From IMG/VR virus record IMGVR_UViG_3300020438_000006, positions 1 through 29,616 of that record: DNA of 29,616 nt. One strand, written 5' to 3'. The translations under genes and the position numbers were made by a program. Every line of letters begins with the position of its first letter. The stretch's first letter is position 1. The notes beneath the pieces are model-generated. The model was not told the origin of the DNA, searched no databases, and worked only from the letters and a program-made list of their open reading frames with translations. Source of the DNA: a virus. This document shows, piece by piece, positions 1-29,616 of this stretch.

Positions 1-77
1 AAAGCGTGAACATCCCAATTAACCAACGGTTATTTTATAAACGGATTATTAGCAAAACTCTTAACAGTAGGGAATGA
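1..77. repeat. Left copy of the 77-bp terminal direct repeat
   Basis: Bases 1-77 are identical to bases 29540-29616. The repeat has no inverted ends or coding boundary of its own. It lies inside the candidate RNA region, which only makes sense once the two ends are joined. The simplest reading is the overlap left when an assembler linearises a circular or circularly permuted molecule; 77 is a commonly used k-mer length. The unique circle is then 29,539 bp. Confidence 0.95.
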
Positions 78-153
78 CGGTAGAAAAATCAGCTAACTGC
101 AGTAGCCAACGCAACAAGAGAGAAGGAATTCCGCCCCTGCCATAAACTAAATT

Positions 154-193
154 GGGACTGTTTGCTAAATAACTTTGGCTCAGTCCCTTTTTT
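154..193 (+). terminator. Rho-independent terminator before the tail operon
   Basis: GGGACTG (154-160) and CAGTCCC (181-187) form a perfect 7-bp stem, followed by six T at 188-193. The 20-nt loop is larger than usual. It ends transcription from the terminase side or the candidate RNA before the tail operon begins. Confidence 0.85.
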
Positions 194-212
194 ATTTATA
201 TTCGTAAAAAAG

Positions 213-237
213 ACAAATTGCTAAAAATTATATTTAT
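213..237 (+). promoter_or_regulatory. Copy 1 of the ACAAA-N11-TATATTTAT motif
   Basis: ACAAA at 213-217 and TATATTTAT at 229-237 are separated by exactly 11 bases. It lies between the terminator and the ATG at 243. TATATTTA resembles the Bacteroidota -7 box TAnnTTTG with the last G changed to A. If it is a promoter, transcription would start at or next to the start codon of the tail chaperone gene. Confidence 0.6.
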
Positions 238-242
238 AAGTA

Positions 243-833
243 ATGAAAGAAGTTAAATTAACTATTCCGAATAAATGGGAAGACATAACAATAAGTGTTT
301 ACCAGAAGTATATAAAAGTTCAGGGATCTAAAATTGACGAAAGAAAAAAGATTATAAATAGTATTGCGTTATTATGTAATACGACTGAGACAATAGTAAA
401 ACAAATGAATTTTAAAGATCTTAAAGATATTGTTAAAATTATTAAAGAATTAGTTGACACTGAGCCAAATAAGATGATGTTTAAAAAACGTTTTAAATTT
501 GATAATGAAGATTATGGATTTATACCTAATTTATCTAAACTGACAACGGGAGAATATATTGATTTAGAAAACTATTGCAAAGAACCAATTGAAAATTTGC
601 ACGTAATTATGTCTATTCTTTACAGGAAGATTACATTTAAAAGGGGGGAACGTTATGCTATTGAGGATTACGATCCGGATCAATTTAAGGAAGAATTATT
701 TAAAAGTTGTCCAATGGATATAGCGTTATCAAGCTTAGGTTTTTTTTTGACTTTAGGAGAAAAATTAGTAAAGATTTCTCACAATTATTTGAAAAAACAG
801 AACAAGAAAATACAGATAAAAAAGGTTCTGTAA
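243..833 (+). CDS. Tail assembly chaperone (gpG-like, zero-frame product)
   Basis: This is a 196-residue, mainly helical protein. The pattern GFIPNLSKLTTGEYIDLENY (residues 92-111), then an LYRKI segment and ERYAIEDY, matches a chaperone type I recall from Bacteroidota siphoviruses; this is memory, not a search. Such proteins bind the tape measure while the tail tube assembles and are absent from the virion. The 3' end carries a -1 frameshift site: T TTT TTG at 743-749 in correct phase, a 7-nt spacer, and a GAGAAA/TTTCTC hairpin at 757-780. A slip joins residues 1-169 to the 749-1000 frame, like lambda gpG and gpGT. It is the first gene of the tail operon, just after motif copy 1. Confidence 0.75.
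   Translation: MKEVKLTIPNKWEDITISVYQKYIKVQGSKIDERKKIINSIALLCNTTETIVKQMNFKDLKDIVKIIKELVDTEPNKMMFKKRFKFDNEDYGFIPNLSKLTTGEYIDLENYCKEPIENLHVIMSILYRKITFKRGERYAIEDYDPDQFKEELFKSCPMDIALSSLGFFLTLGEKLVKISHNYLKKQNKKIQIKKVL
743..780 (+). promoter_or_regulatory. Programmed -1 ribosomal frameshift site
   Basis: The heptamer TTTTTTG at 743-749 is in the required X XXY YYZ phase relative to the gene that starts at 243. It is followed by seven spacer bases (750-756) and then a hairpin with arms GAGAAA (757-762) and TTTCTC (775-780) and a 12-nt loop. Spacer length and geometry are canonical for -1 frameshifting. The -1 frame stays open to the stop at 998-1000. Confidence 0.7.
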
Positions 834-1000
834 ATATGGAAAGCAAATGGGGTTGGTATAATATATTATACGGATTATCAAACAGTATTTTAGATATTGA
901 AAAAATAGTAAAAAAACCGATTTTAGAAGTGCTTACTTATTTAGCTTTTACTCAGGATCACAACAATACAAATAATAATAATTATGATAAATTACAATAA
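749..1000 (+). CDS. Frameshifted tail chaperone extension (gpT-like domain)
   Basis: This 83-residue extension is reached by a -1 slip at 743-749, giving a fused protein of about 252 residues. Its conserved-looking core is ESKWGWYNILYGLSNSILD, then a short helical segment (KPILEVLTYLAF), a layout I recall for T-type domains of Bacteroidota tail chaperones. The last residues are an Asn-rich low-complexity tail. An ATG at 836, just after the zero-frame stop at 833, could alternatively start a separate 54-residue protein. I prefer the frameshift because a complete frameshift signal is present. It overlaps the next gene (start 984) by 17 bases. Confidence 0.65.
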   Translation, partial: DFRRKISKDFSQLFEKTEQENTDKKGSVNMESKWGWYNILYGLSNSILDIEKIVKKPILEVLTYLAFTQDHNNTNNNNYDKLQ

Positions 1001-1526
1001 AATAGTTCAGAATTTTAGGGAAGCAACAAAAGCGTTAAGAAATCCTCAAGCTTTTTTTTGCGGTCAATTATCCGAAGTAGACATAAATAAATTAGGCGCT
1101 AAACATTATCCGTTAGTTTATCTTGAACCGGGCAACGTTAATATAGACACCGGAACAATGACTTATTCGTTCACTGTTTACGTATTAGAACAGACATTAA
1201 ACGAAGATATTGAAAAGCAAGATTTTTTTGAAGGCGTTGTAAATAATTTTGAAGATAAAAGAGATGCAGTTGGAGACACTTATAATTTCACTTTAAACAT
1301 TTTAAAAGACTTAATAAGCACGTTTAAACAAAATCTAAGCGATGTTGTAGGAAATCCGGCTTATCCTGTTGACGTTTTGGATAAAGAAATGATAATTCAA
1401 ATTCCTATAAACGCACAACCTATCACAATGCAATTTGATAATGTGTTAAGTGGATGGACTGCCGAAATACAAGTATTAGTAAATAATAAAAACAATTTGT
1501 GCACAGCACCTATTTATTCGGTTTAA
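984..1526 (+). CDS. Probable tail completion/terminator protein
   Basis: This 180-residue protein mixes helix and beta segments. Residues 1-50 hold a helix followed by a KHYPLVYLEPGNV-type strand. The middle contains GTMTYSFTVYVLEQ, and the C-terminus is beta-rich. This resembles small proteins that cap the tail or join it to the head in siphoviruses, and it sits next to an HK97 gp10-like gene, as such proteins often do. There is no catalytic motif, signal peptide or membrane segment. The start overlaps the frameshifted chaperone product by 17 bases. The functional call rests mainly on size and position. Confidence 0.45.
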   Translation: MINYNKIVQNFREATKALRNPQAFFCGQLSEVDINKLGAKHYPLVYLEPGNVNIDTGTMTYSFTVYVLEQTLNEDIEKQDFFEGVVNNFEDKRDAVGDTYNFTLNILKDLISTFKQNLSDVVGNPAYPVDVLDKEMIIQIPINAQPITMQFDNVLSGWTAEIQVLVNNKNNLCTAPIYSV

Positions 1527-1528
1527 TA

Positions 1529-2122
1529 ATGAGTAAATTAATTCAAGTATTACAAGATTTAGGAAAAACTGTTGTTGATAAATCCAGAAGAAATTTAGTC
1601 ACGGCAAAACCTTATAGCAAAAAAACAAGCCGTAATACTTTATATGATGGTATTCAATATAACGTAAAAGGAGGTCAAAAGGGAGTTGAATTAGAATGGA
1701 GTTTTGGAGGCGCTGAGGATTATTGGCAATTCGTAGATCAGGGAGTTAGAGGATCGGGAAAGTCAGTTGGAGGAACTGCAAAATCAGGTAAACAGGCTAA
1801 ACGTGGAGGAACGGGAACATTACGAGCAATTAAAAGTCCTTTTAAATTTAAAGACAAAATGCCTCCCAGAAGATTTATTGACAAATGGATTGTTAGCAAA
1901 CCATTAAAACAGGCTCGGAATTCTAAAGGACAATTTATAACTCGTAAATCTATGGCTTATTTAATACAAAGATCAATTTTTAGAAAGGGACTTTATAGAA
2001 CATTATTTTTTACAAAACCTTATGAACAAGAAGTAAAGGCATTTATGCCTAAAATTATAGACGCTTATGCTGATGAGTTGTTAGAATCATTAGATAAATC
2101 ATTAAATACAGAATTATTATGA
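1529..2122 (+). CDS. HK97 gp10-like neck/tail completion protein
   Basis: The protein has 197 residues from the ATG at 1529. An upstream in-frame ATG at 1499 lies inside the previous gene and is less likely. The N-terminus has a helix (VLQDLGKTVVDKSRRNL), then a basic segment, an LYDGIQYNV strand, and YWQFVDQGVRG, which resembles the W-x-FVD-x-G core of HK97 gp10-like proteins. These connect the portal/adaptor ring to the tail. A Gly/Lys-rich linker near residues 75-100 is probably flexible. The C-terminal third is helical. It overlaps the following gene by four bases (ATGA), which suggests coupled translation. Confidence 0.6.
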   Translation: MSKLIQVLQDLGKTVVDKSRRNLVTAKPYSKKTSRNTLYDGIQYNVKGGQKGVELEWSFGGAEDYWQFVDQGVRGSGKSVGGTAKSGKQAKRGGTGTLRAIKSPFKFKDKMPPRRFIDKWIVSKPLKQARNSKGQFITRKSMAYLIQRSIFRKGLYRTLFFTKPYEQEVKAFMPKIIDAYADELLESLDKSLNTELL

Positions 2123-3591
2123 GCATATTATTTGAACAAAAACCTGTAAACAGTGGCGATAAAGTCCCTGTAATAACTAATTGGAATCCTGTTATTGGAT
2201 ATATGGTAATTCAGAATTCAAGCATTGCAGGATTTTTTTATTATAAACTGATTTTAGAAATAAAAATAAATGATAATAACGGAACTTTATTAGGTAAAAT
2301 TAAACAACGTAGAAACGGTTATTCTGTTGATATAAATAACAATAATGCAAGAGCATTTTTTGATTTAAAAAAGATTGTAAACAGTCAATTAACTAATACC
2401 ATATTTGATCAGAATATAGCCGGACAACCATTTCAAACAATTCATAAACTTTGTGCTAATACCGGTGTTGGCTCTACAACCTCTGATTATTATTCTGTTA
2501 GTGGAGACAAAAGAACAGACAAAACACAAATAACTAAAATTTTTGTAAAAGCTTATCAAGAATACTCAGTTAACGCAAATCAAGTACCAACAGAAAATAC
2601 AGGAAGCACCGCAACAAATACACGGTTTTACCTTAAGGCGTCTTTACCTTTATTGACTCAACGAGATACAGATCCATTATTTATACAAGGAACGGCGTTT
2701 CAAAAATATCAAGCAAGTTCATCTTCTGATCTATTTTTAAGCGATTTAATTAAACAAAATTCTAAATATAATTCAGCTAAAGTTTATAGGACAAAAATTA
2801 GAGATGACGATTTTCATACTGTTGCGTTTTTAAATGATAACGGTAATTTTGATAGTGAAATTGATAAAATTAATATAATATATTATTCGAATTTAGGAGT
2901 AGCATTATCATCTACAACCATAACAAATTCAACAACTTATGGTGGTTATGATCCGGTTTCTGTTAACGATGATTTGGATAATGATCCATATAGATTGTTA
3001 TATTTCGGATGCGGAACGGCTAACCTTGAAGCCGGTTCAAACGTTGTTGCACGTCCGTCTAATGCCTCTAATAATGGTTGGGTTAGATACACAATACAAG
3101 GTTTTGAATCTGGAGGATCTGCAAGAACAGATGTTTACGAATTTGAAAGAGATAATTGCAGAATAAAAGGATTCAAAACAAGGAGATTAGCTTGGGTTAA
3201 TACTGTTGGAGGTTATGATTATTTTAATTTTACTTGTAAATCAACTGAGAAATTAAATGTTAAAAGAGATACTTATTCAACTTTAATGGGTTATTACAGT
3301 TCAAGTAAATTTTTCTATAACAACACACAAAGAGGAAAGACCGTTAGAAGCACAGAAGCAACGCTTACAGAGACTTTAAGGACTGATTGGATAAGTGAGG
3401 AAGATGCAGTATTATTACAAAGCCTAATGAAGTCTAACGAAGTTCAGGTTGTTCAAAATACTGATACAGAATTCACGCAGGGAGTGAATGTTGTTGATAC
3501 TAATTTTACAGTTAAGACACAGGCAAACGATAAATTAATTCAATATACAATTCAAATAGAATACGCTAATAACATAAATACTAATTCATAA
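2119..3591 (+). CDS. Tail/baseplate structural protein
   Basis: This 490-residue protein is rich in Asn, Ser, Thr and Tyr and dominated by predicted beta strands, as expected for a phage tail or baseplate component. The most distinctive stretch is near residues 355-375, RRLAWVNTVGGYDYFNF, a pattern I recall from tail proteins of Bacteroidota phages. There is no enzyme motif, signal peptide or coiled coil. It lies between the neck protein and the very large tail protein, overlapping neighbours by four and one bases. By position it could be the distal tail or upper baseplate protein. I cannot name a closer homologue. Confidence 0.55.
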   Translation: MSILFEQKPVNSGDKVPVITNWNPVIGYMVIQNSSIAGFFYYKLILEIKINDNNGTLLGKIKQRRNGYSVDINNNNARAFFDLKKIVNSQLTNTIFDQNIAGQPFQTIHKLCANTGVGSTTSDYYSVSGDKRTDKTQITKIFVKAYQEYSVNANQVPTENTGSTATNTRFYLKASLPLLTQRDTDPLFIQGTAFQKYQASSSSDLFLSDLIKQNSKYNSAKVYRTKIRDDDFHTVAFLNDNGNFDSEIDKINIIYYSNLGVALSSTTITNSTTYGGYDPVSVNDDLDNDPYRLLYFGCGTANLEAGSNVVARPSNASNNGWVRYTIQGFESGGSARTDVYEFERDNCRIKGFKTRRLAWVNTVGGYDYFNFTCKSTEKLNVKRDTYSTLMGYYSSSKFFYNNTQRGKTVRSTEATLTETLRTDWISEEDAVLLQSLMKSNEVQVVQNTDTEFTQGVNVVDTNFTVKTQANDKLIQYTIQIEYANNINTNS

Positions 3592-6500
3592 TGGAAGTTA
3601 GATTAGTCGCATATAGGAAAGCAACAAGTTCTTCAACTCAGGATAGCACGTATAATTTAGACTTGCAAGAATCTCCCAATATAAGTTTAAATTTCCAATT
3701 TGCTGACATTAAAGAACCTGAGAAAAGGAAAGGGAGTTTTAGCCAAACATTTAAATTACCATTCACAGATAATAATAACGAGTTTTTCCAAAATTGGTAT
3801 AATGTTAATTTAGAAACATTAGTATTTAGTACACGTACTAAATTTGATGCCGTTTTATTTGTAGGTACAACACCACAGTTTGAGGGAACAATACAATTAA
3901 AATCTATATATAAAAAAGCTGAATTATATGAAGTTATTTTATTATCTAATACGGCTACTTTATTTAGTGTTATTGGAGACAACCGTTTGAAAGATGTTTT
4001 TTTAGAAGATGATGGAAGTTATTCGGGAGATTTTAACCACGTTTACGACAATACGACTTTAAGCAATAGTTGGAATAATACGCTTCAAAACACTTCCGGA
4101 ACAACATTAACTAATAACGGAATCACTCAAATTGTATATCCTTTTTCCGTGACTCAGCCGGGTTTTTATTATCCAACTAATGATCGTTATTTAAGAATGA
4201 GTCAATCCGATATAACTACTTTAGGATATTCAAGTGCTTCAAATTATACAGTTAATTTATCTCAATTTAGACCTGCAATTCAAATAAGAACATTGTTTGA
4301 AAGAATTATTGCAAGATCTGGTTTTAGTTATACGTCTTCTTTTTTAGATAGTGATTATTTTAGTAAAATCTATATGACAACGGCAAATCATATTGAAGCT
4401 GCTGCATTACCTACTACAAATGCAAATACTGCTCCAAGTGGTCTTATGTATGTTGGTAATACAGATAATTGGGGGGAAATCTTGATTCCGGGAACAACTT
4501 ATATTTGTCCGGATGAAATTATGCCTTGTCCAGTTAATCTCCCAATAACCACTCTTGGCGTCCCTTATGATTCAGATCAAATTTGGAATACAACAAACCA
4601 TTTCTTTACTAAAGAGGCTTTTGATATGGCGAGTATAGAAATTTATAACTATGTTTTTTGGAATAATGTTAGAAATATATCTCCATACACTTCAGGTCTT
4701 TGGATAGGTTTGCAAAAATGGGACAACGATCCCACTTCTCCAACTTATAATTCATTAGTAGATGAATTTTACGGTTCAACTAATGTTGAAATTGGTAATT
4801 TATGGTCAGATGGTACGGGAAATGCAGGTTCGTATGGAATGACTAATACAGTATCTTTAGAAAATATGCCTGTTGGCGCTTCTGCGTGTGTTGTGTTTCG
4901 TTTATATTATGTTGAACGTGTTAGCTCGGCTTTTAATGGAGTTGTAAGATTGGGACAAATAGGAACACAAACTTTTACTGCATCTGCAATAATAAATTGG
5001 ATGGGTTATTCAACTAACGTTTACGGTGCAACTGTTGATATTCCATCTTGCATTGATCCTGATTTAAAACAAAAGGATTTTTTAAAAGATATAATTGAAA
5101 GATTTAATTTAGTGGTTGTAACCGATCCAGATAACGATTCTAACTTAATTATAGAACCTTACAACGATTATCTCGCATTAGGTAGTATAAAGCGTTGGAC
5201 AGATAAATTGGACACGTCTAAAGAGATAATAATAAAAGACACCACGGAATTACAAAAAAAGATAGTTCATTTATCAGACCAAGAGGACGTTGATTTAAAT
5301 AACGCAGTATTAAAAGAACGTTATCCAGATGTTAACGTTTTTGGTCATATAAGAATTCAAGATGATACTAACGAATTTGCAAAAGGAGAATTAAAAAACA
5401 ATTCAATTTTCAGTCCTTTTATTAACGATCAAATTTATAAATCAGCTAGTCAATCCGGCGCATCTTTATTAGCTAATTTTACTGTTCAATATGAATTTGG
5501 TTATGAATCTAATGAAAATGATGGTAATAATGTAGTTAAAAAAACCAAACCTAAATTATTCTATTACTCAGGAACTCCCGTTTCAGTAAAAGACGCAGCA
5601 GATAATACAACAACATATTATTTACACAATCATAATTCAACTGCAGAAATAATAACGGCTTATTCTTATAATGAATATCCTGTTTGCAGTCCTTTTGACG
5701 TACCGGGAACAACAGATACTTATTCGTTAAATGCTGACACTGTTAGCCTTTATTGGAATTCAACACCTCCTTTAAACGGAACTAATTTAATTTTTAACAA
5801 TGGAGATACACAGGGAAATTGGTTTAATGGTTCTTTATATGGTAAGTATTGGAAATCTTATTTAAATGAAATTTATAGCGATAATGCACGAATAATGGAG
5901 GCGTTCGTAAATTTAGATGCATACGACATATTTGATTTTAAATTTAACGATGAAATTTTTATAAAAGATACTTATTGGAGGATTTTAAAAATACAAAATT
6001 ATCAAGTTAATGGTAATGCTTCTACTAAAATAACATTTATTAAATCTTTAGACACTAAAGAAAATTGTACTGATTGCGATTATGTTTTAGGTTATGTGGG
6101 TGGTATTTCTGGAGGATTAAATTTTATTGGTGACGCAACAACGGGTTATGGTGCTTATGTTTGGTGTCCTGATGATGATCCAACTTGCTCACCAACATTA
6201 ACAGGAACTCAAATAAGCTTATACACTCAACCGGCTTGTTGCGATTGTAACGGAGGTTTTATATTATGGAATCAAACAACATATGCAGACCAAAATTTAT
6301 ATCCTTGTATGACTTATGCGGGAAGTCCTCCGGCTAAAATAACTAACAAACAAGGTGTTTTATCAATATGGAAAACACAGAATTTGAAAGGATTATTAAC
6401 GGGAATTTTAGGAGTAAAAGAAAAACCGTTTGTTATTGGAAGCGATAATACAAAATACAGTAGAGAAATTTTGCCTTATATGAAAGACGATCAAGTTATT

Positions 6501-7049
6501 AAATATAACGTCAAAAACAGGTTAATGCCTTATTTAGAGGGAGAAAGTCATAAAGTTATATTAATGGGAAATACTGTTGGATCAAATAAAAATTATGCTT
6601 ATCCAAGAGGCGAAAAGGGGGAAGAATCATTAAAAATTCCTCCTAATGTAAATATAATTATAAGAGTAAAAGGATTAGCAACGGTAATAGGTGGCAAAAA
6701 TGCATCTTATCCATTAGGAAGCACTGAGGGAATCGGATATTATACTGCGTTTAAAGTAGATGGAGCAACACCAACTCAATTAGGTACTATTGGAGGAACT
6801 GTTGATTTCAGTTTAAAAGAAGCAGGATTATTAAGCGTATGTTCATTATATATTGATATTAATCAGGGAGTTTTACGATTTGGAATTCAAGATTCACAAA
6901 ATGACACAAACCGAGTTTGGGAGTTATCTGCTGAAATAGACATAAACAGAATTTATAATATAGGAATTGCACACGATGAAAATTGGGCGTTATTCCAAAA
7001 TGGACAAAGAATACAATTTGAAAACGGAGATTATTTAATATGGAATTAA
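3591..7049 (+). CDS. Very large tail-tip/baseplate hub protein with LamG-like C-terminus
   Basis: This is the longest gene, 1152 residues. The N-terminal 140 residues contain ADIKEPEKRKGSFSQTFKLP, a start I recall for baseplate proteins of Bacteroidota siphoviruses. The middle is mostly beta, with a helical stretch ending in the QDDTNEFAKGELKNN region near residue 600. Around residues 840-930 lies a Cys-rich segment (CTDCD, CPDDDPTC, ACCDC) that could bind metal or form disulfides. The last 110 residues look like a concanavalin/LamG-type jelly roll, often used for glycan contact. I infer a tail-tip hub that may carry the receptor-binding part. It overlaps the next small gene by 10 bases. Confidence 0.55.
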   Translation: MEVRLVAYRKATSSSTQDSTYNLDLQESPNISLNFQFADIKEPEKRKGSFSQTFKLPFTDNNNEFFQNWYNVNLETLVFSTRTKFDAVLFVGTTPQFEGTIQLKSIYKKAELYEVILLSNTATLFSVIGDNRLKDVFLEDDGSYSGDFNHVYDNTTLSNSWNNTLQNTSGTTLTNNGITQIVYPFSVTQPGFYYPTNDRYLRMSQSDITTLGYSSASNYTVNLSQFRPAIQIRTLFERIIARSGFSYTSSFLDSDYFSKIYMTTANHIEAAALPTTNANTAPSGLMYVGNTDNWGEILIPGTTYICPDEIMPCPVNLPITTLGVPYDSDQIWNTTNHFFTKEAFDMASIEIYNYVFWNNVRNISPYTSGLWIGLQKWDNDPTSPTYNSLVDEFYGSTNVEIGNLWSDGTGNAGSYGMTNTVSLENMPVGASACVVFRLYYVERVSSAFNGVVRLGQIGTQTFTASAIINWMGYSTNVYGATVDIPSCIDPDLKQKDFLKDIIERFNLVVVTDPDNDSNLIIEPYNDYLALGSIKRWTDKLDTSKEIIIKDTTELQKKIVHLSDQEDVDLNNAVLKERYPDVNVFGHIRIQDDTNEFAKGELKNNSIFSPFINDQIYKSASQSGASLLANFTVQYEFGYESNENDGNNVVKKTKPKLFYYSGTPVSVKDAADNTTTYYLHNHNSTAEIITAYSYNEYPVCSPFDVPGTTDTYSLNADTVSLYWNSTPPLNGTNLIFNNGDTQGNWFNGSLYGKYWKSYLNEIYSDNARIMEAFVNLDAYDIFDFKFNDEIFIKDTYWRILKIQNYQVNGNASTKITFIKSLDTKENCTDCDYVLGYVGGISGGLNFIGDATTGYGAYVWCPDDDPTCSPTLTGTQISLYTQPACCDCNGGFILWNQTTYADQNLYPCMTYAGSPPAKITNKQGVLSIWKTQNLKGLLTGILGVKEKPFVIGSDNTKYSREILPYMKDDQVIKYNVKNRLMPYLEGESHKVILMGNTVGSNKNYAYPRGEKGEESLKIPPNVNIIIRVKGLATVIGGKNASYPLGSTEGIGYYTAFKVDGATPTQLGTIGGTVDFSLKEAGLLSVCSLYIDINQGVLRFGIQDSQNDTNRVWELSAEIDINRIYNIGIAHDENWALFQNGQRIQFENGDYLIWN

Positions 7050-7213
7050 AAAATTATATAGAAGATTCAGCGAAGTTTATTACAAAATCAATAGATCATT
7101 TGCAATTAGTAGATTATAAAGATAAAAACCTTGATTTTGAATATGGATTAGAAGAATATCACACAAGTTTTAGGAGATTGTTTAAACAAATAATAAGAAT
7201 AATTTTAAGATAA
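7040..7213 (+). CDS. Small tail-module protein, function unknown
   Basis: This 57-residue protein begins inside the end of the hub gene and shares its final A (TAATG) with the tape measure start. It has an acidic helical middle and a very basic, hydrophobic C-terminus (FRRLFKQIIRIILR) that could be an amphipathic helix. No family was recognised. Placement between hub and tape measure, with overlaps on both sides, suggests a translated gene of the tail operon. Confidence 0.55.
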   Translation: MELKNYIEDSAKFITKSIDHLQLVDYKDKNLDFEYGLEEYHTSFRRLFKQIIRIILR

Positions 7214-8970
7214 TGACAGTAACAAAAAAAATTATATTAGACGTTGAGACTAAAGGTGCTCAAAAAAACGTAAAAAAATTAGATAAAGGCATAAAAGATA
7301 CTGCAAAATCATCTAAAGGCGCTGAAAAGGGTTTAAAAGGAATGACGGGAGGAACTAAAGCGTTAGGATTAGGATTTAAAGCGTTGGGAATAGGATTAAT
7401 TATTAGCGCATTTATGAAGCTAAAAGATTTATTTAGTGGTAATATAGAAACGGCAAGGAAATTTGAAGTTATGGGTGCCAAAATATCTGCAATGTTTGAT
7501 GTATTGAGGGACAGAATTGAACCTTTATTTATGTCATTAAGTAAATTATTTACAGATCCTTTAGGAAGTTTAGAAACCTTTGCAAACGCTATTAAAGAGA
7601 ATTTAATAAATAGAGTAAAAGCCTTAGTTGACACATTTGGTGCATTAGGAAAAGTAGTGAAAGGAGTTTTTACAAGAGATATGGATTTATTAAAAGAGGG
7701 TGTAAATCAAGCTAAAGATTCTTTTGTTCAATTATCAACAGGATTAGACGATGTTCAACAATCTAAAGTGGCTGAAACTTTTAAATCTATTACAAAAGAG
7801 ATAAAAGAAGAAACAAAAGCCGTTGGAGATTTAACAGAAGCTTTACAAAATGTACGAGACAGGGAGAGAGATATGCTAACAGTTAGGGCAGATGCAAATA
7901 AATTAATTGCTCAAAGTAGATTATTAGCAGAAGATGAATCTAAGTCAATGGAAGAAAGATTAGTTGCCTTAAAAGCTGCGGTTGCAGAAGAACAAAGAGT
8001 AGCGTCAATTGAGATGTCTATACAAGAAGATAAAGTTAATGCATTACAAGAGATAATTGACTTAGGTAAATCAAGTGAGGAAGATATGCAAAACCTTGCT
8101 GCTGAAAAAGCTAGATTAACAGAATTAGAAACGGCTTCAATATTAAAACAAAAACGAGTTGTAACAGAAATTGTTACGTTTGAAAAACAAATAGATACTG
8201 AAAAAAAGAAAATAGCAAAAGCCGAATTAGATCGTCAAAATTTATTGCTTCAAACAAGAGAATTAAATTTAGAAATTACAGAAGAATTAACAGACAAAGA
8301 ACTTGAAGCGTTAATAAAAGCTGAGGAAAAAAGGCTTGGAGTAATAGACGCTAATTCAAAGAAAGAAAAAGAGTTAAAAGAAAAGCAGATTGAGGACGTT
8401 AAAAAGATGGAATTAGAATCTGCAATGAATATAATGGGGAGTTTAGCTCAATTAGGACAACAAAAATTATCTGATGAAAAAAAGGCTTTACAAAAACAAT
8501 TAGATGCGGGTTTAATATCACAAAAAGAATTTGACAAAGAATCTGCTAAAATTGAAAAAGAATCAGTTAAAAGAGAAAAAAAGAATGCAATGTTAAATAT
8601 ATTAATTAGCACGGCACAAGGTATTGCGGGTGCAATTAAAGCCGGTGCGGGACTTACATTTCCGGCAAATTTAGGTGCAATTGCTTCCGGAGTTGCAGCA
8701 GTTTTAGCCGGTATAGTTAATGCAAAAGCCGTATTAAGCAAAGTTCCCGGAGATGGAGGAAGCGCAGACATTGACGCAGGTACAACGGGAGGAGATGATT
8801 CAGTTGAAGAACCTGAGGTTGGAGGAATTCAAGGAATTGCAAGTACCTTATTACCAAATATAAATAATACAAATACCGATCAACAACCAATACAAGCTTA
8901 TGTAATTGAAAATGATATTTCAGATGCACAAGCTTTGCAAGAAGAATTAGAAATACAAGCCACGTTATAA
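7213..8970 (+). CDS. Tape measure protein
   Basis: This 585-residue protein has the typical layout: a basic N-terminus, a Gly/Leu-rich hydrophobic segment near residues 50-72 (GLGFKALGIGLIISAF), a long charged coiled coil from about 190 to 460, and a second hydrophobic Ala/Gly segment at about 460-510. The tape measure sets tail length and enters the host envelope during DNA injection. At about 0.15 nm per residue the tail would be near 85-90 nm; this is an estimate. No lytic transglycosylase or peptidase domain is visible. It is well separated from the chaperone gene, whereas the two are usually adjacent. Confidence 0.85.
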   Translation: MTVTKKIILDVETKGAQKNVKKLDKGIKDTAKSSKGAEKGLKGMTGGTKALGLGFKALGIGLIISAFMKLKDLFSGNIETARKFEVMGAKISAMFDVLRDRIEPLFMSLSKLFTDPLGSLETFANAIKENLINRVKALVDTFGALGKVVKGVFTRDMDLLKEGVNQAKDSFVQLSTGLDDVQQSKVAETFKSITKEIKEETKAVGDLTEALQNVRDRERDMLTVRADANKLIAQSRLLAEDESKSMEERLVALKAAVAEEQRVASIEMSIQEDKVNALQEIIDLGKSSEEDMQNLAAEKARLTELETASILKQKRVVTEIVTFEKQIDTEKKKIAKAELDRQNLLLQTRELNLEITEELTDKELEALIKAEEKRLGVIDANSKKEKELKEKQIEDVKKMELESAMNIMGSLAQLGQQKLSDEKKALQKQLDAGLISQKEFDKESAKIEKESVKREKKNAMLNILISTAQGIAGAIKAGAGLTFPANLGAIASGVAAVLAGIVNAKAVLSKVPGDGGSADIDAGTTGGDDSVEEPEVGGIQGIASTLLPNINNTNTDQQPIQAYVIENDISDAQALQEELEIQATL

Positions 8971-8995
8971 ACAAAAACACTAATTTTATATTTAT
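8971..8995 (+). promoter_or_regulatory. Copy 2 of the ACAAA-N11-TATATTTAT motif
   Basis: ACAAA at 8971-8975 and TATATTTAT at 8987-8995 have the same 11-base gap as copy 1. The motif starts directly after the tape measure stop and ends five bases before the ATG at 9000. It probably drives the head module independently of the tail operon. Confidence 0.6.
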
Positions 8996-8999
8996 GAGT

Positions 9000-9992
9000 A
9001 TGAAAAAGAAAAAACTAATTGAATTAATTATAGATGAATCTGCTGATATGTTCGGAGTAGAAGCAATTTCGGTCGTTAAATATCCGGCGATAGAAGAAAA
9101 CTTTGTTTTTTTCAATAATGATTTTTTATCACTTGCAAAAGTAGATGAAGAAAAAAAACAACTTATTGGCGCAGTCCTTATTCCAGATAAAAAAATCAAC
9201 CGTTATGATAAAGAGACTAACGAAGAATATGACGTTTATTTTACTAAAGACACTATAAAAAAGGCTCAGAGTTTATTTATGTCAAGCCTAAGAAACAATA
9301 ATCACACCTTGGAACACCAAGAGCAAGTTGATGGATTAAGTGTTGTAGAATCTTGGATTAAAGAGGATGAAAAATTTGATAAGTCTAATTTATGGGGATT
9401 TAAAAATATGCCCGTTGGAACGTGGTTTGTACAAGTTAGTGCGGAGGGAAACGATGATATTTGGGATAAAATTAAGAATAAAGAAGTGAGAGGATTTTCA
9501 ATTGAGGGTTGGTTTACTGATAAACTAATTGAAGCTTCTAAACAAAAAGATATATTAGACGAAGTTTGTGAAGACTGTCCGGACGAAATCACACTAAGCA
9601 AAATAAAAGATCTTATATTAGAAAATGAATTAACACCGGTTGCAGAATTAGACGGAGAACCATTATTTAGAACTAAAGAAGAAGCCAACATTTATGCGGA
9701 AATGTTTAAAGGTTGTAAAGGAAGCCACAAGCATATAATGGACGGTAATTTATTTTATATGGCTTGTGAAGATCACGCAACTTCTACTACAAAAGAAGAA
9801 TATAATGAAACAGGCAAAAGAAAATATAAAAGAAAATATAAACAATTAGAATATGTTTCTTTTATTAAAAAACAAGCTTTATTAAAATATCCTTGGGATC
9901 AGTGTATGCGAGATATGATAAAAGAATATGGCAACAAAGAAACGGCTGCAAAAGTTTGTTCAGCAATAAAAAATAAGACCGTAAACCGATAG
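9000..9992 (+). CDS. XkdF-like head maturation protease
   Basis: The protein has 330 residues from the ATG at 9000. The ATG at 8994 overlaps the motif box, so I prefer 9000. The N-terminal domain (GVEAISVVKYPAIEENF, then QLIGAVLIPDKKI, HTLEHQEQVDG and EVRGFSIEGWF) matches the XkdF-type putative serine protease of PBSX-like phages. His and Ser residues in the HTLEHQ and GFSIEG segments are plausible catalytic residues. The C-terminus has a GCKGSHKH segment and a CMRDMIKEYG domain that I recall in Bacteroidota homologues. The expected role is to cut scaffold and capsid protein during head assembly; the scaffold and capsid genes follow directly. Confidence 0.7.
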   Translation: MKKKKLIELIIDESADMFGVEAISVVKYPAIEENFVFFNNDFLSLAKVDEEKKQLIGAVLIPDKKINRYDKETNEEYDVYFTKDTIKKAQSLFMSSLRNNNHTLEHQEQVDGLSVVESWIKEDEKFDKSNLWGFKNMPVGTWFVQVSAEGNDDIWDKIKNKEVRGFSIEGWFTDKLIEASKQKDILDEVCEDCPDEITLSKIKDLILENELTPVAELDGEPLFRTKEEANIYAEMFKGCKGSHKHIMDGNLFYMACEDHATSTTKEEYNETGKRKYKRKYKQLEYVSFIKKQALLKYPWDQCMRDMIKEYGNKETAAKVCSAIKNKTVNR

Positions 9993-10000
9993 ACATTTAA

Positions 10001-10025
10001 ACAAAAACTAACAAATTATATTTAT
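10001..10025 (+). promoter_or_regulatory. Copy 3 of the ACAAA-N11-TATATTTAT motif
   Basis: ACAAA at 10001-10005 and TATATTTAT at 10017-10025 are again 11 bases apart. The upstream context TTTAAACAAAA is shared with copy 4. It ends seven bases before the ATG at 10033. Confidence 0.6.
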
Positions 10026-10032
10026 TAATGAT

Positions 10033-10662
10033 ATGAAGACAATAGACAAAATCTTAAACCTTTTAAAAATGAACGAAAAATCAAAATCTTATAGCGTTAA
10101 ATTTTACGCTGAAATGAACTTAGACGATGGACGAGTAATTGCAACAGAAGATGAACAATTTATGATTGGATCAAGAGTATTCGCAATTGGAGATGATGGA
10201 GAGGCAGAAGCTTTAACGTCCGGAGAATATACAATGGAAAATGGTAATAAAATGTCTGTTGATTCAGATTCTAAAATTACTGATTTAGGAGAAGAAGCCG
10301 AATCAGTAGAAAAAGAAAATGAAGAAGAAGAACTTGCCGTTGATGATGGTAAAGAAGCTGACGTTGATGATTGGGCAGGGATGGAAAAAAGAATCCAGAA
10401 TCTTGAAGATGCCGTTGCTGATCTTAAAGCTGATAAAGTAGAAGCGTCAAAAGAAGAAAAAACAGAAATGTCAACAGATGTTATTGGCGAATTAATGACA
10501 CAAGTTGAAGAATTAAATAATAAAATCACTGAATTAAGCGAAGAACCGGCATCGGAAACTTTAAAATACAATCCGGAGGGCGAAACAACTAATTCAACAA
10601 TAGATTTGACCAAACTGTCATCAATGGAGAGGGCAGCGTATTACATAAATAACCTAAAATAA
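10033..10662 (+). CDS. Probable scaffolding protein
   Basis: This 209-residue, strongly acidic protein lies between the protease and the major capsid genes, the usual scaffold position. Residues 20-75 form a small domain with repeated DDG/EDE strands (LDDGRVIATEDEQFMIG). A Glu/Asp-rich linker follows, then a coiled coil at about 115-170 (MEKRIQNLEDAVADLKADK). The C-terminus (SSMERAAYYINNLK) is helical and may bind capsid protein. An ATG at 10028 ends after two codons and is not the start. Function is inferred from position, charge and coiled coil, without a recognised family motif. Confidence 0.6.
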   Translation: MKTIDKILNLLKMNEKSKSYSVKFYAEMNLDDGRVIATEDEQFMIGSRVFAIGDDGEAEALTSGEYTMENGNKMSVDSDSKITDLGEEAESVEKENEEEELAVDDGKEADVDDWAGMEKRIQNLEDAVADLKADKVEASKEEKTEMSTDVIGELMTQVEELNNKITELSEEPASETLKYNPEGETTNSTIDLTKLSSMERAAYYINNLK

Positions 10663-10673
10663 ATTTTAAAACG

Positions 10674-11687
10674 ATGAGCAATAAATTAAATAAAAAAAGA
10701 AACTTTGCAGATGATATTGTTATAACAGGCGATACATATGCAGGAATTCAGGCTTTGCCTTATGTGACGGCTGCAGTTAAATCTCCAGACACGGTTGCAA
10801 AAAATTATATTAGAACAATAGATGGTTTAACTAAAAGCGCAGTTGTAAATAATGTAGGCACAACGGCATCTGGTGGTACAGGAATTATTCAACCGGGAGG
10901 AACAGGCGCAGCGTGTTCTTTTAATGCGGGAGACAATTTAGAAACCACTGAGCAAGTATTAACATTAATTGACCTTAAAGTTCAGGAACAAATTTGTCGT
11001 GCGACAGTTTTCCCAACTTGGATGGGTCAAGGGATGGACAGAAACGGAGATCTTCCAAACTCTTTTAGCGATTTCTTATTATCAACTGTTGCAGGCGCAG
11101 CCGGACAGATGTTAGAAAACTCTATTTGGTTAGGTAAATTTGACCAAACTAATAATTCAGTTGGATTTGTATCTAATGATGGTGTATTTGACCAAACAGG
11201 ATTAGACGCATCTGCTTGTAAAGATTTTGCACAAGTTGAAACTCTTGGTGCTGAAACAGGCGCAGGAACTTTAACATTCTTTGAAGATGTATTTAAGAAA
11301 ACTGCAGAAACTGTTCCGGGCATTATGTCTAAACCGGGTTTTGGGTTCTATGTTGGAAATCAAATTTACTCTTTATATTTATCAGGTCTTGCACAAGCAG
11401 GTGGTAATGGAATGGGAAATATGGTGACTAATCAAGCTATTAATATGCCAACTTATTTAGGTTATCCCGTTTATTTATGTCCGGGTATGCCTTCAAAATG
11501 TATCGTTGCAACTTATAAAGATAATCTTATTTTTGGAAGTAATTTAGCAACTGATTATACTGAGGCTCAACTTATCCCAACTTATCAATATGATGGTTCA
11601 GACAATGTAAGAATTGGAATGAAATTTGCAGTTGGTGTTCAAGTTGGAGTTGCAACAGACGGTGTTGTTGGTAAAAACTTAGTATAA
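10674..11687 (+). CDS. Major capsid protein (HK97 fold)
   Basis: The 337-residue protein follows the protease and scaffold genes. Its C-terminal stretch NVRIGMKFAVGVQVGVATDG has the alternating pattern expected for the A-domain/P-domain end of HK97-fold capsid proteins, and GYPVYLCPGMP is the usual loop-strand before it. The N-terminus is basic and probably removed or moved during maturation. Clean codon use, lack of overlaps and a hairpin right after the stop fit a highly expressed structural gene. I see no evidence for a fused decoration domain. Confidence 0.8.
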   Translation: MSNKLNKKRNFADDIVITGDTYAGIQALPYVTAAVKSPDTVAKNYIRTIDGLTKSAVVNNVGTTASGGTGIIQPGGTGAACSFNAGDNLETTEQVLTLIDLKVQEQICRATVFPTWMGQGMDRNGDLPNSFSDFLLSTVAGAAGQMLENSIWLGKFDQTNNSVGFVSNDGVFDQTGLDASACKDFAQVETLGAETGAGTLTFFEDVFKKTAETVPGIMSKPGFGFYVGNQIYSLYLSGLAQAGGNGMGNMVTNQAINMPTYLGYPVYLCPGMPSKCIVATYKDNLIFGSNLATDYTEAQLIPTYQYDGSDNVRIGMKFAVGVQVGVATDGVVGKNLV

Positions 11688-11696
11688 ACATTTTAT

Positions 11697-11730
11697 AAAG
11701 GGGGTTGAAAATACTCCCTTTTAACTTTTT
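11697..11730 (+). terminator. Hairpin after the capsid gene, possibly a partial terminator
   Basis: AAAGGGGG (11697-11704) pairs with CTCCCTTT (11714-11721), including one G-T wobble, with a 9-nt loop. The following TTAACTTTTT tract is interrupted. It may reduce rather than stop transcription, giving more capsid than downstream mRNA, or protect the 3' end. Confidence 0.55.
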
Positions 11731-11745
11731 AATAACATAATAATT

Positions 11746-12366
11746 ATGAGTTGTACATTAACAAAAGGCTTTAGCGTTGACTGTCAAGATTCTATTGGAG
11801 GATTAAAAGCAGTTTACCTATGCAAAGAATACGTTTCAAATATGCGTTCTGCAGCCGATTTCAACGCAACTGATCCTTTACAAATGGACACAGGGGGATT
11901 TACAGCGTGGATTGATTCAGCAGGAACGTCAGTATCAACACCGACTTGTTTTAGATATTTACTAAGACCGGGTGCAAGTAATTTGAATACTACAATTAAC
12001 GCTTCATCTGAAAACGGAACAACATTTTTTACACAAACATTATCTTTAACATTACCAAAATTAAGCGTAAAACAAACAAATGAAATAAAACTTATTTGTC
12101 AATCACGTGTTCAAGTATGGGTTCAAGATAATATGGATAATATGTTCCTGATCGGTATGGATAACGGGTGCGAAACTACGGGAGGAACAGTTGTAACCGG
12201 CGCTGCACGTGGCGATATGTCAGGATTTACGTTAACAATGGTTGGAGAAGAATTAGAACCAATGATTTGGTTAGATCGGTCAATAGGTGGAACGACTCCA
12301 TCTGCGTTGCAAGTACCGTTTAACGGCTTGTCTGATGCCTCAGGGTTGACAGTCACGGCAGGATAA
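11746..12366 (+). CDS. Probable major tail tube protein
   Basis: This 206-residue protein is predicted to be mostly beta. The pattern fits tail tube proteins: an N-terminal GGLKAVYLCKEYV strand, a central strand-rich region with LPKLSVKQTNEIKLI, then NMFLIGMDNGCETTGG, GAARGDMSGFTLTMVGEELE. The order 'iG-x-NG ... tG-x-x-GD-x-GftLt-x-GEE' is what I expect for the tube subunit. It lies directly after the capsid gene and before a strong terminator, so the two most abundant structural proteins share one short transcript. A head decoration role is an alternative. Confidence 0.55.
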   Translation: MSCTLTKGFSVDCQDSIGGLKAVYLCKEYVSNMRSAADFNATDPLQMDTGGFTAWIDSAGTSVSTPTCFRYLLRPGASNLNTTINASSENGTTFFTQTLSLTLPKLSVKQTNEIKLICQSRVQVWVQDNMDNMFLIGMDNGCETTGGTVVTGAARGDMSGFTLTMVGEELEPMIWLDRSIGGTTPSALQVPFNGLSDASGLTVTAG

Positions 12367-12391
12367 AACTATTCTTTTATATTACTGTAAG

Positions 12392-12420
12392 AAAAGGGCA
12401 CTAAATTGTGCCTTTTTTTT
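12392..12420 (+). terminator. Strong Rho-independent terminator after the tail tube gene
   Basis: AAAAGGGCAC (12392-12401) pairs with GTGCCTTTTT (12408-12417) around a 6-nt loop, with one G-T wobble, followed by a run of T to 12420. It closes the head transcript; motif copy 4 restarts transcription 12 bases downstream. Confidence 0.9.
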
Positions 12421-12431
12421 ATTATTTTTAA

Positions 12432-12456
12432 ACAAAATGTCAATTTTTATATTTAT
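12432..12456 (+). promoter_or_regulatory. Copy 4 of the ACAAA-N11-TATATTTAT motif
   Basis: ACAAA at 12432-12436 and TATATTTAT at 12448-12456 are 11 bases apart. The placement just after a strong terminator supports promoter function. The next ATG (12475) is 19 bases past the motif end, so this copy would give a short leader rather than a leaderless mRNA. Confidence 0.65.
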
Positions 12457-12474
12457 AGTAAAGAAACAACGATT

Positions 12475-12654
12475 ATGGCTTGGAAATTAAAAGAAGAATT
12501 TATTGGTAAAACCATTACAGAATTCAAAAGACCTTTAGACAGTTTAAAACCACATCACATAAAAAATTTATCACAACATATATTAGATAATTATTTTTAT
12601 GATGATAAACCTAAAAAGAAAATTAAAAAAGATGAGTTGGAAAAAGGAATATGA
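12475..12654 (+). CDS. Small protein of the portal operon, unknown
   Basis: This 59-residue protein is the first gene after motif copy 4. It begins MAWKLKEEFIGKTI, continues with a helical LKPHHIKNLSQHILDNYF segment and ends in a Lys-rich tail. The start sequence with regularly placed aromatic and basic residues resembles small head-associated proteins that I recall beside Bacteroidota portal genes, but no function is known to me. It overlaps the next small gene by 23 bases. Confidence 0.6.
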   Translation: MAWKLKEEFIGKTITEFKRPLDSLKPHHIKNLSQHILDNYFYDDKPKKKIKKDELEKGI

Positions 12655-12784
12655 AAGGAGTATTGCATATAAAGAAATAATAATGCCTAATTTACATATA
12701 ACAGAAAAACAAATTGATGAAGCACCGGAGTTCATAAAAAAAGAATTTTTATATTACAAAAACTTATGCAAACAGAAAGAATAA
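12632..12784 (+). CDS. Small helical protein, unknown
   Basis: The ATG at 12632 gives a 50-residue protein overlapping both neighbours. It is charged and helical, with an APEFIKKEFLYYKNL C-terminus. Alternative starts are 12599 (upstream, deeper overlap) and 12683 (MPNLHITEKQ, shorter). No family was recognised. Its position in a tight operon and its clean frame support it as coding. Confidence 0.45.
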   Translation: MSWKKEYERSIAYKEIIMPNLHITEKQIDEAPEFIKKEFLYYKNLCKQKE

Positions 12785-13308
12785 GAAATGTGGGATCTTC
12801 AACATCAATTTTTGATATTGGGGTTTTTAATATAGTTCCTAATTTGATTACAACTCCGGTTTATACAACTTTTGAGTATTTAGGAATTACATATTATTTT
12901 TTATCAAATCCTAAATTCTTAATAGAATTAAAAAGCAGACAAACTAATACAATAAAACGTTTAAACCCTGATGCTCCTAGTGGCGTTCCTGCAGGCACTG
13001 GTATAAATAGAGCCGAACATTGGATTAGTTTTAGAATAAATTATACTATAACAGGAACAGAAGATATAACAAACCATATAATTACAGTTGGAAACGATGA
13101 TTTTCCGTTAGGATATTATCAATTGAAAATTTATGAAATGGAATCGGATGGAGATTATGATCCTGCAAACGCTTTACAAACGCTTGTTAACAGTTATATG
13201 TTATTTTATCCAAATGAAGTGGATGACACATACAATTTTCAAGCAGTTAAATATAAAGAATACTCTAATAATGACGCTGATACAAATTCAGTATATATAA
13301 CAAATTAA
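12766..13308 (+). CDS. Unknown structural protein before the portal
   Basis: This 180-residue protein is mainly beta: many short strands rich in Thr, Tyr, Ile and Asn, such as GYYQLKIYEMESDGDYD near residues 125-141. There are no catalytic residues, membrane segments or Cys. It could be a head decoration, fibre or completion protein, since it lies between the tail tube and portal genes, but this is position-based inference. It overlaps the previous small gene by 19 bases and is separated from the portal by one base. Confidence 0.5.
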   Translation: MQTERIRNVGSSTSIFDIGVFNIVPNLITTPVYTTFEYLGITYYFLSNPKFLIELKSRQTNTIKRLNPDAPSGVPAGTGINRAEHWISFRINYTITGTEDITNHIITVGNDDFPLGYYQLKIYEMESDGDYDPANALQTLVNSYMLFYPNEVDDTYNFQAVKYKEYSNNDADTNSVYITN

Positions 13309-13309
13309 T

Positions 13310-15118
13310 ATGAAATTAAATTTTGTAGAATTATCACATTACAACATTCCTCATTTAGTTGAAAAAAATAATCAAGAATGGATTAGTTTTGGTAATGATA
13401 ATCTTTATCCTAATTATCTTTTAGATTTATTTTTAGGTTCAGCGATTAATGGTGCTTTAATAAAATCTATTGGCGCAATGATTTATGGCGAGGGACTTGC
13501 TGCAACTGACGCTGACGAATCAGAAGCTAAAAAAGAATCATATTTAAAATTAAATGGCTTATTGCACGATTCTCCGGATGACGTTTTAAAGGATTTAGCA
13601 ATGGATCTTAAATTATTTGGGGGGTGTTATGTGAATGTAATATGGAGTAGAGACAGAAAAAAAATAAGTAAAATTGCTCACATTGGCGCACAATACATTC
13701 GTTCTGGTAAACTGATTGACGGAGAAATACAAACATATTATTACAGTTCTGATTGGAGTAAATTTAAAAAAGCTGAACACAAGCCAAGACCGTATGCAGC
13801 TTTTAACGATAAAGACCGTACTCAAGCAAGTCAAATTTTAATGATTAGAGATAAAAACCCGGCTTTGTTTTATGGCTTTGCACCGGATTATGTAGCTTCA
13901 ACAGATTATATTCAGCTTGATTTAGAGATTGCACAATTCCATTTATCTAATATATCTAACGGAATGTTTCCGAGTATGGCAATAAATTTCTCTAATGGAG
14001 TACCAACAGAAGAAGAAAGAAGAATTGTTGAAAGACAGATACAAGACAAATTTAGTGGTTCGGGCAACAGTGGGCGCATCCTTATATCGTTTAATGATGG
14101 GAAAGAAACAACACCTGAAATTGTACCAATTAATACAAATGACGCTGCGGAAAGTTATCAATTTTTATCTAAAGAGGTTGTAAACAAAGTTCTTTCCGGG
14201 CATCGTGTAACAAGTCCTTTGTTATTTGGAATACGTGCTGAGGGTGGAGGATTAGGATCAAATGCCGATGAACTTAGAGATTCTTACAGTCTTTTTAATA
14301 ATACTGTAATAATACCGTTCCAAAACGTCCTTTTAAAAGGTCTAAGCAAGATTTTTAAAATTAATGATATAGACCTTGATTTGTACTTTAAAACGCTTAA
14401 ACCGGCTGATTTCATTGACTTGAATGTGACGGAAACACAAAGCGAAGAAGACCAAGAAAAAGAGGGCGTAACAAACGAAGAAGAATTTGTTGAAATGTCA
14501 GACGATGAAATGCACACTGTTTACGATGATTTAGAGGGAGAAATTATTGAGGATGAAAATTGGGAAATAGTGGAGGAAAGAGATCAAGGAACCGAAGAAC
14601 CTTACGAAGAATGGGCAAAAAGATTAATAAAAAACAATAAAAAAGAAGAATTAGCGCAAGATTATATTACAGATAAACCGAGTGGATTCAGTTATTTAGA
14701 TAAATCATTTTACAAAATACGTTTTAAATACGCAATTGGATCTTCTAAAGCGAGTTCATCATCAAGAACATTCTGTAAAAATATGATGTCAAGAACAAGC
14801 AGAAAAATTGTTTACAGAATAGAAGATATTGACAAAGCAAGTAGAGACGGAGTAAATAGACAGTTAGGACATAAGGGGAGAAAATACGATCTTTTCAAGT
14901 TCAAAGGAGGAATTTACTGCAGGCATAAATGGGTTGAAGTTTTATATAGACTTAAAAAGTCAACAACAGTTAAGAAAGGAGAAGAAATGCCTGAAAATAT
15001 AACCGATTATAAACGTGTTTCTTCAATACCTAAAACATATAAACCAAGTCCAAGAGGAATTAAAGAATCAAGAATAGCACCTGAAGATATGAAAGATAGA
15101 GGTGCTTACCCTAAATAA
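13310..15118 (+). CDS. Portal protein with long C-terminal extension
   Basis: Residues 1 to about 385 form a portal domain: NDNLYPNYLLDLFLGSAING, AMDLKLFGGCYVNV, then an LEIAQFHLSNISNGMFPS helix and GRILISFNDGKETTPEIVPI, ending with AESYQFLSKEVVNKVLSGHR and the DELRDSYSLFNNTVI helix. This fits the dodecameric portal through which DNA enters and leaves the head. The protein is long at 602 residues. An acidic linker (about 385-450) leads to a basic domain (about 465-550) with YKIRFKYA, RTFCKNMMSRT, KIVYRIEDID and YDLFKFKGGIYCRHKW. That domain resembles accessory domains fused to Bacteroidota portals, possibly a minor head or internal protein. No separate Mu gpF-like gene is seen. Confidence 0.75.
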   Translation: MKLNFVELSHYNIPHLVEKNNQEWISFGNDNLYPNYLLDLFLGSAINGALIKSIGAMIYGEGLAATDADESEAKKESYLKLNGLLHDSPDDVLKDLAMDLKLFGGCYVNVIWSRDRKKISKIAHIGAQYIRSGKLIDGEIQTYYYSSDWSKFKKAEHKPRPYAAFNDKDRTQASQILMIRDKNPALFYGFAPDYVASTDYIQLDLEIAQFHLSNISNGMFPSMAINFSNGVPTEEERRIVERQIQDKFSGSGNSGRILISFNDGKETTPEIVPINTNDAAESYQFLSKEVVNKVLSGHRVTSPLLFGIRAEGGGLGSNADELRDSYSLFNNTVIIPFQNVLLKGLSKIFKINDIDLDLYFKTLKPADFIDLNVTETQSEEDQEKEGVTNEEEFVEMSDDEMHTVYDDLEGEIIEDENWEIVEERDQGTEEPYEEWAKRLIKNNKKEELAQDYITDKPSGFSYLDKSFYKIRFKYAIGSSKASSSSRTFCKNMMSRTSRKIVYRIEDIDKASRDGVNRQLGHKGRKYDLFKFKGGIYCRHKWVEVLYRLKKSTTVKKGEEMPENITDYKRVSSIPKTYKPSPRGIKESRIAPEDMKDRGAYPK

Positions 15119-15126
15119 ATAAAATT

Positions 15127-15444
15127 ATGGCACTCGAACAATCATTTACAACGGCACACGGAATAACAGTATCAACTGCATATTGGAAAATATATAAAAT
15201 AGAATTAAATATAAAAAAAGCAATATCTTCTTGTGCATATGTTTTAATATATAAAGATTTATTATCAAGCAGAAATAATTTAGTTCCTCTTGATATTTTA
15301 AAATTTGATTTTAATATGAATTTAGAAAACAAGGGCGAAAATCCTATTTCTCAAGCTTATACATCTCTTAAAACTCAAACTTTAATAAAAGACGATAAAG
15401 GAAAGACAATAACAATAGATTTAAGTAAAGCTAAAGACGTTTAA
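15127..15444 (+). CDS. Conserved-looking head-module protein, unknown
   Basis: This 105-residue protein starts MALEQSFTTAHGITVSTAYW and contains NIKKAISSCAYVLIYKD and a C-terminal TITIDLSKAKDV. I recall similar small proteins near connector genes in Bacteroidota phages, but no function. The alternation of short strands suggests a small beta fold. It lies eight bases after the portal stop and three bases before the connector gene. Confidence 0.55.
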   Translation: MALEQSFTTAHGITVSTAYWKIYKIELNIKKAISSCAYVLIYKDLLSSRNNLVPLDILKFDFNMNLENKGENPISQAYTSLKTQTLIKDDKGKTITIDLSKAKDV

Positions 15445-15447
15445 ATT

Positions 15448-16035
15448 ATGGCAATACAACATACACTTTATATTTCAGCAAGTAGATTAAAAATTGATAG
15501 TGCAATTCAAGGTTCGGTTGATGATGAATTAATAATGCCTTATATCCTTTTAGCTCAGGATATGCACATTTTACCAATTTTAGGAACGGATTTAGATAAT
15601 GATTTAAAAACACATATTCAAAACGGAACATTGGGAGATAATTTAAACAATAAAACATTAGTTGAAACTTATATTCAACCGTGTTTGGTTCAATTTTCAT
15701 TTACTCAATTAGTCCCTTATTTGCGTCTCAGGTTTGTTAATAATGCCGTTGTAATAATGGGATCTAATGAACAATCTGTTTCTGCTACTTATGACGATTT
15801 GAAGCCTGTAATGGACACGGCTACAAATGCAGCAGAATTTTATCGTCAAAGACTAATTGATTATATAACAAATAATACATCTTTGTTTCCAAAATATAAT
15901 ACTAATACAGGATCAGATTTAAATCCAACTCAAAGAAATTATTTTGCGGGATTAAATTTAGACCGAGTAAATCCAATTAGTAATAAAATGAGTGTTTTTT
16001 TATCAGGCGCTAATATCAAAACTTATGATTGTTAA
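15448..16035 (+). CDS. Head-tail connector/adaptor (DUF6712-like)
   Basis: This 195-residue protein is helical at both ends. The N-terminus has SASRLKIDSAIQGSVDDELI, then ILLAQDMHILPILGTDL and LVETYIQPCLVQFSFTQLVP, the helix pattern of gp6/gp15-type adaptor rings that bind the portal. A C-terminal RQRLIDYITNN helix follows. I recall Bacteroidota members under DUF6712. The expected role is to close the portal after packaging and provide the tail docking surface. Confidence 0.6.
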   Translation: MAIQHTLYISASRLKIDSAIQGSVDDELIMPYILLAQDMHILPILGTDLDNDLKTHIQNGTLGDNLNNKTLVETYIQPCLVQFSFTQLVPYLRLRFVNNAVVIMGSNEQSVSATYDDLKPVMDTATNAAEFYRQRLIDYITNNTSLFPKYNTNTGSDLNPTQRNYFAGLNLDRVNPISNKMSVFLSGANIKTYDC

Positions 16036-16147
16036 AAAATTAATTTATCCATCAAGTAAGTTAAATTATAAAAAACTTAAAACATATTTAAAAAAGTTAA
16101 AAAATGGCAGGACAAAGATTAACAGACAAAACGGAATTATCAGGTAA
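16025..16147 (+). CDS. Possible small basic protein overlapping two genes
   Basis: The ATG at 16025 opens a 40-residue frame starting MIVKKLIYPSSKLNYKKLK. It fills the 68-base gap between the connector and the following gene and overlaps both. It is very Lys-rich, which AT-rich sequence can produce by chance. The ATG overlapping the upstream stop region favours translation. Moderate to low certainty. Confidence 0.35.
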   Translation: MIVKKLIYPSSKLNYKKLKTYLKKLKNGRTKINRQNGIIR

Positions 16148-16649
16148 TCCATCTGGAGACGATTTATTAATGCTTGTAGACGTAAGCGACACAACAGGAA
16201 GCGCAGACGGAACAAGCAAAAAAATTAAAACAGAAAATTATATTTTAACTGAAAAAGTATCAATTGATAATTCTCAATTTTTATTGTTAGCAAGTTCGGG
16301 AGTAAAAATTGTTACCGAAAGATCTGCAACAGAAGTAATTGTTCCAATTGCAGTTTATTGTGAATATACAGAAGGCGCAACGCCATCAACTAATACTCAC
16401 GGAGGTTCTATTGGTTATGTTGATGGAGATCTTATTAATTATTGGTATCAAAATAAATTTATGTTTACAAGTCCTAATTATAATGGCATAAGTTGGATGT
16501 TAAGTGGTGTTTTCAATACTAAAGGCGTACTTTCTACAAGTTCAATTGGGGGAAAAGCTTTATATTTATATTTTACGGGAGCACCATCAACAGGTGCAAC
16601 AGGAACAATTGAAGTTTATACAACTTATAAAATAATTGATATTTCATAA
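16104..16649 (+). CDS. Probable fibre/appendage protein
   Basis: The 181-residue protein begins with a segment typical of fibre or collar proteins: LTDKTELSGNPSGDDLLMLV, DVSDTTGSADGTSKKI, which I recall at the N-terminus of many phage tail fibres. The rest is beta-rich (GSIGYVDGDLINYWYQNKF) and ends in TIEVYTTYKIIDIS. It could trimerise at the virion surface. Position between connector and lysis genes fits a late structural protein. The final A of its stop is the A of the next ATG. Confidence 0.45.
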   Translation: MAGQRLTDKTELSGNPSGDDLLMLVDVSDTTGSADGTSKKIKTENYILTEKVSIDNSQFLLLASSGVKIVTERSATEVIVPIAVYCEYTEGATPSTNTHGGSIGYVDGDLINYWYQNKFMFTSPNYNGISWMLSGVFNTKGVLSTSSIGGKALYLYFTGAPSTGATGTIEVYTTYKIIDIS

Positions 16650-16825
16650 TGGAAAAATTAGAATACTTCGGTTGTTTCTTTTGCGGGAACTTGCTTACGG
16701 TATCAATGATACCATCGCAAACAATAGCTGAAACCATCATTTTAGGACTTTTAGGAGGTTTTGTTGCAATGTTAAGTAAAGATGTATACAATTGGGTTAA
16801 AAGCCTCTTAAAACGCTTTAAATGA
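16649..16825 (+). CDS. Small membrane protein, holin candidate
   Basis: This 58-residue protein has one clear transmembrane helix at about residues 26-43 (QTIAETIILGLLGGFVAML) and a basic C-terminus (VKSLLKRFK). Its ATGA overlap with the endolysin gene makes it a good holin or lysis-accessory candidate. Cys residues at 9 and 12 (GCFFCG) are unexplained. No holin family was recognised. Confidence 0.5.
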   Translation: MEKLEYFGCFFCGNLLTVSMIPSQTIAETIILGLLGGFVAMLSKDVYNWVKSLLKRFK

Positions 16826-17307
16826 AGCTAAGTAAAAATTTTACTTTAGAAGAATTAATTAAATCAAACACGGCAAAACGTTTAGGAATAGAAAATAAAC
16901 CAAATAAAGAGGGAATAATAAAGCTGCGAATTTTAGCCACTGCATTATTACAACCACTGCGGGAACGTTTAGGGGTTCTAAGGGTGTCAAGTGGCTTTCG
17001 CAGTAAAGAATTAAACAAGATTATTACCGGACACAACAAAGGAAGTCAGCATTGCGAATGTGAGGCAGTGGATTTAATTTATGTTAAACGTGGTAAAATT
17101 GATAATATAATGATTTTCCAAACTCTGATTGATTTAAATTTAGATTTTGATCAATGCATTTTAGAATATGGAGACGGAACAAAAGAATGCGATCCAATTT
17201 TTCCTGATTGGGTACATTTAAGTTATAAAATAACAGGAAATCGTAAGCAAGTTTTAGTTGCTTATAAAGATAAAAATAATAAAACAAAATACAGATTTAA
17301 AAATTAA
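16822..17307 (+). CDS. Endolysin, peptidase M15 family
   Basis: This 161-residue protein has the motifs of M15A D,D-carboxypeptidase-like endolysins: SGFRS (57-61), SQH (75-77), AVD (82-84) and WVHLS (130-134). His77, Asp84 and His132 are the expected zinc ligands. It should cut D-Ala-containing peptides of peptidoglycan at the end of infection. No signal peptide is seen, so a holin or membrane partner must deliver it. Residues 78-80 are CEC where the family usually has a Gly at or near position 80. It is preceded and followed by small membrane proteins, forming a lysis cassette. Confidence 0.8.
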   Translation: MKLSKNFTLEELIKSNTAKRLGIENKPNKEGIIKLRILATALLQPLRERLGVLRVSSGFRSKELNKIITGHNKGSQHCECEAVDLIYVKRGKIDNIMIFQTLIDLNLDFDQCILEYGDGTKECDPIFPDWVHLSYKITGNRKQVLVAYKDKNNKTKYRFKN

Positions 17308-17312
17308 AAATT

Positions 17313-17492
17313 ATGGGCGAATTTATATCACAAAATTGGTTAGAATTAATAATTGGTTTAATGGCTTTTATTAAGATAATTATTAACCTTACACCGACTG
17401 AGGAAGATAACAAAGTATTTAGTTGGTTAGATAGTATTTTTAATGCAATAATACCTAATTATAAAAAAGGAGGAGGAACACACGATGAATAA
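17313..17492 (+). CDS. Small membrane protein of the lysis cassette
   Basis: This 59-residue protein begins MGEFISQNWLELIIGLMAFI, giving one transmembrane helix at about residues 8-26, followed by an acidic segment and a C-terminal helix. It is likely a holin, antiholin or spanin-like accessory. Its last codons contain the strong AAGGAGG sequence that precedes the next gene, and the two genes overlap by eight bases. Confidence 0.5.
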   Translation: MGEFISQNWLELIIGLMAFIKIIINLTPTEEDNKVFSWLDSIFNAIIPNYKKGGGTHDE

Positions 17493-17721
17493 AATTCTAA
17501 AAGGTCTGGACATAACGACCATATTTAAAGATAAAAAATTTGGAGACTTAAAAAGGTGGTCTGCTAAAAGAACAATTGGAAGTGTTATTGTTACTTATTC
17601 AATAACTGCAATGAATGGTTCGATAACTTGGGAGGGGGTTGTATTGTGTTTTATAGGTGTATTACCTTTATGTTTATCAATGTTTGAGGATAGGAAGTGC
17701 GGTAAAAAATGTAATGCTTGA
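17485..17721 (+). CDS. Membrane protein, holin candidate
   Basis: This 78-residue protein has two hydrophobic segments, at about 32-45 (GSVIVTYSITAM) and 48-68 (ITWEGVVLCFIGVLPLCLSM), separated by a short polar turn, with charged ends. That fits a small class II-like holin. An AGGAGG sequence lies about 10 bases before the ATG, one of the few strong Shine-Dalgarno sites in the window. It overlaps the next gene by four bases (TTGA). Confidence 0.5.
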   Translation: MNKILKGLDITTIFKDKKFGDLKRWSAKRTIGSVIVTYSITAMNGSITWEGVVLCFIGVLPLCLSMFEDRKCGKKCNA

Positions 17722-18449
17722 AAAAAAATTATAGACTTAGACTAACAGAAACCGAACACGATCTTATAAAAGAGTGTCGTAAATCTGATGGCTTTGGATA
17801 TAATAACGTGCTGATAATAGGAGATTTGCACGAGCCTTTTTGTTTAGATTCTTATTTAGATTTTTGTATTGAAAAATTCAATGAATATAATTGTACAGAG
17901 GTTATTTTTATTGGAGATATTATTGATAATCATTTTTCAAGTTATCACGAGACAAGCGCTGACGGATTAGGAGGATTAGACGAATTAGAATTAGCAATCT
18001 CCAGAATTGCAAGATGGTATAAAGCGTTCCCGGTTGCAACGGTTTTATTAGGCAACCACGACAGGATAATAATGCGTAAGGCTCAAACAAGTTCAATTCC
18101 AAGTAAGTGGATTAAAAGTTATAAAGATGTCTTAGAAGTTCCCCAATGGAATTTCGTTGAAAGATATGTAAAAGATAATGTTCAGTATTTGCACGGAGAG
18201 GGAGGAACGGCACGAACCAAAGCTAAAAGCGATATGATGAACACGGTGCAAGGGCATCTGCATACTCAGGCTTATTGTGAACACTTTGTTGGACAACGGT
18301 TTAGAGTATTCGGAATGCAAGTTGGTTGCGGAATAGATCACGAAACTTATGCAATGGCTTATGCAAAAGCCGGAAAGAAGCCGGCAATTGGATGCTCAGT
18401 TGTTTGCAAATCCGGTAAATTACCAATAAATTTGTTAATGAAATTATGA
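17718..18449 (+). CDS. Calcineurin-like metallophosphoesterase
   Basis: The protein has 243 residues from a TTG start overlapping the previous stop. All metal-site motifs are present in order: GDLH (35-38), GDIID (66-70), GNHD (112-115), a His at 159 (LHGE) and GHLH (179-182). It should be an active two-metal phosphoesterase of the phage type. The substrate is not given by sequence. Phage members include phosphatases and DNA or nucleotide phosphodiesterases. It sits at the end of the plus-strand late block, away from the DNA-modification cassette. A role in removing phosphate from modified bases is possible but unsupported. Confidence 0.8.
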   Translation: MKKNYRLRLTETEHDLIKECRKSDGFGYNNVLIIGDLHEPFCLDSYLDFCIEKFNEYNCTEVIFIGDIIDNHFSSYHETSADGLGGLDELELAISRIARWYKAFPVATVLLGNHDRIIMRKAQTSSIPSKWIKSYKDVLEVPQWNFVERYVKDNVQYLHGEGGTARTKAKSDMMNTVQGHLHTQAYCEHFVGQRFRVFGMQVGCGIDHETYAMAYAKAGKKPAIGCSVVCKSGKLPINLLMKL

Positions 18450-18583
18450 GTAAATTACTTCATACATATTGCGAACCTATTAAATTAGAGGTTGAATATA
18501 AATACGATAAAGACCATAATAAGGTTTATAATTTAAAACAGTTAAAAAGACATTTTAAACGTCTTACGGCTAAATTAAAATAA
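18446..18583 (+). CDS. Small basic protein, unknown
   Basis: This 45-residue protein overlaps the phosphoesterase gene by ATGA and ends in a strongly basic segment (NLKQLKRHFKRLTAKLK). It could bind nucleic acid. It runs nine bases into the convergent minus-strand gene. No family was recognised, and no clear terminator separates the convergent genes. Confidence 0.45.
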   Translation: MSKLLHTYCEPIKLEVEYKYDKDHNKVYNLKQLKRHFKRLTAKLK

Positions 18584-18802
18584 CTTATACTCTTTTACCG
18601 TTGCGTTCTTCCCGTATCTTGTAGGAACGCTTATATATTTATCTTTAATACCAACTCCGGCTTCTTTAAGGTCTCTAATCACTCCTTGAAGATCTCCAAT
18701 TCCTAAATCTAACATTGCATCCCGTGTTGTTATTTTATTTCCTTGTCTCAGATAGTCAAACAAAATCTGTTTGTGCGTACCGAATTTAAAATTTGTATTC
18801 AT
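18575..18802 (-). CDS. Helix-turn-helix protein (HTH_39-like)
   Basis: This 75-residue single-domain protein has the sequence order GTHKQILFDYLRQGNKITT, RDAMLDLGIGDLQGVIRDL, and a C-terminal beta wing (KYISVPTRYGKNATVKEY). This fits the small winged HTH domain often annotated as HTH_39 in phages. The likely role is DNA binding, perhaps regulation of nearby genes. Its ATG lies 12 bases after a minus-strand terminator, so expression depends on read-through or on an unseen promoter. It is the last gene of the minus-strand block. Confidence 0.65.
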   Translation of the reverse strand: MNTNFKFGTHKQILFDYLRQGNKITTRDAMLDLGIGDLQGVIRDLKEAGVGIKDKYISVPTRYGKNATVKEYKLF

Positions 18803-18814
18803 AATTATAGTATT

Positions 18815-18841
18815 AAAAAAACCTCCCTATTTCTAAGGAGG
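18815..18841 (-). terminator. Minus-strand terminator between two regulatory-block genes
   Basis: Read on the minus strand, CCTCC (18841-18837) and GGAGG (18826-18822) pair around a 10-nt loop and are followed by seven T (18821-18815). It lies after the stop of the 18854-19243 gene and just before the start of the next minus-strand gene, so it may act as an attenuator. Confidence 0.75.
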
Positions 18842-18853
18842 CTTTTAAGGTTA

Positions 18854-19243
18854 TTAAAATGGTAAAATCTCTGGTTTTCCGTTTTTCAGCTTATTGTAGA
18901 ATTCAATAGAAACTTCATCAATTTGTTCTTTGGTTATTAATCCGTGACAAAATTGAAGATTTGCAATGTTTAAGCTTTGTGCATATCTTATATTATCTTG
19001 AACATCTGAATTGTTTTTAAATCCACCACCTTGAAAAGTGTTTACGGGTTTTATTTTAGGGAATTGTCCGTCAACAAATTCGTATTCCGTTTCCTGTCCC
19101 TCTTTAAATCTACATTCAGAAGTTTTAGATAAATTTTCTCCAATATCTCCGTTCTCCATTTCTACTTCAAATTTATACATTAAACCATATTTTCCCTCCC
19201 AAGTTCCATTTCCGGCAACTCTTGTTACTGTACTTTTTTTCAT
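18854..19243 (-). CDS. Possible OB-fold, single-strand DNA-binding protein
   Basis: This 129-residue protein has an N-terminal beta domain, about residues 1-70, with GTWEGKYGLMYKFEVEMENG, then GENLSKTSECRFKEGQETEY and FPKIKP, the order of strands in small OB-fold proteins of Bacteroidota phages that I recall. A Gly/Asn linker leads to a helical C-terminal part (QDNIRYAQSLNIANLQF). A single-strand DNA-binding role in replication is plausible. Its placement in the divergent regulatory block is unusual for an SSB, so another nucleic-acid-binding role is possible. Confidence 0.45.
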   Translation of the reverse strand: MKKSTVTRVAGNGTWEGKYGLMYKFEVEMENGDIGENLSKTSECRFKEGQETEYEFVDGQFPKIKPVNTFQGGGFKNNSDVQDNIRYAQSLNIANLQFCHGLITKEQIDEVSIEFYNKLKNGKPEILPF

Positions 19244-19252
19244 ATAATAATT

Positions 19253-19462
19253 TTAATTAGTTAATAATTCTTTTAAGTTAATGTTTAGCAATTTACATAG
19301 CTTATCAGCTTCACTCAATTTTAAAGTTCCCGGATCATTTAATTTGCTGAGCATAGTTGGATAACTAACCTCCATTAATTCCGATAACTGTAATCTATTT
19401 AAATTATTCTGATACATAGCTAACATAAATTTGCTTTTTAAATCATAGTTTTTCATAAGCAT
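19253..19462 (-). CDS. Cro/CI-type helix-turn-helix regulator
   Basis: This protein has about 69 residues from the ATG codon at 19462 (19456 also possible). An upstream in-frame TTG at 19480 lies inside the probable promoter -7 box, so I reject it. The order NLNRLQLSELMEVSYPTMLS, KLNDPGTLKLSEADKLCKLL is a typical XRE-like HTH: helix, recognition helix beginning SYPTM, then a helix that packs on it. It probably binds the intergenic region and controls both itself and the early operon. It has no dimerisation or cleavage domain like that of lambda CI. Confidence 0.75.
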   Translation of the reverse strand: MLMKNYDLKSKFMLAMYQNNLNRLQLSELMEVSYPTMLSKLNDPGTLKLSEADKLCKLLNINLKELLTN

Positions 19463-19477
19463 AAAATTTAATTTATA

Positions 19478-19509
19478 CAAATCTCCGTTTTTTTTTCTTT
19501 AAAACAAAA
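19478..19509 (-). promoter_or_regulatory. Minus-strand promoter of the regulator, host type
   Basis: On the minus strand, TTTTG (19509-19505), a 19-base spacer and GAGATTTG (19485-19478) fit the Bacteroidota pattern TTTG-N19-TAnnTTTG except for the first base pair of the -7 box. The start point would be near 19471, just upstream of the ATG at 19462. Confidence 0.5.
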
Positions 19510-19556
19510 TTATTTTAAATATATAAATTATTTTTTATATAAACTAATCAGTTAGG

Positions 19557-19588
19557 ACAAAATAATATAAAATTTTTTTTATATTTAC
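19557..19588 (+). promoter_or_regulatory. Possible early promoter
   Basis: GGACAAAA (19555-19562) and TATATTTA (19580-19587) face the early operon. The gap between ACAAA and the box is 18 bases, not the 11 of the repeated late motif, so it could be read by host RNA polymerase. CTTTG at 19592-19596 is an alternative -7 box end. Confidence 0.4.
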
Positions 19589-19607
19589 TTGCTTTGTATT
19601 GGATGAT

Positions 19608-19625
19608 TAGCATAAATTAGTGCTA
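19608..19625. promoter_or_regulatory. Candidate operator, inverted repeat
   Basis: TAGCA (19608-19612) and TGCTA (19621-19625) form a perfect inverted repeat with an 8-base centre. It lies between the possible early promoter and the first early gene (19646), where a repressor would block transcription. A second dyad, CTAA-TCAG-TTAG, lies upstream near 19544-19555. The HTH protein at 19253-19462 is the natural candidate binder. Confidence 0.45.
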
Positions 19626-19645
19626 TAATTAAAAAGAATAAAACG

Positions 19646-19954
19646 ATGAAAAACAGTATTAAAGAAGAATTAACATCTTATATAAATGATAATAAAGACG
19701 ATCACAATCCATCAATTGACTGTGATTTGCACCATCATTTATTTAATGAGGATTATTATATAATCGGATATTATCAAGCGCAACAATGGTTAGATAAACA
19801 TCATATAACAACGTTTGAGGCTTTGGAAACAATAAGAGAATACGAGGATTTTCATTTAGGGGAATGTAAACATTATACAAACGCTGAGGAAACAGTAAAT
19901 ATGCTCGTATATATTTACGGAGAAGAATTATTAACAGAATTAGAATTAATTTAA
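19646..19954 (+). CDS. Early protein, DUF7222-like
   Basis: This 102-residue acidic protein is the first early gene. Its pattern HHHLFNEDYYIIGYYQAQQW, LDKHHITTFEALETIREYE and NMLVYIYGEELL resembles a small phage family that I recall as DUF7222, with no known function. Four His near residues 29-31 and 51-52 could bind metal. As a first-transcribed early gene it may act on host functions, but no activity can be read from the sequence. Confidence 0.55.
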   Translation: MKNSIKEELTSYINDNKDDHNPSIDCDLHHHLFNEDYYIIGYYQAQQWLDKHHITTFEALETIREYEDFHLGECKHYTNAEETVNMLVYIYGEELLTELELI

Positions 19955-19966
19955 AATTATATTATT

Positions 19967-20242
19967 ATGAATACAGAATTATCAACACCGACTCAATACA
20001 AGAAAATTAAAATGTCTTTAGACCAATATTCAGTTTCTAGAGTTGCAATAACAACATTTATAGAATCACTAAAAGAAAAAGAGGTTTTTTGGCTAGAAAG
20101 ATTAAATTCTTCAAATTCTACAAACGATGTAAAAGATAATAATTTCTATTTAAAAATTACAAGGAATCAATTATCAGAATTACAGGATCTTGTTAAAATA
20201 ATGGATAAAACAGAATTAATAACTGAACATAAATTATACTAA
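19967..20242 (+). CDS. Early protein, unknown
   Basis: This 91-residue charged protein is probably helical, with a helix at about 20-50 (VAITTFIESLKEKEVFWLER) and another at 65-85 (KITRNQLSELQDLVKIMDKT). It has no Cys, catalytic motif or membrane segment. It lies in a run of short early genes separated by only 1-12 bases. Confidence 0.55.
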   Translation: MNTELSTPTQYKKIKMSLDQYSVSRVAITTFIESLKEKEVFWLERLNSSNSTNDVKDNNFYLKITRNQLSELQDLVKIMDKTELITEHKLY

Positions 20243-20243
20243 T

Positions 20244-20522
20244 ATGAAAGAATTAGAAAATATGGAACAAGCTTTTAATGAATTTAAAGATTATTTAAAC
20301 GAAAAAATAATAAAACATCAACCAATACAATCTGGAGAAAGTGATTGTTGCGGAAGACCTGTATTAGCTGATCTTATGTTATGCAGTGAGTGTAAAGATC
20401 ATTGCGATTATGCACCAAAATTATGTGGTTATTGTGGAGACACTGAAATTGATGAAGATGAAGATTTTTGTTGCAATGACTGTTGGAAAGGATATGAACA
20501 CGAAACATTTAGAAAAGATTAA
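20244..20522 (+). CDS. Early zinc-binding protein, unknown
   Basis: This 92-residue protein has a helical, acidic N-terminus and a Cys-rich remainder: DCCGRP near residue 33, LCSECKDHC near 50, LCGYCGD near 61 and FCCNDCW near 76. These give four Cys pairs, enough for two zinc sites. Such ribbons in small phage proteins often bind nucleic acid or host proteins. The C-terminal site CGYCG...CCNDCW resembles a treble-clef type. Function unknown. Confidence 0.6.
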   Translation: MKELENMEQAFNEFKDYLNEKIIKHQPIQSGESDCCGRPVLADLMLCSECKDHCDYAPKLCGYCGDTEIDEDEDFCCNDCWKGYEHETFRKD

Positions 20523-20524
20523 TT

Positions 20525-20707
20525 ATGAAATATAAAAATTTACACGATATAAACACGTTCTCTTGCTCAGATAATGAAATTTTATTATCAGGAACAGACG
20601 AAAACGGAGAAGATTTAACCATTATATTAAATGCTTTTGAAATTTTAGAATGGTTAGATATGAATTATATAAAAAAACAAACTTTAAAATATATAGAAAA
20701 ATTATGA
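20525..20707 (+). CDS. Small early protein, unknown
   Basis: This 60-residue protein has a short beta segment (SCSDNEILLSGTDENGEDL) followed by a helix (AFEILEWLDMNYIKKQTLKY). No family was recognised. It ends in ATGA overlap with the replication gene, supporting coupled translation. Confidence 0.5.
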   Translation: MKYKNLHDINTFSCSDNEILLSGTDENGEDLTIILNAFEILEWLDMNYIKKQTLKYIEKL

Positions 20708-21480
20708 AAAAAACTTATTTTTTACATCAATCAAACTCCTTTTATGATTATAAAATAATACGGATGAGATCTAAATTAGGAATAGAGGCTTACGGCATAT
20801 TCTGGGCTGTTTTAGAGTTGCTATTCACTGAGGAAAACAAACTTTGTATACAAGATTATGAGCCTTTAGCTTTTAATCTCCAGTGCGATAAAGATAAACT
20901 AAAGTCAGTTGTTGAGGATTTTGATTTATTCGTAATTGAAGAAAATTGTTTTTATTCTAAGCGTTTAAACAACCATCTTGAAGAAATAAATACTAAGTCT
21001 TCTAAAGCAAAAGAAAACGCTTCTAAGAGATGGAATAATGCGACTGCAATGCAAACGCAAAGCGACCGCAATGCTAGTATTAGTATTAGTAGTAATAAAA
21101 GTATCAGTAAAAGTAAAAATAAAAACAATATTAATGAAAGGATGGTTGCGTTTAAAAACGCAATTAATTCAATTAAGGATATTGATAAAGACGATAAAGA
21201 AAATTTTTATGATTATTGGAGTGAATTAAATAAGTCAGGAAGTAAACAAAGATGGGAATTAGAAAAAACTTGGGATCTGAACCGGAGAATGAAGCGTTGG
21301 GCGAACTCAGGCTTTAATAAAAAAGATAAAGAAAAATTTCCAGATTATTGGGACGTTAATTTTAGCAGGAAATTACCGGACGAGAACAAGCGAACAGAGT
21401 ATTATAACCATTTAAAATCAATCGGTTGGGTAAGCACTTATTCTCCATCTGCAGGAATGGTTTGGAATAAAAAAAAATAA
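20704..21480 (+). CDS. DUF4373 (Lin1244/Lin1753-like) replication protein
   Basis: The protein has 258 residues from the ATG at 20704. The in-frame ATG at 20650 lies inside the previous gene. Residues 1-95 match the DUF4373/Lin1244 domain: FLHQSNSFYDYKIIRMRSKL, GIEAYGIFWAVLELLF. The SKAKENASKRW linker is typical after it. The central region is low-complexity and Ser/Asn/Lys-rich. The C-terminal part (YDYWSELNKSG..., DYWDVNFSRKLPD...) contains DnaD/primosome-like helices. The family occurs in phages and mobile elements as a replication initiation or primosome protein. The phage has no recognised polymerase or helicase, so host enzymes are probably recruited. Tandem repeats follow at 21491. Confidence 0.65.
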   Translation: MKKTYFLHQSNSFYDYKIIRMRSKLGIEAYGIFWAVLELLFTEENKLCIQDYEPLAFNLQCDKDKLKSVVEDFDLFVIEENCFYSKRLNNHLEEINTKSSKAKENASKRWNNATAMQTQSDRNASISISSNKSISKSKNKNNINERMVAFKNAINSIKDIDKDDKENFYDYWSELNKSGSKQRWELEKTWDLNRRMKRWANSGFNKKDKEKFPDYWDVNFSRKLPDENKRTEYYNHLKSIGWVSTYSPSAGMVWNKKK

Positions 21481-21490
21481 CAGGTTTAAT

Positions 21491-21520
21491 TTTACGTAGT
21501 TTTACGTACTTTTACACACT
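21491..21520 (+). repeat. Three tandem 10-bp repeats
   Basis: TTTACGTAGT, TTTACGTACT and TTTACACACT lie head to tail at 21491-21500, 21501-21510 and 21511-21520. The 10-bp period puts each copy on the same face of the helix. They fill the 54-base gap between the replication gene and the adenine methylase gene. They could be iterons, a protein-binding site or promoter part. Confidence 0.7.
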
Positions 21521-21534
21521 TTAAAATATAAAAA

Positions 21535-21948
21535 ATGAAAAATAGAAACTTAGAACACAAAGACGATTGGAAAACACCTCAAGATTTTTATAACAAATTA
21601 AATAAAGAATTTGATTTTGATTTTGATCCGTGTCCATATATGCACGATATGTCTTGGAATGGTTTAGAAGTAGAATGGAAGCAGAGAAACTTTATAAACC
21701 CTCCTTATAGTAGAAAATTAAAAGAAGCATTTATAATAAAAGCTATAGAAGAAAGTAAAAAAGGAAAATTATGCGTAATGTTATTGCCGGTATCTACAAG
21801 CACAAAGATATTTCACGATCATATTTTACCAAATAAAAAAGAAATACGATTTATTAGACGAAGATTAAAATTTAGTGGATATAATTCTAATGGGGAATTT
21901 GTAGACAATAAATGTGGTATGCACGATTCAATGATAATAATATTTTAA
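21535..21948 (+). CDS. Phage DNA N6-adenine methyltransferase (Dam family)
   Basis: This 137-residue protein has the order WKTPQDFYNKLNKEF (12-26), FDFDPCP (28-34) and catalytic NPPYS (55-59), then KLCVMLLPVSTSTKIFHDHI, the signature of the small phage Dam-like family (PF05869 type). It should transfer methyl from S-adenosylmethionine to adenine N6, protecting DNA from restriction. Length is at the low end for the family, but all visible motifs are present. GATC sites are common in the window, so the target cannot be deduced from site avoidance. It begins after the tandem 10-bp repeats and is one base from the nuclease gene. Confidence 0.75.
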   Translation: MKNRNLEHKDDWKTPQDFYNKLNKEFDFDFDPCPYMHDMSWNGLEVEWKQRNFINPPYSRKLKEAFIIKAIEESKKGKLCVMLLPVSTSTKIFHDHILPNKKEIRFIRRRLKFSGYNSNGEFVDNKCGMHDSMIIIF

Positions 21949-21949
21949 T

Positions 21950-22303
21950 ATGAAAGAATATGAATTACAAAAAGCCGTTTGTAAATACTTAGAATTGCAA
22001 CAAGTTTTATTTTGTGGATCTATGGGGGGACAGTATCAAATGCATATGAGCCAAAGAATAAAGGCTAAAAAATCTGGTTATAAAAAAGGCTTCCCGGATT
22101 TATTTATTTATGAAATAGCTAAAATAAATGATGTAATTTATCACGGCTTAGCAATTGAATTAAAAACAAAAACAGGAAGACCATCTAAAGAACAAAAAGA
22201 ATGGATTAGACAATTGCAAAAGAGGGGTTATAAAGCTTCTATTTGTAAAGGTATAGACGAAACGATTAACGAAATAAATAATTATTTAAAATATAAATTA
22301 TGA
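21950..22303 (+). CDS. VRR-NUC domain nuclease
   Basis: This 117-residue protein fits the stand-alone VRR-NUC nucleases of phages. It begins with an EYELQKAVCKYLELQ helix. GFPDLF (47-52) supplies the metal-binding Asp50. AIELKTKTGRPSKEQKEW (68-85) supplies Glu70, Lys72 and Gln82, and is followed by KRGYKASICKG. These residues make the PD-(D/E)xK-type active site. The role is probably in recombination, replication-fork or junction processing. It overlaps the next small gene by ATGA. Confidence 0.8.
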   Translation: MKEYELQKAVCKYLELQQVLFCGSMGGQYQMHMSQRIKAKKSGYKKGFPDLFIYEIAKINDVIYHGLAIELKTKTGRPSKEQKEWIRQLQKRGYKASICKGIDETINEINNYLKYKL

Positions 22304-22455
22304 TGCAATTTACTTACATAAAAATAAAACAAGATGAAATTGACAAATTAACCTCAGAATTGGAATGGTATCGTGCATACGGATCATTCATTAACACATA
22401 TCATAATAAAGCTGACGCAGAAGCGTCTGAATATGCAGACAACGAACAATCCTAA
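22300..22455 (+). CDS. Small early protein, unknown
   Basis: The 51-residue protein begins MMQFTYIKIKQDEIDKLTSE and is acidic at the C-terminus (ADAEASEYADNEQS). It overlaps the nuclease gene by ATGA and ends two bases before the next ATG. Probably a helical protein. No family was recognised. Confidence 0.5.
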   Translation: MMQFTYIKIKQDEIDKLTSELEWYRAYGSFINTYHNKADAEASEYADNEQS

Positions 22456-22457
22456 AT

Positions 22458-22751
22458 ATGTTAAAAGATCCAAATATAAAACCAACTTTTTTTAATACAA
22501 GAACCGAGCAATTGCATTGGAATCACACAGATATTAACAACCTATTGTTTATAATTTTCTTTAATTCTGGTGCAACACTCAGTTTTATTTTAAGAGATTT
22601 GAAAAAAAACGAAAACATAAAAAATTATATTTATAGTAAATTGAACAAAAGTTTTAGTAATATAGCTGAGATTGATATAAGCAGAATAAGTTTATACGAA
22701 TACAATTTATTAAAACAACTAAAAGTTCCTCACGTAAATAAAATATGTTAG
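22458..22751 (+). CDS. Early protein, unknown
   Basis: This 97-residue protein has a hydrophobic stretch near residues 29-45 (LLFIIFFNSGATLSFIL), shorter and more polar than a typical membrane helix, and a basic helical C-terminal half. No family was recognised. It contains a TATATTTATAG string at 22626-22636 preceded by ACGAAAA, a near copy of the late motif 110 bases ahead of the sigma-like gene. It overlaps that gene by seven bases. Confidence 0.45.
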   Translation: MLKDPNIKPTFFNTRTEQLHWNHTDINNLLFIIFFNSGATLSFILRDLKKNENIKNYIYSKLNKSFSNIAEIDISRISLYEYNLLKQLKVPHVNKIC

Positions 22752-23251
22752 ATAAATATCTAATTGAGAATTATGAGAAAATAAAAGAAATGGCTTTAAA
22801 TATAGCTAATGAAAATGATTATGAAGATTTATTACATTTCGTTATTGAAGAATTATATAAATGCGATGAGGAAAAAGTAAACGAAATTATAAACCATAAA
22901 GATATGCGTTGGTATATAATTAGAATAATGGTCAATCAGTATCACTCAAAAACAAGCAGATATTTTAAAAAATATAAACGTTATTACGATTATCAAGTAA
23001 GCGACATAAACGATGCAATTACAAAATCAAGACCGGATAACATAAAGGATAAAGAAGTTATTGAAGATCGTTTAAATTGGATTGAAGATAAACTTAAAAA
23101 TTTGCATTGGTTTGATGTGGAGATATTTAAATTATATTATAATAATTCTCACAGTTTAAACAGTCTTAGCAAAGCCACTAAAATAAATCGTAATACAATT
23201 TACCACTCAATTAATAAAGTAAAAAAATTTTTAATAAATGAAAAAAAGTAA
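22745..23251 (+). CDS. Sigma-70-like RNA polymerase sigma factor
   Basis: The protein has 168 residues. Residues 10-75 resemble sigma region 2: a helix with NENDYEDLLHFVIEELYK, then MRWYIIRIMVNQYHSKTSRY. Residues 105-165 resemble region 4: a DRLNWIEDKLKNL helix, LHWFDVEIFKLYYNNSHSLN, and the HTH SLSKATKINRNTIYHSINKV. The protein is short and divergent, as for phage and ECF-type sigma factors. It may direct host RNA polymerase to phage late promoters; the repeated ACAAA-N11-TATATTTAT motif is the natural candidate target. It lies in the early block, as expected for a middle-to-late switch. Confidence 0.65.
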   Translation: MLDKYLIENYEKIKEMALNIANENDYEDLLHFVIEELYKCDEEKVNEIINHKDMRWYIIRIMVNQYHSKTSRYFKKYKRYYDYQVSDINDAITKSRPDNIKDKEVIEDRLNWIEDKLKNLHWFDVEIFKLYYNNSHSLNSLSKATKINRNTIYHSINKVKKFLINEKK

Positions 23252-23600
23252 AGGACTCGGAGATAGTATTGCTAAAATTACTGAAGCAACAGGATTAAAA
23301 AAAATAGTTGATAAAATAAGTGAAGCAACCGGAATTGATTGTGGATGTGAAGAAAGGAAAGAATATCTTAATAAATTATATCCTTACGCAAGAACATTTA
23401 CTAAGGATGAAATGGAGATTTACGAAGAAATTTTACCATCTATAAAAAACAGGAGGATAAATAAATTAGAACAAAAATCATTATTAAAGATTTATAATAA
23501 AGTATTTAAAGCAAGGAAAGAAATGACTAATTGCAGTAGTTGTATAAATCAGACTTTAAAGAAATTAGAAGAAGTTTACGTAAATAGTTGCAAATTATGA
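23238..23600 (+). CDS. Conserved-looking small Cys-containing protein
   Basis: This 120-residue protein begins MKKSKGLGDSIAKITEATGL, repeats a related segment (VDKISEATGIDCGCEERKEY), and ends with TNCSSCINQTLKKLEE. I recall this GLGD...TGI...DCGC pattern from Bacteroidota phages and mobile elements, without known function. Cys pairs at 35/37 and about 98/101 could bind one metal ion. The two similar N-terminal segments look like an internal duplication. It overlaps the sigma-like gene by 14 bases. Confidence 0.6.
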   Translation: MKKSKGLGDSIAKITEATGLKKIVDKISEATGIDCGCEERKEYLNKLYPYARTFTKDEMEIYEEILPSIKNRRINKLEQKSLLKIYNKVFKARKEMTNCSSCINQTLKKLEEVYVNSCKL

Positions 23601-23749
23601 AAGATCAGTTATTTAGATTTTGTTTGAGTTGTGTAAGGATGAGTTTAATAAAAAAAGGAAAATGCTGTTTTTGTAATGGAGATTTTATATTGTCTTCATT
23701 AAAAGATGATTTGCATAAAAGACCTAAAAAATATGAAAACGCACACTAA
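23597..23749 (+). CDS. Small zinc-ribbon protein
   Basis: This 50-residue protein has two Cys pairs, FCLSC (residues 8-12) and KCCFC (22-26), spaced to hold one zinc ion. The basic C-terminus (LHKRPKKYENAH) may contact nucleic acid. It overlaps the gene before it by ATGA and the HNH gene after it by 17 bases. Function unknown. Confidence 0.5.
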   Translation: MKDQLFRFCLSCVRMSLIKKGKCCFCNGDFILSSLKDDLHKRPKKYENAH

Positions 23750-24035
23750 AGTTTATATGGACTTTTTTAATTATGGAGAACAGGATTTTATTCCTTGTGA
23801 AATGTGTGGAGGTCAAGCCGTTGACATTCATCATCTAACTAAACAATCTAAATTCGGTAAAAAAAAGGAGAAAGATTTTATTGAAAATCTAATTGCAGTT
23901 TGCCGGGATTGTCACAACAACGCTGAGCACGATAATATCTTTAATATGTTTTGCAGAATAAAACATTTAGAAAACACTTGCATTCAAATTTATGCATTAA
24001 TAAACCTTAAAAAAAAATTGAATTATGAAGACTAA
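23733..24035 (+). CDS. HNH endonuclease-like protein
   Basis: The protein has 100 residues from the ATG at 23733. An earlier in-frame ATG at 23706 is deeper inside the previous gene. It has CEMC (22-25), DIHHL (31-35), NLIAVCRDCHNNAEH (52-66): a zinc-holding Cys set (22, 25, 57, 60) and the His and Asn residues of an HNH site. Phage HNH proteins near terminase genes often help DNA packaging, while others act in DNA mobility. Here the modification cassette lies between HNH and terminase. It overlaps the ParB-like gene by 11 bases. Confidence 0.7.
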   Translation: MKTHTKVYMDFFNYGEQDFIPCEMCGGQAVDIHHLTKQSKFGKKKEKDFIENLIAVCRDCHNNAEHDNIFNMFCRIKHLENTCIQIYALINLKKKLNYED

Positions 24036-24621
24036 AAAAGTAAATATAAAAGACCTTATTTTAAATCCTGAGAATCCAAGAGTTATTAAGGATTATAAAT
24101 TTAAAAAACTTATTAAAAGCATAAAGACATTCCCGGAAATGTTGAAACTGAGACCAATTGTTGTCAATGAAAAAATGGAAGTATTAGGAGGTAATATGCG
24201 AACTCGTGCTTGTATTGAAGCCGGTTTAAAAGAAGTTTATATTCAAGTGGCTAATTTAACTAAGGAACAAGAAAAAGAATTTATTATAAAAGATAATTCA
24301 AGCTTCGGAGAATGGGATTGGGATTTACTTGCAAATGAATGGGAGATTCAAGATTTAAAAGATTGGGGACTTGATATTCCTAAATGGGAAGATAAACTTG
24401 AGTTTGATAATGATATAGAAGACACGGGAGATTATGATTATCCGGAAGATGATTTAGAAAACTCGCACGTAAAAATGGTTCAATTATTTTTAACCACTGA
24501 AACAGAGCCTAAATTCAAACAATGGGAATTAGAATTGAGATCAGATTTTGACACTGATAATTTAACTGACACTATTTATAAATTAGTGGAGTATTATTAT
24601 AACGAAAAAAGAAATGATTAA
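24025..24621 (+). CDS. ParB-like protein, first gene of the DNA modification cassette
   Basis: This 198-residue protein has an N-terminal ParB/Srx domain: LNPENPR (13-19), RPIVVNEKMEVLGGNMRTRA (43-62), with the GGNxRxRA box for nucleotide or phosphate binding. The C-terminal half is acidic and includes NSSFGEWDWDLLANEW, a segment common in phage ParB-like proteins. No partition HTH domain is present. In phages such proteins recur beside DNA-modifying enzymes and may help select or cut DNA. It overlaps the dioxygenase gene by eight bases, so the two are probably co-translated. Plasmid partition is unlikely, as there is no ParA. Confidence 0.7.
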   Translation: MKTKKVNIKDLILNPENPRVIKDYKFKKLIKSIKTFPEMLKLRPIVVNEKMEVLGGNMRTRACIEAGLKEVYIQVANLTKEQEKEFIIKDNSSFGEWDWDLLANEWEIQDLKDWGLDIPKWEDKLEFDNDIEDTGDYDYPEDDLENSHVKMVQLFLTTETEPKFKQWELELRSDFDTDNLTDTIYKLVEYYYNEKRND

Positions 24622-25516
24622 AAAGCATATTTTAAAACCACGTTTAACGGATGAAGAAGCGCTTAGGCTAAAAGGTAATTTATTAGAGGAAAAAGATTAC
24701 AACACTTTAATAACGCATAACGCTGACGTATATTGTGAAGAAACAGGGAAATGCATAGCTAAATTTAGAAAGAAAATAATACCGGGAAACATAGCAGAAA
24801 AAGCTTATGAAAGTTTAAAAAGTGTTAGCGTAAACACTAGGAATAGAACCATTAGCGCAGGTAATTCAGATGAGCACGGTAATTTTAGTCGTAAAATGAT
24901 TAAAAAGGACGGAACAGTTAGTAATACTAATTTAGCGTTTGAACAAAATGAGGTTAGATCAGGCATAATAGGATATTTTGACAGGACACCAAGAACACCA
25001 TATTGCAGACAAACGGCATTTAATGAAAAACAGTTTTCTAAATATAAGGAAGCTTATCCAATCATTAAATTTGTTGATACTGCTTACGCTGAATTAATGC
25101 CGGATCACTATAAATTACAAAGAGATGAAGCAGATAAAACTTCTCAAGATTATGTAATTAAAAATACTGCATTTACAACTGTCACGGTAAACAAAAATTG
25201 GCAAACGGCATTACATACTGACAAAGGAGATTTTGAAAAAGGATTTGGTAATTTAGTAGTTCTTAGACAAGGGCGTTATTCTGGAGGTTATTTTGTTGTT
25301 CCTAAATGGGGTGTTGCTTTTGACGTACAGAATTGCGATCTGTTATTGGTTGATGTCCATCAGTGGCACGGCAACACTCCAATTAAAAAAATAGACGAAC
25401 ACGCAACAAGAGTTAGTTTAGTTATGTATTACCGTAAAAATATGATTAATTGCGGAACGACTGAGGAAGAAAAAGAAATTGTTAAAAATCGTATGGAGGG
25501 AGATAAACTAAATTAA
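24614..25516 (+). CDS. TET/JBP-like 2-oxoglutarate, Fe(II) DNA-base dioxygenase
   Basis: This 300-residue protein has the iron ligands His201-x-Asp203 (LHTDKGD) and His252 (WHGNTP), followed by a 2-oxoglutarate-binding Arg in TRVSLVMYYR (266 or 274). The strand-rich region between (GFGNLVVLRQGRYSGGYFVV) fits the double-stranded beta helix. The arrangement matches the TET/JBP family of phages, which oxidise the methyl of thymine or 5-methylcytosine in DNA. No C5-cytosine methylase is seen, so thymine is the likelier substrate, giving 5-hydroxymethyluracil. That is inference. It lies two bases before the amidotransferase gene. Confidence 0.8.
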   Translation: MIKKHILKPRLTDEEALRLKGNLLEEKDYNTLITHNADVYCEETGKCIAKFRKKIIPGNIAEKAYESLKSVSVNTRNRTISAGNSDEHGNFSRKMIKKDGTVSNTNLAFEQNEVRSGIIGYFDRTPRTPYCRQTAFNEKQFSKYKEAYPIIKFVDTAYAELMPDHYKLQRDEADKTSQDYVIKNTAFTTVTVNKNWQTALHTDKGDFEKGFGNLVVLRQGRYSGGYFVVPKWGVAFDVQNCDLLLVDVHQWHGNTPIKKIDEHATRVSLVMYYRKNMINCGTTEEEKEIVKNRMEGDKLN

Positions 25517-25518
25517 TT

Positions 25519-26133
25519 ATGTGCGGTGTTGTTGGTTTTAGTTGTAATAATCCTGTTGAAGATAATTATTTAATTCTTCACAAATTAATAATGCAAAGTA
25601 AAATAAGGGGTTTGCATAGTTTTGGTTATTCTTATTATGATACTGAGATTATAACTAAAAAATATCATAATATAAATGACATTAAATTACCTAAAGCAAA
25701 TAAAATTATATTTCATAATCGTTATTCAACAAGTGGAGATTATAAGAAACACATAAACAATCAACCGATTCATTTAAATAAAATGTCTTTAGTTTTTAAT
25801 GGAGTTTTAGATATGCGTAAAAAAGAACATATTGAAGAACAGTATAATATAAAAATGGAAACTGAAAACGATGGAGAAATAATTATAAAAGTTTGCGGAA
25901 ACGATCCAGATAAAATAAAAGATTTTGTAAGTAATACGCAATACGGCTCATTTGCAGGACTTATATTAAACGGCAATAACAAACTACTAGCAATTAGAAA
26001 TAAGTTTAGACCACTTTGGAAATTGCGTTATAACAACGCTTTATATTACGCTTCAACTCAGGATATATTTAAAAGAGTGAATAAAGACTTTGAGCCAACA
26101 GAATTAAAACCTAATATAATATATGAAAATTAG
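25519..26133 (+). CDS. Stand-alone class II glutamine amidotransferase
   Basis: The 204-residue protein begins MCGVVGF, so Cys2 becomes the N-terminal nucleophile after Met removal. RGLHSFG (30-36), NRYSTSG (67-73) and NGVLD (94-98) are the remaining class II (PurF/AsnB/GlmS-type) glutaminase motifs, in order. It should release ammonia from glutamine or transfer its amide nitrogen. No synthetase, phosphoribosyl or isomerase domain is attached, so the acceptor must come from a partner. The gene lies between the dioxygenase and acetyltransferase genes, overlapping the latter by 11 bases, and so probably supplies nitrogen to the modified base. Confidence 0.8.
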   Translation: MCGVVGFSCNNPVEDNYLILHKLIMQSKIRGLHSFGYSYYDTEIITKKYHNINDIKLPKANKIIFHNRYSTSGDYKKHINNQPIHLNKMSLVFNGVLDMRKKEHIEEQYNIKMETENDGEIIIKVCGNDPDKIKDFVSNTQYGSFAGLILNGNNKLLAIRNKFRPLWKLRYNNALYYASTQDIFKRVNKDFEPTELKPNIIYEN

Positions 26134-26527
26134 AAACGCAACAGAAAATGATGCTGAATTAATTAAGATATTACATAAGCAACATAAAAAAGAAATTGGA
26201 GGATTTAATTTATTTTGGATCTGGGATAAATATCTTGAGGGAGGCACAACATATAATTACGTTGTAATAGAAGATATTGCATTTATGCGTTATGGATATT
26301 CTAAAAAATATAAAGCTAATGTATTGTATGAAATTGGGGTTGATGTAAATAGCACTCAGAGAGGCGCAGGAAGATTATTGTTTAATCATTTACCTAAACC
26401 AACAATGTTAAAATGTAATCAGGATAACGACATTGGTAATGCCTTTTATTTAGCAATGGGAATGACTAAAGCCGGTACAACTCAAACTAAAGCCGGAGTA
26501 AAACAGAACATTTGGTGGAATTCATAG
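26123..26527 (+). CDS. GNAT-family N-acetyltransferase
   Basis: This 134-residue protein follows the GNAT layout: MKIRNATENDAELIKIL at the N-terminus, an IGVDVNSTQRGAGRLLFNHL segment (71-90) with the QRGAGR acetyl-CoA loop (79-84), and an NAFYLAMGM helix (106-114). It should acylate an amine using acetyl-CoA or a related thioester. In this cassette the amine could be the one added to the base through the amidotransferase. GNAT proteins also occur in phages in other roles. It overlaps its neighbours by 11 and 16 bases. Confidence 0.75.
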   Translation: MKIRNATENDAELIKILHKQHKKEIGGFNLFWIWDKYLEGGTTYNYVVIEDIAFMRYGYSKKYKANVLYEIGVDVNSTQRGAGRLLFNHLPKPTMLKCNQDNDIGNAFYLAMGMTKAGTTQTKAGVKQNIWWNS

Positions 26528-27390
26528 AATATCATATAAATTCATCTAAGGCTAAGGACATAGATCCAAGCAATGATTGTTTGAAATATGTTGCAGACCG
26601 ATTTGAATTAAATATAGAACAACGGTATTGGTTAGCGTTTTTATTTGGAACGTGTTATTCTGCAACGATGGTTTATTATGTTTATAATGAATTTCCTGAT
26701 TATGAAAATGTAGACGTTGAAAGGTTGCAACAGTGGTGGAATAACAACAAACAAAATACTTTATTTCAAACTGACAGACTAAGAATAAAATCTCAAAATA
26801 AATTCGTAGAAACTTTTACAAGTTATAAAAGCCTTTTAGGAAATAGATCACAAGAGGATTATTTTAAGTCTTTAAAACAACCTACTAAGCAAACCACGTA
26901 TGATAATTGTTATAATGACCTATCACAAATAAAAAACTTTGGACGGTTTACGATGTTTATTTATTTAGAAATGATACACGTTTTAACAGGATATGAATTT
27001 GAACCTACTTATTTAGATTTAAAAAACGCTGAAAGTTGTCGTAATGGTTTAGTTTATCATTTAGGACATTATGAATTAGACACTCACGGAAACGATAAGA
27101 AACTTACTAATAAACAAATAAACTATTTACAATATAAATTTAAAGAATTAAAAAAAGAGATTCAGCAATTAGATATTGAGCATAAAAATATATGGAACAT
27201 TGAAACCACTTTATGCGCATATAAAAAGTTTAAAAAAGGAAAACGGTATATTGGTTATTATATAGACCGACAAAAAAAAGAGATAGAGAAAATGCAAAGC
27301 AATATAACTCAGGGTGTTGATTGGTCTGTTTTATGGCAATTTAGAAACGAAACTTATAATAAAAAATGGCTAAAAGAATTATCGCAATAG
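26512..27390 (+). CDS. 5-hmdU DNA kinase-type helical domain protein
   Basis: This 292-residue helical protein has a TTG start (26512) or GTG (26515). EQRYWLAFLFGTCYS (36-50), FQTDRLRIKSQNKF near 85-98, NFGRFTMFIYLE (142-153) and SCRNGLVYHLGH (175-186) match, from memory, the helical domain of 5-hydroxymethyl-dU DNA kinases, earlier named aGPT-Pplase2. These enzymes act on hmU in DNA in phages with hypermodified thymine. A basic, coiled C-terminal region (200-275) follows. It overlaps the P-loop kinase by 25 bases, so the helical part and the kinase are probably made together and act as a pair. Confidence 0.6.
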   Translation: MVEFIEYHINSSKAKDIDPSNDCLKYVADRFELNIEQRYWLAFLFGTCYSATMVYYVYNEFPDYENVDVERLQQWWNNNKQNTLFQTDRLRIKSQNKFVETFTSYKSLLGNRSQEDYFKSLKQPTKQTTYDNCYNDLSQIKNFGRFTMFIYLEMIHVLTGYEFEPTYLDLKNAESCRNGLVYHLGHYELDTHGNDKKLTNKQINYLQYKFKELKKEIQQLDIEHKNIWNIETTLCAYKKFKKGKRYIGYYIDRQKKEIEKMQSNITQGVDWSVLWQFRNETYNKKWLKELSQ

Positions 27391-27878
27391 GAGGTGTTCC
27401 GGCAACGGGGAAATCAACCTTAATGAAAGAAATTATTAAAGAGTGTATGCCTTTAAAGACTTTTAAATATAAGCTTGTAAGAGGTCTTTATAATATAGAT
27501 AAAAAAATATATATAATTGGAATTTATGATAACTCTGTTTTTACCGGAACAGATAAGTTATCAATGGCTACACAACCAGACTTTATTGAATTTATAAATA
27601 AAATACCTGAGCATAAAATTATATTTGAGGGAGACCGTTTATTTAATCAAAGTCTATTTAATAAAGTAGATTGCGAAATAATTGTTTTAAAAGTAGATGA
27701 GGACATTATTGAACAAAGACATCATATTAGACAAGATACACAATCAAATCAATTTAAAAAGGCTAAGGAAACTAAGATAAAGAACATATTAGATAATAAT
27801 AATGTAGTTTTGTTAAATAACAATACTAATGAAGATAGTATTAAGGCAAAAGAATACATTTTAAACTTAATCAGATAA
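27366..27878 (+). CDS. P-loop kinase of the DNA modification cassette
   Basis: This 170-residue protein begins with a Walker A motif, GGVPATGKST (9-18). IIFEGDRLFNQSLF near residues 95-108 is a likely Walker B region. A lid segment rich in Arg/Lys (EQRHHIRQDTQSNQFKKAKE) follows at about 118-137. This is the layout of nucleotide and polynucleotide kinases of the T4-dNMP kinase and DNA-kinase type. I infer that it phosphorylates the hydroxymethyl group of 5-hmU in DNA, since it overlaps the helical partner gene and closes the cassette. A free nucleotide substrate is possible. It overlaps the small terminase gene by one base. Confidence 0.65.
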   Translation: MAKRIIAIGGVPATGKSTLMKEIIKECMPLKTFKYKLVRGLYNIDKKIYIIGIYDNSVFTGTDKLSMATQPDFIEFINKIPEHKIIFEGDRLFNQSLFNKVDCEIIVLKVDEDIIEQRHHIRQDTQSNQFKKAKETKIKNILDNNNVVLLNNNTNEDSIKAKEYILNLIR

Positions 27879-28237
27879 TGAACAAAACCGAACACATAAA
27901 AAAGAACGCATTAATTGAAGCCTTAGAAAAGTCTTTAGGAGTTGTTACATCAGCTTGTAAAACCGTAGGAATTGGAAGAACCACTTATTACGATTGGTAT
28001 AATAACGATAAGGAATTCAAAAAGAAAGTAGACGAATTACAGAATGTTGCATTAGATTTTGCGGAAAGTAAATTACATAATCAAATAGCTGACAATAACA
28101 CAACTGCAACTATATTTTATTTAAAGACCAAAGGGAAGCAAAGAGGCTACACGGATAAAAGCGAATTAGATATAACTTCCGGAGGTAAAGCAATAACCGA
28201 TATTAAAATTGAAGTAATTGACACAAATAAAGATTAA
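27878..28237 (+). CDS. terS: Terminase small subunit
   Basis: The 119-residue protein has an N-terminal HTH (LIEALEKSLGVVTSACKTVG, IGRTTYYDWYNNDKEF) that should bind the packaging start site, then a helical segment (VDELQNVALDFAESKLHNQI, ATIFYLKTKGKQRGYTDK) typical of phage small terminase subunits. The Ile/Asp-rich C-terminus probably contacts the large subunit. It overlaps the large-subunit gene by 20 bases. It comes immediately after the modification cassette with a one-base overlap, which links modification and packaging in one transcript. Confidence 0.75.
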   Translation: MNKTEHIKKNALIEALEKSLGVVTSACKTVGIGRTTYYDWYNNDKEFKKKVDELQNVALDFAESKLHNQIADNNTTATIFYLKTKGKQRGYTDKSELDITSGGKAITDIKIEVIDTNKD

Positions 28238-29375
28238 AACAACTAATGTTTTTGATAAGGCGTTTAAGTCTGATACAAGAATTACTTGTCTTCAGGGGGG
28301 GACAAGAAGTTCTAAGACTTATTCGCTTTGTCAATTATTTATAATTAAAGCGCTTCAAGAAACAGGAAAGACATTTACAATTTGTCGTAAAACATTACCG
28401 GCATTAAAGGGTACGGCATACCGTGACGTAATTAATATCTTAAAAGAATTAGAATTATACAAAGAAGAAAACCACAATAAATCAAACCTGTCTTATGCGC
28501 TTAATGGTAATTTAATTGAATTTATTTCAGTAGATCAACCGACCAAAATAAGAGGACGTAAAAGGAATTATTTATGGTGCAATGAAGCCAATGAATTTAT
28601 GTATGAAGATTGGCAACAACTAATACTGAGGACAACAGAACAAATTTATTTAGATTATAATCCGTCTGATCCTTATTCTTGGATATATGAAAAAGTTGTA
28701 ACAAGAGATGATTGCACATTTATTAAATCTACTTATTTAGCAAATCCATTTTTAGACAAAGACACGATTGCAGAAATAGAAAGATTAAAGGATTTAGATC
28801 CAGATTATTGGCGTGTTTATGGAATGGGGGAAATCGGTACTGTCCAAACAATGATATTTAGAGACTTTAATTTAGTTGATGATGTTCAAGGACGTTTAAT
28901 TGGTTATGGTTTAGATTTTGGATTTACAAACAGTCCAACGGCATTAGCTGAGGTTAGGTTATTAGATGATAGTTTATATATTAGAGAATTGTTATACGAA
29001 AAAAGATTGACAAACACTGATCTTGCTAATAAGCTTAAAGACTTTGGAATAAGCAGACAAGCTGAAATTATTGGAGATTCTGCAGAACCAAAATCAATTG
29101 AAGAAATTTATCGTCAAGGGTTTAATATCAAACCGGCTAAGAAAGGTGCGGGAATACACTTAGGAATTGATATAATGAGACGTTATAAGCTTAATATAAC
29201 AAAAGATAGTACCAACGCAATAAAAGAGTTTAGAAGCTATAAATGGACAACAGATAAGAACGGAGACGTTTTAAACACTCCGGTAAAGATTAACGATCAT
29301 TTAGTTGACGCAGTCCGTTATCTATGTTTAAATAAATTATCTGTAAATCACTCTGGGAAATACTACATATTATAA
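28218..29375 (+). CDS. terL: Terminase large subunit, packaging ATPase/nuclease
   Basis: The protein has 385 residues from a TTG start inside the small-subunit gene; no upstream or nearby in-frame ATG exists. Walker A variant QGGTRSSKT (26-34) and Walker B YLWCNEAN (118-125) form the motor. The nuclease domain has GLDFGF (231-236) with Asp233, GDSAEPKS (286-293) with Asp287, and HLVDAVRY (361-368) with Asp364, the three RNase H-like metal-binding acids. It pumps DNA into the prohead and cuts it. The family type does not tell cos from headful packaging. It is the last gene before the junction region. Confidence 0.9.
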   Translation: MTQIKIKTTNVFDKAFKSDTRITCLQGGTRSSKTYSLCQLFIIKALQETGKTFTICRKTLPALKGTAYRDVINILKELELYKEENHNKSNLSYALNGNLIEFISVDQPTKIRGRKRNYLWCNEANEFMYEDWQQLILRTTEQIYLDYNPSDPYSWIYEKVVTRDDCTFIKSTYLANPFLDKDTIAEIERLKDLDPDYWRVYGMGEIGTVQTMIFRDFNLVDDVQGRLIGYGLDFGFTNSPTALAEVRLLDDSLYIRELLYEKRLTNTDLANKLKDFGISRQAEIIGDSAEPKSIEEIYRQGFNIKPAKKGAGIHLGIDIMRRYKLNITKDSTNAIKEFRSYKWTTDKNGDVLNTPVKINDHLVDAVRYLCLNKLSVNHSGKYYIL

Positions 29376-29539
29376 CAGAGGTAAATAAAAAAAACTTTAT
29401 AAAATTTGTCTGGTATTATATTTTATTAGTAAATTAGCTTTATAATTGATCGGGTAATATGTTTTAAACCAAATCTAATCCGACCGACTGAGAAAAGAAA
29501 AGGAAACCAATGTTGCGATTAATTATATTAAAGAGATTA
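29376..29539. other. Left half of the junction intergenic region
   Basis: Together with 1-242 this forms the only stretch above 300 bases without a clear gene. Besides the candidate RNA it holds a frame with no ATG, open from 29479 across the junction to a TGA (43-45 codons, CTG possible at 29488). There is also a 12-codon ATG frame (29510-29548). The former continues into ATGA and a 23-codon frame at 74-145. These may be chance, small genes or remnants. Confidence 0.5.
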
Positions 29540-29616
29540 AAAGCGTGAACATCCCAATTAACCAACGGTTATTTTATAAACGGATTATTAGCAAAACTCT
29601 TAACAGTAGGGAATGA
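29430..29616 (+). ncRNA. Candidate structured RNA, 5' part
   Basis: The region between the terminase stop (29375) and the first tail gene (243, across the junction) is about 400 bp with no ordinary gene. TATATTTT at 29417-29424 or TAGCTTTA at 29435-29442 could be a -7 box. TGTTGCG (29511-29517) is fully complementary to CGCAACA (110-116) on the other side of the junction, which would give a long-range helix enclosing about 130 nt. TCGG (29450-29453) can pair with CCGA (29480-29483). No known RNA family was recognised. Short reading frames also cross the region, so an RNA is only one explanation. Confidence 0.4.
29540..29616. repeat. Right copy of the 77-bp terminal direct repeat
   Basis: This is the exact copy of bases 1-77. 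Sequence on its left (terminase side) and to the right of the first copy (chaperone side) joins into one continuous intergenic region. A genuine physical terminal repeat cannot be excluded from sequence alone, but it would be short for a phage. Confidence 0.95.

Follow-up and report, generated by a model that had tools for sequence, protein, structure and literature searches.

According to the available parts of PMC8103513 and PMC6411747, ECF promoters carry AAC in the -35 element and CGT in the -10 element at a fixed spacing of about 17–18 bp, and those of sigmaH (GGAAYA ... GTT) have a rigid 17-bp spacer. Phage-encoded sigma factors are also described in the accessible sections of two further papers. 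Salmonella phage 7-11 has late promoters of the form GTAAtg-16-aCTA, which are used by the host core polymerase with the phage sigma factor SaPh711_gp47 (PMC8948821), and the middle/late promoters of phiEco32, tAATGTAtA, are read by phi32_gp36, which lacks region 4, so that these promoters have no -35 element (PMC8948821, PMC4331800). The primary promoter of Bacteroidota, as given in the part of PMC6847099 available, is TTTG-N19-TAnnTTTG.

The DNA described here (hereafter the window, i.e. the whole stretch of 29,616 nt analysed, positions 1 to 29,616 of IMG/VR record IMGVR_UViG_3300020438_000006) contains a bipartite element, ACAAA-N11-TATATTTAT. An exact scan of the whole window found exactly four copies, every one on the + strand, and these are the four that a preliminary description had placed at 213, 8971, 10001 and 12432 with an exact 11-base gap. 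The copies and the features discussed with them are as follows.

154..187, + strand: terminator-like hairpin 5' of copy 1 (7-bp stem, 20-nt loop, T run)
213..237, + strand: copy 1, exact match, ACAAA at 213-217 and TATATTTAT at 229-237, preceding the first tail-module gene (ATG 243)
243..833, + strand: first tail-module gene, phrog_32199 (unknown function), E 6.3e-10, homologue in 29/29 genomes
8971..8995, + strand: copy 2, exact match, ACAAA at 8971-8975 and TATATTTAT at 8987-8995
9000..9992, + strand: head maturation protease-like gene, PF14550 Peptidase_S78_2, E 3.9e-17
10001..10025, + strand: copy 3, exact match, ACAAA at 10001-10005 and TATATTTAT at 10017-10025, preceding the scaffold-like gene (ATG 10033)
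10033..10662, + strand: scaffold-like gene, labelled from its position only
from 10674: capsid-like gene, 3' of the scaffold-like gene
12387..12422, + strand: terminator-like hairpin 5' of copy 4 (hairpin scan)
12432..12456, + strand: copy 4, exact match, ACAAA at 12432-12436 and TATATTTAT at 12448-12456
13310..15118, + strand: portal gene, PF04860 (E 4.4e-11) and phrog_33693 (E 2e-75)
18575-19480: HTH genes
22609..22634, + strand: weaker copy (1 mismatch, gap 12), within the gene 5' of the sigma-like gene
22745..23251, + strand: ECF-like sigma factor candidate, 168 aa (AlphaFold2 model, Foldseek and VIA matches)

Copy 2 directly follows the stop of the tape-measure-like gene and lies 5' of the protease gene, which likely starts at 9000 rather than at ATG 8994, a codon falling within the second box. 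Copy 4 precedes a 59-aa ORF (ATG 12475), the first of the portal operon, with the portal gene itself beginning at 13310. The genes behind the copies had been labelled chaperone, protease, scaffold and portal. The protease and portal labels agree with the Pfam matches above, whereas the other two could not be upheld: phrog_32199 was the sole match of the supposed chaperone and no search confirmed that function, and family searches gave no match for the gene at 10033..10662.

The preliminary description had also proposed an expected-count comparison in shuffled sequence. In 100 dinucleotide shuffles of the window, 0.01 exact copies were expected, as against 4 observed. Since the pattern at 3 or fewer mismatches was not enriched over the shuffles (44 observed vs 36.3 expected, with 9 of 100 shuffles reaching 44), the information is confined to the near-exact form. 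A comparison set was made up of the window and 28 related phage records. In these 29 genomes, exact copies with a gap of 11 numbered 55 forward and 0 reverse, those with a gap of 12 numbered 8 forward and 0 reverse, and gaps of 8–10 and 13–15 gave 0 to 1; at 1 or fewer mismatches there were 132 forward copies vs 5 reverse. Exact copies ranged from 0 to 5 per genome, the four of the window being a high number for the phage family. From 93 unique sites, the consensus could be broadened to approximately AACAA(A/T)-N8/9-TTTATATTTATAA. Both boxes are conserved and the sequence of the spacer is not; in the first box the frequencies were 92% for A(-1), 100% for A0 and 100% for C1, a conservation that is partly built in because the sites were picked at 2 or fewer mismatches. 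The position of the second box that corresponds to the last G of TAnnTTTG was A in all 93, and a G there would still have met the 2-mismatch limit. When the gap is 11, AAC and ATTTA are separated by N17.

A motif scan of related phages, likewise proposed beforehand, found the element at the same genes across the 29 genomes. Allowing 1 or fewer mismatches and a gap of 11 or 12, it was present before the first tail-module gene in 29/29 genomes, before the protease gene in 29/29 and, with an ATG nearby, before the portal operon in 26/29. The scaffold-like slot carried it in 10/29 genomes at this threshold and in 21/29 at 2 or fewer mismatches, the copy being absent (more than 2 mismatches) in 8/29. 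Only 1 of 529 other gene starts in the same genomes bore the element, and the terminase start had none in the 29/29 genomes examined. The distance from box to ATG varies by slot, from 4 to 19 bases. At the first slot, an ATG 5 bases past the box is the sole start candidate in 25/29 genomes, and in 2 others there is a second candidate beside it; at the protease slot, an ATG 4 nt past the box is the sole candidate in 12/29, again with 2 others in which it is one of a pair.

Sites of this kind were also recovered when IMG/VR was scanned with the DNA pattern only, using a wrong gap of 15 as the control. Among the matches listed, 59 of 119 loci carried at least 2 family proteins, vs 9 of 120 for the control, and an ATG lay 2–20 bases past the box in 65 of 69 family sites vs 1 of 9 control sites. 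The association with terminators that had been suggested holds for two copies in the window, which follow hairpins, but as a general rule it was not borne out in the relatives. With a simple hairpin finder, a hairpin was detected 5' of the element at the first slot in 2/29 genomes, at the protease slot in 2/29, at the scaffold slot in 0/21 and at the portal-operon slot in 16/26; over the window as a whole, the terminator scan showed no excess (8 found vs 7.9 in shuffles).

A protein of the type encoded at 22745-23251 is encoded in 29/29 genomes, and a homologue was found in 18/18 records of at least 25 kb that had been chosen by their portal. Its predicted fold resembles that of ECF sigma factors, with a putative sigma2-sigma4 architecture: the AlphaFold2 model (pLDDT 78) has two helical domains joined by a stretch of low confidence (80-99), and its best structural matches are SigL, sigmaE, AlgU and SigK. 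The whole chain matched with Z 9.8 at 20 A rmsd and residues 104-168 fit sigmaE region 4 bound to -35 DNA over 65 residues (2.3 A, Z 9.2), values to be read with the caution that for helical models a Z below about 13 can arise by chance. The best Foldseek E value was 0.01, with none below 0.001. The window protein reaches no curated Pfam sigma cut-off, and two of 19 orthologues gave matches, one to Sigma70_r4_2 (E 0.0023), the other to Sigma70_r2 (E 0.0095). A total of 282 sigma relatives were found, 80 of them being kept. A PDB search with the sigma alignment gave a UPF0122 protein as the best match (E 0.011), and cultured phages had no sequence match at E 0.1. In 84,980 genomes the search recovered a single weak relative (29% over about 109 residues), on a MAG contig with the title uncultured Sulfurovum; scanning the + strand of this contig revealed two 1-mismatch near-copies of the element, each preceding a gene (at 8068 and at 14826), and another near-copy at 5288.

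The cultured Nonlabens phage P12024S, a distant relative, has an annotated sigma-70 region 2 protein, P12024S_33, just 5' of its terminase region, a position comparable to that of the sigma candidate in the window family. Its late genes are preceded by an element, ACAAA-N14-CGTTAAT; in the form ACAAA-N13/14-CGTTAAT it is present in 6 forward and 0 reverse copies vs 0.02 expected, a count made in the same sequence in which the element had first been spotted by eye; it is absent from the annotation of the record. The two elements share the first box, the distance from AAC to TTA and a late-gene placement adjoining the ATG, and both fit AAC-N17-(A/C)(T/G)TTA, which corresponds to the geometry of ECF promoters. 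They differ in the second box, which is CGTTAATA in P12024S rather than TATATTTAT, and the sigma proteins have no detectable sequence similarity (hhalign probability 2%). The model obtained for the P12024S sigma was of low quality (pLDDT 61.6, mostly under 50 in the second half), with matches to SigH and others (best E 0.006) resting mainly on its first half. Among open-licence papers we found no description of either element, a weak indication that none exists.

The sequence itself shows the element with its rigid geometry, conserved gene context and strand bias, as well as the sigma candidate gene and its predicted fold. From these we infer that the element is a promoter, that the sigma candidate is its reader and where transcripts would start, the "late" timing following from the identity of the downstream genes. 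On this comparative evidence (same genes, same strand, rigid gap, unconserved spacer and a sigma-like gene throughout), which favours the phage-specific late promoter class initially suggested, the four elements are probably late promoters read by a phage ECF-like sigma factor and giving near-leaderless mRNAs, with a probability of about 0.8. The phage would make a two-domain ECF-like sigma from the middle-region gene 22745-23251, and this protein would associate with the core RNA polymerase of the host. In that complex, the C-terminal domain of the sigma would recognise AACAA in the manner of a -35 element, recognition and melting of the -10-like TATATTTAT would fall to its N-terminal domain, and the distance permitted between the boxes would be 11, sometimes 12 bases. 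In the ECF register, AAC would lie at -32 to -30 and T-9 would be the flipped base. Transcription is then predicted to start 4 to 7 bases past the second box, i.e. at the ATG or within a few bases of it in copies 1, 2 and 3, and 12 to 15 bases 5' of the ATG in copy 4. As the predicted starts fall at or near the ATG, most late mRNAs would have little or no leader. The proposed link between sigma and element is one of co-occurrence in one phage family.

Compared with ECF promoters, the element shares AAC in its first box, a rigid gap near 17–18 bp and TT at the predicted -10/-9, as does P12024S with its AAC and CGTT; it differs in the -10, which is TATATTTAT in the window family, with ATTTA and no CG. 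Because this -10 lacks the canonical CGT, the promoters are classed as ECF-like and not as canonical ECF. With phage 7-11 it shares a bipartite fixed-gap element 5' of late genes and a small number of copies, and would share a phage sigma with region 4, but the box sequences are different, phage and host are unrelated, and near-leaderless placement is unmentioned in the available sections of PMC8948821. With phiEco32 it would share the use of a phage sigma and host core for virion genes and an AT-rich -10-like element; phiEco32, however, has a single element without a -35, whereas in the window both elements are present and the sigma candidate has a predicted region 4.

The second box also resembles the primary promoter of Bacteroidota in its TAnnTTT portion, TATATTTA agreeing with TAnnTTTG at 7 of 8 positions, and it could be proposed that a host primary sigma of the sigma-ABfr type uses TATATTTA as its -7 box while a phage activator at ACAAA replaces the -33 contact. 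An activator that substitutes for a missing -33 contact would act much as in sigma appropriation. The predicted start would again be at the ATG, and in the part of PMC6847099 available the Flavobacterium johnsoniae -33 element is weak anyway. We consider this unlikely. The final G is nearly invariant in the host set of that paper (same sections) but is replaced by A at every one of the 93 unique sites; the upstream box lies elsewhere, none of the four copies having TTTG 19 bases 5' of the second box, in keeping with the earlier statement that the element is not the host promoter. Moreover, the phage carries its own two-domain sigma candidate, and CGTTAATA of P12024S is unlike TAnnTTTG yet lies at the same distance from AAC. 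A scan for TAHHTTTG gave 28 matches on both strands of the window, few with TTG 17-23 bases 5' and none among the four copies, and host promoters were rejected as the main explanation. An E. coli-type promoter scan of the window was uninformative (108 found vs 96.7 expected).

The constant proximity to start codons, with the first-slot ATG 5 bases past the box, would also suit a signal for translation initiation or RNA processing within the mRNA, particularly in a phylum with members that lack Shine-Dalgarno sequences (PMC6847099, available part). This is very improbable, and a translation signal was rejected because the distance to the ATG depends on the slot (4 to 19 bases) and other starts in the same genomes lack the element (1/529 with it); the element also follows terminators at some slots. 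We know of no ribosome signal built from two boxes that are separated by a fixed gap of 11 bases. Repetition, strand specificity and rigid spacing would equally suit a DNA-binding protein, and the phage has HTH genes (18575-19480), but a role as an operator or as another kind of protein-binding site, for a repressor or in replication or packaging, seems scarcely plausible for an element that is limited to the starts of virion gene groups and has no palindromic symmetry, the same genes showing no other visible promoter-like element.

If the late promoter reading is correct, a concrete late-gene switch and its probable reader can be named for a common uncultivated phage family, with the cultured pair of P12024S and its Nonlabens/Persicivirga host as a test system. 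Starts at the predicted positions would mean that leaderless late mRNAs are translated in bacteria not using Shine-Dalgarno sequences, and that the two box types show a phage sigma shifting its -10 preference with the -35 retained. We give roughly even odds to the broader proposal that the late promoters of this uncultivated, probably Bacteroidota-infecting phage family are of ECF type and welded to the start codon, with leaderless late mRNAs, and that the -35 AACAA and the geometry have been kept while the -10 switched between TATATTTAT and CGTTAATA with the sigma. If true, this would offer a set of natural variants for the sigma2 -10 code, together with a late programme of leaderless mRNAs in a phylum whose mapped mRNAs mostly have leaders, those of F. 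johnsoniae averaging 33 nt (PMC6847099, available part).

Near-exact copies, through which the sigma candidate might regulate its own gene, were also found near the sigma gene, before it in 8 genomes and inside it in 11 (19/29 in all, 10 having none). The copies before it are situated 110-115 bases upstream in conserved coding sequence, and the weaker copy at 22609..22634 of the window may be a coding coincidence; in relatives G042, G043, G048 and G049, the protein motif near the sigma gene is retained and the DNA is altered. A further 16 near-exact forward copies occur in 14 genomes, most within coding sequence and 8 of them being one recurrent coding stretch. Near-exact copies are thus also present at sites without an expected promoter. 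The gene at 23238-23600, in the neighbouring position where an ECF sigma factor would have its cognate anti-sigma, overlaps the stop of the sigma candidate and has homologues in 28/29 genomes.

Exactly four matches to the element ACAAA-N11-TATATTTAT are present in the window, a 29,616-base phage record from IMG/VR. Their positions, the genes behind them and the predicted transcription starts (see below) are as follows.

213, forward strand, exact copy; precedes a tail-module gene to which the searches assigned no function; predicted start at about 241-244 (ATG at 243)
8971, forward strand, exact copy; precedes the head maturation protease gene (PF14550); predicted start at about 8999-9002 (ATG at 9000)
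10001, forward strand, exact copy; precedes a gene without family matches, itself upstream of a capsid-like gene; predicted start at about 10029-10032 (ATG at 10033)
12432, forward strand, exact copy; precedes the small ORF opening the portal operon; predicted start at about 12460-12463 (ATG at 12475)

The four copies, which the preliminary description had reported and read as a phage-specific late promoter class, were borne out, 100 dinucleotide-preserving shuffles of the window giving a mean of 0.01 exact matches; with three mismatches allowed, the window showed no enrichment over the shuffles (44 matches versus 36.3 expected). The gene labels given there were confirmed for the protease but not for the supposed scaffold, a gene without hits, or the supposed chaperone. 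Other window genes encode a tape-measure protein (PHROG, E about 1e-4), an M15 peptidase and the small and large terminase subunits. We consider the copies to be promoters of virion genes (probability about 0.9), and the reader is probably an ECF-like sigma factor that the phage itself encodes.

A portal-protein search of IMG/VR gave 70 related loci (783 kb together), in which the exact element occurs 29 times on the forward and 0 times on the reverse strand, and the gap-12 form 7 and 0 times. In many of these relatives (loci L023, L026-L029, L043-L058 and others) the portal match spans about 2.1 kb and not 1.8 kb, which suggests an insertion in the protein. The sigma-like protein was searched for in 40 of the portal-chosen loci and was found in 26, including all 18 records of at least 25 kb. 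These 18, together with 10 more records of at least 25 kb picked by sigma homology (10 of 11 candidates), in which the presence of the sigma gene is not independent evidence, were analysed whole and oriented by the portal gene. With the window they make 29 genomes, which share gene content and order and differ in cut point.

Scanning the 29 genomes, as the preliminary description had proposed, gave 55 forward and 0 reverse exact copies at gap 11, in support of its reading. The exact boxes were found 8 times forward and 0 times reverse at gap 12, once at gap 13 (reverse), and on neither strand at gaps 8, 9, 10, 14 and 15. Single genomes contain between 0 (records G012 and G031) and 5 exact copies. 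With up to one mismatch, gaps 11 and 12 gave 132 forward and 5 reverse copies. Of the forward ones, 97 occupy one of the four slots or lie in the portal-operon region, 19 are within or close to the sigma gene, and 16 are at other places. Counting copies from -80 to +12 around the gene start, with up to one mismatch unless stated, the slots of the first tail-module gene and the protease are each filled in 29/29 genomes, that of the scaffold-like gene in 10/29 (21/29 at two mismatches), and that of the first portal-operon gene in 15 of the 16 genomes where tblastn located this small gene. If the portal-operon slot is instead defined by a copy at most 1,500 bases upstream of the portal gene that is followed by an ATG after 2-20 bases, it is filled in 26/29 genomes, the exceptions being records G005 (cut there), G029 (copy without a nearby ATG) and G041. 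Starts of 24 other genes had copies in 1/529 cases (13/529 at up to two mismatches). Extra near-exact copies lie in coding sequence upstream of the sigma-like gene in 8 genomes (in the window, 22609-22634) and inside it in 11. A near-copy, ACAAT...GATACTATATTTAT, recurs downstream of the portal region in the oriented records G009, G010, G021, G025, G026, G029, G033 and G039, in sequence that looks coding.

The consensus of 93 unique sites is AACAA(A/T), an unconserved stretch and TTTATATTTATAA, the conservation of the boxes being partly by construction (gap 11, up to two mismatches); all 93 have A where the host -7 element has a nearly invariant G. In the first slot an ATG lies 5 bases past the box, as the sole candidate in 25/29 genomes and one of two in 2; the distance is 4, 7 or 14 bases for the protease, 10 to 18 for the portal operon and 7 to 19 for the scaffold slot. 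Overlap between the first box and the preceding gene's stop codon (TAAACAA, TGAACAA) is common in the relatives, at the protease slot among others.

The DNA pattern AACAA-N12-TATATTTATAA was also scanned across all IMG/VR contigs, with the same boxes at gap 15 instead of 11 as a control. Each matched at least 120 stretches, and 119 and 120 loci, respectively, were examined among the matches listed. Among these, at least two proteins of the window's family were encoded in 59/119 loci (at least three in 55) with the right gap versus 9/120 (at least three in 7) with the wrong one. An ATG lay 2-20 bases past the box at 65/69 family sites versus 1/9 at gap 15, and at about a third of non-family sites (23/61 and 40/111), again among the matches listed. 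Remote loci are included, such as L337 (portal about 31% identical), which has three near-copies on a single strand.

The putative reader and an adjacent ORF are as follows.

22745-23251, 168-aa ORF, proposed ECF-like sigma factor
23238-23600, 120-aa ORF with four cysteines, overlapping the end of the sigma-like gene

Sequence matches of the former are weak (UPF0122, E 0.00048, under the cut-off; a phage sigma family, E 0.079), and among 19 orthologues Sigma70_r4_2 was matched by one, Sigma70_r2 by one and UPF0122 by three. In its AlphaFold2 model (pLDDT 78) a poorly predicted stretch (80-99) links two helical domains, and Foldseek against PDB placed the sigma factors SigL, SigK, sigmaE and AlgU at the top (probability about 1, E 0.01 to 0.1). 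In VIA-align the complete chain scored Z 9.8, its rmsd of 20 A being due to a different placement of the domains, and residues 104-168 scored Z 9.2 (2.3 A, 65 residues) on E. coli sigmaE region 4 with -35 DNA; the tool cautions that values of this size can arise by chance for helical models. Since the match list consists of sigma factors, we favour reading the model as a sigma factor. A deeper search found 282 sigma relatives in viral contigs; the 80 loci kept (593 kb), several of which overlap records already counted, contain 29 forward and 0 reverse exact copies, and 73 and 4 with one mismatch. The 120-aa ORF (phrog_32048, function not assigned) has homologues in 28/29 genomes and is a candidate sigma partner or anti-sigma factor. 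Farther along, at 24025-27878, genes for ParB_N, a TET/JBP-type 2-oxoglutarate dioxygenase (PF12851, E 1.6e-29) and GATase_6-like and AAA_33-like proteins (both just under their cut-offs) are grouped in what looks like a DNA-base modification cassette.

The cultured Nonlabens phage P12024S, whose portal is 30% identical to that of the window, points to a Bacteroidota host, this relation being the only basis. Its P12024S_33 (20595-21074), annotated as containing sigma-70 region 2 (PF04542, 25.2 bits, cut-off 24), lies between a VRR-NUC gene and the terminase, the same order as the window's (VRR-NUC-like 21950, sigma 22745, terminase 28218); profile comparison detected no similarity between the two sigma proteins. 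While inspecting its gene starts we noticed ACAAA-N13/14-CGTTAAT upstream of the genes at 3031, 5412, 21280, 23961, 25201 and 26802, and then counted it there (6 forward, 0 reverse, where a first-order Markov model predicts 0.02). A seventh site stands before 179 but lacks a good first box. Over these seven sites, the ATG lies 12 bases after the C of CGTTA at six and 11 at one. In seven contigs with relatives of the P12024S sigma, including the P12024L copy in IMG/VR, ACAAA-N14-CGTTA occurs 1 to 4 times forward per locus and 0 times reverse.

The elements of the window and P12024S share AAC-N17-(A/C)(T/G)TTA. According to PMC8103513, ECF promoters carry AAC / CGT; the sigmaH promoter, according to PMC6411747, has a -35 GGAAYA at -34 to -29 and a -10 of G-11 T-10 T-9, so that 18 bases separate Y-30 from G-11. 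The AAC and CGTT of P12024S land exactly on this geometry, and at its 12-base sites the A of ATG would be +1. Since the CGT feature at -10 is lacking in the window's family, we do not claim that its element is a canonical ECF promoter; in the way it works it would resemble the late promoters of phage 7-11 and of phiEco32 (PMC8948821). By the host or the sigmaH register, transcription in the window would start 4 to 7 bases past the second box, and we lean towards copies 1-3 being near-leaderless. In F. johnsoniae, leaders exceed 10 nt in 87% of predicted transcripts, according to PMC6847099. A remote sigma relative (29%) is encoded in locus L275 (MAG contig CACVAR010000201.1, titled uncultured Sulfurovum), which has near-copies before the genes at 8068 and 14826 and may be misbinned.

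Follow-up and report, generated by a model that had tools for sequence, protein, structure and literature searches.

Thymidines are hypermodified in Salmonella phage ViI and in Pseudomonas phages M6 and PaMx11 by a 5-hmdU kinase and an amino acid:DNA transferase. In ViI a thyA-family gene lies beside the kinase gene and TET is missing, and 5hmdU is therefore made as a nucleotide. Oxidation of thymine within DNA by enzymes of the TET/JBP superfamily is the entry step to base J in kinetoplastids, where JBP1/2 act together with a glucosyltransferase (PMC6449724). TET genes followed by a TET-associated glycosyltransferase (TAGT) gene are found in Nonlabens P12024L and in contig L062. ParB, TET/JBP, aGPT-Pplase2 and kinase genes of the Rhodococcus phage Tonitrus (2025; PP978825) have been annotated as a thymidine hypermodification system, known by annotation alone; the passages concerned with it report no chemistry (PMC11955845).

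A cassette combining several of these features is found in the IMG/VR record IMGVR_UViG_3300020438_000006, analysed over a window corresponding to the whole stretch of 29,616 nucleotides. As in Tonitrus, genes for a ParB-like protein, a TET/JBP enzyme, an ADDT (aGPT-Pplase2 in Tonitrus) and a phrog_800 kinase share a single operon, which lies on the terminase side. The Tonitrus ADDT belongs to another clade, however, and glutamine amidotransferase (GAT), GNAT and flavin lyase genes were not detected in the first 7 kb of that phage. The ParB-TET-ADDT-kinase skeleton is thus already known from Tonitrus, and what distinguishes the present cassette is the pairing of GAT with a TET-type starter enzyme. 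The cassette shares the kinase PHROG and a transferase family with ViI, in which GAT was not detected, and TET would replace the nucleotide-level step. The TETs of TAGT systems are closely related (46-59% identity over the alignment), and in L062 are also preceded by ParB, but TAGT stands after TET in place of the kinase/ADDT module. Similarly, 5hmU is glucosylated in base J, whereas it would be processed by kinase and ADDT in the cassette. GAT has the class II Ntn glutaminase domain of PurF and GlmS, with the full set of catalytic motifs, and NH3 is proposed to displace a (pyro)phosphate here as well; unlike those enzymes it is a stand-alone domain, and the acceptor would be a DNA transferase located on a separate chain.

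Gene content of the cassette

The operon spans 24025-27878 and includes six co-directional ORFs (Table 1), all lying where the preliminary description had placed them. Its statement that all but one pair of neighbours overlap is exact, as the junctions measure, in order, -8, +2, -11, -16 and -25 bp, and the TET/GAT pair is the only one separated, by a 2-bp gap. The 3.9 kb cassette is part of a continuous block. An HNH gene adjoins it upstream (junction -11), and TerS and TerL follow downstream (junctions -1 and -20). An exact 77-bp repeat is found at both termini, and the genome, of about 29.5 kb, is therefore probably complete. The host of the cassette is a small marine phage. No relevant defence-system match was obtained with PADLOC.

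Table 1. Genes of the cassette, with coordinates in the window and principal family matches
Product	Position	Strand	Length and matches
ParB_N-domain protein	24025..24621	+	198 aa; Pfam ParB_N 7.5e-6; phrog_620 ParB-like 1.5e-25
TET/JBP 2-oxoglutarate/Fe(II) dioxygenase	24614..25516	+	300 aa; Pfam Tet_JBP 1.6e-29
Class II (Ntn) glutamine amidotransferase (GAT), stand-alone domain	25519..26133	+	204 aa; GATase_6 1.2e-5; NCBIfam PurF 6e-12
GNAT N-acyltransferase	26123..26527	+	134 aa; phrog_1249 acetyltransferase 6e-4
Amino acid:DNA transferase (ADDT/aGPT-PPlase superfamily)	26512..27390	+	292 aa, TTG start; Pfam ADDT 8.9e-21
P-loop kinase	27366..27878	+	170 aa; phrog_800 7e-11

HMM searches agree with the families initially proposed for five of the six proteins. 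The TET/JBP and ADDT assignments lie far beyond chance, those of ParB_N and GAT are solid, and the GNAT and kinase matches are weaker. The dioxygenase has the double-stranded beta-helix domain, the HxD...H motif and the 2OG-binding Arg of the TET/JBP group; the residues involved (H201, D203, H252 and R266) are invariant across 19 diverse homologues, and human TET2 structures align with the protein (E 6e-8).

The remaining protein (26512-27390), previously labelled as a helical component of an hmU-DNA-kinase, is an ADDT, and a role as part of a kinase is ruled out by three lines of evidence. The Pfam ADDT score is 75.1 bits against a curated cut-off of 26.2; similarity to ViI orf247 is detected by BLASTP (29% identity, 1e-21); and the AF2 model (pLDDT 89.4) has a single confident PDB fold match, the PaMx11 gp46 5-PmdU glycinyltransferase (8z2n/8z2m; TM 0.60, probability 1.00, with a modest Foldseek E of 5e-3). 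The protein also matches aGPT-Pplase3 (1.9e-6) and phrog_3271 (5.5e-34), the PHROG to which ViI gp247 belongs. Taken alone, the clade including this ADDT (clade A) gave no sequence match to the solved transferases. The TTG start is backed by the N-termini of relatives.

Walker A, GIY...GTD and EGDR motifs are conserved in the kinase. Its PHROG holds also the ViI 5-hmdU kinase Vi01_061c (1.7e-67), which was the best match (2e-4) when the kinase family HMM was searched against the ViI genome. No protein of the window matches Pfam HMUDK_HMUD1 (PF18748) over cut-off, against a score of 386 bits for the kinase of ViI. A shared PHROG, a P-loop and the GxY...GTD motifs, together with the missed cut-off, point to a distant sister family of the 5-hmdU kinases, outside PF18748.

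GAT has the hallmarks of class II amidotransferases, namely an N-terminal Cys nucleophile (Cys2), glutaminase motifs (HNRYSTSGD, NNQP, FNG, NDGE) that like Cys2 are largely invariant, and the Ntn fold. The AF2 model (pLDDT 91.8) corresponds by Foldseek to PurF/GlmS glutaminases (E 3e-10), and more weakly to the amidase EgtC. Since GATase folds include amidases of this type, ammonia delivery is not the sole possible role of GAT. No described role was found for such a glutamine-splitting partner in DNA modification. The GNAT family profile matches GNA1 structures (1.2e-3).

Cassette variants in other phages

The cassette is widespread: dozens of further phage contigs carry it, their reading frames preserved, and divergence among relatives is concentrated at third codon positions. 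Fifty-one distinct loci have been surveyed, which derive from related phages and do not represent independent events. The kinase is found in 50 of them. The combination that identifies thymidine hypermodification (a 5hmdU source, a kinase and a transferase encoded together) is present in the window, and is conserved in the same proportion of distinct cassettes (50/51).

GAT accompanies clade A ADDTs in all of the 44 distinct cassettes, again from related phages and not independent events, and GAT-ADDT cassettes span phages with different terminases. GNAT is missing from 8 of the 44; within the family GNAT is dispensable, GAT is not. A flavin-lyase homologue matching PDB 8z2o (4.6e-6) was found at five loci, only with clade B ADDTs, and GAT and lyase never occur together in the 51 loci. 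Two contigs from bacterial MAGs (L153 and L154) have kept the GAT-ADDT pair with no TET detected, and GAT is therefore tied to ADDT, not to TET. A thymidylate synthase gene considered as a neighbour of L153, a Prevotella locus, is actually on another contig. An apparent ADDT-kinase fusion (L144) turned out to be an artefact, the two genes being in different frames.

Proposed pathway and alternative readings

Hypermodification by TET, kinase and ADDT is very likely, judging from sequence and structural models. That the operon next to the terminase genes would direct a post-replicative thymidine-hypermodification pathway in its five steps is a fairly probable extension. The TET/JBP enzyme is proposed to hydroxylate the 5-methyl group of thymine in DNA, yielding 5-hydroxymethyl-dU. 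The P-loop kinase, a proposed 5-hydroxymethyl-dU DNA kinase by family, would convert this to 5-phosphomethyl-dU, and ADDT, by family and fold, would swap the phosphate for an amine, a nitrogen nucleophile being the displacing group. The glutaminase, obligate partner of clade A ADDTs, is the best candidate for a source of ammonia from glutamine. According to a PurF-like logic, GAT would provide ADDT with ammonia to yield 5-aminomethyl-dU, a suggestion made tentatively. In phages carrying GNAT, the installed amine is proposed to be acetylated. The order of reactions suggested at first (T to 5hmU, 5-phosphomethyl-U, amination and acylation) agrees with the present findings; what had to be corrected is the identity of the 292-aa protein, which is the ADDT and no kinase component, and the place of GNAT, dispensable where GAT is not. 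Novelty of the final base is not established, given that 5-aminomethyl-dU, the most parsimonious product, already figures among the natural bases of phages (PMC11550810). Modified bases would likely shield phage DNA from host nucleases.

Thymine is the likely substrate of TET. No C5-methyltransferase, the enzyme that cytosine (5mC-TET) hypermodification would call for in the phage, was found in the terminally redundant genome by PF00145, by a search of the ORFs for the PPC motif, or by phmmer with three C5-MTase-like queries, and 18 of 19 related IMG/VR records have no PF00145 match over cut-off. Thymidylate synthase or hydroxymethylase genes, also looked for, are not detected by PF00303 in the genome, nor in the 17 related records searched. 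Taken together, the two results favour oxidation of thymine in place. A cytosine route, in which 5mC from a host or separate methyltransferase would be oxidised by TET and the resulting 5-hydroxymethyl-C elaborated by kinase, ADDT, GAT and GNAT, is unlikely. To our knowledge, the phage TETs characterised so far do act on 5-methylcytosine. Moreover, Methylophilales phage Melnitz has an HhaI-type C5-methyltransferase beside TET and a homologue of the cassette kinase, and short C5-MTase-like ORFs are present in two related contigs. Yet the ADDT family and its fold match belong to thymine/5-PmdU systems, and host 5mC would give few modified sites. The active site does not help, as D206, three residues past the metal-binding Asp, is found also in the Melnitz TET beside the C5-MTase, and is hence non-discriminating.

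For the role of GAT, two schemes compete. GAT and ADDT may be a two-protein, glutamine-dependent DNA amidotransferase, in which ammonia directly replaces the phosphate of 5-phosphomethyl-dU and GNAT N-acetylates the resulting 5-aminomethyl-dU; this would be a second route to aminomethyl bases, free of flavin lyase and begun by TET on DNA thymine, and we put it forward with some reserve. An equally conceivable scheme has ADDT transferring an entire amino acid (Gly, Ser, Gln or Glu, for example), GAT working as an Ntn amidase or transferase that tailors the attached residue, and GNAT capping the alpha-amine. The solved or characterised relatives of ADDT (8z2m/8z2n glycinyltransferase, ViI gp247 family) are indeed amino-acid transferases, EgtC is among the matches of the GAT model, and tailoring of the attached amino acid in known thymidine pathways is reportedly described by Lee et al. 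2022. Against this, PurF and GlmS match GAT better than EgtC, glutaminase motifs are kept, and cassettes with clade B ADDTs do without GAT. It is highly improbable that GAT and GNAT sit in the operon by chance and serve a separate peptide or metabolite modification, as in LUZ24-like phages, where GAT lies beside amidoligases. The closest GATs of sequenced phage isolates adjoin amidoligase_2, ATP-grasp and AIG2-like genes, but neither amidoligase nor ATP-grasp was found among the window proteins scanned, and the constant sharing of cassettes by the GAT subfamily and ADDT, at all spanning loci and next to varied terminases, does not fit membership in an amidoligase cluster. Just as improbable is a decayed operon, with one enzyme inactive and the pathway halting at 5hmdU or 5-phosphomethyl-dU. 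Microbacterium phage Cinna has ParB, TET and kinase without ADDT; here, frames are intact, catalytic motifs invariant and divergence third-position-biased.

If the pathway holds, some phages hypermodify thymine without a special nucleotide pool, through in-place oxidation by TET/JBP. The cassette is small, modular and widespread across phage contigs from the environment, so that reconstitution can show what each enzyme contributes. The cassette is also a clean test case for the T versus 5mC specificity of phage TETs, and the candidate DNA amidotransferase could find use in placing primary amines on DNA.

ParB genes precede TET in most relatives, and are absent from one group of loci (L147-L152). 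The encoded protein would be accessory to the pathway, and may act in DNA binding or as a CTP/ATP switch.

Genes of the cassette and their genomic setting

The six ORFs of the hypermodification operon proposed in the preliminary description exist in the order claimed, and all but one gene pair do overlap (junctions of -8, +2, -11, -16 and -25 bp). The block continues directly into the TerS and TerL genes. In the rest of the window, genes for terminase, portal, a protease, an M15 peptidase and a tape-measure-like protein mark a tailed phage; the 490-aa and 1152-aa proteins found no match in Pfam or PHROG. Because an identical 77-bp sequence is found at both ends, the window is probably a complete circular (closed or permuted) phage genome of about 29.5 kb. 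A Dam-like N6-adenine methyltransferase (Pfam 3.7e-19) is also encoded, adenine methylation standing beside the proposed thymine modification.

Coordinates of the features in the window and in comparison loci
Record	Coordinates	Feature
Window	24025-27878 (+)	ParB_N, TET/JBP, GAT, GNAT, ADDT, P-loop kinase
Window	24965-25438	TET/JBP search match (cassette dioxygenase)
Window	1-77 = 29540-29616	exact direct terminal repeat
Window	21535-21948	Dam-like methyltransferase
Window	2119-3591	490-aa protein
Window	3591-7049	1152-aa protein
L153, uncultured Prevotella MAG contig	~3504-7495	ParB-ParB-GAT-ADDT-kinase-GNAT, then radical SAM gene
L154, WOR-3 MAG contig	3583-6714	GAT, ADDT and nearby HMUDK-like kinase
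L085, Microbacterium phage Cinna	1-2179	ParB-TET-kinase
L002, Pelagibacter phage HTVC112P	6973-9195	ParB-TET, then FkbM-type methyltransferase
L005, Caulobacter phage Cr30	7383-16276	TET, ADDT, close kinase homologue; inositol-phosphate synthase gene between
L079, Methylophilales phage Melnitz-3	2457-6537	consecutive HhaI-type C5-methyltransferase, TET, 427-aa protein, phrog_800 kinase
L087, Salmonella phage ViI	38203-38865	5-hmdU DNA kinase Vi01_061c

A ParB_N domain (Pfam 7.5e-6), an acetyltransferase of the GNAT type (PHROGs 6e-4) and a Tet_JBP dioxygenase (Pfam 1.6e-29) have been identified in the cassette. The TET profile aligns with human TET2 (6e-8), and residues H201, D203, H252 and R266 are invariant across 19 sequences. 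The class II glutamine amidotransferase (GAT) matches Pfam GATase_6 (1.2e-5); its AF2 model (pLDDT 91.8) matches the glutaminase domains of PurF and GlmS (E 3e-10), which suggests a PurF-like glutaminase, and the amidase EgtC is a weaker match.

The protein formerly taken for a helical hmU-DNA-kinase component is a transferase, because it matches Pfam ADDT (amino acid:DNA transferase, 8.9e-21) and phrog_3271 (5.5e-34). It shares 29% identity with ViI orf247 over 266 columns (BLASTP), and the family HMM finds orf247 in the ViI genome (1.4e-28). The only confident PDB matches of its AF2 model (pLDDT 89.4) are the set 8z2n/8z2m (TM 0.60, prob 1.00, E 5e-3), whose entries name gp46 of a Pseudomonas PaMx phage, a 5-phosphomethyl-2'-deoxyuridine glycinyltransferase.

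The cassette kinase matches P-loop families weakly in Pfam, falls below the cut-off of the Pfam HMUDK model, and fits phrog_800 (7e-11). The best ViI match of its family HMM is Vi01_061c (2e-4), which adjoins thyA and matches both HMUDK_HMUD1 (Pfam 2.6e-116) and phrog_800 (1.7e-67); phrog_800 also takes in the kinases of Rhodococcus phage Tonitrus (Ploopntkinase3 3.6e-50) and Cr30. Judged by sequence, the cassette kinase is a sister family of the HMUDK kinases. Both GenBank and PHROGs (phrog_800) label Vi01_061c 'terminase small subunit'; this is a misannotation that may well spread.

Known systems and the substrate base

The six genes are well explained as a real, conserved, TET-initiated thymidine-hypermodification cassette. 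Its skeleton is already known: a 2025 description of Tonitrus (PMC11955845) presents ParB, TET-like, aGPT-Pplase2 and 5-hmU kinase, counterparts of the cassette ParB, TET, ADDT and kinase, as a thymidine hypermodification system, and their order and domains were checked here. No description of a GAT in such a cassette was found in the literature searched, which leaves out the main primary papers and is not proof of absence. Thymine oxidation by JBP has been summarised together with the action of 5hmdU kinases in phages M6, ViI and phiW-14 (PMC6449724), and 5-aminomethyluracil is listed among natural phage bases (PMC11550810).

Thymine is the probable substrate base. Enzymes processing 5hmdU are present and a dUMP hydroxymethylase is absent, which fits TET as the 5hmdU source. 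Thymidylate synthase (PF00303) had no match in the window or in any of 17 related IMG/VR records. Nor was a C5-methyltransferase detected in the window by PF00145, PPC[PQTS]-motif ORFs or three C5-MTase-like queries; among 19 related records PF00145 gave one match above cut-off and one weaker, both in short ORFs of about 215 aa. Cytosine, the rival base, is favoured by the Melnitz phages, which combine an HhaI-type methyltransferase with TET and a kinase homologue. The Melnitz-3 row, whose 427-aa protein has no Pfam match, is a possible 5hmC-kinase system.

Cassette variants and the proposed role of the amidotransferase

Scanning viral contigs from TET, ADDT and GAT seeds yielded 51 distinct cassette-spanning loci; as the phages concerned are related, these do not count as independent events. 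GAT and ADDT of clade A, the type found in the window, occur together in 44 of the 51, with the kinase in 44/44 and GNAT in 36/44 of these. GNAT lies upstream of TET in some loci. In five loci a 262-aa protein takes the place of GAT, and the ADDT there is of clade B, the other subgroup. The 262-aa family matches a PDB 'Flavin-dependent lyase' (8z2o, 4.6e-6); for clade B, transferases of solved structure are matched, 25qc at 3.2e-14 and 8z2m at 7.1e-9. GAT and the flavin protein never share a locus (0/51). One locus features only clade B ADDT and kinase, and one a TET-associated glycosyltransferase instead.

Family knowledge and this analysis would have thymine converted to 5hmdU, then to 5-PmdU, and lastly to an N-adduct. 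Delivery of ammonia by GAT to the transferase is suggested, because GAT is tied strictly to one ADDT clade, is swapped for a flavin module and resembles a PurF-like glutaminase. In the main rival explanation, ADDT transfers a whole amino acid and GAT trims the attached residue. With ammonia delivery, the GAT module may reach in one step the same base as the PaMx flavin route. In that route a flavin enzyme reportedly leads to 5-NmdU, going solely by the title of Wen et al. 2024 (cited in PMC11946847) and by PDB entry names.

Some related loci lack cassette members. The two bacterial MAG contigs retain GAT and ADDT, yet no TET was found for the Prevotella locus, either in the genome (PF12851) or within the surrounding ~60 kb (family HMM), nor for the WOR-3 locus. 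In the WOR-3 genome a thymidylate synthase match (G021:C168) is partial and interrupted by two in-frame stops. The Cinna genome has no PF18724 (ADDT) match, and its pathway might stop at the phosphomethyl base. In HTVC112P the hydroxymethyl base is possibly O-methylated. Cr30 genes are spread over about 9 kb, and its genome also hosts a thymidylate synthase gene.
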